From NCBI GenBank assembly GCA_902635845.1, contig CACPPK010000004.1:1-64000 (forward strand): a stretch of 64,000 nucleotides of DNA, read 5' to 3'. The first letter of the stretch is position 1. Each line of letters starts with the position of its first letter. Below the pieces are notes generated by a model, which saw only the letters and a program-made list of their open reading frames with translations, did not search any database and had not been told where the DNA came from. The translations under genes and the position numbers were made by a program. Source of the DNA: an uncultured Pelagibacteraceae bacterium (GTDB taxonomy: Bacteria > Pseudomonadota > Alphaproteobacteria > Pelagibacterales > Pelagibacteraceae). This document shows positions 1-64,000 of this stretch, in pieces.

Positions 1-179
1 CGTAATCTTATAAAATCAGCTGGACTAGTTAAATTATCAATCTCTAGAAAATTAAATTCTTTTATTTTTTTTTCTTCGGAATTTATTTTTTTCACATCAA
101 AATCATCAGCAATTACTTTTGCCGTAGAAGTTAAAGCAATTTTGAATTTTTCTTTTAAATTATTTTCTTTAGTGCTCAT
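1..179 (-). CDS. cobT: Cobaltochelatase-like subunit CobT, N-terminal part (runs off the window)
   Basis: Partial gene; only about the first 59 codons lie in the window. The reading starts [19 protein letters not shown] and continues through FLEIDNLTSPADFIRLR, which matches the start of CobT, the partner of the AAA+ subunit CobS in the aerobic cobaltochelatase that inserts cobalt into hydrogenobyrinic acid diamide. The start codon overlaps the cobS stop by one base (TAATG on the minus strand), so cobS and cobT form one transcript. No other cobalamin gene is visible, so the real metal or substrate here is open. Confidence 0.8.
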   Translation of the reverse strand, partial: MSTKENNLKEKFKIALTSTAKVIADDFDVKKINSEEKKIKEFNFLEIDNLTSPADFIRL

Positions 180-1153
180 TAGATTTGAATATTAATCAAA
201 GATTCTGGCAACTCTTCACCAAAACATCTTTGATAATATTCTGCGATAGTATTTTTTTCAATATCATCGCATTTATTTAGAAAAGTTACTCTAAAGGCGT
301 AACCAGTATCTTTAAATATCTCAGCATTTTCTGCCCAATGTAACACAGTTCTTGGGCTCATCACTGTTGAAATATCTCCTGCAATAAATCCTTTACGCGT
401 TAAAGATGCTACTTTTATCATGTTAGCAACCCTCTCTTTTCCTTTTGCATTATTTAAGTTTTTATTTTTAGACAAAACAATATCCATTTCCCTATCTAGG
501 CTGAGATAGTTTAATGTAGTAACAATATTCCATCTATCCATCTGACCTTGATTAATTTGCTGCGTACCATGATAAAGACCTGTGGTATCACCAAGTCCAA
601 CAGTATTTGAAGTAGCAAATAATCTAAAAAATTTATTTTGTTTAATTACTTTATTTTTATCTAGTAATGTAAAATTGCCCTCAGCTTCTAAAACTCTTTG
701 AATTACAAACATTACATCAGGTCTACCGGCATCATATTCATCAAAAACAAGTGCAACTGGATTTTGAATAGACCATGGTAAAATTCCCTCATTAAATTGA
801 GTTACTTGTTTACCATCTTTAAGAACTATTGCATCTTTTCCGATTAAATCAATTCTACTTACATGACTATCTAAATTTACTCGGATACAAGGCCAATTTA
901 ATCTTGCAGCAATTTGCTCAATGTGAGTAGATTTTCCAGTGCCATGATATCCTTGAACCAAAACTCTCTTGTTAAACGCAAATCCTGAAATAATAGCTAA
1001 AGTAGTATCTCTATCGAACTTGTAGTTTTTATCAATTTCAGGAACATATTCGTTCTTTTTTGAAAATGCGTCTACTTCCATTTCTGAATCAATTCCAAAA
1101 GTTTGTTTTAATGAAACTTTAATATCTGGTTCTGTGTTAAGATTTGGTGTCAA
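179..1153 (-). CDS. cobS: Cobaltochelatase-like AAA+ subunit CobS
   Basis: 324-residue MoxR/CobS-type AAA+ ATPase. A Walker A motif GYHGTGKST lies at about residues 68-76, a Walker B ALVFDEYD follows near 135, and a sensor-1 type stretch [11 protein letters not shown] near 180. In the known family CobS hexamers work with CobT to drive metal insertion by CobN. It is coupled to cobT downstream, and its start overlaps the end of the DnaJ-domain gene upstream. The family assignment is firm. A role in B12 synthesis is only assumed, because CobS/CobT pairs also occur without the rest of that pathway. Confidence 0.88.
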
Positions 1154-1670
1154 TTTTTTCTCTATAGGTATTTTTTAATTGGGTATAAGCTAACGTTATA
1201 AGTTTAAGTTTTTCCTCGTATTTTTTATTTCCAGAATTCATATCAGGGTGAAATTTTTTCACAAGTAATTTGAATTTATCTTGTATTTTTTTCCACTTTA
1301 AACCCACAGAAACCCCCAATATTCCAAAAGCTTTTATATCTTTATGATCAAATTTAAATTGACGCATATGATTATAATCTCCATTTATTTTTTCCTTATC
1401 AAGCTCATCTCTCAAAGTTGTATTCCATAATACTTTAAAAAAATTATCCGAGGAGCTAAAACTTTGAGTGGGTTTGTGCCAAGTCATATCAGACTTTAAA
1501 AAATCCATTACTTGCTCATCATTCATTCCTGAAAAATAGTTCCAATTTTTATTAAATTCTTTAACGTGTTCAAGGCAAAGCATTCTAAATTTTCTACTAT
1601 TATCTTTTTCAACTGGTGCCTTATATTCACCTATTTCATTACAATTATTCCAGTCACAAATATTTTTCAT
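1137..1670 (-). CDS. DnaJ-domain protein
   Basis: About 177 residues. The C-terminal third is a J-domain: [19 protein letters not shown] followed by the diagnostic HPD tripeptide ([10 protein letters not shown]). J-domains stimulate Hsp70 ATPase. The N-terminal part has a Cys-containing stretch ([15 protein letters not shown], later MLCLEHV) that could bind metal. I prefer the ATG at 1670 over an in-frame one five codons upstream, because the upstream extension (MLLYI) reaches almost to the divergent bolA start. It overlaps the cobS start by 17 bases. Similar J-domain genes beside cobST are common in alphaproteobacteria; the client is unknown. Confidence 0.8.
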
Positions 1671-1687
1671 GATATATAATAACATAT

Positions 1688-1948
1688 ATGGATATAAATG
1701 AGCTAATTACAATTGTAAAAAATAAATTGTTAAATCAAATAAATATTAAAAGTATAAAAATTGAAGATAAATCGTTTCTTCATAAAAAGCATAAAGGAAA
1801 TCAAGAAGGAAAATATCATTTAAAATTAATTATTGTTTCTGAAGAACTAAAAAAAATGAATAAAATTGAAAGTAATAAGAAAATTTATAAGATTTTAGAT
1901 CAAGAATTAAAAGAATTTATTCACTCAATTCAAATTTTAATTACTTAA
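1688..1948 (+). CDS. bolA: BolA family protein
   Basis: 86-residue BolA/IbaG-like protein. The fold signature is visible as DKSFLHKKHKGNQEGKYHLKL, then IIVSEELKKMNKIESNKKIY, with a C-terminal IHSIQI strand that matches the usual IHALSI. BolA proteins pair with monothiol glutaredoxins and take part in iron-sulfur cluster handling and stress morphology. The gene is divergent from the DnaJ-domain gene (17-base gap) and converges with aroB, overlapping its 3' end by 12 bases. Confidence 0.85.
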   Translation: MDINELITIVKNKLLNQINIKSIKIEDKSFLHKKHKGNQEGKYHLKLIIVSEELKKMNKIESNKKIYKILDQELKEFIHSIQILIT

Positions 1949-3043
1949 AAAATTTTTTAGAAATAAACGTATGTTTTTTTTTGAGTATTGTTTATTGAAA
2001 ATTGGCTTACCAAGTTTTTTTAATAAAATTAAATTAATTTTATCAGAATTATTTTTTTTATCTTTAATCATAAAAGATAAAATCTTATTTAAATCTTTTA
2101 TAGAAAAATATTTTTTTATCGAAGAAGGTAGACCAGAATTATCAATATGATTTATAATTAAATTATATTCACTTTTACTAAGCATGTTTTTCTTAAAGCT
2201 AAAACTTAGTGCTGTTTTCATTCCAAGTATCACGGCTTCACCATGATTCAGTTTGTGGCTGTACCCCAAGCCCGCCTCATAAGCATGGGCAAATGTATGA
2301 CCAAAATTTAACACTTTTCTTAATGCTATTTCTTTTTCATCTCTTTCAATTATTTTTTTTTTAATTTTACAACTTTCATAAATTGCTTTTTCAATAAATG
2401 GAGATGAAAGACTTAAAATTTTTTTAAGATTTTTATTTAAGAAATTAAAAAATTTTTTATTATCAATTAAAGAATGCTTTAATATTTCTCCATATCCACA
2501 AATTATCTCTCTTTTTGATAAAGATTTAAGAAATTGGATATCTGAGAGAACCACTGATGGTTGATAAAAACTTCCTATTAAATTTTTACCATACTTAGAA
2601 TTCACTCCGGTTTTTCCACCTATTGATGAATCAACTTGAGCTAAAAGAGTTGTTGGAATATTTACAAACTTTAGGCCTCTTTTGAAAAGACTAGCCGCAA
2701 AACCACTTACATCCCCTGTAATTCCTCCTCCTAAAGAAATCAAAACATCATTTCTTGAAAAGTTTTTATTTAATAAAACTTCTAGAATTTTATTAACGCT
2801 ATTAATATTTTTATTTTTTTCGCTAGCATTAAAAAATAACACATAAATATTTTTATTTTTAAAAGACCTTTTAATATCTGAGATAAATTTTTTTGGAACA
2901 TTTTTATCAATAACAATTAAACATTTATTAAAAATAATTGAATTTGATTTAAAAATTTTTGATACACTCGAGGTTAAATTTGATCCAATAATTATTGGAT
3001 AATTTTCGGTTTTAGTTACTATATTTAATCTAGTTTGTTTCAT
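1937..3043 (-). CDS. aroB: 3-dehydroquinate synthase
   Basis: 368 residues, normal AroB length. It converts DAHP to 3-dehydroquinate in the shikimate pathway using NAD and a divalent metal. Visible motifs include the glycine-rich LISLGGGITGDVSGFAAS, KTGVNSKYGKNLIGSFYQP, and the metal-ligand region NFGHTFAHAYE with a following NHGEAVILGM. It starts inside the last codons of aroK (14-base overlap), so the two shikimate genes are co-transcribed and translationally coupled, the usual arrangement in proteobacteria. Confidence 0.95.
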   Translation of the reverse strand: MKQTRLNIVTKTENYPIIIGSNLTSSVSKIFKSNSIIFNKCLIVIDKNVPKKFISDIKRSFKNKNIYVLFFNASEKNKNINSVNKILEVLLNKNFSRNDVLISLGGGITGDVSGFAASLFKRGLKFVNIPTTLLAQVDSSIGGKTGVNSKYGKNLIGSFYQPSVVLSDIQFLKSLSKREIICGYGEILKHSLIDNKKFFNFLNKNLKKILSLSSPFIEKAIYESCKIKKKIIERDEKEIALRKVLNFGHTFAHAYEAGLGYSHKLNHGEAVILGMKTALSFSFKKNMLSKSEYNLIINHIDNSGLPSSIKKYFSIKDLNKILSFMIKDKKNNSDKINLILLKKLGKPIFNKQYSKKNIRLFLKNFLSN

Positions 3044-3542
3044 AAATTTCTACAATTTTATTTACTATTTCACTTTTATTGAGATTATCACATTTTATTT
3101 CATATAAAGCTTTAGAATAAATGTTAGAACGTTTCTTAATTAAATCAATTAACTCAGTATCTGTTGTGTTAATTGCTAGTGGTCTTTTTTTACTGTCTTT
3201 AATTCTATTTAGTAATGTTTTATCATCCCAATTCAGCCAAAAAGAAAAATGATTTTTTAAAATTTCTTTCCTTATATTATTATTTATAAAAGCTCCCCCT
3301 CCAAGTGAAATCACGGTAGAACTTAATTTAAGTTTTTTTAAAGTTGTTTGTTCTTCAATTTTTCTAAAATAATTCTCTCCCTTAACTTCAAAGATTTCTT
3401 TTATTGTAATATTTAAATTTTTTTCAATTTCTTTATCGATATCTACAAAATTTAATTTTAATTTCTTAGCCACTAAGGATCCAATAGAGCTCTTACCAGA
3501 ACCCATCATACCCAAAAAAACTATATTTTCTTTTGATTTCAT
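3030..3542 (-). CDS. aroK: Shikimate kinase
   Basis: 170 residues when started at the ATG at 3542 (MKSKENIVFLGMMGSGKSS). This puts the P-loop GMMGSGKS at the usual distance from the N-terminus. A longer in-frame start at 3605 would add an unrelated extension and collide with the divergent small gene. Also visible are the substrate site DIDKEIE, the LSLGGGAF-type loop (VISLGGGAF) and the lid KKRPLA. It phosphorylates shikimate with ATP and lies directly before aroB. Confidence 0.93.
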   Translation of the reverse strand: MKSKENIVFLGMMGSGKSSIGSLVAKKLKLNFVDIDKEIEKNLNITIKEIFEVKGENYFRKIEEQTTLKKLKLSSTVISLGGGAFINNNIRKEILKNHFSFWLNWDDKTLLNRIKDSKKRPLAINTTDTELIDLIKKRSNIYSKALYEIKCDNLNKSEIVNKIVEIYETN

Positions 3543-3599
3543 AAGTTTCTTTATTGAAAAAACATAAATATGTCTTAATTTGAAATTATCTAAAAGTAT

Positions 3600-3782
3600 A
3601 TGCAATTCATTAAAAACACAAGTTCAGGCAAAGCAAGTATCGTAGGACTTGTGATTAAATCCATAATTGGATTAGGGGTTATTTTAGGTATTATTTTTTT
3701 TCTAAGTACAATTGATTTTCCTGCACCTAAAAAAGAAATTGAAAAAATTATTCCAAATGAAAATTTTAAAATTGTTAAATAA
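3600..3782 (+). CDS. Small single-span membrane protein
   Basis: 60 residues with one strong hydrophobic segment (about residues 14-36, VGLVIKSIIGLGVILGIIFFL), then a charged tail ending KIVK. It is divergent from aroK, and its stop overlaps the probable start region of the large secreted protein gene downstream, so the two probably form an operon. The opposite-strand reading over this stretch is not preferred, because the plus-strand ORF fits the operon. I do not recognise a family. Confidence 0.6.
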   Translation: MQFIKNTSSGKASIVGLVIKSIIGLGVILGIIFFLSTIDFPAPKKEIEKIIPNENFKIVK

Positions 3783-5520
3783 GAAAATTTTTTCAATTAA
3801 ATTAGTTTGTCTTATTTTTTTAGCACCTGTATTTGCAGAGGAGAAACCAATTGATATTTGGAATATAGAAAAAAAAGATAATCAGGTTATTTCAGAAACA
3901 AATATTTCAAGTGAAAATTCTAGCGGCACTACCCAGAATAGTGTTTACGAACTACAAACAAATAAACAAACTGATACAATTAAACTTGATAAAGAATTTT
4001 CATCAAAAGAAATTAAAATTGTTGGATTATACGATCCTAGTGAATACGGTTTGAGTATGGATATGTGGTCAAATTCTGATGGAACTAAATTAAAAAATTT
4101 ATTTGAGAATATTAATAAGTTTAATCTTTCTGAGGATGCATCTGATATAATGCACATATCTTTATTAACCAACGCCTATTCCCCAACTCAAAATATTACT
4201 GAGCAAGAATTTATGAGCTTTAAATCTGATTGGTTAATAAAAGACTCAAACTTAGAAATAATAGAAGAATATTTAATTAAAAATCAAATAATAAATTTGC
4301 ATCCAAATTTAGCAAGATATTTGGTCGATAGTTATTTATCAGAGTCAAATGTAAAAAAATCTTGTGAAATTTTTTCTAATAATACCGAACCCCTCCAAGA
4401 TGAATATCTATCAAAATTTAATTTATATTGTTTAATCAATTATGGAAAAAATGAAGAGGCACAACTAATTTTAGATTTAAAAAAAGAGTTAGGTTTTGAA
4501 GATAATTATTATGAAAACAAAATAAATTATTTATTTGGATATTTAGATGAAGTAGATAAAGAAATATCAATAAATTCAATTTTAGATTTTCATTTAGCTC
4601 ATAGAACTAATCCTGAGTTTTCTTATGAACCGACAGAGGACACACCTAAAATAATTTGGAAATATCTTTCAGCTGCTAATTTGCTCTTCAAAATTCAAGA
4701 TATAGAAATTACTGATGTAGAAAAAATTTCAACAATAGAAAAAGCTGTAAATGATAAAAATTATTCTGAGCGAGAGTTATTCGAATTTTATAAAAAATTT
4801 CAATTTAATATTAACCAATTTTTAAACGCCAAAGAGGCATATAAATCTTTATCTTCAATCGAGGGACGTGCTCTTTTATATCAAAGAACTCTTTTAACAG
4901 AAGAACCAAAAGTCAAATTAGAATTTATAAAGATTTTAAAGGATTTATTTATATCTGATAATATAGGCGATGCCTTTGATTTAGAATTAAAAAAATTTTT
5001 AGGTGAAATTAATGTTGAGGATGTTCCGTCAAACTTTACAACATTTTATAACAGTAATCTAAATAAGAAAAAGACAACAGATAAAAAGATTAAATATAAT
5101 AGTAAAATTTTACATCAATCAAAACTTATAAATTATTTCAATGGGGACTATGCAAAATCTAAAATTGAAGAGGATCTAGATAAATTTTTAAAGAAAATTA
5201 AAAAAGATAAAAAATATTTTTTATCGAAAAAAGATATAATTTTTCTAGAGGCGCTTAAATCTGATGGAGTTGAAATTTCAAAAAAATATGACGGTCTTTA
5301 TGAGGTGAAGCAATCAGAAATGCCTGCCGATATTCAAACAATGATAGATAATAACGAGATTGGTGCCGCATTGTTGAGAATAATAGAGGTAATTGGACCT
5401 GACAAAATTGAAAATATTGATGAAGATACAGTTTATTTTATTATCAATACTTTAAATCAATTAAATGTTGATTTAATTAGAAATAAACTATTACTAAAAG
5501 TTCTTCCTTTAAAAGTATAA
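3757..5520 (+). CDS. Secreted protein of unknown function with helical repeats
   Basis: About 587 residues. An N-terminal signal peptide (KKIFSIKLVCLIFLAPVFA, cleavage before EEKP) is followed by a polar linker and a long, mostly helical, charged body reminiscent of TPR-type solenoids, for example in the stretches near residues 150-300. No catalytic motif is recognised. Start choice is uncertain: ATG 3757 gives a short basic N-terminus, and TTG 3772 lies nearer the signal peptide. It overlaps the upstream small membrane gene by 11-26 bases and precedes def. A periplasmic role is inferred from the signal peptide. Confidence 0.72.
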   Translation: MKILKLLNKKIFSIKLVCLIFLAPVFAEEKPIDIWNIEKKDNQVISETNISSENSSGTTQNSVYELQTNKQTDTIKLDKEFSSKEIKIVGLYDPSEYGLSMDMWSNSDGTKLKNLFENINKFNLSEDASDIMHISLLTNAYSPTQNITEQEFMSFKSDWLIKDSNLEIIEEYLIKNQIINLHPNLARYLVDSYLSESNVKKSCEIFSNNTEPLQDEYLSKFNLYCLINYGKNEEAQLILDLKKELGFEDNYYENKINYLFGYLDEVDKEISINSILDFHLAHRTNPEFSYEPTEDTPKIIWKYLSAANLLFKIQDIEITDVEKISTIEKAVNDKNYSERELFEFYKKFQFNINQFLNAKEAYKSLSSIEGRALLYQRTLLTEEPKVKLEFIKILKDLFISDNIGDAFDLELKKFLGEINVEDVPSNFTTFYNSNLNKKKTTDKKIKYNSKILHQSKLINYFNGDYAKSKIEEDLDKFLKKIKKDKKYFLSKKDIIFLEALKSDGVEISKKYDGLYEVKQSEMPADIQTMIDNNEIGAALLRIIEVIGPDKIENIDEDTVYFIINTLNQLNVDLIRNKLLLKVLPLKV

Positions 5521-5541
5521 AAATTATAATAAAATCAAGTT

Positions 5542-6060
5542 ATGGCTATCAGAACTATAATAACAGAACCTAATAAATTACTTAGGCAAATATCTAAACC
5601 AGTCAATAGTGTTGGTAAAGAAGAGCAAAAATTGATGGATGATATGCTAGAGACAATGTATGCCGCAAACGGAATTGGTCTCGCTGCGATACAAATTGGT
5701 ATACCAAAGAGAATTATTGTAATGGATATAAGTAAAGATGAGAGTAAAAAAGAGCCAAGATATTTCGTAAATCCGGTTATAAAAAACAAAGATCCACTAA
5801 AAGCAACTTATGAAGAAGGATGTCTTTCAGTACCAAATCAGTTTGCAGAAGTTGATAGACCAAGTAAGTGTGAAGTAGAATATCTTGATTATGATGGAGA
5901 AAAGAAATTGCTAAAGGCCGATGGTCTTCTTGCAACATGTATTCAGCATGAGATGGATCATTTAGAGGGAATCCTATTTATTGATTATCTTTCAAAATTA
6001 AAAAGGTCAATGATAATTAAAAAATTATCAAAATTAAAATCTACTTCTGTAGAAGCTTAA
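5542..6060 (+). CDS. def: Peptide deformylase
   Basis: 172 residues. All three family motifs are present: GIGLAAIQIG (motif 1), EEGCLSVP (motif 2, metal-ligand Cys) and QHEMDHLEG (motif 3, the two metal-ligand His and catalytic Glu). It removes the formyl group from nascent N-formylmethionine. It forms a tight run with fmt (3-base gap) and truA, so formylation and deformylation enzymes are co-expressed. Confidence 0.96.
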   Translation: MAIRTIITEPNKLLRQISKPVNSVGKEEQKLMDDMLETMYAANGIGLAAIQIGIPKRIIVMDISKDESKKEPRYFVNPVIKNKDPLKATYEEGCLSVPNQFAEVDRPSKCEVEYLDYDGEKKLLKADGLLATCIQHEMDHLEGILFIDYLSKLKRSMIIKKLSKLKSTSVEA

Positions 6061-6063
6061 TCA

Positions 6064-6987
6064 ATGCTAAAAAAAATCGTTTTTATGGGTACTCCCATGT
6101 TCGCTGTTCCAATTTTAAAATCACTTTATCAAAATGGATATCCTATTTCTTGTGTTTATACAAAACCACCTCAAAAATCTAAAAGAGGTCAAAAAATTAA
6201 CAAGTCACCAATTCAATTAATTTCAGAGACTTTAAATATAGAATTTAGAACACCAAATTCATTAAAAGAAAATTTAGATGAATTAGAATATCTTAAATCT
6301 TTAGAGGCAGATTTGGCAATAGTTGTTGCTTATGGTCAAATTATACCAAAGTCATATTTAAATTTAACTAAAAAAGGATTTATTAATATACATGCATCTA
6401 TTCTTCCAAAATGGAGAGGTGCTGCTCCTATTCAAAGATCAATTATGAATTTAGATAAAGAGACAGGCATTAGTATTATGAAAATAGGGGAGGAACTAGA
6501 TACAGGACCGGTATGTAATGTTTATAAAATTAATATAGAAAATAATTTAAATGCTGAAGATATTAATGAAAAGCTATCAAGTTTGGCTGCAGAGAAAATT
6601 CTAGATAATATAGATGATATATGTGAGGATAAAGCAAATTTTATAGAACAAGATCATTCATCAGCGACATACGCATCAAAAATTCAAAAATTAGAGGGTC
6701 AGATTAATTGGAAAGAAGATGCTAAAATTATAATTGGTAAAATAAATGGACTTTATCCAGTTCCAGGTGCTTATTTTATGTTCAACGGTGAGAGATATAA
6801 GATATTAAAAGCAGAAATTGGACAAGCACAAGGAAAACCAGGTGAGGTTTTATCTGACCATTTAGAAATTTCATGTGGAGATAAAAAATCAATAAAAATT
6901 AAAGAAATACAAAGACAAGGAAAAAAGCCTCAAAGTATTGGAGAATTTGTTTTAGGAACACAAATTAAAAAGGGTTCATTTTTATAA
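6064..6987 (+). CDS. fmt: Methionyl-tRNA formyltransferase
   Basis: 307 residues. The N-terminal formyltransferase Rossmann domain starts KKIVFMGTPMFAVPIL. The folate-binding and catalytic stretch is HASILPKWRGAAPIQRSI, and EELDTGPV follows. The C-terminal OB-like domain begins near the QINWKEDA segment at about residue 220. It formylates initiator Met-tRNA using 10-formyl-THF. The last base of its stop codon is the first base of the truA start. Confidence 0.95.
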   Translation: MLKKIVFMGTPMFAVPILKSLYQNGYPISCVYTKPPQKSKRGQKINKSPIQLISETLNIEFRTPNSLKENLDELEYLKSLEADLAIVVAYGQIIPKSYLNLTKKGFINIHASILPKWRGAAPIQRSIMNLDKETGISIMKIGEELDTGPVCNVYKINIENNLNAEDINEKLSSLAAEKILDNIDDICEDKANFIEQDHSSATYASKIQKLEGQINWKEDAKIIIGKINGLYPVPGAYFMFNGERYKILKAEIGQAQGKPGEVLSDHLEISCGDKKSIKIKEIQRQGKKPQSIGEFVLGTQIKKGSFL

Positions 6988-7727
6988 TGAATAGATACCA
7001 AATACTTATTGAGTATGTAGGGACAAATTTTAGAGGATGGCAAATTCAAAAAAAGGGCCCAACAATTCAAGGATTAATTCAAGAAAAATTATCAAAATTA
7101 TTAAAAGAAAAAATTGTTTTACATGGTCAAGGAAGAACTGATGCAGGGGTTCATGCATTTGAGCAATCTGCACACTTTGATTGCAAAAATAAAATAACTG
7201 ATACAATTAAATTTTTAAAATCTATAAATCATTTTTTGAACTTAAAAGACATTGCAATTAAAAATATTAAAAAAAGAAACAATAAATTTCATGCTAGATT
7301 TTCAGCAAAACAAAGAATTTATAAATACTTTATTTTTAATCAAATAAGCCAACCAATAATTGAAAAAAATAAAGCATGGCATGTTCGTAGGCCTTTAAAT
7401 TTAGAATTAATGAAAAAGGGTGCAAAAAAGTTATTAGGAACTAATGATTATTCAACTTTTAGATCTTCAAGCTGTCACGCTAAAAGTCCAATTAAAACTA
7501 TTAAATCAATTAAAATTAAATCATCAAAAAATAAAATTGAATTTGAATTTAGTTCGCAATCATTTTTACAACATCAGGTTAGATCTATGGTTGGTTGTTT
7601 AAAATACTTGGGAGAAACTAAATGGGATTTGAAAACTTTTGAAAAGAGATTTAAGTCAAAAAAAAGAACACTATGCGCTCCTCCAGCACCACCAAGTGGT
7701 TTATTTTTATTTAGAGTTCTTTATTAA
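6987..7727 (+). CDS. truA: tRNA pseudouridine(38-40) synthase TruA
   Basis: 246 residues. The catalytic Asp lies in the canonical GRTDAGVHA motif (about residues 51-59). Other TruA marks are YVGTNFRGWQIQ near the N-terminus, KQRIYKYFIFN, and FLQHQVRSMVGCL near the C-terminus. It isomerises uridines 38-40 in the anticodon stem-loop. It is the third gene of def-fmt-truA and its 3' end overlaps the convergent SET-domain gene by 21 bases. Confidence 0.95.
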   Translation: MNRYQILIEYVGTNFRGWQIQKKGPTIQGLIQEKLSKLLKEKIVLHGQGRTDAGVHAFEQSAHFDCKNKITDTIKFLKSINHFLNLKDIAIKNIKKRNNKFHARFSAKQRIYKYFIFNQISQPIIEKNKAWHVRRPLNLELMKKGAKKLLGTNDYSTFRSSSCHAKSPIKTIKSIKIKSSKNKIEFEFSSQSFLQHQVRSMVGCLKYLGETKWDLKTFEKRFKSKKRTLCAPPAPPSGLFLFRVLY

Positions 7728-8198
7728 TTTATTTTTATTGCTCATAGCAAACTTTTTATTTATTCGCCATCTAGACTCAGCTCTTACAATATAACCACAA
7801 CAGTTTTTTGATTTACATTTACAAGGAAATTGTTTGTAGTTTTCATCATAACCAAATCCATAATCACAGGTAAACTCCTCACCTTTTTTAATATCTTTGA
7901 TTGCTTTGACCCAAATTTTCAATCCCTTTCCATCGTAATCACAATTATTATCACAAGAATGATTAATTAAACCTGCAGTATTCCATGGAAAATCCCCATC
8001 TAGATCGTATCTTTTATTTATTGTGAATAAATATATTGGTTTACTATTATCGTACTTATCAGAATCTTGTGTTTGTTTTTTTGTTATAAGTTTTCCAACA
8101 TAATCAATTATTTTGGTTCCCTCTTTAATGTCACGAGTTGCATAAAGCCCTCTACCTTTATTATCAATTCCAGATTTTTTTATTTTATATAATTTCAT
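7707..8198 (-). CDS. SET-domain protein (putative lysine methyltransferase)
   Basis: 163 residues. SET motifs are clear: GRGLYATRDIKEGTKI at the start, INHSCDNNCDY (the NHS-C signature), GEEFTCDYGFGYDE with the catalytic-type Tyr, and a post-SET Cys cluster CKCKSKNCCGY that would complete a zinc site. SET enzymes use S-adenosylmethionine to methylate lysines; bacterial targets are rarely known. It lies convergent to truA and 34 bases from the HDAC-like gene in the same direction. Confidence 0.88.
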   Translation of the reverse strand: MKLYKIKKSGIDNKGRGLYATRDIKEGTKIIDYVGKLITKKQTQDSDKYDNSKPIYLFTINKRYDLDGDFPWNTAGLINHSCDNNCDYDGKGLKIWVKAIKDIKKGEEFTCDYGFGYDENYKQFPCKCKSKNCCGYIVRAESRWRINKKFAMSNKNKLIKNSK

Positions 8199-8232
8199 GA
8201 AGATTTTTTATTTAGAGTTTTCTTAAGAATTA

Positions 8233-9162
8233 TCAATTAAATTCTAAAAGAGCATCAACGTGTCTTTTAGTGCTGTCTCGAAGTGCATTTAGGTCATAAC
8301 CGCCCTCTAAAATTGAAACAACTTTTCCATTACAAAACTTTTTAGAAGTCTCTAATACTCTTTTAGTAATAGTAAAATAATCCTCTGTTTTTAAATTAAA
8401 TTGAGCTAGAGGGTCATCTTCATGGGCGTCAAAACCAGCGCTAATCAATATAAACTCTGGTCTAAACTCCTCTAATTTTTTTAATACACGGTCAAATACG
8501 TTTAAATATTCTTCTGAACTTATGCCAGCTGGTAAAGGTATATTAAAGATATTATTAAATTTACCTCTTTCTTGTTCTGAACCAGTTCCTGGGTAGTAGG
8601 GATATTGGTGAGTTGATATGAAAAGAACATTTTCATTTTCATAAAAAATATCCTGTGTTCCATTACCGTGATGTACATCAAAATCTATTATTGCAACTTT
8701 CTTATATTTATATTTTTTCAACAAATAATTTGCACCAATACTTACTGAATTTAAAATGCAAAAACCAGCAGCCTTATTTTGTGAACTATGATGTCCAGGA
8801 GGTCGAACACTACAGAATGCATTTCTAAATTCTTTTTTTTCAACACCATCAATTGCAGCAATTATTGATCCAACTGCATCGAAGGTTGCTTCTTTGCTTC
8901 CAGGTGAAATGATTGTGTCACCATCAAGTGAAGAAAAACCTTTTTTTGGGAAAGAACTTTTTACTAAATTTAAATAATTATTTTCATGTGTGGTTAATAG
9001 AATATCATCTGAAACTTTAGATGGTTTCTTCCATATAAGATTTTTATTATTAAGTTTTTTAAAATTTTCTACTATGACTGATACCCTTGCTATTTGTTCT
9101 GGATGCCCAGGACCTGTATCATGATTTTCAGATGTATCTGATGTAATTAAACCAGTTTTCAC
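8233..9162 (-). CDS. Class II histone-deacetylase-like amidohydrolase
   Basis: 309 residues. HDAC-superfamily motifs: GPGHPEQIARV, RPPGHHSSQNKAAGFC (general-base His pair), IDFDVHHGNGTQDIF (zinc ligands Asp and His) and LISAGFDAHEDDPL (third zinc ligand Asp). Bacterial members deacetylate small acetylated amines, acetylpolyamines or proteins. It overlaps dapE by four bases (ATGA), so the two are translationally coupled. The substrate is unknown. Confidence 0.9.
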   Translation of the reverse strand: MKTGLITSDTSENHDTGPGHPEQIARVSVIVENFKKLNNKNLIWKKPSKVSDDILLTTHENNYLNLVKSSFPKKGFSSLDGDTIISPGSKEATFDAVGSIIAAIDGVEKKEFRNAFCSVRPPGHHSSQNKAAGFCILNSVSIGANYLLKKYKYKKVAIIDFDVHHGNGTQDIFYENENVLFISTHQYPYYPGTGSEQERGKFNNIFNIPLPAGISSEEYLNVFDRVLKKLEEFRPEFILISAGFDAHEDDPLAQFNLKTEDYFTITKRVLETSKKFCNGKVVSILEGGYDLNALRDSTKRHVDALLEFN

Positions 9163-10301
9163 TTAAAGTAGTTATCTAAGATTTTAGTATAAATTAAAGT
9201 TAATTTTTTTAAATCTGAAATTGAAGTTCTTTCGTTTACTTGGTGAATACTGTTATTTCTTAAACCAAGTTCAAGTCTTGGGATCGAACCTAAAAAACGA
9301 CTGTCACTAGTTCCACCTCTACAATTTAATTTTGGTGTAAATTTAGTTACTTTTTTGACAACATTTTTTACCATAAGAATATCTTTGTTTGGCTCTGTAT
9401 AAAAAGCCTCACCACTTACTCTGTATTCTATTTTAGCTCTACATTTTTGTTTTTTTATAACTGAATTTATTATTTTATTTAGCTTTTTCTTTAAAGAAGT
9501 TGATTTGTATTTAGTATTAAATCTCACATTAAATTTTGCGCTTGCAGTTTGAGGAACTACATTTTCTGATAAATTATCAACATTCATTTTTGTAAATTCT
9601 AAATTAGATGGTGGCATATAATTAGTCCCATTATCTAAAGGAGAACTTTTTAATTTTGCTATTATTTTAGCTAAAGCTGTACAAGGATTATTGTATGTTC
9701 CAAAAAATGCACTATGACCGCTCTTGCCATATACAGTTATAACTCCATTCATAGAACCACGTCTTCCAATTCTTATCTCGTCGCCAACTGATTTATTTGA
9801 AGATGGTTCTCCAACTATAGAAAAATCAATTTTTTCAGCCTTTTTTCTTAAGTATTTCATGACTGCTGGACATCCATAACCTGTTGTTTCTTCATCTGCT
9901 GAAATAATAATTGAAATGGATCCATCAAATTTATTATTTTTTATAAAATTACTTACTGCACTTATCCAACAAGCTATACCACCTTTCATATCTTGAGCAC
10001 CTCTACCATTTAAATATCCTTTACTTACAACAGCTTTAAATGGTGGAAGTTTCCAGTTATTAAGATTGGCAACAACATCTGTATGACCTAGATACATAAT
10101 GTGGGGTTTCGATTTACCATATCTTGCATATAGATTGAGCGCTGGTTTAGGCCCTGTTCCTTTTGATTTAATTATTGTGCATTTAAAACCAATAGCACTT
10201 AATTTTTTAGATAAGAATTTCATTATACCCCTATCCTCTGTTTTGATCGTAGGAAATCTTATTAGCTCTTGAGCTAATTTTATTTCATTATAAGTTTTCA
10301 T
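9159..10301 (-). CDS. dapE: Succinyl-diaminopimelate desuccinylase
   Basis: 380 residues, M20 metallopeptidase family. Metal-site motifs are visible: YLGHTDVV, NGRGAQDMKGGIA, and ISADEETTGYGCP with the catalytic Glu pair. The C-terminal GGTSDSRFLG also fits DapE. It hydrolyses N-succinyl-L,L-diaminopimelate, giving L,L-diaminopimelate for lysine and peptidoglycan. dapD lies four bases upstream on the same strand, so two steps of the succinylase branch are linked. Confidence 0.94.
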   Translation of the reverse strand: MKTYNEIKLAQELIRFPTIKTEDRGIMKFLSKKLSAIGFKCTIIKSKGTGPKPALNLYARYGKSKPHIMYLGHTDVVANLNNWKLPPFKAVVSKGYLNGRGAQDMKGGIACWISAVSNFIKNNKFDGSISIIISADEETTGYGCPAVMKYLRKKAEKIDFSIVGEPSSNKSVGDEIRIGRRGSMNGVITVYGKSGHSAFFGTYNNPCTALAKIIAKLKSSPLDNGTNYMPPSNLEFTKMNVDNLSENVVPQTASAKFNVRFNTKYKSTSLKKKLNKIINSVIKKQKCRAKIEYRVSGEAFYTEPNKDILMVKNVVKKVTKFTPKLNCRGGTSDSRFLGSIPRLELGLRNNSIHQVNERTSISDLKKLTLIYTKILDNYFK

Positions 10302-10305
10302 TAAT

Positions 10306-11133
10306 CTATTCTCTTAAAAGATCATTAACTGATGTTTTTGATCTTGTCTTTTCATCAACTTGTTTAATTATTACCGCACAATATAAAGATGGTGCTTGTG
10401 GATTGTTTTTATCAGGCAAGGATCCTGGAACTACTACTGAATAAGGTGGAATTTTTCCATAAGTTATTTCACCAGTTTTTCTATTCACAATTTTTGTTGA
10501 TTGTCCAATATACATTCCCATACTTAGAACAGAACCTTCTCCAACTATTACACCTTCTACTACCTCGGACATTGCTCCTAAGAAAACATTATCTTCAATA
10601 ATTGTTGGTAATGCTTGAGCAGGTTCTAATACACCTCCAACTCCCGTACCAGCTGAGATATGACAATTTTTTCCAATCTGACAACAACTTCCTGCACGAC
10701 TAAATGTATCCATCATTGTTCCTTCATCAATGTATGCACCAATATTTACATAACATGGCATTAAAACCGCATTCTTTCCCACAAATGATCCTTTTCTTAC
10801 TGGTGAATTAGGCACCATTCTAAAACCAGCCTTTTCATGATCTTCTTTTGTCCATCCAGCTGTTTTTCCTTTAAGCAAATGAGCTTTGTCATACCAGCTA
10901 CTGTATGGACCATTTAAATTTTCCATTGGATACATTCTAAAGCTTAACATGATAGCTTTTTTTAGATGTTGATGTGTAACCCATTCACCATTTATTTTTT
11001 CAGCTACTCTTGCTTTTCCACTGTCTAAATCATCAATAATTTGATTAACAGCATCCTTTAAAGATTTATCTGAATTTTGGCTTACTTGGTCTTTATTTTC
11101 CCAAGCTTCATTTATAATTTTTTCTATACTCAT
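10306..11133 (-). CDS. dapD: Tetrahydrodipicolinate N-succinyltransferase
   Basis: 275 residues with a left-handed beta-helix of hexapeptide repeats, e.g. GKNAVLMPCYVNIGAYIDEG, MMDTFSRAGSCCQIGKNCHI and VEGVIVGEGSVLSMGMYIG. It succinylates tetrahydrodipicolinate from succinyl-CoA in diaminopimelate synthesis. It lies between dapE and a HAD hydrolase with very short gaps, as one operon. Confidence 0.95.
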   Translation of the reverse strand: MSIEKIINEAWENKDQVSQNSDKSLKDAVNQIIDDLDSGKARVAEKINGEWVTHQHLKKAIMLSFRMYPMENLNGPYSSWYDKAHLLKGKTAGWTKEDHEKAGFRMVPNSPVRKGSFVGKNAVLMPCYVNIGAYIDEGTMMDTFSRAGSCCQIGKNCHISAGTGVGGVLEPAQALPTIIEDNVFLGAMSEVVEGVIVGEGSVLSMGMYIGQSTKIVNRKTGEITYGKIPPYSVVVPGSLPDKNNPQAPSLYCAVIIKQVDEKTRSKTSVNDLLRE

Positions 11134-11137
11134 AATT

Positions 11138-11809
11138 TTATGAGTTTTTTAATAACCTTATTTCTTTTAAAAATAAAGAAAGATTTTCTATTTTGTAATC
11201 AATATAATCTTCATCAGACTCTTTTTTCCCCCAGTATTCATCATTGATTAACCAAACTGTTTTTGCTCCTCTTTCTTTTCCAATTGATAAGTTTTTTGCA
11301 ATATCTTCAATGTAAAGCGTCTCAGTTGGATCGATTTGAAATTTTTTGACCATAAGATCAAATGCTTTTGCTTCAGGTTTTGGACTGTATTCAGCATCAA
11401 CAATATCAAATACACCGTCAAATTGATCATCAATTCCTAAGTGAGTAGTTATATTTTTAACATGTTCTTTGCTACCATTTGTAAACACGAATTTGTTTAG
11501 ATTAATATTTTCTAGTTCATTCCTTAAAGCAGTATCTTTTTCTAAAAAATCTAAATTAATGTCATGTACGTATTCTAAAAATTCTCTTGGAGGTATATCG
11601 TGATGTATCATTAAACCATTAAGGCTAGTATTATATTTATGAAAATAATTTGTTTGTAATTCTTTTGCTTTTTTTAAATCTACATTTAATTTATTTGAAA
11701 TATATTTAGTCATTTTTTTACTTACTTGACCAAATACTCCTTCAAGATCACTGTAGAGCACCCCATCACAATCAAATAATATGTTTTTGATATTCTTTAA
11801 TTCTTTCAT
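11138..11809 (-). CDS. HAD hydrolase, pyrimidine 5'-nucleotidase type
   Basis: 223 residues. HAD motifs in order: ILFDCDGVLYSD (nucleophile and acid-base Asp), VFTNGSKEHV (motif II), KPEAKAFD (motif III Lys), YIEDIAKNL (motif IV, replacing the usual DD by ED). The sequence best fits the pyrimidine 5'-nucleotidase/SDT1-like branch, often found between dapD and argB in alphaproteobacteria. It overlaps argB by four bases. Substrate not known. Confidence 0.8.
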   Translation of the reverse strand: MKELKNIKNILFDCDGVLYSDLEGVFGQVSKKMTKYISNKLNVDLKKAKELQTNYFHKYNTSLNGLMIHHDIPPREFLEYVHDINLDFLEKDTALRNELENINLNKFVFTNGSKEHVKNITTHLGIDDQFDGVFDIVDAEYSPKPEAKAFDLMVKKFQIDPTETLYIEDIAKNLSIGKERGAKTVWLINDEYWGKKESDEDYIDYKIENLSLFLKEIRLLKNS

Positions 11810-12654
11810 TGTCTGATCAAAGTCCCCGAGCCTTTATCGGTAAAAATTTCCCATAATACAGAATGTGGCTTTGTGCCATTGATTATACCAACTGCTGTTA
11901 CACCATTATTTACAGCGTCTAAGCATGCGTTTATTTTAGGTATCATGCCCTCTGTAATGGTTTCATCTTTAATCATTTCAAGAACCTCAGATGAAGAAAT
12001 TTCCTCTATTAATTTCTTATTTTTATCTAAAACACCATCAACATTCGTCATTAACAATAGTCTTCTAGATTTTAAAGATTTTGCTATAGCCATCGCAGCT
12101 GTATCTCCATTAATATTATATGTTTGGTTTTCTTTACCTAATCCCAATGGAGAAATTATAGGAATTTTATTTTGATTAATTATATTTAATATTTGTTCAT
12201 TATTAATCTCATTTGGTATTCCTACAAATCCTAGCTCTTCTGCTTCTGGTATAGTTTTTATAACATTATTATTTTTTGTGTGAATAGAGATTGCCTCTGT
12301 ACCTTTGTCTTTTAAAGAATTAACAATGTCATTATTAAAATCAATCAAAACAGATTCAACAATATCAATTATATTTTTATCAGTTACTCTTAGTCCTCTT
12401 ATAAATTTTGATTGAATATTTGATTTTTCTAGCTCTCTTTTAATTCTAGGTCCACCACCATGAATTACCACAGTTGCAAGGCCTAATTTATTTAAAACAC
12501 TAAGATCAGTTATAAAATTATTAAATACGTTTCTATCAATTAAAACGTTTCCACCGTATTTAATTACTATTAAATCATTTTTATATTTTTCAATATATTT
12601 AGTTACTTCATTAATTGGTGGCCCATCTTTAGGTAATATCTTTTCAAGGTCCAT
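11806..12654 (-). CDS. argB: Acetylglutamate kinase
   Basis: 282 residues of the amino-acid kinase family. Phosphate-binding glycine motifs are visible: VIKYGGNVLID and TVVIHGGGPRIKRELEK. INGDTAAMAIAKSL and TEGMIPKINACLDAVNNGV, typical of ArgB, follow. It phosphorylates N-acetylglutamate in arginine synthesis. The commonly neighbouring GTPase gene engB, often between yidC and argB, is not present; yidC follows after 14 bases. Confidence 0.95.
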   Translation of the reverse strand: MDLEKILPKDGPPINEVTKYIEKYKNDLIVIKYGGNVLIDRNVFNNFITDLSVLNKLGLATVVIHGGGPRIKRELEKSNIQSKFIRGLRVTDKNIIDIVESVLIDFNNDIVNSLKDKGTEAISIHTKNNNVIKTIPEAEELGFVGIPNEINNEQILNIINQNKIPIISPLGLGKENQTYNINGDTAAMAIAKSLKSRRLLLMTNVDGVLDKNKKLIEEISSSEVLEMIKDETITEGMIPKINACLDAVNNGVTAVGIINGTKPHSVLWEIFTDKGSGTLIRQ

Positions 12655-12668
12655 TTATTATTTTTTAA

Positions 12669-14348
12669 TTAGGTTACAGTTTTAACTGTTGTACGTTTCA
12701 TTATTACAACCTGCTGAGCCATTGTTAAAATGTTATTAACTGTCCAATAAATTACTAGCCCACTTGGGAATGGTGCAAGAATTACAGTTAAAAACAAAGG
12801 GAAGAACATAAATATTTTTGCTTGCATTGGATCTGTTGGAGCCGGATTTAATTTCTGCTGTACCCACATGCTGACCCCCATGGCGACGGGCCAAGCTCCA
12901 ATTACAAGGAAAGAAGGTACGTCATAAGGAAACAATCCAAATAAATTAAATATAGAAGTAGGATCCTTAGCACTTAAATCTTGGATCCAACCATAAAAAG
13001 GCATATGACGCATTTCTATTGTGACGAATAAAACCTTATAAAGAGCAAAGAACACCGGAATCTGAATCAAAATGGGAAGGCACCCGCTCATGGGATTTAC
13101 CTTCTCTTTTTTATAAAGAGCCATCATTGCTTGTTGCAATTTCATCTTGTCATCTTTGTGTACTTCTTTAAGTCTTGCCATCTCAGGCTGAAGAGCTTTC
13201 ATTTTAGCCATGCTTCGGAATGAAAAATTAGCAAGCGGAAAAAATGCTACACGAATACAAACGGTAACCGCAATAATTGCTAAACCATAATTACCAAATA
13301 TTTTAAAGAAATATTCTAAAGCAGTGAACAAAGGGCGAGTCAAAAAGTACAGAAAGCCCCAGTCAATTGTTAAATCAAATTTATCAATTTTTAATGATTC
13401 TGCGTACCCATCAATTACATCAACTCTTTTTGCAGCTACTATTACTTGTAAATTTTCTTCTATAGAGGAGTTTCCAGTTAACTCTAATGGTTCTGTTGTA
13501 ACAAAGTTAATTCTGTACTTGTTTTTGTAATCCATCGTAGTTTTAAATTCTTTTTCTCTTGGTGGAATAAGTGTTGATATGTAGTACTTATCTCCAATTC
13601 CTAACCATCCCTTTTGAGCTGTTCTTGAAAATTTTTTCTCTTCAATATCGTCATAATCTTCCTCAATTAATTCTTCGTCTAATGTAGCGATTGGACCTTC
13701 ATGAAGAATGTAAAAATCAGTTAAACCTTCCGGGATTTGATTTCTTATAATTTGTCCATAAGAATAGAAGTCATAGTTTTTATCAGTAGAATTTATAACT
13801 CTTTGTTTTATTGTGAATAAAAACTTATCGTCTAATGCAATTTCTTTTTCAAAAGTGATGCCTTGATCATTAGTCCAACTTAGTTTTATAGGAGATTGAT
13901 CAGTTAATTTATTATTTCCAGAAACTGACCAAATTGAATCTGCATTTGGAATATCGATATTTTTATCTGTAGTGATAAAACCACTTTCAATTATATACCC
14001 TTCTTTAGAGCTTCGTGGTGCAAGAAATTTTACTTTTTCATCACTTTCCAAACTAACATTATATTCTTTGAAAGTTAGATCATCTATTGCAGCTCCTTTC
14101 AAAGAAATAGACCCAACAATACTTTTGTTTTCAAATTGAATTCTTTCACTTTGTTGTAACGCTTCTTCTCGTGAAATTTCAGTTATATTTTCTTTTTGAT
14201 CAAGACTAGGTGCGTCAGAATTCTGTTCAGTCTTAGTTTTTTCAGCTAAATTTTCTTTCGTTACAGGAGGTGGTGCAAAAAATAGCGAGTATAATATAAT
14301 TACAGCAGCTGATAAACTTATGGCAGCAATTATATTTCTAGTCTCCAT
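12669..14348 (-). CDS. yidC: Membrane protein insertase YidC
   Basis: 559 residues. There is an N-terminal transmembrane anchor (NIIAAISLSAAVIILYSLFF) and a large periplasmic beta domain to about residue 330. The conserved insertase core has five membrane spans, including YGLAIIAVTVCIRVAFFPLA with the key groove Arg, NPMSGCLPILIQIPVFFALY, and a C-terminal span near ILTMAQQ. It inserts and folds inner-membrane proteins with or without Sec. The yidD gene's stop abuts its start. Confidence 0.96.
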   Translation of the reverse strand: METRNIIAAISLSAAVIILYSLFFAPPPVTKENLAEKTKTEQNSDAPSLDQKENITEISREEALQQSERIQFENKSIVGSISLKGAAIDDLTFKEYNVSLESDEKVKFLAPRSSKEGYIIESGFITTDKNIDIPNADSIWSVSGNNKLTDQSPIKLSWTNDQGITFEKEIALDDKFLFTIKQRVINSTDKNYDFYSYGQIIRNQIPEGLTDFYILHEGPIATLDEELIEEDYDDIEEKKFSRTAQKGWLGIGDKYYISTLIPPREKEFKTTMDYKNKYRINFVTTEPLELTGNSSIEENLQVIVAAKRVDVIDGYAESLKIDKFDLTIDWGFLYFLTRPLFTALEYFFKIFGNYGLAIIAVTVCIRVAFFPLANFSFRSMAKMKALQPEMARLKEVHKDDKMKLQQAMMALYKKEKVNPMSGCLPILIQIPVFFALYKVLFVTIEMRHMPFYGWIQDLSAKDPTSIFNLFGLFPYDVPSFLVIGAWPVAMGVSMWVQQKLNPAPTDPMQAKIFMFFPLFLTVILAPFPSGLVIYWTVNNILTMAQQVVIMKRTTVKTVT

Positions 14349-14599
14349 TATTTATTATCTTTCATTTCTTTTTTAACTGGATCAAATCCTTCGCCACCTC
14401 CTAAAAATTTAATTGGATGGCAGGACAAAATTCTTTTTATACTAACAAATAAACCTTTAAAAAAACCGTATTCCTTTAAAGCATCTATACTGTATTCAGA
14501 ACATGTTGGTAAATATCTACAAGAATGACCCAATAAAGGACTAATCATATATTTATAGGCTTTGATAAATTTAATTAAAATTAAAGTAAATATATTCAT
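14348..14599 (-). CDS. yidD: Membrane protein insertion efficiency factor YidD
   Basis: 83 residues. Family signature: [31 protein letters not shown], and a C-terminal [15 protein letters not shown]. YidD is a small amphipathic protein that aids YidC-dependent insertion. It overlaps the neighbouring yidC and rnpA genes by one base each, making a compact rnpA-yidD-yidC run. Confidence 0.93.
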
Positions 14600-14940
14600 T
14601 ATTTTATTTTTGCAAAATCCTGAAAAAGAGTTTCTTTTATAATTTTGTATTCATTATTTAGCATAGAAGACTTAGCTATAACAAGAAATGAATAATCAAA
14701 GTTTATCTCTACTTTTTTAACAGCTTCATTCATTATGTTTCTTAATCTTCTTTTAATTTTATTTCTCTTTACTGCATTACCAATTTTTTTTTTAGTCACA
14801 AAACTTATATTTAGTCTTTTTTTATCTTTATTTAGTAATTTTCCAAAAAAAATACTTACGTATTTATTGGTAATCTTTTTTTGTTTAAGTAAATTTTTAA
14901 ATTCTTCGTTTTTTGAAAGAGCAAGTATTTTGCTTTTCAT
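14599..14940 (-). CDS. rnpA: Ribonuclease P protein component
   Basis: 113 residues. The RNR-type signature is seen as [19 protein letters not shown] near the middle. The N-terminal part ([15 protein letters not shown]) fits the family. It is the basic cofactor of the RNase P ribozyme in tRNA 5' maturation. It follows rpmH after four bases, the near-universal bacterial order. Confidence 0.93.
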
Positions 14941-14944
14941 TATT

Positions 14945-15085
14945 TTATACAGAAACAGTTAGTGATTTTCTTCCTCTTGCTCTTCTTCTAGCTAAAAGTT
15001 TCTTTCCACCTTTAGTTTTCATCTTAGAACGGAAACCATGTTTTCTAGCTCTTTTTTTATTCGAGGGTTGATAAGTTCTTTTCAT
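14945..15085 (-). CDS. rpmH: 50S ribosomal protein L34
   Basis: 46 codons, short and easy to miss. The translation starts [18 protein letters not shown] and ends in a run rich in Arg and Lys ([19 protein letters not shown]), the classic L34 sequence. ATG at 15085, stop TAA at 14945-14947. It heads the rpmH-rnpA-yidD-yidC block. No dnaA or oriC-like boxes are seen upstream. Confidence 0.97.
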
Positions 15086-15182
15086 AATTAAATTTGGTAT
15101 TATTTTTTAATAATTTTGCACCTTTATATTAGTAATAATTAAAATAGCAAATAGAAGATTAAGCATTAAAATAAGAAGAATC

Positions 15183-15905
15183 ATGGAAAATACAAAAAAA
15201 ATTAAATTATTTATTGGCTTATCTTATTTGATAATTATTTGCTTATTTTTGTATTTCTTTTTTTCAAAGTTTAGTCTTGAAGAAATTACATCCTATGATT
15301 TTATAAAAAATAACAGTGTTTATTTTGCTGAACTTAAAAACTCTAATTTATTTTTAATTTTTATTATTTTTTTAGCATTAACCATTCTTTGGGTTTTCCC
15401 TTTTTTAGGATTTGGATCTCCAATTGCTTTAATGGGTGGTTTCATATTTGGAAAATGGATAGGGACACTTGTTGTTGTTTTAGGCTTGAGTATTGGTGCC
15501 ACTTTTTTGTATATATTTGGAAATTATTTTTTAAAACAGTTCATTAGAGAAAAGTTTTTAAATAAGTTTCAAAACTTAGAAATAAAATTTAAACAATCTG
15601 AATTTAATTATCTATTAATATATCGTTTTATAGGGGGTATACCTTGGCAGCTGAGTTGTCTCTTGCCAACTTTATTTAATGTTAAGGTTATAAACTTTTT
15701 CTTTGCCACATTGATTGGAATAATTCCTCAAATTTTTTTAGCAGTTTCTATTGGTAGCGGGTTAGAAAAAATTATAGACCAAAATGCTGAAGTACCAGGA
15801 ATAACCGATATAATATTTTCACCCGATATATATATTCCTATAACAGCTTTCTTTATTTTAATTTTGATTACGATATTTTTGAGAAAGTTTTTTTACAGAA
15901 ATTAG
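15183..15905 (+). CDS. TVP38/TMEM64 (SNARE-associated, DedA-like) membrane protein
   Basis: 240 residues, about six hydrophobic segments. The VTT-domain signature is seen as FPFLGFGSPIALMGGFIFGKWIGTLVVVLGLSIGATFLYIFG in separate pieces, plus RFIGGIPWQLSCLLPTLFNV and GIIPQIFLAVSIGSG. Members are inner-membrane proteins tied to lipid or small-molecule transport and envelope homeostasis. It is divergent from rpmH, and its stop codon abuts the CCA end of the convergent tRNA-Thr gene. Confidence 0.82.
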   Translation: MENTKKIKLFIGLSYLIIICLFLYFFFSKFSLEEITSYDFIKNNSVYFAELKNSNLFLIFIIFLALTILWVFPFLGFGSPIALMGGFIFGKWIGTLVVVLGLSIGATFLYIFGNYFLKQFIREKFLNKFQNLEIKFKQSEFNYLLIYRFIGGIPWQLSCLLPTLFNVKVINFFFATLIGIIPQIFLAVSIGSGLEKIIDQNAEVPGITDIIFSPDIYIPITAFFILILITIFLRKFFYRN

Positions 15906-15979
15906 TGGTGCTCCCACCCTGTACTGACCAGGGAACTAGTCATTACCAATGACTTGTTATACCATTTAACTACAGGAGC
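15906..15979 (-). tRNA. tRNA-Thr (anticodon GGT)
   Basis: 74 bases on the minus strand with an encoded CCA. Acceptor GCTCCTG pairs with TGGGAGC, D stem GTTA/TAAC with loop AATGGTA, anticodon stem AGTCA/TGACT with loop TTGGTAA (anticodon GGT, Thr), T stem CCCTG/CAGGG. G1-C72 and C2-G71 fit threonine identity. The T-loop reads GTCAGTA instead of the usual TTCRANY, so positions 54 and 58 are unusual. The gene abuts the stop codon of the TVP38-like gene. Confidence 0.88.
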
Positions 15980-16079
15980 TTAGAGACAAATTGTATTTTA
16001 TTGATAATAAAGCATTTTTTTCAAATTATTGCCTTAATTTTTTGATGAATATGATTTATATCTATTTTAGGAAAATGTT

Positions 16080-16280
16080 ATGGGAATTCATTACGACTAT
16101 AAATCAACTAAAGGTAATAAGCTTATGCAAAAGCAAGCTAAAAGAGAGAGAAAGCTTGCTGAAAAAAAAGCTAAACGTTTAGCTAAAGAAGGCCCAAAAA
16201 AAGAAGAGGAAAAAGCAACTGCACTAGATCCCAATAAACCAATTTCTTTAGATTTCCTGACTAACCCAAACAAAGAATGA
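16080..16280 (+). CDS. Small basic/acidic cytoplasmic protein, unknown
   Basis: 66 residues: an N-terminal MGIHYDYKSTKGNKLMQKQA, a charged central helix very rich in Lys and Ala, and a C-terminal LDPNKPISLDFLTNP motif. No membrane segment. It is the first gene of a chain with a 33-codon ORF (ATGA overlap) and dcd (one-base overlap). Tight coupling supports it as a real gene; the function is unknown. Confidence 0.65.
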   Translation: MGIHYDYKSTKGNKLMQKQAKRERKLAEKKAKRLAKEGPKKEEEKATALDPNKPISLDFLTNPNKE

Positions 16281-16378
16281 GTTCAAAAGAAAAAAATGAG
16301 CGTTTAAGCTTGGCGCTTAGAAAAAATTTGAAGAAAAGAAAAATTTTCCAAAAAAAAAATAAAAAGAAAAATAAATAA
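16277..16378 (+). CDS. Very short basic protein (33 codons)
   Basis: ATG at 16277 overlaps the preceding stop (ATGA), and its stop TAA at 16376-16378 overlaps the dcd ATG (TAATG). The product begins [20 protein letters not shown] and ends in a Lys-rich tail, giving a strongly basic peptide. The reading frame fits exactly between two coupled genes, which supports translation. It could instead be a leader ORF whose translation couples dcd expression. Confidence 0.5.
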
Positions 16379-16938
16379 TGTCAATTCAACCTGATTCTTG
16401 GATTAAAAAAATGTGCAAGGAGCACAATATGATAGAGCCATTTTTAGAAGAACAGATATCTAAAGGAACAATATCAAAGGGGCTCTCGTCGATGGGCTAT
16501 GATGTTTCTCTATCAGATGAATATAGAATTTTCACTAATGTAAATAATTCTTTAGTTGATCCAAAAAATTTTTCTGAGGATAATTTTGTAGAGCGCAAAG
16601 GTCCCTACTGCATAATACCACCCAATAGTTTTGCACTTGCGAAAACAGTTGAGTACTTTCGAATTCCTGATGATGTTCTTTGTATATGTGTTGGAAAAAG
16701 TACTTATGCAAGATGTGGTATTATCGTAAATGTTACACCTATTGAAAATGGTTTCCACGGAAATATTGTAATCGAGCTTTCAAATACAACACCAAATCCT
16801 GCTAAAATATATTCAAATGAGGGAATTGCTCAATTTTTATTCTTTAAATCAGATACAAAGCCAGAGACAACTTACGCATCTAAAAAAGGAAAATATCAAT
16901 TTCAAGAAAACATTCAGGTTGCCAAGATAAAAAAATAA
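16378..16938 (+). CDS. dcd: dCTP deaminase
   Basis: 186 residues. The dCTP deaminase/dUTPase fold signature is clear: [16 protein letters not shown], then [20 protein letters not shown] and the catalytic Glu in [13 protein letters not shown], ending with the nucleotide lid near KKGKYQFQ. It deaminates dCTP to dUTP for thymidylate synthesis. Close spacing to murA (3 bases). Confidence 0.95.
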
Positions 16939-16941
16939 TTT

Positions 16942-18216
16942 ATGGATAAATTTTCTATCACCGGTCCTTGTCGAGTGATGAGAGGTGAAGTTTCGATTTC
17001 AGGTTCTAAAAATGCGGCTTTGCCAATACTTGCCGCAACACTGTTATTTGACAAACCTGTAATTATCGAAAATCTACCCAGGGTAAGAGATATCGATACG
17101 ATGCTGAACTTATTAAAATCTCTTGGATCAAATATTCAATTTTTAAATAATAAAAAAACAGTAAAAATTACAAAGACTAAAAAGCAAAAGCAGTTTGGTT
17201 CATATTCAATTCTTAAGACAATGAGAGCCGGGATACTGATCCTGGGACCCTTAGTCTCTAAGTATGGAAAGTCAATTTGTAGTTTTCCTGGCGGATGTGT
17301 TTTGAATGGTAATTCTGGTAGACCAATTAATTTACATTTGGAAGCTTTAAAAAAACTTGGAATGAAGTATGAAATAAAAAAAGGATATATCCATGCTAAA
17401 TCTAACGGCAAATTAAAGGGTAATAAAATTAAGTTTCCTGCAATAAGTGTAGGTGCTAGTCAGCAATTAATAATGAGCTCAATTTTGGCAAAAGGCAAAA
17501 CTTTGTTACATAACTTAGCATGTGAACCAGAAATTTTAGATTTAACTAATTTTTTAATTTCTGCAGGCGCTAAAATTAAATGGATTGGTAAAAGAACCTG
17601 TCAAATCATTGGTGTAAGTTCTCTTAAAGAAACAAAATATTCAGTAATGGGCGATAGAATTGAAACTGGAACTTTTTGTGTTGCTGCAACATTAGCAAAA
17701 GGAGATTTATTAATTAAGAATTTTGATCCAAAGTTAATTAAAACTGAATTAAATTTATTAAAAAAAGTTGGGGCAAAAATTAAATTATTTAAAAATAGCA
17801 TTAATATTAAAGGACCAGAAAGAATAAAAAGTATAAAAAATATAACTACCAAGGAGTACCCTGGATTTCCTACAGATCTTGCCCCTCAATTTATGGTCCT
17901 TCTTTGTAAGGCTAGTGGCACAAGTTCAATTACAGAAAATATATTTCAAGGTAGATTTTTACATGCAATGGAGCTTCAGCGACTGGGAGCTAAAATAACT
18001 ATAAAAAATAGAACCGCAAAAATAGAGGGTAATTCAAACTTTATAGCAGCAGAAGTAATGTCAAGCGATCTAAGGGCCTCGGCTGCTTTAGTGCTTGCTG
18101 GTATCGTTTCAAAAGGCAAAACAGTAGTAACTAGAGTTTATCATTGTGATCGAGGTTATGAAAACTTTGAAAATAAATTAAAAAAAATTGGTGTTAAAAT
18201 AAAGAGATTAAAATAG
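16942..18216 (+). CDS. murA: UDP-N-acetylglucosamine 1-carboxyvinyltransferase
   Basis: 424 residues. N-terminal SGSKNAALPILAATLL and the catalytic Cys loop FPGGCVLNGNSGRPINLHL are seen. Compared with the usual PGGC-AIGA-RPVDLH the loop after Cys is about three residues longer. Other family sites include the MGDRIETGTF and YPGFPTDLAPQF stretches. It transfers enolpyruvate from PEP to UDP-GlcNAc, the first committed step of peptidoglycan synthesis. A DUF2948 gene and hisD follow, a typical alphaproteobacterial order. Confidence 0.95.
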   Translation: MDKFSITGPCRVMRGEVSISGSKNAALPILAATLLFDKPVIIENLPRVRDIDTMLNLLKSLGSNIQFLNNKKTVKITKTKKQKQFGSYSILKTMRAGILILGPLVSKYGKSICSFPGGCVLNGNSGRPINLHLEALKKLGMKYEIKKGYIHAKSNGKLKGNKIKFPAISVGASQQLIMSSILAKGKTLLHNLACEPEILDLTNFLISAGAKIKWIGKRTCQIIGVSSLKETKYSVMGDRIETGTFCVAATLAKGDLLIKNFDPKLIKTELNLLKKVGAKIKLFKNSINIKGPERIKSIKNITTKEYPGFPTDLAPQFMVLLCKASGTSSITENIFQGRFLHAMELQRLGAKITIKNRTAKIEGNSNFIAAEVMSSDLRASAALVLAGIVSKGKTVVTRVYHCDRGYENFENKLKKIGVKIKRLK

Positions 18217-18605
18217 TGAAATATTTGGCTAAAATTATTGCAAGTGATCAAGAGGGTTTGCAGATGATTTCAGCTTGCAGTTCAGCAGCTAAAGTCAAAA
18301 TTTCAGATATTAAGTACCTTGCGTCTAATAAAGTTTTTTTATTGTCAATTGAGAGAATTAAAGTTGAAAATGAAAATGAGGATAAAAAGGTTAATAGTAT
18401 ATTGAGATTTGATTTTGTTGACAATGTAAGATCAAAGAACATAGATCAATCAAATCAAGAAACAGTTTTAGAATTAGTAGGTATAGATTATTTGAAAAAT
18501 AATGATGTTTATGAAATAAATCTTATTTTTAATAATAATTCTCATATTGCTTTAAGCACAGAAACTATTGAAGCAAGATTAGAGGATCAAAGTGAAATTA
18601 AATAG
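18216..18605 (+). CDS. DUF2948 family protein
   Basis: 129 residues. It starts at GTG overlapping the murA stop (TAGTG). The opening (LAKIIASDQEGLQMISACSSAAKV) and the FLLSIERI strand agree with the DUF2948 proteins that lie between murA and hisD in alphaproteobacteria. The product is soluble with alternating strands; no catalytic motif is recognised. The assignment rests mainly on position and the N-terminal match. Confidence 0.7.
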   Translation: MKYLAKIIASDQEGLQMISACSSAAKVKISDIKYLASNKVFLLSIERIKVENENEDKKVNSILRFDFVDNVRSKNIDQSNQETVLELVGIDYLKNNDVYEINLIFNNNSHIALSTETIEARLEDQSEIK

Positions 18606-18607
18606 TT

Positions 18608-19894
18608 ATGAAGATATTAAATAGCAATAGCAAAAATTTTGATAAATCATTGGATAATTTGCTTTCAAAAAGAAAAAAGAAACTCAAAGCAAGTTCTGTA
18701 TCAGTAACAAAAATAATCAATGATGTTAAAAAAAATGGCGACAAAGCTTTATTAAAGTATGAAAGAAAATTTAATAAAAATAATATTATTGTGCCATCTG
18801 TAAAGCAGATAAATAAATCAATTAAATCTCTAGATAAAAAAGTAAAAAAGGCAATCGATGATGCCTATAACAGAATTTATAAATTTCACTCTCTACAAAA
18901 ATTTAAAAATATTTCTTATAAGGATAAATATAAAAACAAAATTGATTATAAATATTTACCATTAGAGTCTGTTGCAATTTATGTACCAGGGTCTACTGCA
19001 TCCTATCCTTCAACAGTCTTGATGAATGCTATTCCAGCTAGAGTAGCTCAAGTAAAAAGAATAGTGATGATCAATCCTGGTTATAAAGGAAATCAAAATC
19101 CAGCTGTCTTATATGCTGCAAAAATTTGCGGTATTAAGGAAATTTATTCCATTGGTGGACCAAGTGCGATTTCAGCAGTTACTTATGGAACTAAAAAAAT
19201 TAAACCAGTTAATAAAATAGTAGGTCCAGGAAATGAGTATGTTGCAGCGGCTAAGCGTGAAGTTTTTGGAGACGTAGGGGTAGAATCAATGTTTTGTGGT
19301 CCATCAGAGGTAACAGCCGTATGCGATAAAGATTCAAATCCTGAGTGGATAGCAAGTGATTTAGTAGGACAAGCAGAACACTCTGATCTTGTTCAGTGTA
19401 TTTTAATCTCAAAAAATAAAAATATTATTGAAAAAACAAGAAAAGAAATTTTCAAACAAGTAAATGAGATACCAAGATCTTCTATAGCGAAGAAAAGTTT
19501 AATGAACTATGGAATGTTATTACAAGTTAATTCAGATAAAAAAATTATAGAAATAATTAATAAGATTGGACCTGAACACTTAGAATTAAATATAAAAAAC
19601 TATAAATCATATATTCCAAAGATTAAATCTTCAGGCTCAATTTGTTTAGGTAAATACTCTGTTATGAGTATGACTGACATGGGCGTTCCAGGAAGTAATC
19701 ACGTTTTACCCACATCAATGTCGAGTAAATATTCCAGTGGATTAAATGTTTCCGAGTTTATGAAAAAAATTTCTTATATAACGCTATCAAAAAAGGGTAT
19801 TGAAAGTCTTGGGCCATCAGCTATAACTCTCGCAAACTACGAGGGTTTAAAAGCGCATGCTGAATCAATCGTAAAACGAATAAGGAGAAAATAA
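18608..19894 (+). CDS. hisD: Histidinol dehydrogenase
   Basis: 428 residues. NAD and zinc sites are visible: [57 protein letters not shown] and GPEHLEL, plus the C-terminal [10 protein letters not shown] carrying a catalytic-site His. It performs the last two oxidation steps from histidinol to histidine. The product set with hisS-hisZ-hisG nearby makes this segment histidine-rich in function. Confidence 0.95.
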
Positions 19895-19896
19895 GA

Positions 19897-20112
19897 TTGC
19901 CAAAGGAAGAGGTTTTAGAGTACGAGGGAAAAGTTATTGAATTGCTACCCCAAGCAAATTTCAAAATACTTCTAGATAATGGTCACGAAATTAAAGCAGT
20001 AATTTCAGGCAAACTTCGTAAAAACAGAATCAGAATCTTAACTGGTGATCGTGTAAAGGTTTCTATAAGCCCATACGATTTAACTCGGGGTCGGGTGACT
20101 TATAGAATATAA
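19897..20112 (+). CDS. infA: Translation initiation factor IF-1
   Basis: 71 residues, S1/OB fold. It begins [19 protein letters not shown] after a TTG start, and contains [19 protein letters not shown] and [20 protein letters not shown], diagnostic for IF-1. The TTG at 19897 is chosen because it is the only start giving the right length, with an AAGGAG-type site about 10 bases upstream inside the end of hisD. A tRNA-Phe gene follows after three bases. Confidence 0.96.
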
Positions 20113-20115
20113 AAT

Positions 20116-20190
20116 GCTTCGGTAGCTCAGGAGTAGAGCAGAGCCCTGAAAAGGCTTGTGTCGGAGGTGCGAATCCTTCCCGAAGCACCA
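20116..20190 (+). tRNA. tRNA-Phe (anticodon GAA)
   Basis: 75 bases with encoded CCA. Acceptor GCTTCGG/CCGAAGC, D stem GCTC/GAGC, anticodon stem GAGCC/GGCTT with loop CTGAAAA (anticodon GAA), T stem GGAGG/CCTTC with loop TGCGAAT. The T-loop has G at position 55 in place of the nearly invariant T. Directly downstream of infA, so probably cotranscribed or with its own promoter inside infA. Confidence 0.93.
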
Positions 20191-20303
20191 CGTCTTGAAG
20201 GTCATTTAATTAAACTATTATTTATTAAAGAATTTTTACTTGCATGAAATACTAAAAAAAAATATTCTTAAATTTATAAATAACAATAAGACAAAGGAAG
20301 AAG

Positions 20304-20522
20304 ATGAGTACAATATTAAAAGGTAAGGTCAAGTGGTACAACGGAAAAAAAGGATATGGATTTATTGAACGTGATGATAAAGAAAAAGATGCGTTTATTC
20401 ATGCCAGCGCTGTGAAGGCCGCGGGTTTAAGATACCTCAATGAGGGAGATTCATTAGAGTTCGAGCTTAGCGAAGACTCTGGTAAAGGACCTTCAGCAAT
20501 TAATATTAAAAAAACAGATTAG
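20304..20522 (+). CDS. cspA: Cold-shock domain protein
   Basis: 72 residues. RNP1 KGYGFIERD and RNP2 DAFIHASAV are intact, with the standard start GKVKWYNGKKGYGFI. It binds single-stranded RNA/DNA as an RNA chaperone. A good ribosome-binding site (AAAGGAAGAAG) precedes the ATG. A strong hairpin terminator follows, so it is probably a single-gene transcript. Confidence 0.94.
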   Translation: MSTILKGKVKWYNGKKGYGFIERDDKEKDAFIHASAVKAAGLRYLNEGDSLEFELSEDSGKGPSAINIKKTD

Positions 20523-20537
20523 TTTTTAAGAAATTTT

Positions 20538-20576
20538 AAAAGGACGTTTTATCAAATATCGGTAGACGTCCTTTTC
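20538..20576 (+). terminator. Intrinsic terminator of the cold-shock gene
   Basis: Ten-base inverted repeat AAAAGGACGT (20538-20547) and ACGTCCTTTT (20566-20575), with an 18-base loop and flanking A/T runs. It lies 16 bases after the cold-shock stop codon and would act as a terminator, possibly in both directions. Confidence 0.75.
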
Positions 20577-20680
20577 TAATTTAAGCCTTGCAAATTAATA
20601 ATTTTTGTCTAAAAGACTGCCCATGAATATAAATATTACATACATAAAAACTTTAAGAAGTACTCACAGAAACTGTTTCC

Positions 20681-20705
20681 ATAGCCAGTAGGTTGGCTAT
20701 TTATT
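20681..20705 (+). other. Hairpin upstream of tRNA-His, possible small-RNA terminator
   Basis: ATAGCC (20681-20686) pairs with GGCTAT (20695-20700), followed by TTATTTATAT. The stretch 20577-20754 has no ORF. The hairpin plus T-rich tail could end a short RNA transcribed from about 20580, or a read-through transcript. No known RNA family is recognised. Confidence 0.35.
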
Positions 20706-20754
20706 TATATTATAATTTTAATTCCACACAAAATAAGATAAAACAAAAAGGTAT

Positions 20755-20828
20755 GCCTTGGTGGTGAAATAGTATCACGTCGGTTTGTGGATCCGAAGTC
20801 ATAGGAGCGTAACCTATCCAAGGTACCA
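20755..20828 (+). tRNA. tRNA-His (anticodon GTG), no encoded G-1
   Basis: 74 bases with encoded CCA, ending 19 bases before hisS. Acceptor GCCTTGG/CCAAGGT (G1 opposite U72), D stem GTGA/TCAC with loop AATAGTA, anticodon stem TCGGT/TCCGA (U31-U39 mismatch) with loop TTGTGGA, T stem ATAGG/CCTAT with loop AGCGTAA. The base before G1 is T and the discriminator is A73, so the usual G-1:C73 pair is not encoded. The D-loop lacks the GG pair and the T-loop lacks TTCRA. Confidence 0.87.
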
Positions 20829-20847
20829 GAACGCCTAGAAGGCCAAA

Positions 20848-22236
20848 ATGAATAAAGAAAATAAACTCAATCCTTCTCTACCATCTGGATTTGAAGATCG
20901 TTGGGGTAAAAAGTTAGTTCTTAAAAAGCAGCTTTTACAGGTGATTGAGAAAAATTTTATAAAGTTTGGAGCCGAACCATTAGAAACTCCATCCTTTGAA
21001 TACACAGAAAATATTGGATCGTTTTTAGCAGCAGACGAGGATAATCCTATGTCTGATATTTTCAGTTTTGAGGATCGAGATAAAACAATTAGTTTAAAGT
21101 ATGATCTTTCAAGTCCTCTAGCCAGATTTTATGCACAGAACAATCAAGAACTTCCTTCAATTTATAAAAGGTACGCTATTCAAAATGTATTTAGAAATGA
21201 GAAAGCATCTAACGGGCGGTATAGGGAGTTCCTTCAAGCAGATTTTGATATAATTGGGAATGTAAATTCTGCACAAGCAAATGCAGAACTTTGTAACTTA
21301 ATATCTAGCACCCTTCTAGATATTGGTCTTAACAAAGATCAGTTTACAATTAATGTAAGTAATAGAAAAATAGTTCAAGGTTTAATTAATGATTTAAAAA
21401 TACCTGAGGATAAACAGCTTGGTGTAATTAGAGCGATAGATAAGTTAGATAAGTTTGGATTAAAAGGAGTTGAAGATCTTCTCAAAAAAGAAAGAAAAGA
21501 TGCAAGTGGAGCAATCACTAAAGGAGCAAATTTAAATTATGAACAAGCTTCACAAATATTAAATTTTTTAAAAATAAAAGACTTAAAAACATTAAAGGAA
21601 AATTTAAATAATCCTTTATCTCAAGAAGGAATCAAAGAACTAGAAGATGTTTTTGAAATTATTGGATTTAGTTCAGATTTAAACCAAGTTAAAACTAACT
21701 TTGCGATAGTCCGGGGCCTCGAGTACTACTCGGATTTTATTGTCGAAACAAATTTAAATTTTAAAGTTACAAATAATAAAGGTAAGCAAGTTGATATTGG
21801 CAGCATCTGTAGTGGAGGTGCATATGCAAAATTAATATCAAGGTTTAAAGGTGTGGATATTCCTGGGACGGGTGTAAGTTTTGGTGTTGATCGATTATTG
21901 TTTGCTTTAATGCAACTTGATCAAATTAAAGTAGATGATCAAAAACCTGTTTTAGTTTGTGTTATGGATAAACAATTCCTTAAAAATTATTATGAAATAG
22001 TAAATTTATTAAGAGAAAATAATATTAATGCAGAAATATTTTTAGATACTAAGAAAAATTTAGGCAAGCAGCTTGATCTAGCAAATAAACGTGATTTAAA
22101 TGTTGCAATTATTTGTGGAGAAAACGAGTTTAAAGATAACACTATTACCATCAAAAATCTTAAAGGTGTAAAAGGGCAAAATAATCAAACAGTTCCAAAA
22201 GCAGATTTAATTAATGAAGTTAAAAAACTTATCTGA
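20848..22236 (+). CDS. hisS: Histidyl-tRNA synthetase
   Basis: 462 residues, class II aminoacyl-tRNA synthetase. Motif 2 region is FRNEKASNGRYREFLQADFDIIG. The histidine-specific loop is VRGLEYYSDFIVE. Motif 3 is seen as GTGVSFGVDRLLFAL. A C-terminal anticodon-binding domain follows (PVLVCVMDKQFLKNYYEIV onward). It charges tRNA-His. The adjacent tRNA-His lacks the normal G-1:C73 identity pair, which fits the derived alphaproteobacterial HisRS type. The 3' end overlaps hisZ by 23 bases. Confidence 0.94.
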   Translation: MNKENKLNPSLPSGFEDRWGKKLVLKKQLLQVIEKNFIKFGAEPLETPSFEYTENIGSFLAADEDNPMSDIFSFEDRDKTISLKYDLSSPLARFYAQNNQELPSIYKRYAIQNVFRNEKASNGRYREFLQADFDIIGNVNSAQANAELCNLISSTLLDIGLNKDQFTINVSNRKIVQGLINDLKIPEDKQLGVIRAIDKLDKFGLKGVEDLLKKERKDASGAITKGANLNYEQASQILNFLKIKDLKTLKENLNNPLSQEGIKELEDVFEIIGFSSDLNQVKTNFAIVRGLEYYSDFIVETNLNFKVTNNKGKQVDIGSICSGGAYAKLISRFKGVDIPGTGVSFGVDRLLFALMQLDQIKVDDQKPVLVCVMDKQFLKNYYEIVNLLRENNINAEIFLDTKKNLGKQLDLANKRDLNVAIICGENEFKDNTITIKNLKGVKGQNNQTVPKADLINEVKKLI

Positions 22237-23260
22237 AAATATCCTTAGATCAGTAAAGTCTAAAGGATTTAAGTATATTGATTTACCTTCAGTAATTGAA
22301 GCTGATCATATTGTGCAAAGATCAGGTGAAAACTTTAGAAAATTTATATTCTCATTTATTGATCAAAACGGTAGCGAGCTTTGTTTAAGGCCTGATTTAA
22401 CCATCGTTTCTTGTCTTAGATACTTAGAAAATAACCTGAGAGGAAAAGAGAAGATTTTTTATAGTGGTCAAGCTTATAGAAAATCACAAAACAAAAAAAA
22501 TTCTATTATTAGAAACCAAGTTGGATTTGAAATCTTAGGTTCAAAAGATGAAAAAAATGATGATAAAGAAATAATTAATACGTCTTTAAAAGCTTTAAAA
22601 AATTTAAAATATACTTCAGGTACATTAACAATCGGTAATGTTGAGATTTTTAAATTATTGATCTCAAAATTAGAAATCCCTGCTCGATGGAAGTTAAGAT
22701 TATTAAGGCATTTTTGGCGAGATGAATATTTCAATGACTTATTAAGTCGATTAGAAACCAATGCAGATATTGACCCAACGGAAGTAGCAGTGGATAAGAA
22801 AAGGTATTTAAATTTATTAAAAAAAGATCCATCCACAATGATTGCTGGAAGATCTATTGGAGAAATTTTAAAAAGATTTGATACCAAAATGAAAGACCCT
22901 AGAAGGGCAAGCAAAGGTAAAAAGGTTTCTGCAATTATAAGATCATTTTTAAAAATTAAATGTCCAATTAATAATGCTGCAAAAGAATTAAATAAATTCT
23001 TTAAAAAAAATAAAATTAATCTTGTAGTTGATCAAAAATATTTTCCAATTTCTTCAAATAAAGTTTCAAAATTAAATGTTATGTTTTCAACATCATTTGG
23101 ACGTCAGCTTGAATACTATTCAGGGATGGTATTTAAAATTGATATCAAATCTAATTCTAAAATTGTTAATTGTTGTGCTGGTGGTCGTTATGATGGACTA
23201 ATTTCTGATCTCGGTTCTAAAAAACAAGTTCCAGCAGTTGGGGCTGCATTTAATATATAA
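22214..23260 (+). CDS. hisZ: ATP phosphoribosyltransferase regulatory subunit HisZ
   Basis: 348 residues, a HisRS-catalytic-domain paralogue. It has LCLRPDLTIVSCLRYL and FYSGQAYRKSQ, with a late FGRQLEYYSGMVFKI and CCAGGRYDGLISDLG, but no anticodon-binding domain. HisZ forms a hetero-octamer with short-form HisG and confers histidine feedback. Its ATG lies inside the end of hisS. The presence of short hisG three kilobases on supports the call. Confidence 0.9.
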   Translation: MKLKNLSENILRSVKSKGFKYIDLPSVIEADHIVQRSGENFRKFIFSFIDQNGSELCLRPDLTIVSCLRYLENNLRGKEKIFYSGQAYRKSQNKKNSIIRNQVGFEILGSKDEKNDDKEIINTSLKALKNLKYTSGTLTIGNVEIFKLLISKLEIPARWKLRLLRHFWRDEYFNDLLSRLETNADIDPTEVAVDKKRYLNLLKKDPSTMIAGRSIGEILKRFDTKMKDPRRASKGKKVSAIIRSFLKIKCPINNAAKELNKFFKKNKINLVVDQKYFPISSNKVSKLNVMFSTSFGRQLEYYSGMVFKIDIKSNSKIVNCCAGGRYDGLISDLGSKKQVPAVGAAFNI

Positions 23261-23263
23261 ATA

Positions 23264-24109
23264 ATGATAATTTGGCTTGCATCATATCCTAAAAGTGGAA
23301 ATACTTGGTTAAGAGCTTTAATAGCATCTTATTTTTATCAAAAAGATAATGGCTTTAATTTTGATCTTCTAAATTTCATAGACCAATTTCCAAGTGTTAA
23401 TTATTTTAAAAAATATGAGGACTCGTTTCTACAACCAGAAAGTACTGCAGAATATTGGATAAAAGAACAAGAGAATATTAATAGAGATAAAAAATTAAGG
23501 TTTTTTAAAACACACAACGCATTATGTAAAATCAATAATTTCAGTTTTACAGATAATAAAAATACACTAGCAGCAATTCATATAGTGAGAGATCCAAGAA
23601 ATGTAGTAACATCTTTGTCCAATCATTATCAAATAAATAAAAATGAGGCTTTTGATTTTATGAAAAATGAAAAAAAGGCTTTGGTTGAAAAAAAAAATAA
23701 TAAATTTTTAGGCTTTGTACCTTTATTTTCATGGAAATTTCATCAGGAAAGTTGGTCTGAATGTAAAAAGTTTCCTGTTCTGACTATAAGATATGAGGAC
23801 TTACAAGCAGATACTTTTAAAACTTTTAAATCAATTTTAAATTTTTTAAGAGATACAACCAATTCTAATATTAATATTAATTCTGATAAAATTAATCAGG
23901 TAATTAAATCATGTGAATTTGAAAAATTACAAAAACTTGAAAAAGATGGTGGTTTTAAAGAAGCATTAGTTTCCAAAAAAACTAATGAAAAAATTAATTT
24001 TTTTAATTTAGGAAAACAAAATGATTTTAGAATTTTATTAGATAAAAAAATGATAAATGAAATGACTGAATTTTATAAAGATCAAATAAAAAAATATAAA
24101 TATGAATAA
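23264..24109 (+). CDS. Sulfotransferase-domain protein
   Basis: 281 residues. The 5' phosphosulfate-binding loop is YPKSGNTWLRALIASYF at the N-terminus. The 3' phosphate site appears as IVRDPRNVVTSLSNHY near residue 110. RYEDLQAD follows, typical of PAPS-dependent sulfotransferases. The acceptor is unknown. It sits between hisZ and hisG with very short junctions, overlapping hisG by eight bases, so it shares their transcript without an obvious metabolic link. Confidence 0.83.
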   Translation: MIIWLASYPKSGNTWLRALIASYFYQKDNGFNFDLLNFIDQFPSVNYFKKYEDSFLQPESTAEYWIKEQENINRDKKLRFFKTHNALCKINNFSFTDNKNTLAAIHIVRDPRNVVTSLSNHYQINKNEAFDFMKNEKKALVEKKNNKFLGFVPLFSWKFHQESWSECKKFPVLTIRYEDLQADTFKTFKSILNFLRDTTNSNININSDKINQVIKSCEFEKLQKLEKDGGFKEALVSKKTNEKINFFNLGKQNDFRILLDKKMINEMTEFYKDQIKKYKYE

Positions 24110-24794
24110 ACAAATTAAAATAGGAATTCCCAGCAAAGGTAGACTTCGAAAAGATGTTCTAAATATTTTTAAAAAAAATAAATTAAAATTAATTTCAAGT
24201 AGAGGAGATCGTGATTTAATTGGTTCTATTAAAGGAAAGCAAAATATTGAAATTATTTATTTACACGCACGTGAAATAATAGAGCAACTTGCAGGCAAAT
24301 CACTCGACTTAGGTTTTTCCGGATTAGATTTGTTAAAAGAAAGTGAAATCAATATTCAAAATAACATTAAAGTTTTTAAAAAATATCCTTACGGACAAGC
24401 AACACTTGTTGTGGCTATCCCGACGGATTTTATAGATATATTCAGCATGGCGGACCTTGAAGAAGTAGCCTTTGAGTTTAAAGATAAAAAGAAAAAGCGA
24501 TTAAGAGTTGCAACTAAATATCCAAATTTAACACGTGAATTTTTTTACAGTAAAGGAGTAACTCAGTTTTCGATTGTTAAATCAATCGGCAGTACGGAGA
24601 TAGCACCTTATACGGGCAGCTCTGAGGTTATAACAGATATTACTAGTACAGGTTCAACCCTTTCCGCTAATAATTTGAGAATTATTAATGATGGATATAT
24701 TTTAAAATCTGAACTTTGCATGATGGTTACAAAATCATCTCTTCAGAATAAAAAATTGCAACGATTAGCTAAATTACTTTCGACCAAATATTAA
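24102..24794 (+). CDS. hisG: ATP phosphoribosyltransferase, short form
   Basis: 230 residues, the HisG-S form lacking the C-terminal regulatory domain, which explains the need for HisZ. Signature sequences: KIGIPSKGRLRKDVL, LDLGFSGLDLL, RVATKYPNLTREFF, and the PRPP loop EVITDITSTGSTLSANNL. It makes phosphoribosyl-ATP, the first step of histidine synthesis. It is the last core gene before the accessory island. Confidence 0.94.
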   Translation: MNKQIKIGIPSKGRLRKDVLNIFKKNKLKLISSRGDRDLIGSIKGKQNIEIIYLHAREIIEQLAGKSLDLGFSGLDLLKESEINIQNNIKVFKKYPYGQATLVVAIPTDFIDIFSMADLEEVAFEFKDKKKKRLRVATKYPNLTREFFYSKGVTQFSIVKSIGSTEIAPYTGSSEVITDITSTGSTLSANNLRIINDGYILKSELCMMVTKSSLQNKKLQRLAKLLSTKY

Positions 24795-24908
24795 GTCTTT
24801 CCAATAAATAAGAATAATTTTTATTATATCTAAATTTCTTATAACAGCATACAGAGCTATAATAATACAAATAATAAACAAAATTTTTAGTACCAAAAAT
24901 AATTCCAT
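24774..24908 (-). CDS. Possible tiny membrane protein antisense to the hisG end
   Basis: 44 codons. The reading starts MELFLVLKILFIICIIIALY, a single strong membrane helix, and ends KDLIFGRK. It overlaps the last 21 bases of hisG on the opposite strand. No ribosome-binding site is evident, and AT-rich DNA readily gives hydrophobic chance ORFs, so support is limited to the coherent helix plus a charged tail. Confidence 0.3.
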   Translation of the reverse strand: MELFLVLKILFIICIIIALYAVIRNLDIIKIILIYWKDLIFGRK

Positions 24909-24966
24909 AAAATATTTTTAACCCATCTTATGGAGTTATCAATCAATTTTATGTATACTTTTATTA

Positions 24967-25080
24967 ATGAGAATTTTTGAAAGATATTTTCATATAGGAA
25001 CTTCTGTAGATCAAATAGATAAGTATGTAAGACTAGTTCTTAAAACCTTTGATCCCGATGATGATATTGAGGTTACTTAA
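24967..25080 (+). CDS. Possible tiny soluble protein (37 codons)
   Basis: Reads MRIFERYFHIGTSVDQIDKY and ends FDPDDDIEVT, a polar, well-mixed composition rather than low-complexity. It lies in the 356-base gap between hisG and the first larger island gene; the rest of that gap shows only AT-rich sequence. It may be a fragment of a decayed gene or a small protein. Confidence 0.3.
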   Translation: MRIFERYFHIGTSVDQIDKYVRLVLKTFDPDDDIEVT

Positions 25081-25150
25081 GAGGATCAGTCAGAGGCTCA
25101 ATTCGTTAGAATAGTAATATTTGATAGAGTTTTGAATTAAATTTTAAGAT

Positions 25151-25600
25151 ATGAAAAAGAATTTAGATTTTAATAGAAATCCTGAGGGAATAAATCAACA
25201 TGTTTTAAGATCTGATGAAGAGATACAAAAAATAATTGATAGCAAACCTAAAAACTGGACTAAAAAAGATTTTAGAGGTGAAGGTAAATTAAATAAAGAA
25301 AAAATTTTAACCAGGAAAGAAACAGAGAGAACTGGTCTTATTTTTTATCAGACAGGCAAAAGAATAAACATGAAAAATATACTCAATTATTCAACAGAGG
25401 AAAGTATTGAGGAATTTAAAAAAGGAGAAATAGATCTTGAAACTTTAAAGAATAGATCTTCAACCATTAAATGGCGAAGCAATATGACCGAAAAAGAACG
25501 TAAATTGTATGATAAAAAAATATATGATAATTTAACTGAGAAACAGTTAGAAAATAAAAGAGAAAGACAACAAAAGTATTACAACATAAAGAGAAATTAA
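25151..25600 (+). CDS. Unknown charged protein at the island start
   Basis: 149 residues, highly charged, with many Lys, Glu, Asn and Arg. No membrane segment. The C-terminal half (RSNMTEKERKLYDKKIYDN and on) looks like a helical, possibly coiled region. No family is recognised. It precedes the restriction-modification operon in the same direction, so it may be a regulator or a passenger gene. Confidence 0.55.
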   Translation: MKKNLDFNRNPEGINQHVLRSDEEIQKIIDSKPKNWTKKDFRGEGKLNKEKILTRKETERTGLIFYQTGKRINMKNILNYSTEESIEEFKKGEIDLETLKNRSSTIKWRSNMTEKERKLYDKKIYDNLTEKQLENKRERQQKYYNIKRN

Positions 25601-25734
25601 TTGAAAATTATGATCCTGACAAATTTGAGGATGTTATTGAATATTTAAAGTCGGAACTAAATGATAGTTATTCAATATTTATAGATTCTAGCACAAGACA
25701 AATAGATGTTTACTTGGTATATAAAAATATTTGA
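25600..25734 (+). pseudogene. Short reading frame abutting hsdM1, possible remnant
   Basis: An open frame reading ENYDPDKFEDVIEYLKSELN and ending IDVYLVYKNI runs up to a stop whose next base begins hsdM1. There is no ATG, GTG or TTG in frame; the only candidate start is ATT at 25600. The composition looks coding. It could be a 44-codon gene with a rare start, or a gene remnant whose 5' part is lost or frameshifted. Confidence 0.35.
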
Positions 25735-27210
25735 ATGAAGGTCACCCAATCACAATTAGAGCAATATTTATCAAAAGCAGCCTGGATATTAAAAGGTCCA
25801 GTAGATGCATCAGACTTTAAATCATACATATTTCCTTTGCTTTTTTTTAAGAGAATTTCAGATGTTTATGATGAAGAATATGAACTGGCCTTAAAAGAGT
25901 CTGGAAATGATAAAGAATATGCCTCACTAAAAGAATTTCATAGATTTATAATTCCCAAAGATTGTCATTGGAAAGATATTAGAGAAACTTCGACAAATGT
26001 TGGGTCTAAAATTCAAACAGCAATTAGAGAAATTGAGTCAGCTAATCAAGAGTATTTAAGTGGTATATTTGGAGACGTACAATGGAGTAATAAAGAAAAA
26101 CTATCTGATGAATTATTGAACAATTTAATAGATCATTTTTCTCAATACAATTTATCCAATTCTTCAGTATCTCCTGACATTTTAGGAGACGCTTATGAGT
26201 ATTTAATAAAACATTTTGCAGACCTTACTAATAAAAAAGCAGGGGAGTTTTATACTCCAAGATCAGTTGTAAATTTGATGGTTAAAATTTTAGATCCAAA
26301 AGAAAATGAAAGTATTTATGATCCTGCATGTGGTACGGGAGGAATGCTCATTGAAAGTTTAGATTATTTAAAAAAATCTAATTTAAATCCTAAAACATTA
26401 AAACTATATGGTCAGGAAAGTAATTTAACAACAAGCGGTATAGCAAGAATGAATTTATTTTTACATGGTGCTGAAGATTTTAATATTTGCAAGGATGATA
26501 CTCTTCGTAATCCATGTTTTTTTAAAGAAGATAATTTAATGAAATTTGATTGTGTTATTGCTAACCCTCCATTTTCGTTAGACAATTGGGGTGCTGAAAA
26601 TTGGTCTAAAGATCCATTTGGTAGAAATATTGGTGGCATCCCTCCAAAAAGTAACGGTGATATGGCTTGGGTTCAACACATGTTAAGTTCAATGGATAAA
26701 AATGGTACTATGGCCATCGTACTTCCTACTGGAGTTTTATTTAGAAAAGGTAGTGAAAAAAATATAAGAAGATATTTATTAGAAAAAGATTTATTAGAAA
26801 CAATCATTGGCCTTGGACCTAACATTTTTTATGGGACTGGTCTGTCTCCATGTATCTTGATTTTAAAAAAAAAAAAAAGTAAAAAAAAAATTGGCAAAGT
26901 AGTATTTATTGATGCATTCGATGAAATAAGAGTAGGCCGATCACAAAATTATTTAGAATTAGATAATATTAATAAAATATTTAATCACTACTGTAACTTT
27001 GAGAATAAAGCTAATTTTTGCAAAATAGTATCTATTGAAGAAATAAAAGAAAAAGAATATAACTTAAATATTCCTCTTTATGTTGACAAAGATTATAAAG
27101 AAAACTTATCTTCAACACAAAAAGTATTATCTAATCTAAAAAATTCTTGGGATAAAAATTTAGAAATTGAAAATGAATTAAATATTTTGCTCAAAGATTT
27201 TATTTTATGA
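25735..27210 (+). CDS. hsdM: Type I restriction-modification methylase HsdM, NPPF type (M1)
   Basis: 491 residues. N-terminal HsdM helical domain (YLSKAAWILKGPVDASDFK). The SAM motif I DPACGTGGM is at residues 196-204, and the catalytic motif IV NPPF at 277-280. Methylases of this motif make N6-methyladenine. It is the first of two tandem, similar methylase genes and overlaps the second by four bases. A 14-base A run followed by GT and ten more A (26865-26890) lies in its coding sequence. With hsdM2, hsdS and hsdR it forms one operon. Confidence 0.94.
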   Translation: MKVTQSQLEQYLSKAAWILKGPVDASDFKSYIFPLLFFKRISDVYDEEYELALKESGNDKEYASLKEFHRFIIPKDCHWKDIRETSTNVGSKIQTAIREIESANQEYLSGIFGDVQWSNKEKLSDELLNNLIDHFSQYNLSNSSVSPDILGDAYEYLIKHFADLTNKKAGEFYTPRSVVNLMVKILDPKENESIYDPACGTGGMLIESLDYLKKSNLNPKTLKLYGQESNLTTSGIARMNLFLHGAEDFNICKDDTLRNPCFFKEDNLMKFDCVIANPPFSLDNWGAENWSKDPFGRNIGGIPPKSNGDMAWVQHMLSSMDKNGTMAIVLPTGVLFRKGSEKNIRRYLLEKDLLETIIGLGPNIFYGTGLSPCILILKKKKSKKKIGKVVFIDAFDEIRVGRSQNYLELDNINKIFNHYCNFENKANFCKIVSIEEIKEKEYNLNIPLYVDKDYKENLSSTQKVLSNLKNSWDKNLEIENELNILLKDFIL

Positions 27211-28676
27211 ACCAACTTGAATTAGAGCGATATCTTTGGGGAGCAGCGGTGCAATTAAGGGGAAAAATTGATGCAGGTGATTATAAACAGTATATATTTC
27301 CTCTGATGTTTTACAAACGTATTTGTGATGTGTACGATGAAGAATTTCAAAATGCTTTAAATAAAAGTGATGGAGATCTTGATTATGCAAGTTTTGATGA
27401 AAATCATACGTTTCAAATACCCAAAAGTGCTCATTGGAACAAACTACGAGAAGTAACCGTGAATGTTGGAATAGCATTAAAAAAAGCTATGAATTTAATA
27501 GAAAAAGCAAATTACTCGACATTGACTGGAATTTTTGGTGATGCATCTTGGTCTAATAAAAGCAGACTTTCAGATGAATTATTAATTAATCTTATTGAAC
27601 ATTATTCTAAATATAAACTTAATTTATCAAATGTGACTGATGATGCACTTGGAAATGCATATGAATATTTGATTAAAAAATTTGCAGATGATAGTGGTCA
27701 TACAGCAGCAGAATTTTATACTAATAGAACCGTGGTCGCTTTAATGACTGAAATTATGGATCCTAAATCTAATGAAACTATTTACGATCCAACGTGTGGC
27801 TCTGGTGGATTATTACTAAATTGCACCTTGCATTTAAAAAAACAAAAAAAAGAGCACAGAACAATAAAATTATATGGACAAGAAATAAACTTGATCACTT
27901 CATCTATTGCACGAATCAACATGTTTGTTCATGGAATAGAGGAGTTTAAAATTATAAGAGGTGATACATTAGCAAACCCAGCATTTATTAATAAAGATAA
28001 GTTAAAAAAGTTCGATGTAATTTTGGCAAATCCTCCGTATTCAATAAAATCCTGGAATCAAAAAAATTTCGAAAGAGATCCATACGGAAGAAATATATGG
28101 GGAACACCTCCAAAAAAATGTGCGGATTATGCTTTTCAGCAACACATACAAAAAAGTTTGAGTAACAAAAATGGTCGTTCAATATGTTTGTGGCCTCAGG
28201 GAATTCAGTTTAGGGATTCAGAAATAAAAATTCGTAAAAATATGATTAAAAGTGATGTTGTAGAGTGTGTAATAAATTTAGGTCCAAATTTATTTTATAA
28301 TTCATCTATGGACTCTTGTTTATTAATTACTAATAACAACAAATCAAAAAAAAGAAAAAATAAGATTATATTTATTGATGCCAGTGATCAAATAAGAAAA
28401 GAGACAAATATGAGTTATTTAGACCCTGAACATATAAAAAAAATTCACGAGGCATATTTACAATTCAAAGATAAAGATAACTTTTGTGCAGTTATTGACA
28501 CTAAAGAAATATTAAAAGACAAAGATGCAAGATTAAGTGTACCATTATTTGTGAAAAAGAAAAGTTTTGTAGAAGAAGATATAGATATATCAATTAACAA
28601 TTTTTTTTTAAACCGTAAAATATTTCAAAAGTCTATGAATAATCTTTTTAAAATTTTATCTCCAACAAAAAAATGA
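27207..28676 (+). CDS. hsdM: Type I restriction-modification methylase HsdM, NPPY type (M2)
   Basis: 489 residues, clearly paralogous to the preceding methylase along its length (for example FPLMFYKRICDVYDEEF against FPLLFFKRISDVYDEEY). Motif I is DPTCGSGGL at about 194-201. Motif IV is NPPY at 275-278. In the described M1M2S class of type I enzymes the NPPY subunit makes N4-methylcytosine. Both methylases keep all visible catalytic residues, so neither looks like a decaying copy. ATGA overlaps on both sides. Confidence 0.93.
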   Translation: MNQLELERYLWGAAVQLRGKIDAGDYKQYIFPLMFYKRICDVYDEEFQNALNKSDGDLDYASFDENHTFQIPKSAHWNKLREVTVNVGIALKKAMNLIEKANYSTLTGIFGDASWSNKSRLSDELLINLIEHYSKYKLNLSNVTDDALGNAYEYLIKKFADDSGHTAAEFYTNRTVVALMTEIMDPKSNETIYDPTCGSGGLLLNCTLHLKKQKKEHRTIKLYGQEINLITSSIARINMFVHGIEEFKIIRGDTLANPAFINKDKLKKFDVILANPPYSIKSWNQKNFERDPYGRNIWGTPPKKCADYAFQQHIQKSLSNKNGRSICLWPQGIQFRDSEIKIRKNMIKSDVVECVINLGPNLFYNSSMDSCLLITNNNKSKKRKNKIIFIDASDQIRKETNMSYLDPEHIKKIHEAYLQFKDKDNFCAVIDTKEILKDKDARLSVPLFVKKKSFVEEDIDISINNFFLNRKIFQKSMNNLFKILSPTKK

Positions 28677-29803
28677 TAGAAATTTCAACTTTCGATATAA
28701 ATAAATCAAATTGGAAATTGATAAAATTAAAAGATATCGCTTTTGAAATTTCTGATAGATTAGATAATCCAAATAAATCTATTTATGACAAATTTGTTGG
28801 ATTAGAAAATTTTATATCGGGAGATATTAAAATTAATTCTTGGCAATCAACAAAAGATCTGGTTTCAAGTGCAAAAGTATTCCAAAAAGGAGATGTTTTA
28901 TTTGCTAGAAGAAATGTTTACCTAAAAAGAGCATCTCTAGTAAATTTTGATGGGTGTTGCTCAGGTGATGCGTTTGTACTTAGAGAAAATGAGAAATTAA
29001 TTATAAATGGATTTTTAGTGTTTATTCTTAATTCGGACCAATTATGGGATTTTGCTACTGCTAATGCAGCTGGAACTATGTCTAAAAGAGTAAAATGGAG
29101 AGATTTAAAAGAATATCAATTTTTATTACCAGATAAACCAACTCAAAAAAAAATTTATAATTTATTAAATAAATTTAATGAATTGAAAGAAAATTATAAT
29201 TTAATTCAAAATAATTTACGTAATTTTTTACATTCTTATATAAATGAATTATTTCACACAAATAAAGAAAGAATAAAAATAAGCGATTGTATAATAAAAA
29301 CAGAAGATAGCAGCAAAGTTGCTGAGGGATTATCTCCTTATATAGAAATAGGAGATGTAGACCTCTTTGATAAATCTCTTAAGATAAAAAATAAAAAATC
29401 AGTAAAAGGCTCATTATTAGTAAAGAAAAACTCAATTTTAGTATCTACAGTAAGACCTAGTAGAGGTGCTATTATTAAACTTTCTGAGGATAGAATTGTA
29501 TCTTCAGCATTTGCAATTCTTCAAGCTCATTTAAAGGTAGTAACTAGTGATTTTTTATTTCATTGTTTGGCATGGAATAACTCGTTTTTAAATTTTACGA
29601 GTAGGTTTGCTACTGGCACAACTTACCCAACAATCACTGATGAAGACATAAAAAAATTTAAAATTCCATTATTAAAAATTTCTGATCAAAATATTGAATG
29701 CAAAAAACTTAACGAAGTTTATAACCAACTGAAAATTTGTAAAAAAAGTTTGAATGAAATTGTTTTGTTAAATAAAAAAATAATTTATAATTTTTTTAAA
29801 TGA
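28673..29803 (+). CDS. hsdS: Type I restriction-modification specificity subunit HsdS
   Basis: 376 residues, with two target-recognition domains: the first at about 10-165 (WKLIKLKDIAFEISDR, then FQKGDVLFARRNVYLKRASL), the second at about 200-360 (EGLSPYIEIGDVDLFDKS, LVKKNSILVSTVRPSRGAI, TGTTYPTITDEDIKKFKIP). Helical spacers follow each, e.g. PTQKKIYNLLNKFNELKEN. It sets the bipartite DNA target and binds the methylases. The two halves are quite different from each other, as expected if they contact different methylases. Confidence 0.92.
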   Translation: MIEISTFDINKSNWKLIKLKDIAFEISDRLDNPNKSIYDKFVGLENFISGDIKINSWQSTKDLVSSAKVFQKGDVLFARRNVYLKRASLVNFDGCCSGDAFVLRENEKLIINGFLVFILNSDQLWDFATANAAGTMSKRVKWRDLKEYQFLLPDKPTQKKIYNLLNKFNELKENYNLIQNNLRNFLHSYINELFHTNKERIKISDCIIKTEDSSKVAEGLSPYIEIGDVDLFDKSLKIKNKKSVKGSLLVKKNSILVSTVRPSRGAIIKLSEDRIVSSAFAILQAHLKVVTSDFLFHCLAWNNSFLNFTSRFATGTTYPTITDEDIKKFKIPLLKISDQNIECKKLNEVYNQLKICKKSLNEIVLLNKKIIYNFFK

Positions 29804-32748
29804 TTTTTGATGAAATTAACAGTGTTGAAAATTTTATAATAAAAAATTTAAGTGGATTTAATTTAAATAATAAAAGATATGATCAAGATAGAAGCTCATA
29901 TAAATGGAATTATAGAAGCTCCAAAACAATTCATAGAGGTACAAAAGAAATATTTGATGAGAAAGAACTAAGGAGAGCTTTATTACGTCTTAACACTAAA
30001 ATAAAAGAAAAACCCCAATTAGCGGATGAAATAATACAAAAACTAAGAGATATATTGATTTCAGTTAATGTTGTTGGTCTTGTCAGAGCTAATGAAGAAT
30101 TTTTGGAATGGATTACAGGCGAAAAAACAATGCCGTTTGGGGAAAATAATGAATATATTCCGATACGAATAATTGATTTTAATGAAATTTCAAATAATAC
30201 TTTCGTAATAACCAATCAATTTCAAGTTCAAAATATTGAATTAAAAAAACCTGATTTAGTTTTATTCATTAATGGAATTCCCATTGTAGTTGGTGAAGCA
30301 AAAACACCTATAAGACCAGCAATAAGTTGGATAGATGGTGCATATGAGATTCACGATATATATGAAAGTTCTATTCCTCAGTTATTTGTACCAAATATAT
30401 TATCATTTGCTACTGAAGGAAAAGAACTTTTTTATGGAGCTGTAAGAAATTCATTACAATATTGGTCACCTTGGAGAATAAATGATAATGAAAATGATTT
30501 AGAAAAGAAACTAGGTCTTGGTGAAATTAAAGAGGAATTAATAGATTTATTAAGTCCTGAGAGACTTTTGGATATTCTTAAGAATTTTTCTTTATTTACT
30601 ACTAATAAAAAAAAACAAAGATCAAAAGTTATTTGCAGGTTTCAGCAATACGATGGTGCAAATAAAATTGTTGAAAGAGTGATTGAAGGTAAAGAAAAAA
30701 AAGGATTGATATGGCACTTTCAAGGATCAGGTAAATCATTACTAATGGTTTTTGCTGCACAAAAACTCAGAAAGCTTGCTAAACTAAAAAGTCCAACAGT
30801 TTTAGTTTTAGTAGATAGAACAGATTTAGATACTCAAATAAGTGGAACATTTAATTCAGCCGATATCCCAAATATTGAAACCACTGAAAATATAAAAGAA
30901 TTACAAAAAATGTTAGAACTAGATACTAGAAAAATAATAATTTCAATGATTCATAAATTTAAAGATGCTAAGCCAGATTTAAATTTAAGAGATAATATAA
31001 TTGTTTTAGTAGATGAAGCTCATCGTACCCAAGAAGGTGATCTTGGAAGACAGATGAGAGCTGCTTTACCGAATGCATTTTTATTTGGTCTTACTGGAAC
31101 ACCGGTTAATAAAGTAGACAAAAACACTTTTTGGGCATTTGGATCAAAAGAAGACAAAAGTGGTTATTTATCAAGATATTCTTTTGATCAATCTATAAGA
31201 GATAACGCAACTTTAAAATTACATTTTGAACCAAGGTTGATCGACCTTCATGTTGATCAAAAAGCACTAGATAAAGCAATGGAAGAGTTTAAAGAAAGTG
31301 CTGCACTTACCGATGATGAGGCAGATGCTTTAAATAAAAAATCAGCAAAAATGTCAGCATTTTTAAAATCCCCAGAGAGAGTAGCAAAAATTGTTGAAGA
31401 TATTGCAAAACATTTTAAAGAAAAAGTTCAGCCACACGAACTAAAAGCGATGATAGTTACTCCTGATAGGGAAGCATGTGTTCAATATAAAGAGGAATTA
31501 GATAAATACTTTAAAACAGAAGCAAGCAGAGTTGTGATTACCACTTCAGCTAATGATGATTTAGAATTTAAAAAAAAATGGGGAATCGATAAATCAGAGC
31601 AAGAAAAAATTGTTGATGAGTTTAATGATAAAGATTCTGATTTAAAATTTATTATTGTAACTGCTAAACTTCTAACTGGATTTGATGCTCCAATTCTTCA
31701 AACAATGTATTTAGATAAATCATTAAAGGAGCATACACTTATCCAGGCAATTTGTAGAACTAACAGGCCTTATCCTGGAAAAAATTTTGGATGTATTGTT
31801 GATTATTTTGGCGTTTTTGATGATATTGCAAAATCACTTAACTTTGATGAAAAAGAAGTCAATTCAATAATATCCAATCTTTCTGAATTAAGAGATAAAC
31901 TTAAACCAGCGATTGATGAAGCACTCAAACACTTTGAAGGAATTGATAGAGCTATGATAGGTTTTGAAGGCCTTGAGCAAGCTCAGCAAAAAATAAATAC
32001 AGATGAAAAAAAAGATGCTTTTGCACAAGATTACAAATATTTAGCGAATATTTGGGAGTCGCTTTCACCCGATAAAATTTTAAATTTATATAATGATGAT
32101 TATAAATGGCTAACTAACGTATATGATTCTGTAAGACCATCATCTGATAATACAGGCAAGCTTCTTTGGTTTACTTTTGGGGCTCAAACAACCTCCTTAA
32201 TTCATGAAAATGTTCATGCAGGAAATATTCACAAATTAGAGGAATTTGTATTAGATGGAAATGTAATTGAAGAAATTATTCAAAACCCTGATCCAAAAAA
32301 AATCAAAGAAGTTGAAAAAATATTAATTTCAAGATTTAAAAAACATACAAATGATCCAAAATTTAAAAATTTGAGCGAAAGATTAATTGAAATAAAAAAT
32401 AAGTTAGAAGAAGGATTAATTACATCAATTGAATTTGTAAAAGAATTGTGCAAATTAGCAAAAGAAACACTGAAGCTTGAAAAAGAATTACAAGAAAAAA
32501 CCCCTAAAGCAGCATTAACAGATCTTTTTTTAGAAATTAAAAATGATCAAACACCAGCAGTTGTAGAGAGAATTGTTACTGATATTGATGCAATAGTTAA
32601 AATAGTAAGATTTCCTAATTGGCAAAGTAGTAATGCAGGACAAAGGGAGGTACAAAAATCATTAAGACAAACTCTTCTAAAATATAAATTACATAAAGAT
32701 CAGGTGTTGTTTGAGAGAGCCTACGAATATATTAAAGAGTATTATTAG
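29800..32748 (+). CDS. hsdR: Type I restriction enzyme HsdR, nuclease-translocase subunit
   Basis: 982 residues. An N-terminal PD-(D/E)XK nuclease is seen with Asp152 in KPDLVLF and Glu166-Ala-Lys168 in VVGEAKTP. The SF2 translocase follows: Walker A GSGKS at about 309-313, DEAH box at 405-408 (VDEAHRTQEGD), LFGLTGTPV, and motif VI QAICRTNRPYPGK. The C-terminal helical part (about 720-982) is typical for binding the methylase core. It cuts unmodified DNA after translocation. Last gene of the four-gene operon. Confidence 0.95.
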   Translation: MIFDEINSVENFIIKNLSGFNLNNKRYDQDRSSYKWNYRSSKTIHRGTKEIFDEKELRRALLRLNTKIKEKPQLADEIIQKLRDILISVNVVGLVRANEEFLEWITGEKTMPFGENNEYIPIRIIDFNEISNNTFVITNQFQVQNIELKKPDLVLFINGIPIVVGEAKTPIRPAISWIDGAYEIHDIYESSIPQLFVPNILSFATEGKELFYGAVRNSLQYWSPWRINDNENDLEKKLGLGEIKEELIDLLSPERLLDILKNFSLFTTNKKKQRSKVICRFQQYDGANKIVERVIEGKEKKGLIWHFQGSGKSLLMVFAAQKLRKLAKLKSPTVLVLVDRTDLDTQISGTFNSADIPNIETTENIKELQKMLELDTRKIIISMIHKFKDAKPDLNLRDNIIVLVDEAHRTQEGDLGRQMRAALPNAFLFGLTGTPVNKVDKNTFWAFGSKEDKSGYLSRYSFDQSIRDNATLKLHFEPRLIDLHVDQKALDKAMEEFKESAALTDDEADALNKKSAKMSAFLKSPERVAKIVEDIAKHFKEKVQPHELKAMIVTPDREACVQYKEELDKYFKTEASRVVITTSANDDLEFKKKWGIDKSEQEKIVDEFNDKDSDLKFIIVTAKLLTGFDAPILQTMYLDKSLKEHTLIQAICRTNRPYPGKNFGCIVDYFGVFDDIAKSLNFDEKEVNSIISNLSELRDKLKPAIDEALKHFEGIDRAMIGFEGLEQAQQKINTDEKKDAFAQDYKYLANIWESLSPDKILNLYNDDYKWLTNVYDSVRPSSDNTGKLLWFTFGAQTTSLIHENVHAGNIHKLEEFVLDGNVIEEIIQNPDPKKIKEVEKILISRFKKHTNDPKFKNLSERLIEIKNKLEEGLITSIEFVKELCKLAKETLKLEKELQEKTPKAALTDLFLEIKNDQTPAVVERIVTDIDAIVKIVRFPNWQSSNAGQREVQKSLRQTLLKYKLHKDQVLFERAYEYIKEYY

Positions 32749-32763
32749 ATAATTTTTGCATAG

Positions 32764-32793
32764 TTGAAATGTAGATGATCTTTGTGTTATAAT
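32764..32793 (+). promoter_or_regulatory. Sigma-70-type promoter after hsdR
   Basis: TTGAAA (32764-32769) and a perfect TATAAT (32788-32793) separated by 18 bases. No ORF starts downstream on this strand; transcription would run through a hairpin at 32818 and then antisense to the minus-strand gene at 32864-33250. That suggests a non-coding or antisense RNA. AT-rich DNA gives chance matches, so the call is moderate. Confidence 0.45.
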
Positions 32794-32817
32794 AGATTAT
32801 TCTATTTAAGAATATTT

Positions 32818-32875
32818 CATGGCATGTAGCCATGCGGCCTGAAATAAAGCCTTTTAGGTGAGCTTAATGGTAATT
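32818..32875 (+). ncRNA. Candidate structured RNA, hairpin region
   Basis: CATGGC (32818-32823) pairs with GCCATG (32829-32834) around a five-base loop. It is followed by GGCCTGAAATAAAGCC, in which GGC can pair with GCC, and by AGGTGAGCTT. The region is much richer in G and C than its surroundings and lies about 20 bases after a promoter-like site. No known riboswitch or RNA family is recognised. Confidence 0.35.
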
Positions 32876-33250
32876 CTGTTTCATTACTTCTCTTTCTCTA
32901 TCTCTATCAATTGTCTGCCAATCACCCTCTTCAAAAGGAATATCTTTTTCTTCTAAACATTTCTTCATTTTTTCAAGCCTATTTTGATGTCTTTCAAGAG
33001 ATTTTAAGTATACGTAGAGTTTCTTAAAAGTTGATTTATTTAACCATTTATTTTCTACTTCAATCCAATTTTCAAATTCCATACAATCTGGAGTGTTATA
33101 AATATATTCATGATATCTTATTTTTTTACCATCATCACTTAATGTATCTGACCAACTAAATATTTGATTATTTCCTTCATCAATAACTTGATGTGCAACA
33201 TAATAATCTGAAAGATCAATTGAATTAAATTCAAATTCTAGTTGTTTCAT
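32864..33250 (-). CDS. Unknown soluble protein, opposite strand
   Basis: About 128 residues from the ATG at 33250 (MKQLEFEFNSIDLSDYYVAH); an upstream in-frame ATG at 33295 would add a 15-residue, less likely leader. The protein is acidic in the middle, with aromatic residues (CMEFENWIEVENKWLNKSTF), and ends with a charged helix (RHQNRLEKMKKCLEEKDIP). It is one of only two genes in the 24.9-47.2 kb island on the minus strand. No family is recognised. Confidence 0.55.
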   Translation of the reverse strand: MKQLEFEFNSIDLSDYYVAHQVIDEGNNQIFSWSDTLSDDGKKIRYHEYIYNTPDCMEFENWIEVENKWLNKSTFKKLYVYLKSLERHQNRLEKMKKCLEEKDIPFEEGDWQTIDRDREREVMKQNYH

Positions 33251-33418
33251 ATTTAGAGTTGAAAAAGTATTCTTAAGAATAAAGAACCTTAACAATTATA
33301 AATTTAATAGTTGATGATGGCAATATTTTGTCATTTAAAAAAAAATCAAGATCTTTTTAAAAACATATTTCAGACTTAGTAGAGCCAAAGATTAATGATT
33401 TAAATAGAATCATGCATT

Positions 33419-33504
33419 GGATTCCACTCCTTTTTGCCCGTTTACGAATATTTTCATTATCTCCCTTGTTGCGTAAACCTCTCGATAAGCGAAGGGGTGG
33501 AACC
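33419..33504 (+). other. Long two-helix hairpin element upstream of a small gene
   Basis: Outer helix GGATTCCACTCCTT (33419-33432) against AAGGGGTGGAACC (33492-33504), with 12 Watson-Crick pairs, one G-U and one bulged A. Inner helix GTTTACG (33440-33446) against CGTAAAC (33472-33478) with a 25-base loop containing CTCCCTT. It lies 60 bases before the next gene. The remaining 33296-33418 gap shows no ORF. Likely a structured leader RNA or a small mobile-type inverted repeat. Confidence 0.5.
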
Positions 33505-33563
33505 ATTTCAAATTACAAATTACTAACTCATAAAAAATCAACCAACAGAAGGAGCCACAATTT

Positions 33564-33749
33564 ATGGAAATAGACCAGGTCTATAAATATTGCCACGTCT
33601 CTACATTTGTATCTTATGACAATTCCGATCCAGTTTATAAACAAACCTTTAGATTTAAAATCAATAACAGTACCCATCACAGTTTATTATTAGATAAAAT
33701 AGTCTCTCTATTAAAAAAAGAGGGAATTAAAGTGGAGCTCAAATCATGA
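33564..33749 (+). CDS. Small unknown protein
   Basis: 61 residues, soluble, starting MEIDQVYKYCHVSTFVSYDN and ending LLKKEGIKVELKS. A good ribosome-binding site (AAGGAG, about ten bases before ATG) supports it. Its stop overlaps the next gene's start by four bases. The structured element at 33419-33504 lies in its leader. Function unknown. Confidence 0.6.
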   Translation: MEIDQVYKYCHVSTFVSYDNSDPVYKQTFRFKINNSTHHSLLLDKIVSLLKKEGIKVELKS

Positions 33750-34309
33750 AAAGAGTTTTACTTATTATTTTATTACATTTATCTCTTTTTTTTCTTGTAT
33801 TTGCTTATCAAGCCCAAGCTTCTGAGGAAGAATGGAAAATAGACAGGTATGAAAGCCTTGTATTTGCAAGAGTTTATGGTGAGGTAATACATGGAGACAG
33901 TTTAAATTTTTTTATTAATTCCAAAGAAAACTGTGAAAAAGTTTGGCATAATTTTACATTTTACACATACGAACAGCCTGGAGATATAAAACAATTATTA
34001 CACAAAAATATACCAATAAAGATTAATAATGAAGAGGTAACGGCTTATGTTGATTATATTCAGCCATTTTTGATGGGTTATAGAGTATTGCTATCTTTAG
34101 GGTCTTTCCCAATTAAAGAATATATTTATAAATTAAACAATTTTTATATTGAGGAAAAAAGATTTGAGATTGAAATAATTGACGGCATTGACTTTAAAGC
34201 CAGTAAATATTTTGATATTAGAAATAATAGCTGGAAACTTGATAAACTTGTCCCTTCAGTATTAGAAGCTAATAAGCTTTGCAAAGAGATTTTTGATAAA
34301 AAATTATGA
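33746..34309 (+). CDS. Secreted or periplasmic unknown protein
   Basis: 187 residues. N-terminal signal peptide KRVLLIILLHLSLFFLVFAY followed by QAQASEEEW, a plausible cleavage site. The mature part mixes strands and helices with two Cys (NCEKVW, KLCKEI), which could form a disulfide. It is coupled on both sides by ATGA overlaps to two tiny genes, so the trio 33564-34506 is one operon. No family is recognised. Confidence 0.65.
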   Translation: MKRVLLIILLHLSLFFLVFAYQAQASEEEWKIDRYESLVFARVYGEVIHGDSLNFFINSKENCEKVWHNFTFYTYEQPGDIKQLLHKNIPIKINNEEVTAYVDYIQPFLMGYRVLLSLGSFPIKEYIYKLNNFYIEEKRFEIEIIDGIDFKASKYFDIRNNSWKLDKLVPSVLEANKLCKEIFDKKL

Positions 34310-34506
34310 TAAATGATTTTTTTAATTGGTGTGTATTGGTTCTAGAAATTATGGCTGAATATACCGGCATGTCTTATGAATTAATTAACATACTTATTTT
34401 TGTTATTTTGCAACCTTTATTGATTTTAATATTTTTCTACTTATGGCGAAAAGAATTACACAAAAATAGAGAAATTACAGATTTTTACGATTTTCATAAG
34501 AAATAA
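34306..34506 (+). CDS. Small membrane protein
   Basis: 66 residues with a single transmembrane helix (about 26-48, LINILIFVILQPLLILIFFYL) and a charged cytoplasmic tail LWRKELHKNREI. It is the last gene of the small three-gene operon with the secreted protein, suggesting a joint role at the envelope. Function unknown. Confidence 0.55.
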   Translation: MINDFFNWCVLVLEIMAEYTGMSYELINILIFVILQPLLILIFFYLWRKELHKNREITDFYDFHKK

Positions 34507-34552
34507 ATTATTTTAGATCATTATTCATTAGTCGGTGAAAAGCTTGTATTGA

Positions 34553-34566
34553 TTAAATCGATTTAA
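34553..34566. promoter_or_regulatory. Perfect 14-base palindrome before the exonuclease gene
   Basis: TTAAATCGATTTAA is fully self-complementary and sits 20 bases before the exonuclease start codon, in an 80-base gap that has no other ORF. A dimeric repressor site is a possible reading; the RHH-like protein at 37767 is one candidate ligand, without direct evidence. Confidence 0.4.
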
Positions 34567-34586
34567 ATAATAAATTACCGAGTTTT

Positions 34587-35294
34587 ATGAAATGGAACAA
34601 AAAATATAATTATCCGTCTTCAACTAGAAGTGTTCATCAAGGATTCAGACATTATGCTTTAAATAATCAGATGCTTCCATCTGTGACATCCATTATTGAG
34701 ATGACAAAAACAGACCAAGAAAAAGAATCTCTTGCTGCATGGAAATCACGAGTTGGTGAAGCGGAGTCGTCAGCTATTTCAAGGGAAGCTGCTAAAAGAG
34801 GAAGTGAGATGCATTCCAACATAGAACATTTTTTATTGGGTAAAGATAATTTAAATTTATTTGAAGATGAAAAGGAAAAATCAAAATCAAGAATGATGTC
34901 CGATCTTATAATAGAAGAAGGGCTTAGAGATAAACTTGAAGAAATTCATGGTGTTGAGTGTGTTCTTTATTATCCTGGACCAAAAGGATTTGCAGGATCA
35001 AGTGATTTAATTGGAATGTACTCAGGTGTACACAGTGTAATTGACTTCAAACAAAAAAATTCAATTATGAAAGAAAGTTACGATTCGTTACAAAATTATT
35101 ATACTCAATTGGGTGGTTATAGTTTAGCCCATAACAAAGTATATGGTTCAAATATTTCTCAGGGAGTTATTTTGTTAGCTACCACTGATCTAGTTTTTCA
35201 AATTTTTAGAATTAAAGATGAAAAACTTATAGAGTATCAAAACAAATTTCTTGAAAGAGTTGATCAATACTATGAACTCATTTCAAAGAAATAA
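34587..35294 (+). CDS. Phage-type PD-(D/E)XK exonuclease
   Basis: 235 residues. An N-terminal VTSIIEMTKTDQEKESLAAW and AKRGSEMHSNIEHFL resemble the exonucleases of marine podoviruses and myoviruses. The nuclease core has GSSDLIG (Asp) and VIDFKQK (Asp-x-Lys), then a QLGGYSLA helix. Such enzymes belong to the RecB/lambda-exonuclease-like or MGME1-like group. It lies in the small-gene patch and is probably of phage origin. Substrate and polarity are not known. Confidence 0.75.
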   Translation: MKWNKKYNYPSSTRSVHQGFRHYALNNQMLPSVTSIIEMTKTDQEKESLAAWKSRVGEAESSAISREAAKRGSEMHSNIEHFLLGKDNLNLFEDEKEKSKSRMMSDLIIEEGLRDKLEEIHGVECVLYYPGPKGFAGSSDLIGMYSGVHSVIDFKQKNSIMKESYDSLQNYYTQLGGYSLAHNKVYGSNISQGVILLATTDLVFQIFRIKDEKLIEYQNKFLERVDQYYELISKK

Positions 35295-35303
35295 ATTTCC
35301 CTG

Positions 35304-35567
35304 CTAAACTCTTTTAACAGGGAAATTGCCAGCTTTGATAAAAGCAATCATTTCGTTTTCATCAATAACTGTTGTACCAAATGCTTTAGCTTTTTTAGCT
35401 TTAGAAGTGTCTTTTCTAGAGCTGATTAAGTAATCAGTTCTGCTACTAACTCCACTCACAAATCTAGCATTTGTCTTATTGTGTATTTCTACTATTGCAT
35501 CTACTCTTTTGTACTTTTCTAACGCTCCAGTAATGCAGAATGTTGCTGTTGGTTGTTTATTTTTCAT
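35304..35567 (-). CDS. Stand-alone BRCT-domain protein
   Basis: About 87 residues from the ATG at 35567, preferred because it has AAAGGA six bases upstream. The whole protein is one BRCT domain: ATFCITGALEKYKR, ARFVSGVSSRTDYLIS and a closing ENEMIAFIKAGNFP. It resembles the C-terminal BRCT of NAD-dependent DNA ligase. A free BRCT domain is unusual in bacteria; it could bind DNA ends or the host ligase. It converges with the exonuclease gene (9-base gap). Confidence 0.78.
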   Translation of the reverse strand: MKNKQPTATFCITGALEKYKRVDAIVEIHNKTNARFVSGVSSRTDYLISSRKDTSKAKKAKAFGTTVIDENEMIAFIKAGNFPVKRV

Positions 35568-35651
35568 TTTTTTATCCTTTTGTTGTTTGTTCATGAGGGA
35601 AGTAAAACACGCTTTTTCTTTGATTTAGAGTCCAATAAAATCTAGGATAAA

Positions 35652-35730
35652 GGACAAATACATATTTGCTTTTAGATTTGCGGGTTATTTGGATTTGTCC
35701 AAAAATCTTAAAGATTTTAGATCGTATAAT
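35652..35730 (+). promoter_or_regulatory. Promoter region with inverted repeats
   Basis: GGACAAAT (35652-35659) pairs with ATTTGTCC (35693-35700). It is followed by the perfect palindrome AAAATCTT-A-AAGATTTT (35702-35718) and a TATAAT at 35725-35730 that overlaps the likely ATG at 35729. The palindrome sits just where an operator would block polymerase. This stretch lies between the divergent BRCT gene and the secreted-protein gene. Confidence 0.4.
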
Positions 35731-36616
35731 GAGAAAATTTTTTCACCTTATTTCATGGTTAATAACTCTCAATATCTTGTTGGTTTCACCTTCCTATGCA
35801 GTGCCTGGAGGAATTTTTAAGAGTATATTTAACTTATTTAAAAGCGGAGGAGATGATGTCATTAAATCTGCAGACGATGTTTTAAGGGGAACAAAAAATC
35901 AAGGTGAAAATGTCATAAATACTAGCGATGATTTAATTAGAGATATCAAAAATAAACAAATAGGTAATACTTCAGCACAAGCAGATGAAGCTTTAGTTTT
36001 AGAGAGAATTGGTGCTGACAATCATATAGTTGAGTTTAAAACCTTAAAAAAATCTTCAAGAAATGATTATATTTATCATTTAAGAAAAAATGCAGACCAA
36101 GCGGTAGATAATGATCTTTTCGATATCTATGAAAGTGTTACCTCAAATACTCCTGAAACCTCTAATATTCAAATTTCATTCAAAAGTTATGTTTTATTAA
36201 ATTGGATAGGGAGAATTTATATAAAATCTAATTATTTTAATAAGCCCAAGTTTGAAGATAAAACAATGTTGGTATGTAAAAATATTGATCAAGTGTTTTA
36301 TTTATCTCTATTGATGGAGCAAGAACCAAAAAGAGCATTTTTAACAAAAAATTTAAAATTCAAGAAAAATACAAAAAATGTTTCATCTCAAGAGCTATTT
36401 ATTATTGAGGATACTGAAAAAAGAAAAATAATGGTTACTTGGCCTGTGAATACGGAATTTCCACAAAATTATTTTGTTATTTATCCTAATCAGAATTTTT
36501 ATTATGAAAATCCATCTTCAGGTACTGTATCCCCAGAACAATTTAAAAAATATTTAAGTAAAAGAAAATCATTTAAAAATAGGTGTTTTAAAGCCACTGA
36601 ATCAGGATTGTTATAG
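35729..36616 (+). CDS. Secreted unknown protein
   Basis: About 295 residues from ATG 35729; a longer in-frame start at 35666 runs through the inverted repeats and is less likely. Signal peptide FHLISWLITLNILLVSPSYA, then GGIFKSIFNLFKSGGDDVIK. A mixed mature domain follows with VEFKTLKKSSRND and MVTWPVNTEFPQNYFVI. No family is recognised. It is followed after 28 bases by another unknown gene. A periplasmic or outer-surface location is inferred. Confidence 0.6.
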   Translation: MRKFFHLISWLITLNILLVSPSYAVPGGIFKSIFNLFKSGGDDVIKSADDVLRGTKNQGENVINTSDDLIRDIKNKQIGNTSAQADEALVLERIGADNHIVEFKTLKKSSRNDYIYHLRKNADQAVDNDLFDIYESVTSNTPETSNIQISFKSYVLLNWIGRIYIKSNYFNKPKFEDKTMLVCKNIDQVFYLSLLMEQEPKRAFLTKNLKFKKNTKNVSSQELFIIEDTEKRKIMVTWPVNTEFPQNYFVIYPNQNFYYENPSSGTVSPEQFKKYLSKRKSFKNRCFKATESGLL

Positions 36617-36644
36617 GATAATAAATGATTTAAGCTATTGGTAT

Positions 36645-37127
36645 ATGGTTAAAATAAGAAAATTAGCCTCAATTGAAAAAGGATTAGAAGAAATTACCAA
36701 AGTATTATCTGAAAATGAGATTAAACAAGCTATTAATAAAGGGGCTTCTTATATAAGAAAGTGTAGTGACCCTGACCCAGACTCAGATGGAATAAAAAGA
36801 AATATAGATCATAAAGACTCTGTGCAATTAGATTTAGCATGTGTGAGAAAGGGAATATCTCCACCCCTTCTTACTTCACATCAATACATTATTGATCAAG
36901 AAAAAAATAAATTAGACAACGAAGATATGAGCGATGTTTCTAGAATGCTAGTTAAATTTAGTATTTTAGAGGGTGAATTAAATAAATTTATTATAGATGC
37001 AACAGACCCAGGAGGTCCTGGGGGAGAAAGTGTAACTGAATTAGAAAAAAAGAAAATTTTCGAATCAATAAAAAAATTAGAGGATAAAATTTTAAAAATA
37101 AAATTATCTATTGATAAAAGTAAATAA
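36645..37127 (+). CDS. Unknown soluble protein
   Basis: 160 residues, mostly helical. A Cys/Asp-rich patch (IRKCSDPDPDSDGIKRNIDH) lies near residue 40, then a Pro-containing loop (KGISPPLLTSHQY), then a Gly-rich hinge (DPGGPGGES) before a C-terminal coiled-coil-like helix. No family is recognised. No clear ribosome-binding site. The 168 bases after it hold the inverted repeats described separately. Confidence 0.5.
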   Translation: MVKIRKLASIEKGLEEITKVLSENEIKQAINKGASYIRKCSDPDPDSDGIKRNIDHKDSVQLDLACVRKGISPPLLTSHQYIIDQEKNKLDNEDMSDVSRMLVKFSILEGELNKFIIDATDPGGPGGESVTELEKKKIFESIKKLEDKILKIKLSIDKSK

Positions 37128-37208
37128 TTTTATCCTATAAAAAATTGGATAAATTATTAATTGACTTTTAAAATCAAACAAAATATACTGATTTTAACTT
37201 AATAAAAA

Positions 37209-37288
37209 GTTAACCTTTTTATGTATGCGGATTATTAAGTCAGTTCTATATTAATAACTTTCTTAAAATCATAAACAAAAAGGTTAGC
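37209..37288 (+). other. Two-helix inverted-repeat element upstream of the zinc-knuckle gene
   Basis: GTTAACCTTTTT (37209-37220) can pair with AAAAAGGTTAGC (37277-37288), one mismatch. Inside, GATTATTAAG (near 37230) can pair with CTTAAAATC (near 37263). The outer/inner helix design resembles the elements at 33419 and 37669, though the sequences differ. It ends 16 bases before the likely start of the next gene. Confidence 0.4.
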
Positions 37289-37304
37289 CAACTGAATGGA
37301 GTTT

Positions 37305-37526
37305 ATGATCAAAAATAAAGATAGAGTTAAAGTTAAGAGATATCATTGTTATTTCTGTAACTGCACAGGTTTTTTTAATAAAAAACAGACCATCTTCCAA
37401 ATATGGAATTGGGGATATGAATTTATCAACAAAAAGATTTGTCGTTATTGCAATGGGCGAGGATTTACTGTTTTAAAACATAAATTTGAAGCTCTAAATA
37501 ATTATAAAAGCTATCGGGAGCACTAA
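37305..37526 (+). CDS. Small zinc-knuckle protein
   Basis: 73 residues from ATG 37305, chosen because GGAG lies just upstream; an in-frame ATG at 37296 has none. Two CxxC knuckles, CYFCNCTGFF and CRYCNGRGF, resemble the CxxCxGxG repeats of DnaJ zinc domains and should bind one zinc. The rest is basic. RNA, DNA or protein binding is possible. Function unknown. Confidence 0.62.
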   Translation: MIKNKDRVKVKRYHCYFCNCTGFFNKKQTIFQIWNWGYEFINKKICRYCNGRGFTVLKHKFEALNNYKSYREH

Positions 37527-37668
37527 AAATGTCTAAAAATCAAGCTTTTTTCACTATCTTTTTCAGTTCAAAATTAAGGAAAATGTTGTCCAAAATAATT
37601 AAATCTATTTCCCTACTTTTCAAAAAGAACTTCACGTATTTGTTCAATATGAAAAATATTAAAACAAA

Positions 37669-37737
37669 TTTAAATATTGGCCTGGGGCAAGTCCTTTCTT
37701 CTCCTTTCTTATTGTTAGCCCCAGACCAATATTTAAA
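37669..37737 (+). other. Near-perfect 20-pair hairpin with pyrimidine loop
   Basis: TTTAAATATTGG (37669-37680) plus CTGGGGC (37682-37688) pairs with GCCCCAG (37718-37724) plus CCAATATTTAAA (37726-37737), with one C-A mismatch. The 29-base loop is nearly all C and T (TCCTTTCTTCTCCTTTC). The next gene has GGAGG 30 bases later, which the loop could pair with. A cis-regulatory RNA or a mobile inverted repeat are both possible. Confidence 0.6.
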
Positions 37738-37766
37738 CCGATCTTTTAAAAAATTGGAGGAGCTAT

Positions 37767-38042
37767 ATGACTGATACAAGCAAATATTCAAATATAAGCG
37801 TTTCTAAGAAAACTTATTCAGACCTTCAAAGACTAAGTAAAGAAATTCTTCCTGGAGATACTAATCTTTCAATTTCAAAAACGGTAACTCATTTAGTTGA
37901 TTGTAAAATCAAGGAATCTAATGATCTTCTATACTTACAGGGTTATCAAACAGAAGAAACAGGTTTTACCCCACCTAAAAACATAATTAACAGGGTAATC
38001 AACAACTCTAACAAAAAGGATAAAAAAAATGGAAAAAAATAA
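37767..38042 (+). CDS. Small ribbon-helix-helix-like protein
   Basis: 91 residues. The N-terminal half (YSNISVSKKTYSDLQRLSKE then TNLSISKTVTHLVDCKIKE) has the strand-helix-helix pattern and spacing of RHH DNA-binding proteins, as in many antitoxins and repressors. The tail is basic. A strong GGAGG site precedes the ATG. Its end overlaps the GHKL-protease gene by 14 bases, so it probably acts as regulator of that operon. The fold call is by pattern only. Confidence 0.55.
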   Translation: MTDTSKYSNISVSKKTYSDLQRLSKEILPGDTNLSISKTVTHLVDCKIKESNDLLYLQGYQTEETGFTPPKNIINRVINNSNKKDKKNGKK

Positions 38043-39606
38043 GAAAATGGAAATATATAAAAATTTAATTCTAGATGTTCCTGGAGTTAAAACGGCTAAA
38101 TTTGAAAAATCAATCGAAAGTTCAGTGACAACTTCATGGGGTGTTAATTGGGATGCCGATTTTATTGCAAGAGATATCCTTCAAAATTTTAGAGACTCAA
38201 ATCTATCTGAGATTGAGAAAGTAGTTGTTAATACTAAAAATGACAGAATATTAGTCGAAGGTAATAATTGTTTTGATTTAAGAAAATTATTCTTCGTTGG
38301 CTCTAATAAAGCTGGAGACGAAACAACTGTAGGTGAGTATGGTGAGGGATTTAAGGCTGCTGTAGTTTCAATGCTGAAAAGAGGTATACAAGCTCCCGTA
38401 TCTGTTTCAGCTGATACAGCTGTAGTAATAGATGTTGGTGAAGAAGTTGTCGAAGACTTAAGACCACTAGTTTATCATTTTTTTAAAGTTAACAAGCAAA
38501 ACAAAACTAGCTTTATGGTTCATACTTACGATAAAGAATTAAAAGCAGCTTTTGATTTTGGAATGTCACACTTTTGGTTTGAAAAAAATCCATTAGTTGG
38601 TGAAGAGCTAAATTATTATAACGATATAGCTTGTTACAAAAGTACAAATCCTAACACTGGTTATTTATTTTATAGAGGTGTTATGAGAGGTACAATTGAT
38701 CATATTCCTATCGTAATTAATATTCCAAAAAAATATGCTCAAATTGAAAATAAGATTAAGAGTGACCGTGATCGAAACTCGTTCGATAACAAATTAGTAA
38801 ATAATTTTTTAAATATTTGGGCGAGATCTGGTTTTCATTATCACTCAATGCAGAATAATCCAGCGATACAGTATATATTAGAAAAATCGCGAAAGATTTG
38901 GGATAAGGGACATCCGTTGTTAGCTGCCTTAGCCAATAATGCTTGGAATATTAAAGATGACAAATCTTTAATAAAATTGTTTGGCAATAAATATTTTGCA
39001 GAGTCAGCACATTATCATTCGAGAGCAATCACATGGAGTGAATGGTATGACAAAAAAACACAAACTTACATAATTAAAAAAGACAGAGAACTTGAGAAAA
39101 AAGGAAAAATTAAATTACCGAGTTACTTTGTAAGGTTTGGAGTTACTTCTTCGCTTGAAATGTTTATAAAAAATAAAGAGGCGTTAGAAAAAAGAATAAG
39201 AACAAAAAAAACAGCACCACTTAACACTAAGCAAAAAAAAGCTGTTAATTATGCAATAGAATGTATTTCTAAAGTTGCTCCTAGTTTTAGTTCTCTTTAC
39301 AACAGTTTTGTAGAGGACCAAGGCATCTATGAACTAGATTTTAAAACTATCGAGTCAAAGGATTTGCTTGGAGAATTGAAAGACTCTAGAGATTATGATG
39401 GCAAAACAATTTATTTGAATAAAGATTTATTTAAATCAAATTTTGGAAAATTCTTTGCAATCTTAACTCATGAAATGGGTCATGTTTTTGGTAAAGACGG
39501 TGAAAGAGAATTCTCCGATGTATTAACTCATATCATAGCTCAAGCAGTAGAGAAAAATTCTGTAATATCAAAGTATTCTAAAAGCTGGGCAAGGTATAGA
39601 GCGTAA
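38029..39606 (+). CDS. GHKL-ATPase fused to an HExxH metalloprotease-like domain
   Basis: 525 residues. The N-terminal GHKL fold is suggested by an N-box ARDILQNFRDS (47-57), a G1-like VEGNNCF and a lid GEYGEGFK (102-109), as in Hsp90/MutL/MORC-type ATPases. The C-terminal part has HEMGH at 481-485 in ILTHEMGHVFGKDGEREFSD, with Glu494 as a candidate third zinc ligand. The middle 200 residues are unassigned. I know no named family with this pair of domains. It has AAGGA before the ATG and is coupled to the ARPP-1 gene (TAATG). Confidence 0.72.
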   Translation: MEKNKKMEIYKNLILDVPGVKTAKFEKSIESSVTTSWGVNWDADFIARDILQNFRDSNLSEIEKVVVNTKNDRILVEGNNCFDLRKLFFVGSNKAGDETTVGEYGEGFKAAVVSMLKRGIQAPVSVSADTAVVIDVGEEVVEDLRPLVYHFFKVNKQNKTSFMVHTYDKELKAAFDFGMSHFWFEKNPLVGEELNYYNDIACYKSTNPNTGYLFYRGVMRGTIDHIPIVINIPKKYAQIENKIKSDRDRNSFDNKLVNNFLNIWARSGFHYHSMQNNPAIQYILEKSRKIWDKGHPLLAALANNAWNIKDDKSLIKLFGNKYFAESAHYHSRAITWSEWYDKKTQTYIIKKDRELEKKGKIKLPSYFVRFGVTSSLEMFIKNKEALEKRIRTKKTAPLNTKQKKAVNYAIECISKVAPSFSSLYNSFVEDQGIYELDFKTIESKDLLGELKDSRDYDGKTIYLNKDLFKSNFGKFFAILTHEMGHVFGKDGEREFSDVLTHIIAQAVEKNSVISKYSKSWARYRA

Positions 39607-40547
39607 TGTTAAATTTTAATTTTAATTACAATATATCTGATACTGTAAAAAAAAATAATATTACTATTTTCTTTTTGCAATCAAAGACAAAACTTGAGAA
39701 TAATTTTTTGACTTTAGAGGAGTCAATATCCAAAAGTTTAGTGGATATTAAAGAAGTAAATTCTAAAGGTACTATTAGATATCTTAAAGTTTCAAATAAA
39801 TCTAATCAGAAATTATTAATATTAGGATCAGAACAAATTATAGGAAATGCTTTGAAACAAAATCGAGTGGTTAATAATACAACGTTAGTACCAGAACAGA
39901 CAACTATACTGTTGAGTGTTAGTTGTTGTGAAAAAAATAGATGGAGCCCAGCAGTAGCTAATAATATCTGTACCTCAGAATCTCTATATTTTACAAAAGG
40001 AAGAATTAATAACTCAGTGGATATTTTTGATAATAATAAAACCGATCAGTTTAAAATTTGGGATGATATAGCTGAAAAATTAGATGAATTTAACACTAAG
40101 TCTTTTACTGGTACTCTGGAAGACACATATAACAAAAACAAACTTTATTTTGATGAAATTACTAATTATTTTAAAATAAATGAAAATGATGTTGGAGTAG
40201 TTGCAGCGATAGGAAATAGATTGGTAAATGTTGAAATATTTTCTAGCAATAAACTTTTGAAAATTTATTTTCCCAAAATAATTAAAAGTTTGGTTTTTGA
40301 AAGTTACAAAAAAACCTCTCAGAATTATCTTTTAGGATTAAAAGATGTGTATAAACTCTTTAGATTAATTGAATTTTCTGAAAAAAAATTGCATAAACCA
40401 TATAATGACTGTTTAGGTGAAGAAATTCGTTTTAACAGCGATAGAGTAGTTGGCTCATGCTTAAATTATAAAGGGAAATTGCTTCATTTTTCAGGATTTT
40501 TAAAAGATGATATGAACGTTCCTCTATTTAAAAGTAAGGTAGCATAA
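39606..40547 (+). CDS. ARPP-1 domain protein
   Basis: 313 residues. The conserved ARPP-1 region is LTLEESISKSLVDIKEV (35-51), then LILGSEQIIGNALKQNRVVN (71-90) and LVPEQTTILLSVSCCEKNRW (94-113). ARPP-1 stands for ADP-ribosylglycohydrolase and rhodanese-phosphatase associated protein, a domain linked to predicted immune or conflict gene clusters; biochemical function unknown. Its start overlaps the GHKL-protease stop by one base and RmuC begins two bases after it. Confidence 0.75.
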   Translation: MLNFNFNYNISDTVKKNNITIFFLQSKTKLENNFLTLEESISKSLVDIKEVNSKGTIRYLKVSNKSNQKLLILGSEQIIGNALKQNRVVNNTTLVPEQTTILLSVSCCEKNRWSPAVANNICTSESLYFTKGRINNSVDIFDNNKTDQFKIWDDIAEKLDEFNTKSFTGTLEDTYNKNKLYFDEITNYFKINENDVGVVAAIGNRLVNVEIFSSNKLLKIYFPKIIKSLVFESYKKTSQNYLLGLKDVYKLFRLIEFSEKKLHKPYNDCLGEEIRFNSDRVVGSCLNYKGKLLHFSGFLKDDMNVPLFKSKVA

Positions 40548-40549
40548 TT

Positions 40550-41608
40550 ATGGATTATTTAACTTTATTAATTGGATTATTGATAGGAGCAATACTTGGA
40601 TTTATTGGCAATCAATTGTTTCAAAAAATAAAAGCAGAGCAAAAAGAGGATAATGATCAGGATGATGTTATCTCTGAAATAAAAGCATTAAAGCAAGAAG
40701 TAAAAGAATATAACGATAGTGCAAACACTGATCGTGGATCTATTAATCAAATATTAACTGATATGAGAACCGCAGAACAACAAGTGGGACAAGCAGCAAT
40801 GGAAATAAAAAGAACTCTTGTGACTGGCGGAGGTCAAAAACAAGGTGCCTGGGGTCAATTGATTTTAGAACATATATTAGAAAATAAACTCCAATTTACT
40901 AAAGGTGAGGAATTTGAGGTTCAAAAAAGTTTTAATACTAATGATGGTAGATTAATACCTGATGTAATTGTTCATTTCCCAGATGGAAGAGATGTTGTTA
41001 TTGATAGTAAAGTTTCTTTAACTGCATGGGACCGATATGTAAACGCAACCGATGAGTCAGAGAAAACAGAGGCATTAAATGATCATAGAAAGTCAATTAA
41101 AGCACACATTGACTCGCTCGCGTCGAAAAATTATCAAAATATAAAAGATATAAATTCTTTAGATACAGTAATTATGTTTTGTCCCAATGAGCCATCAATT
41201 TCTTCGTTAGGTGACATAAGTAGAAATATAATGGATTACGCTATATCTAAGAAAATAACTTTAGTAGGACCTTCAATGTTATATTTTGCATTGAAGACAG
41301 TAGAGTATTTCTGGAAAACAGAAAAACAATCAAAAAACGTCCAAAACATTATTGAACTTGCAAATAAGGTTAGTTCTCAGGCGGCTGAAATTTATGATAG
41401 TGCTAAAACTGCTCAGGAAAGCATGGAAAAGTCTATGAATAAATTAGACAATGTTATGGGTAAAATTAAAGATGGGAAGGGAAGTTTATTATCAAGGATT
41501 TTAAAGATGATTTCTATAGGAGGACTTTCTCCCAAAAAAGAGATTCCAAACAATTTAAAAAATGAAATAAGCGATGAAGATGAGGACGATGATGAAGAAA
41601 AAAAATAA
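40550..41608 (+). CDS. rmuC: DNA recombination protein RmuC
   Basis: 352 residues. N-terminal membrane helix (LTLLIGLLIGAILGFIGNQL), coiled-coil linker, then the RmuC nuclease-like core: GAWGQLILEHILENKLQFTKG, DGRLIPDVIVHFPDGRDVVIDSKVSLTAW in pieces, and VIMFCPNEPSISSL. RmuC is predicted to be a PD-(D/E)XK-type nuclease (Asp and DSK motifs visible) limiting inverted-repeat rearrangements. Here it is part of an accessory operon instead of a stand-alone housekeeping gene. Confidence 0.88.
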   Translation: MDYLTLLIGLLIGAILGFIGNQLFQKIKAEQKEDNDQDDVISEIKALKQEVKEYNDSANTDRGSINQILTDMRTAEQQVGQAAMEIKRTLVTGGGQKQGAWGQLILEHILENKLQFTKGEEFEVQKSFNTNDGRLIPDVIVHFPDGRDVVIDSKVSLTAWDRYVNATDESEKTEALNDHRKSIKAHIDSLASKNYQNIKDINSLDTVIMFCPNEPSISSLGDISRNIMDYAISKKITLVGPSMLYFALKTVEYFWKTEKQSKNVQNIIELANKVSSQAAEIYDSAKTAQESMEKSMNKLDNVMGKIKDGKGSLLSRILKMISIGGLSPKKEIPNNLKNEISDEDEDDDEEKK

Positions 41609-41885
41609 AAAAAAAACTAATTTTCCAGATTTGATAACTTTACCACCACACAATCATTTTAAACATTTTTTTAGTTCTATATTATTTAAACTAAAAACGT
41701 TGATGAATAAATTATTTAAAAAAAATGATAAAAATTTAAAATTAGAAATAGTGATGTTGAAAATGTTGTTATCACAAAAAGAATTAGACTTTGCCCTTCT
41801 TAAAGCTCAATACGATTTTGAATTGACAGTTTTGAAAAATGAAATAAACCAATTCAATCTTCAAAAGATAATAGATCACAAATAA
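41592..41885 (+). CDS. Small basic coiled-coil protein
   Basis: About 97 residues from ATG 41592, overlapping the rmuC end by 17 bases. The N-terminal part is Lys-rich (KKKNKKKTNFPDLITLPPHN), the rest a long helix (EIVMLKMLLSQKELDFALLK and on) with heptad character. It is located between rmuC and exonuclease I. It could be an accessory or scaffold subunit; no family recognised. Confidence 0.5.
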   Translation: MKKKNKKKTNFPDLITLPPHNHFKHFFSSILFKLKTLMNKLFKKNDKNLKLEIVMLKMLLSQKELDFALLKAQYDFELTVLKNEINQFNLQKIIDHK

Positions 41886-41900
41886 TTAAATAATTAAATT

Positions 41901-43322
41901 ATGTCTAAAATACTTACGATCGACTATGAAACTTCAGACTCTAGGGTAAATTTTGGGCAAGTCTTGCAAGCAGGAATAGTTATATCTGATGATAAACTTA
42001 ATATTCAATCTAGACATGAGTTAAGATGTAGACTTAAACCTACGGTAATACCATCAATTGGCGCATGTTTAGTTCACAAAATTCCAGTGAACATATTAAA
42101 AAATTCAAACAAATCTCATTATGAAATGGTACTAGAACACTATAACTTAATTAAGGATAATACTCCATCAGTTGTGATGGGATTTAACCAAGTGGCATTC
42201 GATATAGAATTTTATCGAAGGATGCTTTACAAATCTTTGATACCTGACGTTTATCAAACTAATACTAATGGGAACCGACACTTAGATATTTTAAACGTAT
42301 CTAGAGCTGCTAAATTTGCAGATAACGATTCAATTCAAACAATTCTCAATGAAAAAAATAGAGACTCATTTAAGTTGGCGGATCTTAGTACAGCAAATAA
42401 AATTAATAATGGTACATCTCATGATGCAATAACTGACTGTTTGAATTCAATAGATCTTGCTAGAATTATTTTTAAAAAAACAAATCATATTTGGAATGAT
42501 GCTTTATTGTTAACAACAAAAAAAGATACAGAGAATTTTATTTTAAAAAATAAAATTTATACTTCTTTAGAGTACTTTTATGGTAATACTCACCCTTTTC
42601 TTTGCCATCATATTTTATTTCATCCTCAATACCAGTGGTCAATAAATTGGGACATGAAAGTGGATCCAGAAATTTATTTAAAAATGGACCGACAAACTCT
42701 TTCAAAAGCGCTAGAAAGTTCGCCAAAAATTATAAGAACAGTAAAATGTAATAAATCATTAGTATTACTGAACCCTGATTATGCAATGAAAACTCAGAAG
42801 TACTCTGAGATTGGTTTAGAAGAAATTCATAGAAGAGTAAAAATTCTAGATAATAATCCTCAGTTTATTGAATTAATTGGTTCTATATTGTCGGATAAAG
42901 CTCAGCAAAAAATGAGCATGGACCAAACTGAACTTTTGTTTGAAGAAACTATTTACTTTGGAGGTTTTGCTAAAGAAAAAGACAAATCTTTAATGAAAAA
43001 GTTCCATCAAGTTGAATGGAAAGAAAAAGTAAATTTAATTGATAAATTTTCTGAAGAAAGATTTCAGTATTTTGCTAAATGCTTAATCTACGAAGAAAGC
43101 CCTGAAAGTTTACCTAAATCTATTTTTAATGAAATTAATAGAAGTTTTGCACAAAGACTATTATCAAAAAATAAAGAAAAGTGGGAAACGATTCCAAGTT
43201 TTTATTCTGAAGTTGATACATTAAGAGAACTAAAATACCAAGATGACGAGGAAATGCTTGAATTAATTGAGCAATACAATCAATACGTAATGGATATAGA
43301 GTCTAAGTTAGAAAGTGCTTAA
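41901..43322 (+). CDS. sbcB: Exodeoxyribonuclease I
   Basis: 473 residues. DEDDh exonuclease domain: DYET (Asp8, Glu10), FNQVAFDIEFYRRML near 100, and HDAITDC (His and Asp) near 175. The C-terminal SH3-like and helical extension of ExoI follows (e.g. NHIWNDALLLTTKK onward), of about normal length. It degrades single-stranded DNA 3' to 5'. ExoI is not a standard feature of this kind of genome, which fits acquisition with the island. Confidence 0.87.
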   Translation: MSKILTIDYETSDSRVNFGQVLQAGIVISDDKLNIQSRHELRCRLKPTVIPSIGACLVHKIPVNILKNSNKSHYEMVLEHYNLIKDNTPSVVMGFNQVAFDIEFYRRMLYKSLIPDVYQTNTNGNRHLDILNVSRAAKFADNDSIQTILNEKNRDSFKLADLSTANKINNGTSHDAITDCLNSIDLARIIFKKTNHIWNDALLLTTKKDTENFILKNKIYTSLEYFYGNTHPFLCHHILFHPQYQWSINWDMKVDPEIYLKMDRQTLSKALESSPKIIRTVKCNKSLVLLNPDYAMKTQKYSEIGLEEIHRRVKILDNNPQFIELIGSILSDKAQQKMSMDQTELLFEETIYFGGFAKEKDKSLMKKFHQVEWKEKVNLIDKFSEERFQYFAKCLIYEESPESLPKSIFNEINRSFAQRLLSKNKEKWETIPSFYSEVDTLRELKYQDDEEMLELIEQYNQYVMDIESKLESA

Positions 43323-43336
43323 TTTTTTTCAGTTGT

Positions 43337-46300
43337 ATGAATAAAAATTTATTTTTAACAGCATCAATGCTAGTGAATTTTATTAATCACAAGCATTTAA
43401 TAATAGATGAATTTAAAGAAAAATTATTAAATATTAAAAAATCAGAAAAAACTGTTGTTGATAATTTAAGAATAAAGAAAGGTTTAATTCATGAGGAAAA
43501 TTATTTTAAAGAACTAAGCAAAAAATATAAAAAAGTAAAAAATATCAAAATTTTAAATAAATTATCAAAAGAAGAAAAAATTAAAGAGACCAATGATGCT
43601 TTGAAAAAAGGTTATGAATTAATTTATGGTGGTTGGTTAAAATCTGGTAATTTTAGAGGTGAGTTAGATTTTTTAGAAATCAATTATAATGTCAAATCAA
43701 ATTTAGGTAATTGGAGTTATGAAATTATTGACACTAAAAATAGTGCAAAAGTAAAAGGAGATCATATTTACCAACTAAGTTTATATTCATTTTTACTTCA
43801 AGAAGCTCAAGGAGTGTTTCCTAAAAATTTTTATGTTTTATTAAAAGATAAAAGTAAAGTTCCCATCCTGCTTAATGATGTATACGCATCTTTTTTAAAA
43901 CAAAAAAAATATTTTGAAAAGTTTATGGAAAATGAATTAAACAGAAAAATACTGGAAAAAATCAGTTATTGTTCTTTAAGGGATATACAAGAATTTTGTG
44001 AAAATGAATGGAAAGAAAAAAAGCATTTAAATCAGGTATTAGGAGGCAATAAAAATAATATAAAAAAATTGAATAGTGCTGGAGTAAATAATTTTAAAGA
44101 ATTGGCAAAATTAGACTTAAAAAAAAAGATTGATGGGTTAAGAGATGAGACAAAAATAAAATTAATTAAGCAAGCTAAATTGCAAATTGAAGGTGAAAAG
44201 AAAGGATATCCTATATTTGAAATTAAAGAGGAAAATTTAATATTAAACAAAGGATTTAACCTAATACCCAAACCCTCAGAATGTGATTTGTTTTTCGACA
44301 TTGAAGGAGTGCAAGATTATGTTTTTCCTGGAAAATTAGAGTATTTATTTGGTGTCTACTATGAAGAAAATGGAGAAAAAATATTCAAACCTTTTTGGGC
44401 TCACAATAAAAAAGAGGAAAAACAAAGTTTAATTGATTTTTTTGCTTTCACCAAAGCACACTTTAAGAAGTATCCAAAAGCTAAAATTTTTCATTATGCC
44501 TCATACGAAATTACGGCACTTGAGCGTTTGACATCTTTACATAAAGTGCATGGAGTTGATTATGATCATTATCTAAACCTTGGAAGATTTGTTGATTTAT
44601 TTAGAGTTGTAAAACAAGCAATTAGAGTTTCTCAAAACAGTTATTCAATTAAAGAAATCGAAAAATATTATGATTTTAAAAGAATAGGAGATATCAAAAA
44701 AGGTGATGTTTCTGAGGAGTATTACATTCAATGGATGGAGACAAAAGATAAAAAACTTTTAGAGGAAATTGAAGAATATAACAAACAAGACTGTATTAGT
44801 ACTTTTAAGTTGAGAAACTGGTTATTAAAAATTAAACCAGAAGATACCAAATGGTATGTCCCTGAAAAGGAACATTTTGAACTTAGACCCTTTGAGGAAA
44901 TACTTCTGGATTACCAAAAAAAATTTAATGAATCAAAATATAAAGATAAACCAACAGTAAAATTACTCTCAGATGTAATAGGTTATTATAACCGAGAGCA
45001 AAAACCATCCTGGAGATTATTTTTTGACAGGAAAGATTTGTCTGATGAAGAATTAATTGATGACAGAGAATGTATTGGAAACATGAAATTAGTAGCTCAA
45101 TTTGAAGACAAGCGGTCGATTGAGTACAAGTTCCTCTTCCCTGAGCAGGAATATAAGCTCAAAAAGGGAAGAAGTGTTATCATTGCAAATAATAATGATC
45201 CAGATAGGGCAGATCATGCTGGCACTATTAAAGAGCTCGACCAAATAAATAGATCTTTGGTTTTAAGAAAGGGTTTTTCCAAAGAAAAAAAACAACTTCC
45301 AAGAACATTATCTATTGGAGAGAAAGTTATGGAGCATTCACGTTTTGATAACCTTAATAAAAATATTTATAATTTTTGTGAAAATATTTTGGAAAATAAA
45401 AAAGGATACGAGGCTTTAAAAAGTTTTCTTAATAGAGATATACCAAATATAAAAGGTATTAAGCCAGGTGATAAAATTATTAAGTCTGAAAATTTTGATA
45501 AAGAGATACCTGATATAATTTCAAAGTTAAATTCCTCATATATTTTTGTGCAAGGAGGACCTGGTTCTGGAAAAACATTTTATACTGCTAATGCAATCGT
45601 TGAGTTATTAAAAAAAAATAAAAAAATAGCTGTTTCAGCAAATTCTCATAAAGTAATTCATAACTTACTAGAAAGAATAGAAAATATAGCAATCAATCAA
45701 GATTTTGTTTTCAAAGGTCTCAAAAAAGGAAACCCCAATGATATTGATAGTTTTTATGATGGAAAACTAATCAAAACAGATAGTAATGAGAAACATTATA
45801 TTGACGGATTAAAAGAAAATAAAATTTTACTTTATGCAGGAACCAAATATCATTTAGCCTCGTGGTATTACAGAAGCAAAATAGATTATCTTTTTATTGA
45901 AGAGGCAAGCCAATTTTCGTTAGCTGATTGTATTTCACTGGGTGGGATTGCCACAAATATTGTTTTAGTTGGCGATCAACAACAACTTGGACAACCAACC
46001 CAGGGAAGTCATCCTAATTTATCTGGAAATTCAGTTTTAGAATATTTACTAAAAGGAAAAGACACAGTGCCTGCTGATAGGGGAATATTTTTAACAAGAA
46101 CTCATCGAATGCATTCAAATATAAATTCATTCATTTCAGAAAACTTTTATGAAAATAAACTACTAACTAATCCTCAAAATCAAAATAGGAAAATAGATTT
46201 TCCAAAAAATTTTTTCATAAATAAGGAAGGCATACATACTATTTTAATGGATCATGAAGACTGTAAACAAACTAGTGAACAAGAATTTAAAAAAATAGAT

Positions 46301-46702
46301 GAAATAATTAAAAAATTAATTGGTAAAATATTTACAGATGTTGATAAAAAAGAACGACCATTAACAATACAAGATTTTTTAATTGTTGCTCCTTATAATG
46401 CTCAAGTTAATTTTTTATTAGCTAGATTGCCAGAAGGTACACGTTGTGGAACGATCGACCGATTTCAAGGCCAACAAGCGCCTATTACAATTATTTCTAT
46501 GACAAGTTCTGATCTTGAAAGTTTACCAAGGAATAAATCCTTTTTTTTTAATAGTAATAGATTAAATGTAGCTATTTCAAGAGCACAGTGCATAAGTATT
46601 ATTCTTATTAATCCTAAATTATTAGAGTCTCCGCCAAAAACTTATGAGGAATTTAAATTAATGAATAATTTTCAAAAATTATTAAAATTTACAATTAATT
46701 AA
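43337..46702 (+). CDS. RecB-like nuclease / RNase H-like / SF1 helicase fusion (TM0106-type, Dna2-like)
   Basis: 1121 residues. N-terminal RecB/Cas4-like nuclease: GELDFLE (Asp111), IIDTKNS (Asp132, Lys134), YQLSLYSFLL. Middle RNase H/DEDD domain: CDLFFDIEGVQDY (Asp321, Glu323), later YNKQDCIST. C-terminal SF1 helicase: Walker A GGPGSGKT (740-747), VGDQQQLGQPTQGSHP, LTRTHRMHSNINSFI, TIDRFQGQQAPI and LNVAISRAQ. This combination is the TM0106 family, related to Dna2 end-processing enzymes. Probably 5' or 3' end resection. Confidence 0.88.
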   Translation: MNKNLFLTASMLVNFINHKHLIIDEFKEKLLNIKKSEKTVVDNLRIKKGLIHEENYFKELSKKYKKVKNIKILNKLSKEEKIKETNDALKKGYELIYGGWLKSGNFRGELDFLEINYNVKSNLGNWSYEIIDTKNSAKVKGDHIYQLSLYSFLLQEAQGVFPKNFYVLLKDKSKVPILLNDVYASFLKQKKYFEKFMENELNRKILEKISYCSLRDIQEFCENEWKEKKHLNQVLGGNKNNIKKLNSAGVNNFKELAKLDLKKKIDGLRDETKIKLIKQAKLQIEGEKKGYPIFEIKEENLILNKGFNLIPKPSECDLFFDIEGVQDYVFPGKLEYLFGVYYEENGEKIFKPFWAHNKKEEKQSLIDFFAFTKAHFKKYPKAKIFHYASYEITALERLTSLHKVHGVDYDHYLNLGRFVDLFRVVKQAIRVSQNSYSIKEIEKYYDFKRIGDIKKGDVSEEYYIQWMETKDKKLLEEIEEYNKQDCISTFKLRNWLLKIKPEDTKWYVPEKEHFELRPFEEILLDYQKKFNESKYKDKPTVKLLSDVIGYYNREQKPSWRLFFDRKDLSDEELIDDRECIGNMKLVAQFEDKRSIEYKFLFPEQEYKLKKGRSVIIANNNDPDRADHAGTIKELDQINRSLVLRKGFSKEKKQLPRTLSIGEKVMEHSRFDNLNKNIYNFCENILENKKGYEALKSFLNRDIPNIKGIKPGDKIIKSENFDKEIPDIISKLNSSYIFVQGGPGSGKTFYTANAIVELLKKNKKIAVSANSHKVIHNLLERIENIAINQDFVFKGLKKGNPNDIDSFYDGKLIKTDSNEKHYIDGLKENKILLYAGTKYHLASWYYRSKIDYLFIEEASQFSLADCISLGGIATNIVLVGDQQQLGQPTQGSHPNLSGNSVLEYLLKGKDTVPADRGIFLTRTHRMHSNINSFISENFYENKLLTNPQNQNRKIDFPKNFFINKEGIHTILMDHEDCKQTSEQEFKKIDEIIKKLIGKIFTDVDKKERPLTIQDFLIVAPYNAQVNFLLARLPEGTRCGTIDRFQGQQAPITIISMTSSDLESLPRNKSFFFNSNRLNVAISRAQCISIILINPKLLESPPKTYEEFKLMNNFQKLLKFTIN

Positions 46703-46703
46703 A

Positions 46704-47177
46704 ATGACAAAAAATATAAAAGACACCAATCCATATGATTTGAAAGTTTTAGAGAATGAACCTAAAGATTATTTAGATACAGATGATTTTTCTAAATTTC
46801 TTAAAAAAAAAAATATATCAGTAAGAGAAGATAACCTTCCTAGATTTGCTGATACACATGGTATCAAAATGGCTAGAAAAAAAAGAGAGGGTTCAGGAGG
46901 GTCAGTTCCTACGATTTATAAAATACCCATTAAGGCAAAATTGGATGAAATAAAAAAAAGTATGTCTTTAAATAATAATAATGCTTTGGGAAAAGAGAAC
47001 CTTAAAAATAAAGAGAAAAAAATATTAGAAATATTTGATAAAGCTGAAAATAAGAAAGAATCAAAATCTTCTATAGCCGATAAAGTAGCTAAAGCGCTTG
47101 GAGTTCCTTGTAATAGAAAATTAGTTAGAAGAGTTTTGAAAGAAAAAAGGTCTTCTAAGTTAAGTAAATTATTATAA
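46704..47177 (+). CDS. Small basic protein, possible DNA-binding
   Basis: 157 residues, last gene of the island operon, one base after the helicase-nuclease. An N-terminal region (DTDDFSKFLKKKNISVREDN) could be a helix-turn-helix; a Gly-rich joint (KKREGSGGSVPTIYKI) and a basic C-terminal helix (ADKVAKALGVPCNRKLVRR) follow. It may be a DNA-binding accessory. No family recognised. Confidence 0.55.
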   Translation: MTKNIKDTNPYDLKVLENEPKDYLDTDDFSKFLKKKNISVREDNLPRFADTHGIKMARKKREGSGGSVPTIYKIPIKAKLDEIKKSMSLNNNNALGKENLKNKEKKILEIFDKAENKKESKSSIADKVAKALGVPCNRKLVRRVLKEKRSSKLSKLL

Positions 47178-47274
47178 ATTTTTAAAAAAAGATAAAGTTA
47201 ATAGTTGAAAAATTGATCCTCAATCAATAAATACTTAAGATACAAATTTTAAATTTAGATTAAAAGGATAAATT

Positions 47275-47592
47275 ATGCTTATAGATTTTAAAGACGAAGA
47301 TTTTGAAAATAAGATTAAACAAGAAGATGCATCAGTAATACAATTTTCCGCAGCGTGGTGCGGGCCATGTAAAAGTTTGAAGCCCATTATGGATAAGTTG
47401 TCAGAAGAGTATAAAGAAAAGTGCAATATGTATTATGCAGACATAGAAAATGATGGAATCAACACAGGTTCTGCTGCTGGGATTCGTGGCGTTCCGACCG
47501 TAATTTTATACAAGAAGGGAATTGAAGTTGCGCGAAAGGTGGGTGGTGTACCAGAGAGCCATATGAAGCAGTTTTTAGACGAGAATCTTTAG
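47275..47592 (+). CDS. trxA: Thioredoxin
   Basis: 105 residues. Active-site WCGPC in FSAAWCGPCKSLKPIMD, and the cis-Pro loop GIRGVPTVILYKKG. Reduces protein disulfides. A clear ribosome-binding site AAAAGGA precedes the ATG. It converges with folC, overlapping its stop by four bases. In many alphaproteobacteria the gene before trxA is addA; here it is the island operon. Confidence 0.95.
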   Translation: MLIDFKDEDFENKIKQEDASVIQFSAAWCGPCKSLKPIMDKLSEEYKEKCNMYYADIENDGINTGSAAGIRGVPTVILYKKGIEVARKVGGVPESHMKQFLDENL

Positions 47593-48854
47593 TTTAAATT
47601 TAATACTTCACCTGCAAGGTATAAAGAACCAGTTATCAATAAAAGATCATTCTCTTTTAATGGTATCGATTTAATAGCTTCTTCTATACTTGCTTGATAT
47701 TGAACATTAGGTTGGTTTTTAAATTTATCCTTAAGCTCTAAACCACTGATGGCGTTAATTTGATTAGGTATATCTATTGTTGTTATTGAGGAGATATCTT
47801 TAAAGTAGCTAATATATTCCTCATGATGCTTATTAGACATCATTCCAATAATTACATGCTTATTACAATCTAAACTTTGAAGGTATTCATTCAATACTCT
47901 AGCACCATCAGGGTTATGATCTCCAGAAACTAATAATTTGTTACTCTTAATAAGTTTTTTTAGTTTTCCAGATTTAATTTCCTGCAACCTTGCTAGATTG
48001 TTGATTTTCTGAATACCTCGTTCAATATGTTCTGCTTCAATTCCAAGATCTAGACTTCTTAAAGTGGCTATAGCAGTTGATATATTTTCTAATTGAAATT
48101 GACCAAGGACATTTGGCAATGGAAGTTTTAAACCACCAAATTGATCTTCATAATAAAAGAAACCATTTTCTTTAATTGAATAGCTAAAATCCTCATTAAA
48201 AAATAACTTATTAGAAGCGTTATTTTTGATAGTTTTTTTAATGCATTCCAAGGTTTCGATATTGTTTTGCTTTGCAACAATTATATTTGAATTTAGTAGC
48301 GCTGATGTTTTTTCAAATACAATTTGTTCAAGGGTTTGTTTATCTTTTGGCAACCAGTCGAGATGGTCCTTGGATATTGAACATACGCAGCTAGCCAAAT
48401 TAGTTTTTAAAATATTGCAAGCATCAAAACGATGAAACAAGCCTGTTTCCACTAAGTTGATATTATCAGGATATTGAGCTGCTTTGTAAAAGAAGCAAGC
48501 TGTAAGTATCTCAAACACAGTAATATTTTGATTGTCATTAATATTTTCAACCTTTTTAAATAAATCAGCTAATTCATCGTCATTTAGTTCTTGGTTATTA
48601 AAAACAAATCTTTCATTGATCTTTTGAATATGTGGACTTGTATAAACGTTACATTTGATATTAGCTTCTTTAAGAATTGCATAAGCAGCTTGGATTGTAG
48701 AATTTTTACCATTTGTACCAACTACTGTTATTGCTTTAATTTTATCTTGTGGGTTGCCTAAATTTTTGCAGAGATTTTTTATACGATCTAGTGATAGATC
48801 GATTTCTTTAGGATGCAACTTTTGAAAGTTGCTGAGTATCTTCTGAAGTTTCAT
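47589..48854 (-). CDS. folC: Folylpolyglutamate synthase / dihydrofolate synthase
   Basis: About 421 residues from ATG 48854, which overlaps the accD end by 47 bases. Mur-ligase-type P-loop VVGTNGKNST (Asn where most FolC have Gly), VETGLFHRFDACNIL, SISKDHLDWL and SGDHNPDGA support the call. It adds glutamate to dihydropteroate or folates. Some motifs are divergent (ETGLFHR in place of EVGLGGR). Confidence 0.88.
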   Translation of the reverse strand: MKLQKILSNFQKLHPKEIDLSLDRIKNLCKNLGNPQDKIKAITVVGTNGKNSTIQAAYAILKEANIKCNVYTSPHIQKINERFVFNNQELNDDELADLFKKVENINDNQNITVFEILTACFFYKAAQYPDNINLVETGLFHRFDACNILKTNLASCVCSISKDHLDWLPKDKQTLEQIVFEKTSALLNSNIIVAKQNNIETLECIKKTIKNNASNKLFFNEDFSYSIKENGFFYYEDQFGGLKLPLPNVLGQFQLENISTAIATLRSLDLGIEAEHIERGIQKINNLARLQEIKSGKLKKLIKSNKLLVSGDHNPDGARVLNEYLQSLDCNKHVIIGMMSNKHHEEYISYFKDISSITTIDIPNQINAISGLELKDKFKNQPNVQYQASIEEAIKSIPLKENDLLLITGSLYLAGEVLNLN

Positions 48855-49737
48855 TTTCTTCAGCACTTATAGCAGAATTTTTCTTTAACAATATCGATAA
48901 TAACGTTCCAATTGTTGAAGCTGTATCTTTACGATTAACAATTAAATCAACAAAGCCAGTTTTCTGGACGTACTCCGATCGTTGGAACCCCTCTGGTAAT
49001 TCTTGCTTCACAGTACCCTGAATCACACGAGCCCCTGCAAAGGCCACCAAGGCGCCAGGCTCCGCCAAGATTAGTGAACCAAGCATTGCATAACTTGCCG
49101 TGATTCCCCCCGCCGTGGGGTCCGATAATAAAACTATATAAGGAAGTCCTGCAGCTTTCACTTCATTGATCGCGAGTGTTGTACGGGTCATTTGTGATAA
49201 TGAAATTAATGATTCTTGCATTTTCATCCCGCCGCCTTGAGTAACAATTAGAAGAGGTTGCTTATTTTCAATAGCATGTTGAGCGGCATATAAAAAGGCT
49301 TCACCTTCAGCTGCGCCTATACTTGCTCCCATAAAATCAAAATCAGAAGCAATAGCTGTAATTTTAATATTATTAATTGAACCTGAGGCTACAACCATAC
49401 TGCAATCTAATCCAGTTTTCTTCCTAGCACTTTTTAATCTTTCTTTATAAGGTTTTGAATCCGTCCAGTTCAAAGGGTCATCTTTAGGTATAGGTGTTTT
49501 AAAAATTTCGTAATTATCTTTTCCAAATAAAATATCAAATCTTTCCTTAGGCTTTATTCTCATATGCTTGTTACAATGAGGACAAACCCATAGGTTAGCT
49601 TCTAAATCTCGCTTCAATGTGGGGCCACGACAGCAGCTAGCCCAATCACTTTTTGCTATATCTTCTTTGGTAGCTCTGTCACGTATAGCAGTTTTTATTT
49701 TTTCACCTGCTTTAATTAATTTTGTAAGCCAATTCAT
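48808..49737 (-). CDS. accD: Acetyl-CoA carboxylase carboxyltransferase beta subunit
   Basis: 309 residues. It begins with a zinc ribbon: the second pair is normal (VCPHCNKHMRI), but the first pair is adjacent (SCCRGPTL) instead of CxxC. The carboxyltransferase core has ASDFDFMGASIGAAEG, IVTQGGGMKMQE and LLSDPTAGGITASYA. It transfers carboxyl to acetyl-CoA with AccA. Overlaps trpA by four bases and folC downstream. Confidence 0.93.
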   Translation of the reverse strand: MNWLTKLIKAGEKIKTAIRDRATKEDIAKSDWASCCRGPTLKRDLEANLWVCPHCNKHMRIKPKERFDILFGKDNYEIFKTPIPKDDPLNWTDSKPYKERLKSARKKTGLDCSMVVASGSINNIKITAIASDFDFMGASIGAAEGEAFLYAAQHAIENKQPLLIVTQGGGMKMQESLISLSQMTRTTLAINEVKAAGLPYIVLLSDPTAGGITASYAMLGSLILAEPGALVAFAGARVIQGTVKQELPEGFQRSEYVQKTGFVDLIVNRKDTASTIGTLLSILLKKNSAISAEENETSEDTQQLSKVAS

Positions 49738-50534
49738 ATGATTTTACTTTTTAGTTTTTTTACCACTTTAGAGACCATTATGACAGGATTGTGTTTATTT
49801 TTAATTGATTTAGAGATTTCTTTACAAAGTCTGCTACCAACCACTAAAGCATCTGCTTTTCTAAGTGATTTAATAGTTTTTTCGGTTATTCCAAAGCCAA
49901 TAGCAACATTTTTATTTGGACTTATTTTTTTAATTATTTCATAATTTTTCATTATCTTTTTGGTAGTTACTTTTAAAGCAGATCCTGTCGTAGAAATCAT
50001 TGAAATCATGTACACCATGGAATCTGAAATTTTCAATATTTCTCGCATTCTTTTAATGCTTGTTGTAGGTGCAATTAATTGAACAAAACAAATAGAATTT
50101 TTTTTACATAACTGAGCAAATTTTTTGTTATCAGGATAAGATAAATCAACAACAATCAATCCATTTACTCCTGCTTCTTTACATTTTTTTATGAATTTTT
50201 TTTCACCAAAATTAAAGATCATTTGATAATAGCCCATTAAAATTAATGGTTTAGAAAATTTATCTTTTTTGTACTTTTTAACCATTGTGAATACATCTTT
50301 AAGCTTTATTCCATTGGTTAAAGCCCTGTATGAGCTATTTTGTATTTCTTTTCCATCAGCTGTCGGACAGTTGTGTGCCACACCCCATTCCACAATATCT
50401 AGATCTTTTGAAATTGTTTTTAAAATATTTAAAGATGTCTTTTTGTTGTTGTCGCCGCATACAGTATAAGAAACTAATGCAGGTCTATTTTCTTTTTTTG
50501 CATTTTTAAATGCAATATCAATAGGATTTATCAT
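49734..50534 (-). CDS. trpA: Tryptophan synthase alpha subunit
   Basis: 266 residues, TIM barrel. The catalytic region is seen in DIVEWGVAHNCPTADGKEIQN (Glu and the loop) and NGLIVVDLSYPDNKKF with the Asp; phosphate site VAIGFGITEKT and DALVVGSRLC. The usual GVPFSDPxADGP loop is altered to GVAHNCPTADGK. It splits indole-3-glycerol phosphate into indole and G3P. ATGA overlap with trpB. Confidence 0.88.
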   Translation of the reverse strand: MINPIDIAFKNAKKENRPALVSYTVCGDNNKKTSLNILKTISKDLDIVEWGVAHNCPTADGKEIQNSSYRALTNGIKLKDVFTMVKKYKKDKFSKPLILMGYYQMIFNFGEKKFIKKCKEAGVNGLIVVDLSYPDNKKFAQLCKKNSICFVQLIAPTTSIKRMREILKISDSMVYMISMISTTGSALKVTTKKIMKNYEIIKKISPNKNVAIGFGITEKTIKSLRKADALVVGSRLCKEISKSIKNKHNPVIMVSKVVKKLKSKII

Positions 50535-51745
50535 TTTGGGTAATATCCTATGTTATCAATATAAATTTTTTTATCTTTGTAGCCCTTTCCACAATTATTT
50601 ACCACAATGACATCGCTCTTTTTAAGTTTAGGTGCGATACGAATACACTCACTCCATGCGTGCGCTGGTTCAAGACTTGGTCTTAATTTTTCTAGTTTAG
50701 TAACTAGTTTAAATGCATTTAAAGCTTCTTTATCTGAAGCCAATGTATAACGAGCTCTTTTAGTATCTTTAAGAAGGCCATGAAGAGGTGATGAACCTGG
50801 GTAATCCAAACCCGCAGATAATGAATGGGTGTCTGCGATTTGTCCGTCCTTATTTGTTAAACAGTATTGTGCTGCACCATGAAGTACGGCCACCTTCGCA
50901 TTAGTTGCAAGTGGTGCTGCGTATTTTGCTTCAACCCCTATAAGTTCAACATGTTTTTTATCATAATCTATAAATTCATTCCAAAACCCAAGTGCTGAGC
51001 TTCCGCCACCTATAACATTAATTAGTTTGAGTTTAGGAATTTCTCCAAATTCTTTTATTAATTGTTTTTTTAGCTCTCTAGAAATTTGAGATGTGCTCCA
51101 AGCACAGATCTTTAAAAATATGTTGGCTCCAATCGCACTGCCTACTGCCAAATGAGTAGTATCACAATTTGAAACATAATATCTCATACACTCAGAAACA
51201 GCATCAACAAGCGTTTTAGATCCAGAGTCAACAGGCACAACTTCAGCTCCTGCTTCACGCATAAATTTTACATTTGGTGCTTGTCTTGAAATATCTTTAG
51301 TTCCCATAAAAATTTTTGCAGAAAGACCCATCTCTCTCGCAGCAAGAGCAAGATTTTTACCAAACATTCCAGCTCCAGTGTCTCCTGCTATAAATTTTTT
51401 ACCTGATTCTTTACAAATTAGAGCGTTCACTGTTGCGTGATAAGCTTTATGGGCATCACCATTAATTGCAGAAACATCTTTACACCAAATTTGAGCACCA
51501 CCTAAATACTTTGTCAAATTTTTCAATTTGAAAAAGGGAGTTTCACCTCCTAAATAATGCTTAAAGTAATGATCTCTTTTTTTTAAAAATTTTTTATTCT
51601 TTCTTAATTTTTCAAAAAGTTTTGCTAAGTCCTCAATTGGTTTTCTAGCAGTTTCAGCCACAAAGTTTCCACCAAATTTTCCATTGCAATAGAAGCCATA
51701 TTTGTCGTGTTGATCGATTAGTTGTACTCTCTTCTTTAATTTCAT
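50531..51745 (-). CDS. trpB: Tryptophan synthase beta subunit
   Basis: 404 residues, PLP enzyme. The PLP Lys lies in NGDAHKAYHATVNA, in place of the common HKxN, and the glycine loop is NVIGGGSSALGFWNEF. ETGAGMHG-type loop appears as AGDTGAGMFGKNLA. YPGSSPLHGLLKD and NNCGKGYKDK also fit. It condenses indole with serine. The substitutions (TGAGMFG, HKAY) depart from standard TrpB1, so this is a divergent TrpB. Coupled by ATGA overlaps to trpA and trpF. Confidence 0.87.
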   Translation of the reverse strand: MKLKKRVQLIDQHDKYGFYCNGKFGGNFVAETARKPIEDLAKLFEKLRKNKKFLKKRDHYFKHYLGGETPFFKLKNLTKYLGGAQIWCKDVSAINGDAHKAYHATVNALICKESGKKFIAGDTGAGMFGKNLALAAREMGLSAKIFMGTKDISRQAPNVKFMREAGAEVVPVDSGSKTLVDAVSECMRYYVSNCDTTHLAVGSAIGANIFLKICAWSTSQISRELKKQLIKEFGEIPKLKLINVIGGGSSALGFWNEFIDYDKKHVELIGVEAKYAAPLATNAKVAVLHGAAQYCLTNKDGQIADTHSLSAGLDYPGSSPLHGLLKDTKRARYTLASDKEALNAFKLVTKLEKLRPSLEPAHAWSECIRIAPKLKKSDVIVVNNCGKGYKDKKIYIDNIGYYPK

Positions 51746-52359
51746 GATTTAGCAGCCAAATTTAACAGTTTATTAATTTTATTAATATCTTTTTTTCCAT
51801 TTTCATCCTCAACTGCTTTACTAAGATCGATTATGTAATCTTTATTTTTAAAACTAGGAATATCATCTATTTGAATATTTCCTGCAATCATTTTTTCTAT
51901 GGGATCTTCTACCTCATCAAGTAAATTATGATCAAAACTCATTGATTTCTCATAACCTTTACTATCAAATAAAATTATCTCAGATATATCTTTATAATCT
52001 TTATATTTTTTTACATCTTCTTTACTTTCAATAGTAAGAGCAGTAATTATTTTTTTATTATATTTTTCTTTTATTTTAACTATTTCTTCTGGAGAACAAT
52101 CATACATTTGATAGTAATCAAAAGGTAAATCCTTTATTTTTTCAAAAATAGTCTCATCATTTTTTACAACAACAGCTACGTATTTACTTTTTTTTTTATC
52201 TATATTTAAAAGCTCTTTTAATCGATCAGGCTCAACATAACGTGAACTTGCTTTCCAATTTACAATAAAACCTACAAATTGAGGTGGGTGAGGGTGATCA
52301 ACAATATAAGTTAAAGTTTTAGGATCTGATATCCCACAAATTTTGCAATTCTTGATCAT
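51742..52359 (-). CDS. trpF: Phosphoribosylanthranilate isomerase, divergent
   Basis: 205 residues. The N-terminal KNCKICGISDPKTL carries the catalytic Cys of TrpF. The general-acid Asp lies in ILFDSKG. The phosphate loop is weak: AGNIQIDDIPSF and IIDLSKAVEDENGKKD match the usual AGGL and DVSSGVE/GKKD positions only partly. It makes CdRP from phosphoribosylanthranilate. Position between trpB and pyrF supports the call. Confidence 0.82.
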   Translation of the reverse strand: MIKNCKICGISDPKTLTYIVDHPHPPQFVGFIVNWKASSRYVEPDRLKELLNIDKKKSKYVAVVVKNDETIFEKIKDLPFDYYQMYDCSPEEIVKIKEKYNKKIITALTIESKEDVKKYKDYKDISEIILFDSKGYEKSMSFDHNLLDEVEDPIEKMIAGNIQIDDIPSFKNKDYIIDLSKAVEDENGKKDINKINKLLNLAAKS

Positions 52360-53030
52360 CAGTTTAAATGATCAATTAATTTTTTAATATTATTTTTAAT
52401 ATTTCCTTTAGTAATAGGTCTTCCAATTACAAGCCAATCACTGCCATTTCTAAATGCTGCTTTTGGTGAGAGAACTCTTTTTTGATCTCCTTTGTTTGAA
52501 TTAAACCTTATCCCAGGCGTAATAATTTCTTTTTTAAATAATTTTCTTACAATTTTTACTTCTTGAGCACTACAAACAATAGCATCCAACTTTGCTTTTT
52601 GTGCAAGTTTCGCCTGATGAGCTACTAATTTTTTTAAATCTTTATTGTAACCTATTTCTTTTAATGCCTTGTTATCTAGAGAAGTTAGAATTGAAACACC
52701 GATTAGTTTGGTTTTTCCAGAAACCTTTTTAGCTGCTTTTAACGCTTCTAAGCCTGAACTTATGTGCATAGTGCAATAATTAAATTTAAGATCTTTAATT
52801 GCTTTTATAGCTGAAGAACAAGTATTTGGGATATCTGAAAATTTATAATCTCCAAAAGTTATTTGATTTTTTAATTGTGAAACAAACTTTCTTCCATTTT
52901 TGGAATTTAAAAACTCTAATCCAAACTTATAACCAATTTTTAATTTAGAAGTTTTTGTTTTTTTTATTATTTCTTTAATTCTTTGAATATTTGTACTGTC
53001 ACAAGCTATGAATATTTTATTCATCTTCAT
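52359..53030 (-). CDS. pyrF: Orotidine 5'-phosphate decarboxylase
   Basis: 223 residues. The catalytic D-x-K-x-x-D pattern is GDYKFSDIPNT (Asp, Lys, Asp), and the start IACDSTN and a C-terminal GIRFNSNKGDQKR with the VIGRPITK phosphate loop agree with OMP decarboxylase. Final step of UMP synthesis. Overlaps ihfB by 14 bases and trpF by one base. Confidence 0.92.
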   Translation of the reverse strand: MKMNKIFIACDSTNIQRIKEIIKKTKTSKLKIGYKFGLEFLNSKNGRKFVSQLKNQITFGDYKFSDIPNTCSSAIKAIKDLKFNYCTMHISSGLEALKAAKKVSGKTKLIGVSILTSLDNKALKEIGYNKDLKKLVAHQAKLAQKAKLDAIVCSAQEVKIVRKLFKKEIITPGIRFNSNKGDQKRVLSPKAAFRNGSDWLVIGRPITKGNIKNNIKKLIDHLN

Positions 53031-53310
53031 TGTTTAATTTTTTAAATAAGTCTTTTGACATTTTAAAGTGAATTGTTTTCTTTTCTGGAGTATTTACCTT
53101 TTCGCCGGTTTTGGGGTTTCTACTGATTCTCGCTCTTTGAATTTTTGTTGAAAAAACACCAAAACCTCTAAGCTCTACTCTATCACCCCTTTTAAGAGCC
53201 CTCTTAATTTCTTGTAAAATTATATTCGTAAATTTTTCTAGGTCTTTTTTTAAAAAATTTGGATAATTGTTTGAAAGTTGTTTTAAAAGCTTTGATTTTA
53301 CAATAGCCAA
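53017..53310 (-). CDS. ihfB: Integration host factor beta / HU family DNA-binding protein
   Basis: 97 residues. The DNA-binding beta arm is IQRARISRNPKTGEKVNTP, with RVELRGFGVFS before it. In alphaproteobacteria the gene between rpsA and pyrF is usually ihfB. It bends DNA and shapes the nucleoid. rpsA ends 16 bases upstream. Confidence 0.88.
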   Translation of the reverse strand: MAIVKSKLLKQLSNNYPNFLKKDLEKFTNIILQEIKRALKRGDRVELRGFGVFSTKIQRARISRNPKTGEKVNTPEKKTIHFKMSKDLFKKLNNEDE

Positions 53311-53326
53311 TTTAAATCTTCTTAAA

Positions 53327-55054
53327 TTATTCTTTTTTATCTTCTTTTTTCTTTAGATCTTCAGATAATGATGAAAAAGGTAAATTTTTACCTGAACCTT
53401 CTGAACCATATTTTTCAAGAGCCTCTTTTTTTTCAATTTCTTCTAAGAGCTTAATACTAAGTGTTACTTTTCGTTTTTCAAATTCGATATCTGCTATTGC
53501 ACAGTCAAGTTTTTCCCCGCCTGTCCATCTACTGGGTCTAGCATCAGCTGCATTAATTGCTATAGCAGATTTTTTAATTTGAAAATCCATCTCACATCCC
53601 TCTGGTCTTACAATTAATCCTTTGTTGTCAGTAGATATTACTTTTACAGTTATAGTTTGATTTTTAGATTTCTCTTTAAACCAATCAAAAGGATCGACTT
53701 GAGTTTGTCTCATTCCAACTCTAATTTTTTGTTCTGAAGTTTTTATCTCTAAAACTTTTACTTTAATTTTGTCACCTTTTTTGTATTTATTAAGTTCTTC
53801 TTCTCCATTATTTAAATATGTTAGATCATTGCAATGTAAAAAAGCATCTATATCTAAATCCCCTACCTTAACGAAAAGAGAATATTCATTTTTATTCACA
53901 ACTTCACCTTCAATAATCGTACCTACAGGATATTTTTTTTCAAATGTAAGGAAAGGGTTTTCTTTTGTCAGACGATGCGATATAGCTACACGTCTTTTCT
54001 CCTTATCGATTTCAGTTATAACGCAACTTATTACATCAGATACTTTAAAAAGTTTTTTTGCTGATAAATTTTTTTTAGTCCAACTTAATTCACTAGAGTG
54101 CAGTAGAGTTGTTAATCCAGGTTCTAACTCACAAAATGCACCAAAGTCCATTATTTTCACAACTTTTACTTTATAAGTTTTATTTAATTCATAATTATCA
54201 ATATGCTCAAAAGGATCAGGTCCCATTTGTTTTAAACTCACACCAACCTGAAGTTTTTCAGTATCCACACTAATCACTTTGACATCATGTTTGTCACCTA
54301 TGTTAAAAAATTCGTCTGGATGGTTAACTCTGCTGTAACTTATTTCTTGAAGGTGGCATAAAACATCTAATTCACCGTTAACATTTAAAAAACATCCAAA
54401 AGTACTGTATCCTTTTACTTCTGCACCTTTTATAATGTCACCAACTTTGTATTTTTCAATTATTTTAGCTTTATCCTCTTTTTTAAATGACGAAATTATT
54501 TCTCTTCTTGATACGCATGCATTACCTCTAACTTTATCAAGTTTGATTAATGCAAATTTCTGAGGCTCATTCATCAAATGACTAATATCTTTTAAAGGTT
54601 TATCACTAATTTGGGACCCTGGTAAAAACATTAGTGATCCCGTATCAATGTGTTCGACAATACAACCGCCTTTGCATTTAGAAGTAATCTTACCCATTAT
54701 AGGTTCATTTTTTTCATAAGCTTCAACCAACTTATCCCAACCTTTTATTTTTTGAGCCTTGCTAGCTGAAACCAAAACTTCTCCATGTTTATCCTCAATT
54801 TTTTCTAACAAAACTGGAATAGTTTCTCCGATTTTAAGTTTTTCAGACAATCCCATGCTTTTCAATTCATTTATGTCTAAAACAGGTTCAGATTTTAATC
54901 CTTCAACAAATAGAAATACAAATTTTTCTGTGATTTTATTTATCTTACCTTCAATTATTTTGCCTTCTTCTATTTGTGTCTTTGAAAGTTGGCTATTAAG
55001 TAGTTTTTCGAATTCTTGAGATGCTGGGGTAACTAGCTTATTATATATTTCCAT
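53327..55054 (-). CDS. rpsA: 30S ribosomal protein S1
   Basis: 575 residues with about six S1/OB repeats, e.g. KGGCIVEHIDTGSLMFLPGSQ, AEVKGYSTFGCFLNVNGELD, VVKIMDFGAFCELEPGLTT, EGEVVNKNEYSLFVKVGDLD. It anchors mRNA to the 30S subunit. cmk lies directly upstream (14-base overlap), the standard order aroA-cmk-rpsA-ihfB. Confidence 0.95.
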   Translation of the reverse strand: MEIYNKLVTPASQEFEKLLNSQLSKTQIEEGKIIEGKINKITEKFVFLFVEGLKSEPVLDINELKSMGLSEKLKIGETIPVLLEKIEDKHGEVLVSASKAQKIKGWDKLVEAYEKNEPIMGKITSKCKGGCIVEHIDTGSLMFLPGSQISDKPLKDISHLMNEPQKFALIKLDKVRGNACVSRREIISSFKKEDKAKIIEKYKVGDIIKGAEVKGYSTFGCFLNVNGELDVLCHLQEISYSRVNHPDEFFNIGDKHDVKVISVDTEKLQVGVSLKQMGPDPFEHIDNYELNKTYKVKVVKIMDFGAFCELEPGLTTLLHSSELSWTKKNLSAKKLFKVSDVISCVITEIDKEKRRVAISHRLTKENPFLTFEKKYPVGTIIEGEVVNKNEYSLFVKVGDLDIDAFLHCNDLTYLNNGEEELNKYKKGDKIKVKVLEIKTSEQKIRVGMRQTQVDPFDWFKEKSKNQTITVKVISTDNKGLIVRPEGCEMDFQIKKSAIAINAADARPSRWTGGEKLDCAIADIEFEKRKVTLSIKLLEEIEKKEALEKYGSEGSGKNLPFSSLSEDLKKKEDKKE

Positions 55055-55709
55055 TAATTAGTATTTTTTTATCTATTATTTTTTTTATTTTTAAAAAACA
55101 TGCCCTTTTAGTAAGGTTTGTTGTATTAATCAATAGTGAATCTTTAGTTTTCTTTAAAGGAGATATCTTTCTATTAAAGTCACTTTTGTCGCGTTTTTTA
55201 ATGCTTTTTAATACTTCTGTGTATGAAATATGGCTTTTATTTTTTTTTAATTCTTTATATCTCCTAAATGCACGGATTTTTAAATTTGCAGTTACATAAA
55301 ATTTAAAATCAGCGTCTGGAATAATTTTATATGTTATATCTCTTCCGTCCAGGCATGATCCTTTATATTTTTTAGGTGGATTGTATGCTGCATTTAATTG
55401 AAATGAATGAACTAATTTTCTTATACTTTTATTTTTTGATATAGTTGATGCTAAGGTACCTATTTCATCTGATAAAAGAAATCTATTTGATAAATTTTTA
55501 ATTTTTAGGTTATTTATTTTTGATTTTATAAATTTATGATTAAATTTATTTGGATATTTATATTTCATAAAAGCGATAAATCGATAAATTTTTCCTGTAT
55601 CAAGATAAAAAAGATTATAATGTTTTGAAATTGATTTAGCCAAGGTACCTGCACCTGCAGCGGCTGGTGAGTCAATTGCAATTTTTATAATATCTTTTCT
55701 TTTAATCAT
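55041..55709 (-). CDS. cmk: Cytidylate kinase
   Basis: 222 residues. P-loop variant AIDSPAAAGAGTLAKSISK (canonical DGPAASGKGT replaced by SPAAAGAGT, lacking the usual P-loop Lys at that point), DTGKIYRFIAF and CLDGRDITYKIIPDAD, KFYVTANLKIRAFRRY. It phosphorylates CMP/dCMP. The altered P-loop is odd but gene order aroA-cmk-rpsA supports the call. ATGA overlap with aroA. Confidence 0.87.
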   Translation of the reverse strand: MIKRKDIIKIAIDSPAAAGAGTLAKSISKHYNLFYLDTGKIYRFIAFMKYKYPNKFNHKFIKSKINNLKIKNLSNRFLLSDEIGTLASTISKNKSIRKLVHSFQLNAAYNPPKKYKGSCLDGRDITYKIIPDADFKFYVTANLKIRAFRRYKELKKNKSHISYTEVLKSIKKRDKSDFNRKISPLKKTKDSLLINTTNLTKRACFLKIKKIIDKKILINGNI

Positions 55710-57028
55710 TTATTTTGTAAATCTTTAACTATTTTCAAAAAATTTGGAAAAGATGTATTTATTGAATCTTTATCGTGTATTTTCCATAAACCCCCAAAAG
55801 ATAACGCAGCTATTACACTTGTCATAAAAACTCTATGATCTTTTAAAAAATTATTAATGGTAATCTTTCTATTTATAATTAACTTGGGGTTACCATAAAT
55901 TTTTATAGAGTCATTGGTTGTTATAGTTTTAATACCCATTTTGTTCAAAATTTTTTCTCCCCATTTAAGTCTAGGACTTTCTTTTTGATTTAGTTCAGAT
56001 AATTTTTTAAATTTAGATATTCCATTTGCTTTAGCAGCTACTAAGAAAATGACTAAAAATTCGTCAATAGCCCCGCTATTTAGTTTTACTGGACAATTGA
56101 TAGGTTTTATTTTTTTTGGACTTTTAATAAATAAATCTGCATTTTTTTCACCTTTATATATTCTAGAATTTTTAAAAATAATCTTTACACCCATTTTTTT
56201 TAAAATAGTAATAATTCCTATCCTTGTAGGATTAATATTTACATTTCTTATCGTGAGCATAGAGTTTTCTGTAAGAACAGTTAATACAATAAAAAAAGCA
56301 CTTGAACTTATATCTGATGGAATATCATAATTAATTGATTTAATTTTATTAACTTTTTTAACTTTAATAAAATCATAATTTTTTTTTCTTTTTATATTTA
56401 TTGGAAGTTTTAAATGTTTACACAATATCTCTGTATGATTTCTTGACTTTTTAGCTTTAATAAAAGTTGTTCCTGGTGTCCTCATACCAGCAAAAATTAT
56501 TGCACTTTTACATTGTGCCGAACCTTTGTTTTCAACATATTTTATAGGTCTAAGATTTGAAGACCCACTTATTGTAAGTGGCAAGTTTTTGTTTTTGTTT
56601 AATTTGAATTTCGAACCAAATTTACTTAGTGGATCAGAAATTCTTTTAAAATCTCTTTTTGATAAACTGGTATCACCTATCAATTTAATTTTATTTTTAG
56701 AATTAACTAATAAGCCAAGTATAAGCCTTCCTAATGTTCCAGAATTTTTTGCATTTATTGTAATATTCTTTTTGTATTTATATCCCAAGACTCCTTTGCC
56801 ATAAATTTTACATATTGATTTATTTCGTGAATATTTAATCCCTAGTTTACTAATAGCTTTTAAAGTAGCTAATATATCTTCAGAAATTAAAAGATTTTTA
56901 GCTTTCGATACACCTTCTGCTAATGATGAAATTAAAATCCATCTAATACTTAAACTTTTATCACCACATACCGTAATTTTTTTATTAAATTTTTTAATCT
57001 TATTACTAATAATAATTGAGTTTGGCAT
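55706..57028 (-). CDS. aroA: 3-phosphoshikimate 1-carboxyvinyltransferase (EPSP synthase)
   Basis: 440 residues. VCGDKSLSIRWILISSLAEG is the N-terminal shikimate-phosphate site, NAKNSGTLGRLILGLL the PEP-binding loop (class II type has NAGTAMR/ NSGT), and DHRVFMTSVIAALSFGG the C-terminal site. Joins PEP to shikimate-3-phosphate. The loop NSGTLGR resembles glyphosate-tolerant class II enzymes only loosely. Head of the aroA-cmk-rpsA-ihfB-pyrF run. Confidence 0.92.
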   Translation of the reverse strand: MPNSIIISNKIKKFNKKITVCGDKSLSIRWILISSLAEGVSKAKNLLISEDILATLKAISKLGIKYSRNKSICKIYGKGVLGYKYKKNITINAKNSGTLGRLILGLLVNSKNKIKLIGDTSLSKRDFKRISDPLSKFGSKFKLNKNKNLPLTISGSSNLRPIKYVENKGSAQCKSAIIFAGMRTPGTTFIKAKKSRNHTEILCKHLKLPINIKRKKNYDFIKVKKVNKIKSINYDIPSDISSSAFFIVLTVLTENSMLTIRNVNINPTRIGIITILKKMGVKIIFKNSRIYKGEKNADLFIKSPKKIKPINCPVKLNSGAIDEFLVIFLVAAKANGISKFKKLSELNQKESPRLKWGEKILNKMGIKTITTNDSIKIYGNPKLIINRKITINNFLKDHRVFMTSVIAALSFGGLWKIHDKDSINTSFPNFLKIVKDLQNK

Positions 57029-57033
57029 TTATT

Positions 57034-57810
57034 TTAATTAAATTTAAAACTCTCACCAAAGTAAGCATTTCTAGCATTAATATCTTTAACTAAATTAGTT
57101 GGTGTATTTTGTGCTATTATTTTTCCATTACTTAATATCATTGCTACATCAACGCAAGCAAGCAGGTCTCTAGCTTGATGATCACAAATACAAATAGTGA
57201 TGTTGCTTTCTTGTTGTAAATTCACAATTATTTCTTGAAGCATTTTAATTGTAAGAACATCGAGTGCCGCAAAACACTCATCTAATAGAAGAACTTTGGG
57301 CTCACTAAGAAGTGATAGTGCAATTACTAATTTTTTTTTTTGACCACCCGATAAAAATTTTGCTTTAATATCTTTTAGATTATCTAGTTCAAATTTAGAT
57401 ATTAAATAATTTATTCTCTCATTTCTCAAATTTTTATTTTCAATGACTATTTCACTAATAGCTTTTAAATTGTCATGAAGAGTTAAATCATTAAAATAAC
57501 CTCCATATTGTGGAACATAACCAACCTTGAATCTTTTTGTTCTTAAATAAATTGGGTATTCTGATGCATCTTCTCCTGCAATTTTAATTTTACCATTTTT
57601 TGGATTAATTAAGCCTGTAATTAAATTAAATATTGTTGATTTTCCAACACCATTGGGGCCTAACATTCCGAAAATTTGACCCTCATTTATTTTAAAATTA
57701 ATATTATCTAATATAAGCCTATTTCCATATGCGAGAGATACATTTTCAAATTCAATAATTGAATTTACTTTTTTGAAAGATTTTATTCTAAATTTTTTAA
57801 TTATTGCCAT
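57034..57810 (-). CDS. lptB: LPS export ABC transporter ATP-binding protein LptB
   Basis: 258 residues. Walker A GPNGVGKST, Q-loop VPQYGGYFNDLTL, signature LSGGQKKK, Walker B VLLLDECFAALD (Cys in place of the usual Pro) and H-loop CDHQARD. An N-terminal basic extension (AIIKKFRIKSFKKVNS) precedes the domain. It powers LPS extraction with LptFG. Overlaps lptC by 14 bases; no lptA is between them. Confidence 0.9.
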   Translation of the reverse strand: MAIIKKFRIKSFKKVNSIIEFENVSLAYGNRLILDNINFKINEGQIFGMLGPNGVGKSTIFNLITGLINPKNGKIKIAGEDASEYPIYLRTKRFKVGYVPQYGGYFNDLTLHDNLKAISEIVIENKNLRNERINYLISKFELDNLKDIKAKFLSGGQKKKLVIALSLLSEPKVLLLDECFAALDVLTIKMLQEIIVNLQQESNITICICDHQARDLLACVDVAMILSNGKIIAQNTPTNLVKDINARNAYFGESFKFN

Positions 57811-58381
57811 TTGAATCTTTACTTTTGATATTTACTTTATCTTTACTATCATACATAAATATTTTTGTATCTTTAGTTTCTATATTTATTTCAACAACAT
57901 CAGCCTTTAAGATATTTTCTAAATTAGTATAAATGACATTTCTTGAAATAATCATTGAATTTCTATTTATAGAAAAATCTAAGTATTCACCTGTAATAGT
58001 ATTTTCTAAATAATCAACCCTTACGTTTCTAGAAAAAATTGTATCAAAATTTAGAGTGTTATATTTTCCATAATCTGATTTAATTATTACTTCATTTGAA
58101 TTGGTTAATTTAACGATAGCCTTTACATCAGTAAGATAAATAATGTTTTCATTCTCATAATCTATCTCTCCCTGAAGCGCATTTATTATATATTCATTAC
58201 CCCTGGCATCTTTTGAAAGATAGTTTACATCTTCAATTATATTTGAATTGGTTGATATTTCCTCTTTAACATCAGTGACGATATTATCATTTTCTTTCTT
58301 AGTTTTTTTTAAAAAAAAATTTAATGCAGTAATAATTAAAAAAAAAATTATAAAAAAAATTACAACAGTTTTTTTTTTCAT
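57797..58381 (-). CDS. lptC: LptC-like LPS-transport protein (periplasmic, membrane-anchored)
   Basis: 194 residues. N-terminal anchor (VVIFFIIFFLIITALNFFL), then a beta-jellyroll-like series of strands (ALQGEIDYENENIIYLTDVK, YGKYNTLNFDTIFSRNVRVD, GEYLDFSINRNSMIISRNVI). The position between kdsD and lptB fits LptC. The C-terminal half also resembles LptA repeats, so a role covering both is possible. LptC links LptB2FG to LptA. Confidence 0.75.
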   Translation of the reverse strand: MKKKTVVIFFIIFFLIITALNFFLKKTKKENDNIVTDVKEEISTNSNIIEDVNYLSKDARGNEYIINALQGEIDYENENIIYLTDVKAIVKLTNSNEVIIKSDYGKYNTLNFDTIFSRNVRVDYLENTITGEYLDFSINRNSMIISRNVIYTNLENILKADVVEINIETKDTKIFMYDSKDKVNIKSKDSNGNN

Positions 58382-59350
58382 TTAGGAAATATTGGACTTT
58401 AATATGTTATGTATATGAAGAATACCTATTGTTTTTTTTTTATTTTTTTTATCGTAAACACACAAAGACGTTATTTTTCTACTGTTCATTATTGTTAAAG
58501 CTTTTGCAGCTAATGTATCCTTATCAACACTAATTGGATTTTTTGTCATTATTTGATTTACTTTATAAGAATGTAAGCTCGATTGCTTTTCATTAAATCT
58601 TCTAATTTGACCATCAGTTATAATTCCTACTGTTTTCTTTTTTTTATTTAAAACAATTAAAACTCCTAATTTTTTTCTATTTAGAATTTTAAGAGCACTA
58701 ACCATTTGTAGATCAGAGTTCACAAAAGGTATTTTTTTACCCACAAGCATAATGTCTTCTACAGTTTTTAGTTGCGCTCCAAGGTTACCTGCAGGGTGAA
58801 TTTTTTTGAAATCAATTTTACTAAACCTTTTATACTGCATTGCAGCAATTGCCAATGCATCACCAAGAGCTAGTTGAGCAGTTGTACTTGAAGTTGGTAC
58901 AATACCCCCAGACTCTTTTACTTGAGGTAGTAAAAGTTTTATATCTGCAGCTTTATATAAAGTTGAGTCTTTTTTTGAAACAATACCAATTAAAGTTATT
59001 TTATTTCTATTTGCGTATTGTATGATATTCTTAAGCTCATCTGTTTCACCAGAATTACTAATTAAAATTAAAATATCTTTTTTAGAAATTCGTCCCAAAT
59101 CTCCATGTGAAGAGTCGCTTGCTGACAAATTAAATGATGGAGTACCTACAGATGAAAGAGTTGCAGCAATTTTTGATGCAATTATTCCACTTTTGCCAAC
59201 TCCACAAAGTATGACTTTTGAATTACATTTTATAATTTCATTTACAGCCTCATGAAAAGAATTGTTAATATTTTTTTTTAATTTTTGTAATGCTTTTATC
59301 TCTAAATTAATTACGTCTTTAGCAGCTATTATAAATTTTTTTTTACTCAT
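58382..59350 (-). CDS. kdsD: Arabinose-5-phosphate isomerase (KpsF/GutQ family)
   Basis: 322 residues from ATG 59350, which overlaps the rnd stop (TAATG); an in-frame ATG at 59362 lies inside rnd. N-terminal SIS domain: VILCGVGKSGIIASKIAATL, SASDSSHGDLGRI, LILISNSGETDEL. Two CBS domains follow (IMLVGKKIPFVN and MTKNPISVDKDTL). It makes arabinose-5-phosphate for Kdo synthesis, consistent with the Lpt neighbours. Confidence 0.93.
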   Translation of the reverse strand: MSKKKFIIAAKDVINLEIKALQKLKKNINNSFHEAVNEIIKCNSKVILCGVGKSGIIASKIAATLSSVGTPSFNLSASDSSHGDLGRISKKDILILISNSGETDELKNIIQYANRNKITLIGIVSKKDSTLYKAADIKLLLPQVKESGGIVPTSSTTAQLALGDALAIAAMQYKRFSKIDFKKIHPAGNLGAQLKTVEDIMLVGKKIPFVNSDLQMVSALKILNRKKLGVLIVLNKKKKTVGIITDGQIRRFNEKQSSLHSYKVNQIMTKNPISVDKDTLAAKALTIMNSRKITSLCVYDKKNKKKTIGILHIHNILKSNIS

Positions 59351-59961
59351 TAATGAGACCATATATCATCTTTAAATAGAGCTAAATCAAGATCAACTCT
59401 AGTTTTTAAAAATTTTAAGCAATCATTATAAAGTTGAATTCTATTTTCTCTTTCTAAGATTTTATTAAGTTCAGAGTGAATTTTGTGAAGATAAATTACA
59501 TCATTAGCACAATATTTTAATTGAGAAGGTGAAAGTTCACCTCCAAAATCTGAATTTTGAAATTGTTTACTTATATCGATATTTATAAATTCTTTAATTA
59601 GTGTTTTTAGAGAGTGATTATCTGAATACGATCTTGCAAGCTTTGATGCAATTTTAGTATCTAATATATTATTTGTTTCAGTTTTTAAATAATATTTAAT
59701 ATGTGCAATATCAGCCCTTCCGTAATGAAAAATTTTAGTTACATCTTTATTATTTAATAAATTTACCAAGTTTGGTGCCTGATAATTTTTTCTGTCAAAC
59801 TGAACAATATGTGCATCTGAGTTGCCAGTAGAAAGTTGTATTAAACACAAAGGATCTCTTCTGACGTTCAGACCCATAAACTCACCATCAACAGCTATTA
59901 TATTGCCTAAATTCAAATCATCTGGTAGATCATTTTTGTATAATTGAATTTTATTACTCAT
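59350..59961 (-). CDS. rnd: Ribonuclease D-type exonuclease, short form
   Basis: 203 residues, a DEDDy 3'-5' exonuclease domain only: IAVDGEFMGLNVRRD (Asp, Glu), FHYGRADIAHI (Asp) and QLKYCANDVIYLHKI (Tyr, Asp). No HRDC domains, unlike full-length RNase D (about 370 residues). It is expected to trim RNA 3' ends. Next to kdsD, as in other alphaproteobacteria. Confidence 0.85.
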   Translation of the reverse strand: MSNKIQLYKNDLPDDLNLGNIIAVDGEFMGLNVRRDPLCLIQLSTGNSDAHIVQFDRKNYQAPNLVNLLNNKDVTKIFHYGRADIAHIKYYLKTETNNILDTKIASKLARSYSDNHSLKTLIKEFINIDISKQFQNSDFGGELSPSQLKYCANDVIYLHKIHSELNKILERENRIQLYNDCLKFLKTRVDLDLALFKDDIWSH

Positions 59962-59977
59962 TTTTAAACATATATAT

Positions 59978-60955
59978 ATGAAAGCAAAAAATTGTCTAAT
60001 TTTTGGTGGTAGTGGTCAAATTGGTAGAAACTTAATAAGAAAATTAACTAAGAATGATTACAGTGTTACGGTTGTTACAAGAAATATTCATCAAAAAAGT
60101 TATATAATTAAAACTCAAGCCAATGCTGGTTATATTGAGATAGTGGAAGCAAATATTTTTGATGAAGATAAGATAAGACAATTATTTAAAAAAACTGATA
60201 TTTGTATAAATTTAATTGGAATATTGTATGAACAAAAAAAAGGAAATACATTTAAAAATATTCATTCAGTATTTCCCTCAATCTTAGCTAAACTTTCTAA
60301 AGAATATAATCTTAAAAATTTTATTCATTTATCAGCTTTAGGTATTAACGATGCAATAGACTCTGAATATGCAAAAAGCAAACTTGAAGGAGAAAAAGAA
60401 ATTTTAAAAAATTTTCCATTAGCAACAATTTTAAGACCATCACTTGTATTTTCTCAAGACGATCAGCTTACAACTAATTTTTTGACTTTATTAAACAGAC
60501 TTCCGTTATTTCCTCTTTATTATAATGGTAGAACAAAGTTTGCCCCAATTCATTGCTCAGATTTAACTGACACAATTCATTATGTTATTTCAAATAATAT
60601 TTATTCAAAAATTATAGAGTGCGTAGGACCGGAAACAATTACGTTTAAGGAATTGTTGCAAAGATTACTAAAACTAATTGATAAAAAAAGAATTCTATTT
60701 CCTTTTCCTCTACCTTTAGCTGAATTATCTGCAAAATTTTTTGAGATATTTCCCAAACCTATAATTACAAGAGATCAATTAAGACTGTTAAAATATGATA
60801 ATATTCCTTCTGGAAAATATAAAACAAATTTTGATATTGGCATGCCAAGTAAAAGATATTTTAATGAAGAAGTTCAAAAGTATTGTTATATGTGGAAGGA
60901 AGGTGGACAATTCTCAACAGAAAAATATAATTCAAAAAATAATTCAGTAAAGTAA
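59978..60955 (+). CDS. Complex I-associated NAD(P)-binding protein (NDUFA9-like)
   Basis: 325 residues, an atypical short-chain dehydrogenase. Rossmann start CLIFGGSGQIGRNLIRKLTK, then NLIGILYEQKKGNTFKNIH, SALGINDAIDSEYAKSKLEGE and LRPSLVFSQDDQLTTNFL. This matches the NDUFA9 family tied to respiratory complex I in mitochondria and alphaproteobacteria. It may bind NADPH. Divergent from rnd. Confidence 0.82.
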   Translation: MKAKNCLIFGGSGQIGRNLIRKLTKNDYSVTVVTRNIHQKSYIIKTQANAGYIEIVEANIFDEDKIRQLFKKTDICINLIGILYEQKKGNTFKNIHSVFPSILAKLSKEYNLKNFIHLSALGINDAIDSEYAKSKLEGEKEILKNFPLATILRPSLVFSQDDQLTTNFLTLLNRLPLFPLYYNGRTKFAPIHCSDLTDTIHYVISNNIYSKIIECVGPETITFKELLQRLLKLIDKKRILFPFPLPLAELSAKFFEIFPKPIITRDQLRLLKYDNIPSGKYKTNFDIGMPSKRYFNEEVQKYCYMWKEGGQFSTEKYNSKNNSVK

Positions 60956-60966
60956 GACTAGCTAAT

Positions 60967-61461
60967 TTAAGCTGATTTTATTTTCTTTTCTATAAATTCT
61001 GGAACTTCATCTTTATCAGCAACCTCTTCCTTCTTACCTTTAGGTTGATACGCATATAAAAGGTGGAGTTTACAATATGAAAAATCTTTTAATGAAGTTC
61101 TTCCACAAAAATAAAATGATTTTTCATCTGGATGTCCAATTGGCCATTTACAAGAATTTTCATCTAGTTCTTCTAATTGTTTAGGATTTTCTGGTTCAAA
61201 ATCTTTTTCAATTATTAAAGATTTAAATTTATTTCTACGACCCCTTTTTGTTTGAACATTTTTTTCATTTATGGAGCTATTGAAATTTTGACTTGAAGCA
61301 GCTGTTCGAGTTTTAATTTTTGCTGATAAATTTAACCGATGAGCCTTTCCAATGACAGCATTACGGCTAATTCCACCAATAATTTCTGCAATTTGGCTTG
61401 CTGTATTTCCTTTTCCCCAAAGCTCCTTCAATTTTGCAACTTTTTCTTCAGTCCAACTCAT
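60967..61461 (-). CDS. gcrA: Cell-cycle regulator GcrA
   Basis: 164 residues from ATG 61461 (MSWTEEKVAKLKELWGKG); a TTG two codons upstream is less likely because GcrA proteins start MSW. The N-terminal helix-turn-helix is TASQIAEIIGGISRNAVIGKAHRL. The C-terminal sigma-70-binding part has CKWPIGHPDEKSFYFCG and YCKLH. GcrA activates transcription at methylated GANTC sites with CcrM in alphaproteobacteria, a lineage marker. Confidence 0.93.
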   Translation of the reverse strand: MSWTEEKVAKLKELWGKGNTASQIAEIIGGISRNAVIGKAHRLNLSAKIKTRTAASSQNFNSSINEKNVQTKRGRRNKFKSLIIEKDFEPENPKQLEELDENSCKWPIGHPDEKSFYFCGRTSLKDFSYCKLHLLYAYQPKGKKEEVADKDEVPEFIEKKIKSA

Positions 61462-61630
61462 TGTCAATATCTTGTATGTCTTGCATTTAAAACAACAATA
61501 TACTGATATGTGATTAAATTAAACAATCAAAAAATAAGAGTTATCAACATTAATATAAAAATTAAGTATATATATGTTTTCAATCCTAACTTGTATTAAT
61601 AATTAAACTTTATAAAAACAATTTAAATTT

Positions 61631-62797
61631 ATGAGTTATTTAGCAAAAAACTATAACAGAAAAAAAATTTCCTTTAAAAACGGCAAAGGTAGCTACCTAT
61701 ATTCTACTGATAAAAAAAAATATTTAGATTTTGTACAAGGAATAGCAGTTAATTCTTTAGGCCATGCACATCCTAAATTAGTAAAAACTATAAAAGATCA
61801 ATCAAAAAAATTATGGCATGTATCTAATGCATTTCAAATTCCAGAGGGAGAAAAATTGGCCAAAAAGTTATGTAAAAAAACTTTTGCTGATTATGTAATG
61901 TTTCAAAATAGCGGGGCTGAAGCTACGGAGGCTGCAATTAAAGTTGCAAGAAGATATTTTTACTCAATAGGTAAACCAAATAAAAATAGAATTTTATGCA
62001 TTAAAAACTCCTTTCATGGAAGAACTTTAGCAGCAATTTTTGCTAGTGGATCAAAAAAAATGACTGAGGGATTTGGTCCAAAAGTAAGAGGTTTTGATCA
62101 TTTCATCTTTGGTGATCATAATTCTCTAAAAAAAAAAATTAATAAAAACACAGCTGCGATTATGGTTGAAACAATTATGGGTGAGGGAGGTATAAAAGTG
62201 ATTCCAGATTGGTGCTTAAAAGAATTAAGAGCATTATGTAATAAGAAAAAAATATTATTAATTCTTGACGAAGTTCAGTGTGGAATAGGAAGATCTGGTG
62301 ATTTCTTTGCTTTTGAAAAATCTAAGGTAAAACCTGATATTGTGCCAATTGCAAAAGGAATAGGTGGAGGATTTCCTATTGGAGCAGTACTAATGAATAA
62401 AAAAGTCGCTTCGGGCATGACACCAGGTACTCATGGATCAACATTTGGAGGAAACCCATTGGCTATGTCTGTTGGAAATGCTGTTATGGATATAATATCA
62501 AATAAGAAATTTTTAAATAATGTAAAAAGTTTATCAAAATATTTTTTATTTAAACTTAATAAAATTCAAGAAAATTATCCAAATATAATAAAGGAAATAA
62601 GAGGAAAAGGTTTTTTGATCGGTATACAATTATATAAAGATCAAACTGAATTTATAAAAAAATTAATGAATAATCAGCTATTGACTATTCGAGCAGCAGA
62701 AAATGTTGTTCGGATATTACCTCCATTGAATGTCAAAAAAAATGAAATAGACTCAGCAGTAAAAATTATTGAAAAGGTATGTTCAGAGATAAAATAA
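61631..62797 (+). CDS. argD: Acetylornithine aminotransferase
   Basis: 388 residues, class III PLP aminotransferase. FQNSGAEATEAAIKVARRY, FHGRTLAAIFASGS, ILDEVQCGIGRSGDFFAF, and the PLP Lys in PIAKGIGGGFPIGAV. Transaminates N-acetylglutamate semialdehyde; many members also act in the lysine pathway. The 169-base gap before it, after gcrA, carries only AT-rich sequence and probably the promoter. argF follows after one base. Confidence 0.93.
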   Translation: MSYLAKNYNRKKISFKNGKGSYLYSTDKKKYLDFVQGIAVNSLGHAHPKLVKTIKDQSKKLWHVSNAFQIPEGEKLAKKLCKKTFADYVMFQNSGAEATEAAIKVARRYFYSIGKPNKNRILCIKNSFHGRTLAAIFASGSKKMTEGFGPKVRGFDHFIFGDHNSLKKKINKNTAAIMVETIMGEGGIKVIPDWCLKELRALCNKKKILLILDEVQCGIGRSGDFFAFEKSKVKPDIVPIAKGIGGGFPIGAVLMNKKVASGMTPGTHGSTFGGNPLAMSVGNAVMDIISNKKFLNNVKSLSKYFLFKLNKIQENYPNIIKEIRGKGFLIGIQLYKDQTEFIKKLMNNQLLTIRAAENVVRILPPLNVKKNEIDSAVKIIEKVCSEIK

Positions 62798-62798
62798 T

Positions 62799-63728
62799 AT
62801 GAAACATTTTGTTAATTTAAAAGATATTTCTGCTAAAGATCTTAGAAAGATCATTATTGATGCTAAAAAAAGAAAAAGTTTGAGAAAAAAACTTAGTACA
62901 TTAGAGGTTGATAAGGGCGCACCCTTAAAAGGAAAATTATTAATTCAAATGTTTGAAAAATCTAGTTTGCGAACAAGATTAAGCTTTTATTTAGCTATCA
63001 AACAATTAGGTGGTGGCACTTTGACTTTAAGATCTAATGAACTTCATTTAGGTCAAGGCAGAGAAAGTATTGCTGATACGGCTAAAATTCTTTCTACTTA
63101 TGGTGATGGGTTTATGCTTAGAACCGATAGTGATAAAAAGGTCGAAAATTTTGAAAAATATTTATCAATACCCGTCATCAATGGTTTGAGTCCTTCATCT
63201 CATCCAACACAGGTTTTATCAGATGTTTTTACTGTTGAGGAAATAATGAAGAAACCTATTTCTAAATTAAATATTTGTTGGATAGGTGATTCTAACAATG
63301 TTTTGGATAGTTTAATTGCAGCATCAGTAAAATTTTCTTTCAAGCTAAGTATTGGTTGTCCAAAGAAATTTGAACCAGGTAGTGAAGTTAGAGCTTGGCT
63401 CAAAAAAAATAATAAGCAAATTTATATTTATAATGATGCAAAAAAAGCAGTATCTGGTGCTGACGTAATTTTTTCTGATAAGGTTATTTCTTTAAACGAT
63501 AAAGTTAATAAGAAGAAAAAAATAAAAGCGTTTAAAAATTTTAAAATTGATAAAAAATTAATGGCTTATGCAAAAAAAAGTTGTATTTTTTTACACTGTT
63601 TACCCAGAGGAGATGAAGTGAGTGATGATGTTTTCTTGGGAAAACAATCTCACGTATGGCAACAAGCACTCAATAGAGTTCATGTCCAAAAAAGTATTTT
63701 GTTATATTGTTTTGGAAAATTAAGGTAG
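62799..63728 (+). CDS. argF: Ornithine carbamoyltransferase
   Basis: 309 residues. The carbamoyl-phosphate site is seen as FEKSSLRTRLSFYLAIKQLG (canonical STRT replaced by SLRT). NGLSPSSHPTQVLSDVFTV and the ornithine site FLHCLPRGDEVSDDVF follow. Makes citrulline from ornithine. Cotranscribed with argD. Overlaps the end of the convergent cytochrome c gene by nine bases. Confidence 0.93.
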   Translation: MKHFVNLKDISAKDLRKIIIDAKKRKSLRKKLSTLEVDKGAPLKGKLLIQMFEKSSLRTRLSFYLAIKQLGGGTLTLRSNELHLGQGRESIADTAKILSTYGDGFMLRTDSDKKVENFEKYLSIPVINGLSPSSHPTQVLSDVFTVEEIMKKPISKLNICWIGDSNNVLDSLIAASVKFSFKLSIGCPKKFEPGSEVRAWLKKNNKQIYIYNDAKKAVSGADVIFSDKVISLNDKVNKKKKIKAFKNFKIDKKLMAYAKKSCIFLHCLPRGDEVSDDVFLGKQSHVWQQALNRVHVQKSILLYCFGKLR

Positions 63729-64000
63729 TGGCAAAGGGCTGTCTGAACTCTCATTAAGATATTTTATAACAGATGCTCTATCTTTTTCTTTTCTAAGACC
63801 TGCATATGCCATCTTTGTACCCTTTATCCATTTAGCAGGTTTTATTAAAAATCCATTCAGTTCTTCAAAAGTCCAATTCTTATCATATGCAGCTAATGCT
63901 TTGGAATATTTATAGTCTTCAACAGCTCCAACTTTTCTTCCCACAACATTATATAGTGCTGGACCTATAGCATTCTTTCCTCCTTTAACAATCGAATGAC
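63720..64000 (-). CDS. Cytochrome c, C-terminal part (runs off the window)
   Basis: Partial; the frame continues to the window edge. The visible sequence begins just at the end of a haem motif, Cys-His then SIVKGGKNAIGPALYNVVGRK, then WTFEELNGFLIKPAKWIKGT, with the axial Met in GTKMAYAGLRK. This is a class I c-type cytochrome, close to CycM or cytochrome c-552 proteins. It should carry electrons in the periplasm. The signal region lies outside. Confidence 0.9.
   Translation of the reverse strand, partial: HSIVKGGKNAIGPALYNVVGRKVGAVEDYKYSKALAAYDKNWTFEELNGFLIKPAKWIKGTKMAYAGLRKEKDRASVIKYLNESSDSPLPLP

Follow-up and report, generated by a model that had tools for sequence, protein, structure and literature searches.

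A putative GHKL ATPase joined to a predicted Wss1-like zincin domain, encoded among nuclease genes at a variable site of SAR11 chromosomes

What might a single protein do that begins with a GHKL-type ATP site and ends in the HExxH motif of a metalloprotease? The question is raised by one gene in a stretch of 64,000 nucleotides (G000:C4:1-64000, hereafter the window), part of the 1.09-Mb, 76 % complete genome of an uncultured Pelagibacteraceae bacterium (SAR11). The original prediction, made from the letters of the DNA, described an ATP-driven clamp coupled to a protease, in a layout that matched no described family, and proposed a sensor-effector role.

Here we compare this fusion protein, labelled P0001, with its relatives in bacteria and phages and examine the genes that surround it. 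The reading that we tentatively favour is an ATP-gated, Wss1-like protease that would serve an exchangeable nuclease module by stripping DNA of proteins. Because the neighbours are DNA-processing genes, such a DNA-clearing role fits the protein better than a generic sensor-effector one, and a role in defence may remain. The folds are known; their combination and genomic setting appear new. Among the papers listed by literature searches, conducted largely outside subscription papers and preprints, none describes a GHKL-zincin architecture, and the same holds for a search combining SAR11 with RmuC.

The fusion gene and its surroundings in the window

The open reading frame occupies exactly 38029-39606 on the forward strand and encodes 525 residues, as had been claimed. 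The genes of the locus are as follows.

34587..35294, + strand: PD-(D/E)XK-type exonuclease of the locus (phrog_298, exonuclease, E 4e-36; Pfam PDDEXK_1 under the cut-off)
37296..37526, + strand: Cys-rich protein of 76 aa, shared with loci L021-L023
37767..38042, + strand: upstream protein of 91 aa, ribbon-helix-helix-like by eye, in 6 of 14 loci, the window included
38029..39606, + strand: putative GHKL ATPase-zincin fusion protein of 525 aa
39606..40547, + strand: ARPP-1 domain protein (Pfam PF20208, E 7e-56)
40550..41608, + strand: RmuC family protein (Pfam PF02646, E 7e-72; NCBIfam PRK10361 below cut-off)
41901..43322, + strand: ExoI/SbcB-like exonuclease (Pfam PF08411, E 6e-13)
43337..46702, + strand: RecB-like nuclease, RNase H-like domain and SF1 helicase in one protein (TIGR03491, E 1e-71; PF13482, PF13087)
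46704..47177, + strand: protein of 157 aa, conserved across 8 of 14 loci, with no family above cut-off in Pfam or NCBIfam

The fusion gene sits in a tightly packed gene run, since its start is overlapped by 14 bases of the upstream 91-aa frame, its stop overlaps the ATG of the ARPP-1 gene in a TAATG junction, and the RmuC gene begins two bases past the end of ARPP-1. The fusion and ARPP-1 genes are predicted to be translationally coupled. Purifying selection on the fusion gene is estimated to be strong, with dN 0.060 and dS 1.69 (near saturation) between the window and L002, and dN 0.009 and dS 0.578 between L002 and L005. For the 91-aa protein no Pfam or NCBIfam match passed the cut-off.

The putative ATPase end and its phage relatives

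Within the fusion protein the following parts can be placed.

38029..38898, + strand: GHKL ATPase fold and transducer-like domain, about residues 1-290
38170..38196, + strand: N-box R-D-I-L-Q-N-F-R-D, residues 48-56
38332..38355, + strand: ATP-lid motif G-E-Y-G-E-G-F-K, residues 102-109
38764..38775, + strand: D246-R-D-R249 motif of the transducer-like part, with R247, D248 and R249 invariant in 48 of 48 rows of alignment A6
39214..39558, + strand: predicted Wss1-like zincin domain, about residues 396-510
39469..39483, + strand: HEMGH (H481-H485), predicted zinc and catalytic motif
39496..39498, + strand: D490, predicted third zinc ligand, for which the original prediction had proposed a Glu

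Both the N-box and the GxxGEGxK lid lie where they had first been placed. Across 12 SAR11 alignment rows, near-duplicates included, R48, D49, L51, Q52, N53 and D56 of the N-box and G102, G105, E106, G107 and K109 of the lid are invariant, as are H481, E482 and H485 of the HEMGH motif at 481-485. Among 20,000 shuffles of P0001, an HExxH arose by chance in 1.4 % and QNxxD together with GxxGxGxK in 0.025 %.

Residues 27-124 of P0001 match phrog_6077 (E 1.7e-8), the family that the phage protein P0002 itself represents (E 2e-88) and that reaches Pfam HATPase_c_3 above cut-off through P0002 (E 5e-6). Thus the claim that no family had been described stands for the fusion, as far as literature searches go, but not for its ATPase half, which belongs with phrog_6077, a family with no assigned function. 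Searches with P0001 reached no cut-off in Pfam (M48 at E 0.1) or NCBIfam, where the sacsin ATP-binding domain was matched under the cut-off by P0001 (E 0.0014) and by its phage relative L072 (E 1.8e-8). A phmmer search of P0001 against PDB gave no relative. The full-length profile A1 gave 3q3w (E 0.0076, positions 406-470), a match that lies off the motif, looks like chance and was set aside, followed by one weaker row only.

The structure model of P0001 has a mean pLDDT of 58.9 and is fair across about residues 1-300. In Foldseek its sole match under E 0.001 is TRAP1 (1.4e-4, probability 1.00, TM 0.26, rmsd 8.8), and the rows that follow are Hsp90 and topoisomerase intermixed with unrelated ones. 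L072 folded at pLDDT 93.2 as a GHKL ATPase with transducer, then a zincin core at the end. It matches Hsp90, MORC3/4 and ATPase subunits of type II topoisomerases, with 16 Foldseek matches under 0.001 and TM to query of 0.22-0.34; since full-length proteins were modelled, these lists are filled by the GHKL part, and the lack of a zincin row in them carries no weight. VIA-align gave Z 11.2-12.6 among the matches listed for L072, for example 219 residues at 3.7 A with the ATPase domain of phage T6 topoisomerase II. Both models contain a Bergerat ATP-binding fold, and the GHKL fold of the original prediction was thereby recovered.

The viral sequences came from IMG/VR contigs, where a conserved-motif scan with A3 found 52 relatives of the phage protein. 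Scans of viral contigs with P0001, A1, P0002 and the protein of L017 confirmed no relative; tblastn of P0001 found the ATPase part only, in five Vibrio phage records, among named phages, and nothing among plasmids. Alignments A6 and A7 hold 43 and 41 of the 52 relatives, duplicates and others being left out. Across the 48 rows of A6 the N-box, the lid and the R-D-R motif are invariant or nearly so. The N-box acid is D49 in all SAR11 rows and Glu in 43 of 43 phage rows; its Asn, invariant as N53 in SAR11, is kept in all 43 as well. The GxxGxG pattern (G2) of the GHKL superfamily is present in the lid. In most GHKL ATPases adenine is contacted by the G1 motif, DxGxG. This motif is missing from the SAR11 members of the alignment and degenerate in nearly all 43 phage rows, L083 keeping DNGIG. 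We therefore describe P0001, on its alignment and model, as a divergent GHKL-fold protein and putative ATPase rather than a proven one, its ATP binding being uncertain for want of G1.

With MORC, Hsp90 and the ATPase subunits of type II topoisomerases the fusion shares a Bergerat fold followed by a transducer-like domain, the N-box and the lid. It differs from them in lacking G1, in having Asp for the N-box Glu in SAR11, in the invariant RDR of the transducer-like part and in the C-terminal zincin. With the phrog_6077 proteins, annotated as 'histidine kinase-like ATPase' in Vibrio phages, it shares the ATPase sequence and the DRDR motif. The two Vibrio phage members read have no HExxH, and the C-terminal part bears one in 10 of the 52 IMG/VR relatives and none in the other 42. 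Three of the ten, L072-L074, have identical HExxH motifs and lengths. The neighbours of six HExxH-bearing phage genes, read by eye, offered no functional clue.

Among the ATPase relatives found outside SAR11 the nearest are mostly phage proteins, and BFVD lists many RIIA proteins of similar fold, which would suit a phage-derived counter-defence protein of RIIA kind that the host has retained. We know of no protease motif in RIIA. The T4 protein, as PMC7824862 describes it, has an N-terminal GHKL domain and a variable C-terminal part. We regard such an origin as very unlikely indeed: the RIIA matches are structural only, the fusion matches PHROGs of unknown function and none named RIIA, no rIIB-like gene was recognised when the neighbours were read (without an rIIB profile), and the SAR11 copies, which evolve under strong purifying selection, stand at a core locus.

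The putative protease end

The C-terminal part of the P0001 model is poor (pLDDT under 50) and cannot be relied on, so the fold of this end was read from the order of secondary structure in L072. There, a helix (349-363) is followed by three strands (370-376, 383-385, 390-394), by helix 401-416, which contains HELAH at 410-414, and by helix 425-441. The same order of helix, three strands, HExxH helix and C-terminal helix is given for the zincin core in PMC5512222, and it is seen in L072 at high confidence. The bridge to P0001 is a comparison of the SAR11 and phage C-terminal alignments by hhalign, which pairs 99 columns with probability 97.8 and E 1.2e-12. HEMGH is thus predicted to lie in a zincin-like core, and neither of the outcomes that had been named as contrary, the lack of a GHKL fold or a HEMGH outside any zinc-protease fold, was obtained.

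The closest solved structure in sequence is yeast Wss1p. The joint profile A10, made of 16 sequences, places it first among PDB sequences (E 3.2e-4, profile positions 15-106 of 125), a match that spans most of the domain and includes the LLG segment preceding HExxH; proabylysin comes second (E 1.1e-3) and further zincins follow at 0.03 and worse. Phage rows enter A5, A9 and A10 only if they have HExxH. With a phage-only C-terminal profile Wss1p is again the top match (E 0.0024). The SAR11-only profile A8 did not retrieve Wss1 from PDB; its first zincin stands at E 0.22 and its best match is an unrelated-looking dehydratase (E 9e-4) over the part without HExxH. In Pfam, four of eight HExxH-bearing phage proteins scanned match SprT-like at E 0.005-0.1, under the cut-off, and one of the eight matches WLM at E 0.021; P0001 matches neither at E 1. 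The likeness to Wss1 and SPRTN (WLM, SprT-like) consists of a zincin core with HExxH, the LLG segment before it and, downstream of it in both families, a G and then an acidic residue or His that is followed by xxF. The differences are the fused GHKL-fold domain, scores of P0001 and its phage relatives below the SprT-like and WLM cut-offs, and an Asp in place of a His as third ligand.

This last residue departs from the original prediction of a downstream Glu. Two such residues are present, E492 and E494, but neither is conserved, and a downstream Glu as third ligand is therefore not supported: E494 is replaced by N in L012 and by T in L017, and E492 is S or Q in other rows. The Glu of the second helix that serves as third ligand in PMC5512222 is likewise not conserved in the fusion family. 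D490 is D in 15 of the 16 rows of A10 (L060 shows E or D, depending on the gap), and all 16 rows share G448 in the LLG segment. In Wss1 the third zinc ligand is a His, and D490 seems, from the alignment, to occupy its place. The distant bacterial copy L017 also keeps H481, E482 and H485; the phage rows of that alignment were chosen for HExxH, and their agreement at these positions is by selection.

An Asp as candidate third ligand and a lost G1 motif would suit a scaffold for the nucleases in which the zincin or the ATPase has lost its catalysis. Every SAR11 row and L017, however, retain HExxH and D490, and the clade as a whole retains the N-box acid and the lid, which makes a dead scaffold highly doubtful in our judgement.

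Carriers, the chromosomal site and possible roles

The fusion gene is present in 10 of 297 genomes of the family, the window's own included, and in 4 of the 127 that are at least 90 % complete. The layout recurs in nine other SAR11 genomes and in one genome of another class. Eight other full-length SAR11 copies are 46-90 % identical to that of the window, and the G072 copy is split over two contig pieces. Four named records are 90-91 % identical to the window copy; one of them, L003, and the G105 copy are apparently on one and the same contig. A class-wide sample of 385 genomes held no carrier beyond the window's own.

By comparing 14 loci from 13 genomes, several of them close relatives of one another, we found RmuC at most two genes downstream of the fusion gene in each of the 12 loci long enough to show it, the two others, L004 and L029, being cut before that position (RmuC was identified by Pfam in the window and four others, and by BLAST clustering in the rest). 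ExoI-like genes are present in 12 of the 14; the exceptions are L004, which is cut, and L028, which with L029 forms pieces of one genome whose ExoI-like gene lies on L029. Downstream, trxA occurs in 12 and folC in 11 of the 14 loci, the remaining ones being cut (L004 and L029 before both, L005 before folC only); trxA, folC, hisG and hisZ are names assigned by eye. Other genes may separate the fusion cassette from trxA and folC, as in L024. ARPP-1 accompanies the fusion in 8 of 14 loci and is absent from a second cassette type (L024-L028), which has instead small proteins and a family of which one of three members scanned bears an S24 (LexA/CI-like) domain (E 1.3e-5, in L027). A WGR domain occurs in L025, also of the second type.

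Such neighbours would allow a regulatory protease in the manner of ImmA/IrrE, which on a signal of damage or infection would cut an adjacent repressor and so switch on the nuclease cassette, with the ribbon-helix-helix-like protein (window type) or the S24-like protein (second type) as the candidate repressor. The small putative DNA-binding gene does overlap the fusion start where it occurs, the S24-containing family lies nearby in five second-type genomes, and GHKL domains often act as switches. As in ImmA/IrrE, an HExxH protein is encoded beside a putative regulator at some loci. We nonetheless consider this account rather unlikely. No regulator is common to all loci, L021-L023 having neither candidate; the ribbon-helix-helix label was given by eye; the solved structure nearest to the zincin by sequence is Wss1; and no ImmA/IrrE family is among the matches listed in Pfam, PADLOC or NCBIfam. 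The third ligand of ImmA/IrrE is a Glu after HExxH; in the fusion alignment E492 and E494 are not conserved.

The cassette occupies a site that differs between genomes. The hisZ-folC distance is 4.4-4.5 kb in 9 of 13 genomes checked and 24 kb in the window. Five of these nine, the non-carriers that were read (G003, G063, G017, G051 and G043), have hisG, RmuC, a PD-(D/E)xK exonuclease and ExoI between hisZ and folC, with gene identities Pfam-checked for G003 only and its PDDEXK under the cut-off; four of the five have trxA there and G051 has another small ORF instead. Best identities between these five and the carriers are 46-80 % for folC, 33-37 % for ExoI and 28-31 % for RmuC. A third version of the site, in G078, holds a DUF2130 protein and another, of 694 aa, that has a weak match of leucine-rich type.

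Trees were built from the carriers and the six non-carriers at hand (18 rows for ExoI, 18 for RmuC, 16 for folC). In the ExoI tree the 12 carriers and 6 non-carriers fall on opposite sides of a 100/99 branch. The RmuC tree requires two changes of carrier state because the RmuC of L005 and of G105 (L030) is nearer the non-carrier kind. The folC tree has three changes, with two or three in the bootstrap trees and none with one, and sets the window beside the non-carriers G003 and G063 with 93/98 support, below the starred level; counting only its starred branches, no more than one change is forced. Both this tree and that of ExoI have long branches that meet. The simplest inference, if not an airtight one, is that the fusion gene brings along an ExoI and, in most cases, an RmuC of its own, which would displace the resident ones. 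A separate idea, that the cassette beside trxA-folC replaced AddAB, was dropped: AddA scores above cut-off in none of the 297 family genomes, and weaker matches occur in 242, UvrD-type by eye among those listed.

Divergent versions at one site in different genomes are also what an anti-phage effector might leave, one whose sensor clamp would recognise a phage protein or DNA structure and halt infection by proteolysis of host or phage proteins. A Type I restriction set adjoins the locus in the window (HsdR by PADLOC, the rest by eye), the 1121-aa helicase-nuclease matches MkoA of PADLOC (E 5e-36), and ARPP is described from predicted antiviral systems in PMC9503650. These systems share with the fusion locus a tightly coupled ARPP-1 and a theme of DNA ends, with HIRAN association in that description; they differ in that no ADP-ribosyl glycohydrolase or rhodanese-phosphatase was found by Pfam among 10 ORFs scanned in the window, and neither GHKL nor HSP90 is a word of the main text of PMC9503650. 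An effector role of this kind is, to our minds, improbable, given that the sole PADLOC match of P0001 is weak (PDC-S05, E 0.0027), that relatives are found in phages themselves, and that RmuC, PD-(D/E)xK and ExoI-like genes stand at non-carrier loci too.

We return to the DNA-clearing protease. MORC proteins and the ATPases of topoisomerases work as dimer gates, and Wss1 removes DNA-protein crosslinks in yeast. A fusion of these two kinds, its gene no more than two genes away from that of RmuC, suggests a gated protease whose task would be to clear DNA ends for nucleases. On this model, nucleotide binding would make the GHKL and transducer part dimerise and shut round DNA or a complex bound to it, much as the ATP gate does in MORC or type II topoisomerases. 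Proteins crosslinked to that DNA, or tightly bound on it, would next be cut by the C-terminal zincin, and the cleared ends would pass to the cassette's own RmuC and ExoI-like enzymes and, in loci that have one, to the RecB-like/helicase protein. ARPP-1 would be a candidate substrate or partner wherever a lineage has it; since the second cassette type lacks it, it is not a universal substrate. The module may serve in phage resistance besides repair, since its versions take each other's place at a single site of the chromosome. Counted against this model are the poor C-terminal model of P0001, the failure of A8 to find Wss1, the Asp as third ligand, the missing G1, the 42 viral relatives with no HExxH, and that no DNA-binding element was identified. 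The small share of carriers among the 297 family genomes also counts against it, and argues against a housekeeping role in crosslink repair.

HMCES is the SRAP protein of eukaryotes. It is described as interacting with abasic sites in DNA and forming adducts there, and SPRTN as removing proteins crosslinked to DNA. ARPP is proposed in PMC9503650 to bond covalently to sugars as SRAP does, with a conserved Cys and Gln, and a Cys and a Gln matched by eye to that description are conserved in the seven ARPP-1 copies aligned, of eight in all. To find a crosslinker encoded in the same operon as a crosslink protease would be striking, though it can only be part of the story since the second cassette type has no ARPP-1. 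A bolder proposal, to which we give only a modest chance, is that bacteria and phages have an ATP-clamped protease of Wss1/SPRTN type which in SAR11, together with ARPP-1 as a covalent DNA-sugar binder of SRAP-like chemistry and with RmuC, ExoI and the helicase-nuclease, would form a self-contained pathway of crosslinking and release that parallels HMCES-SPRTN in eukaryotes and, under pressure from phages, is swapped as a module at a single locus. If the DNA-clearing reading is true, a GHKL gate would confine unspecific proteolysis to DNA by an ATP-driven clamp, where eukaryotes restrict it by ubiquitin and DNA sensing instead. The phrog_6077-type phage family would also gain a role and RmuC and ARPP-1 a partner, and one of the ocean's most numerous bacterial groups would have a new nuclease module that can be exchanged.

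A phylum-wide profile search of 398 genomes returned only the window's own genome and G818, from another class, whose 519-aa protein matches at both ends and is the only full bacterial copy found outside SAR11. Among 48 genomes of that class, this protein was matched end to end at E 4e-118, having itself been in the profile, and one more genome gave a weak match to the ATPase part only (E 7e-6). The G818 copy adjoins, as a single case, genes that by eye resemble histidine kinases and an apparent receiver-domain protein, whose match to Pfam Response_reg stays just under the cut-off.

Versions of the site and probable exchange of parts

Among the carriers, the SAR11 genomes that encode the GHKL ATPase-zincin fusion protein, RmuC of two loci (L005 and L030) groups in the tree with the kind found in non-carriers, which argues that parts of the module have been exchanged separately. 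A third version of the site, the chromosomal stretch between hisZ and folC, is found in genome G078 (L097; G078:C1:1087900-1106900), where the two flanking genes are 36 kb apart. The contents of this version include DUF2130, a further RmuC, a 694-aa protein whose leucine-rich match is weak, and a small protein that has a relative in the second cassette type, the one without ARPP-1.

DNA-processing genes in and around the cassette

AddA was found above the curated cut-off in 0 of 297 genomes of the SAR11 family; RmuC, the PD-(D/E)xK exonuclease and ExoI at the site may therefore take on a larger share of DNA-end work than elsewhere. The following helicase-nuclease protein is present in 7 of the 14 loci compared, and its position within the cassette is not constant.

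43337-46702, single 1121-aa protein that combines a TM0106 RecB-like nuclease with an RNase H-like domain and an SF1 helicase

Upstream of the cassette lies a Type I restriction set, whose HsdM and HsdS labels were assigned by eye. Its tandem HsdM-like genes (25735-27210 and 27207-28676) are diverged and are relatives of each other by BLAST.

25735-32748, Type I restriction set: two HsdM-like genes, HsdS-like and HsdR

Two small open reading frames were also observed. For the first, the 14 loci yielded a homologue only in L002. The second, just 5′ of the fusion gene, occurs in four of them.

35304-35594, minus strand, 96-aa ORF resembling by eye a stand-alone BRCT domain
37296-37526, small protein rich in Cys and containing CxxC pairs

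The copy outside SAR11

In G818, a genome of another class, the GHKL-zincin gene adjoins two proteins judged by eye to be GAF/histidine kinase-like, and a putative 437-aa receiver-domain protein also lies beside it (region 591-7912 of locus L100, contig G818:C58). These neighbours hint at a signalling link for this copy.
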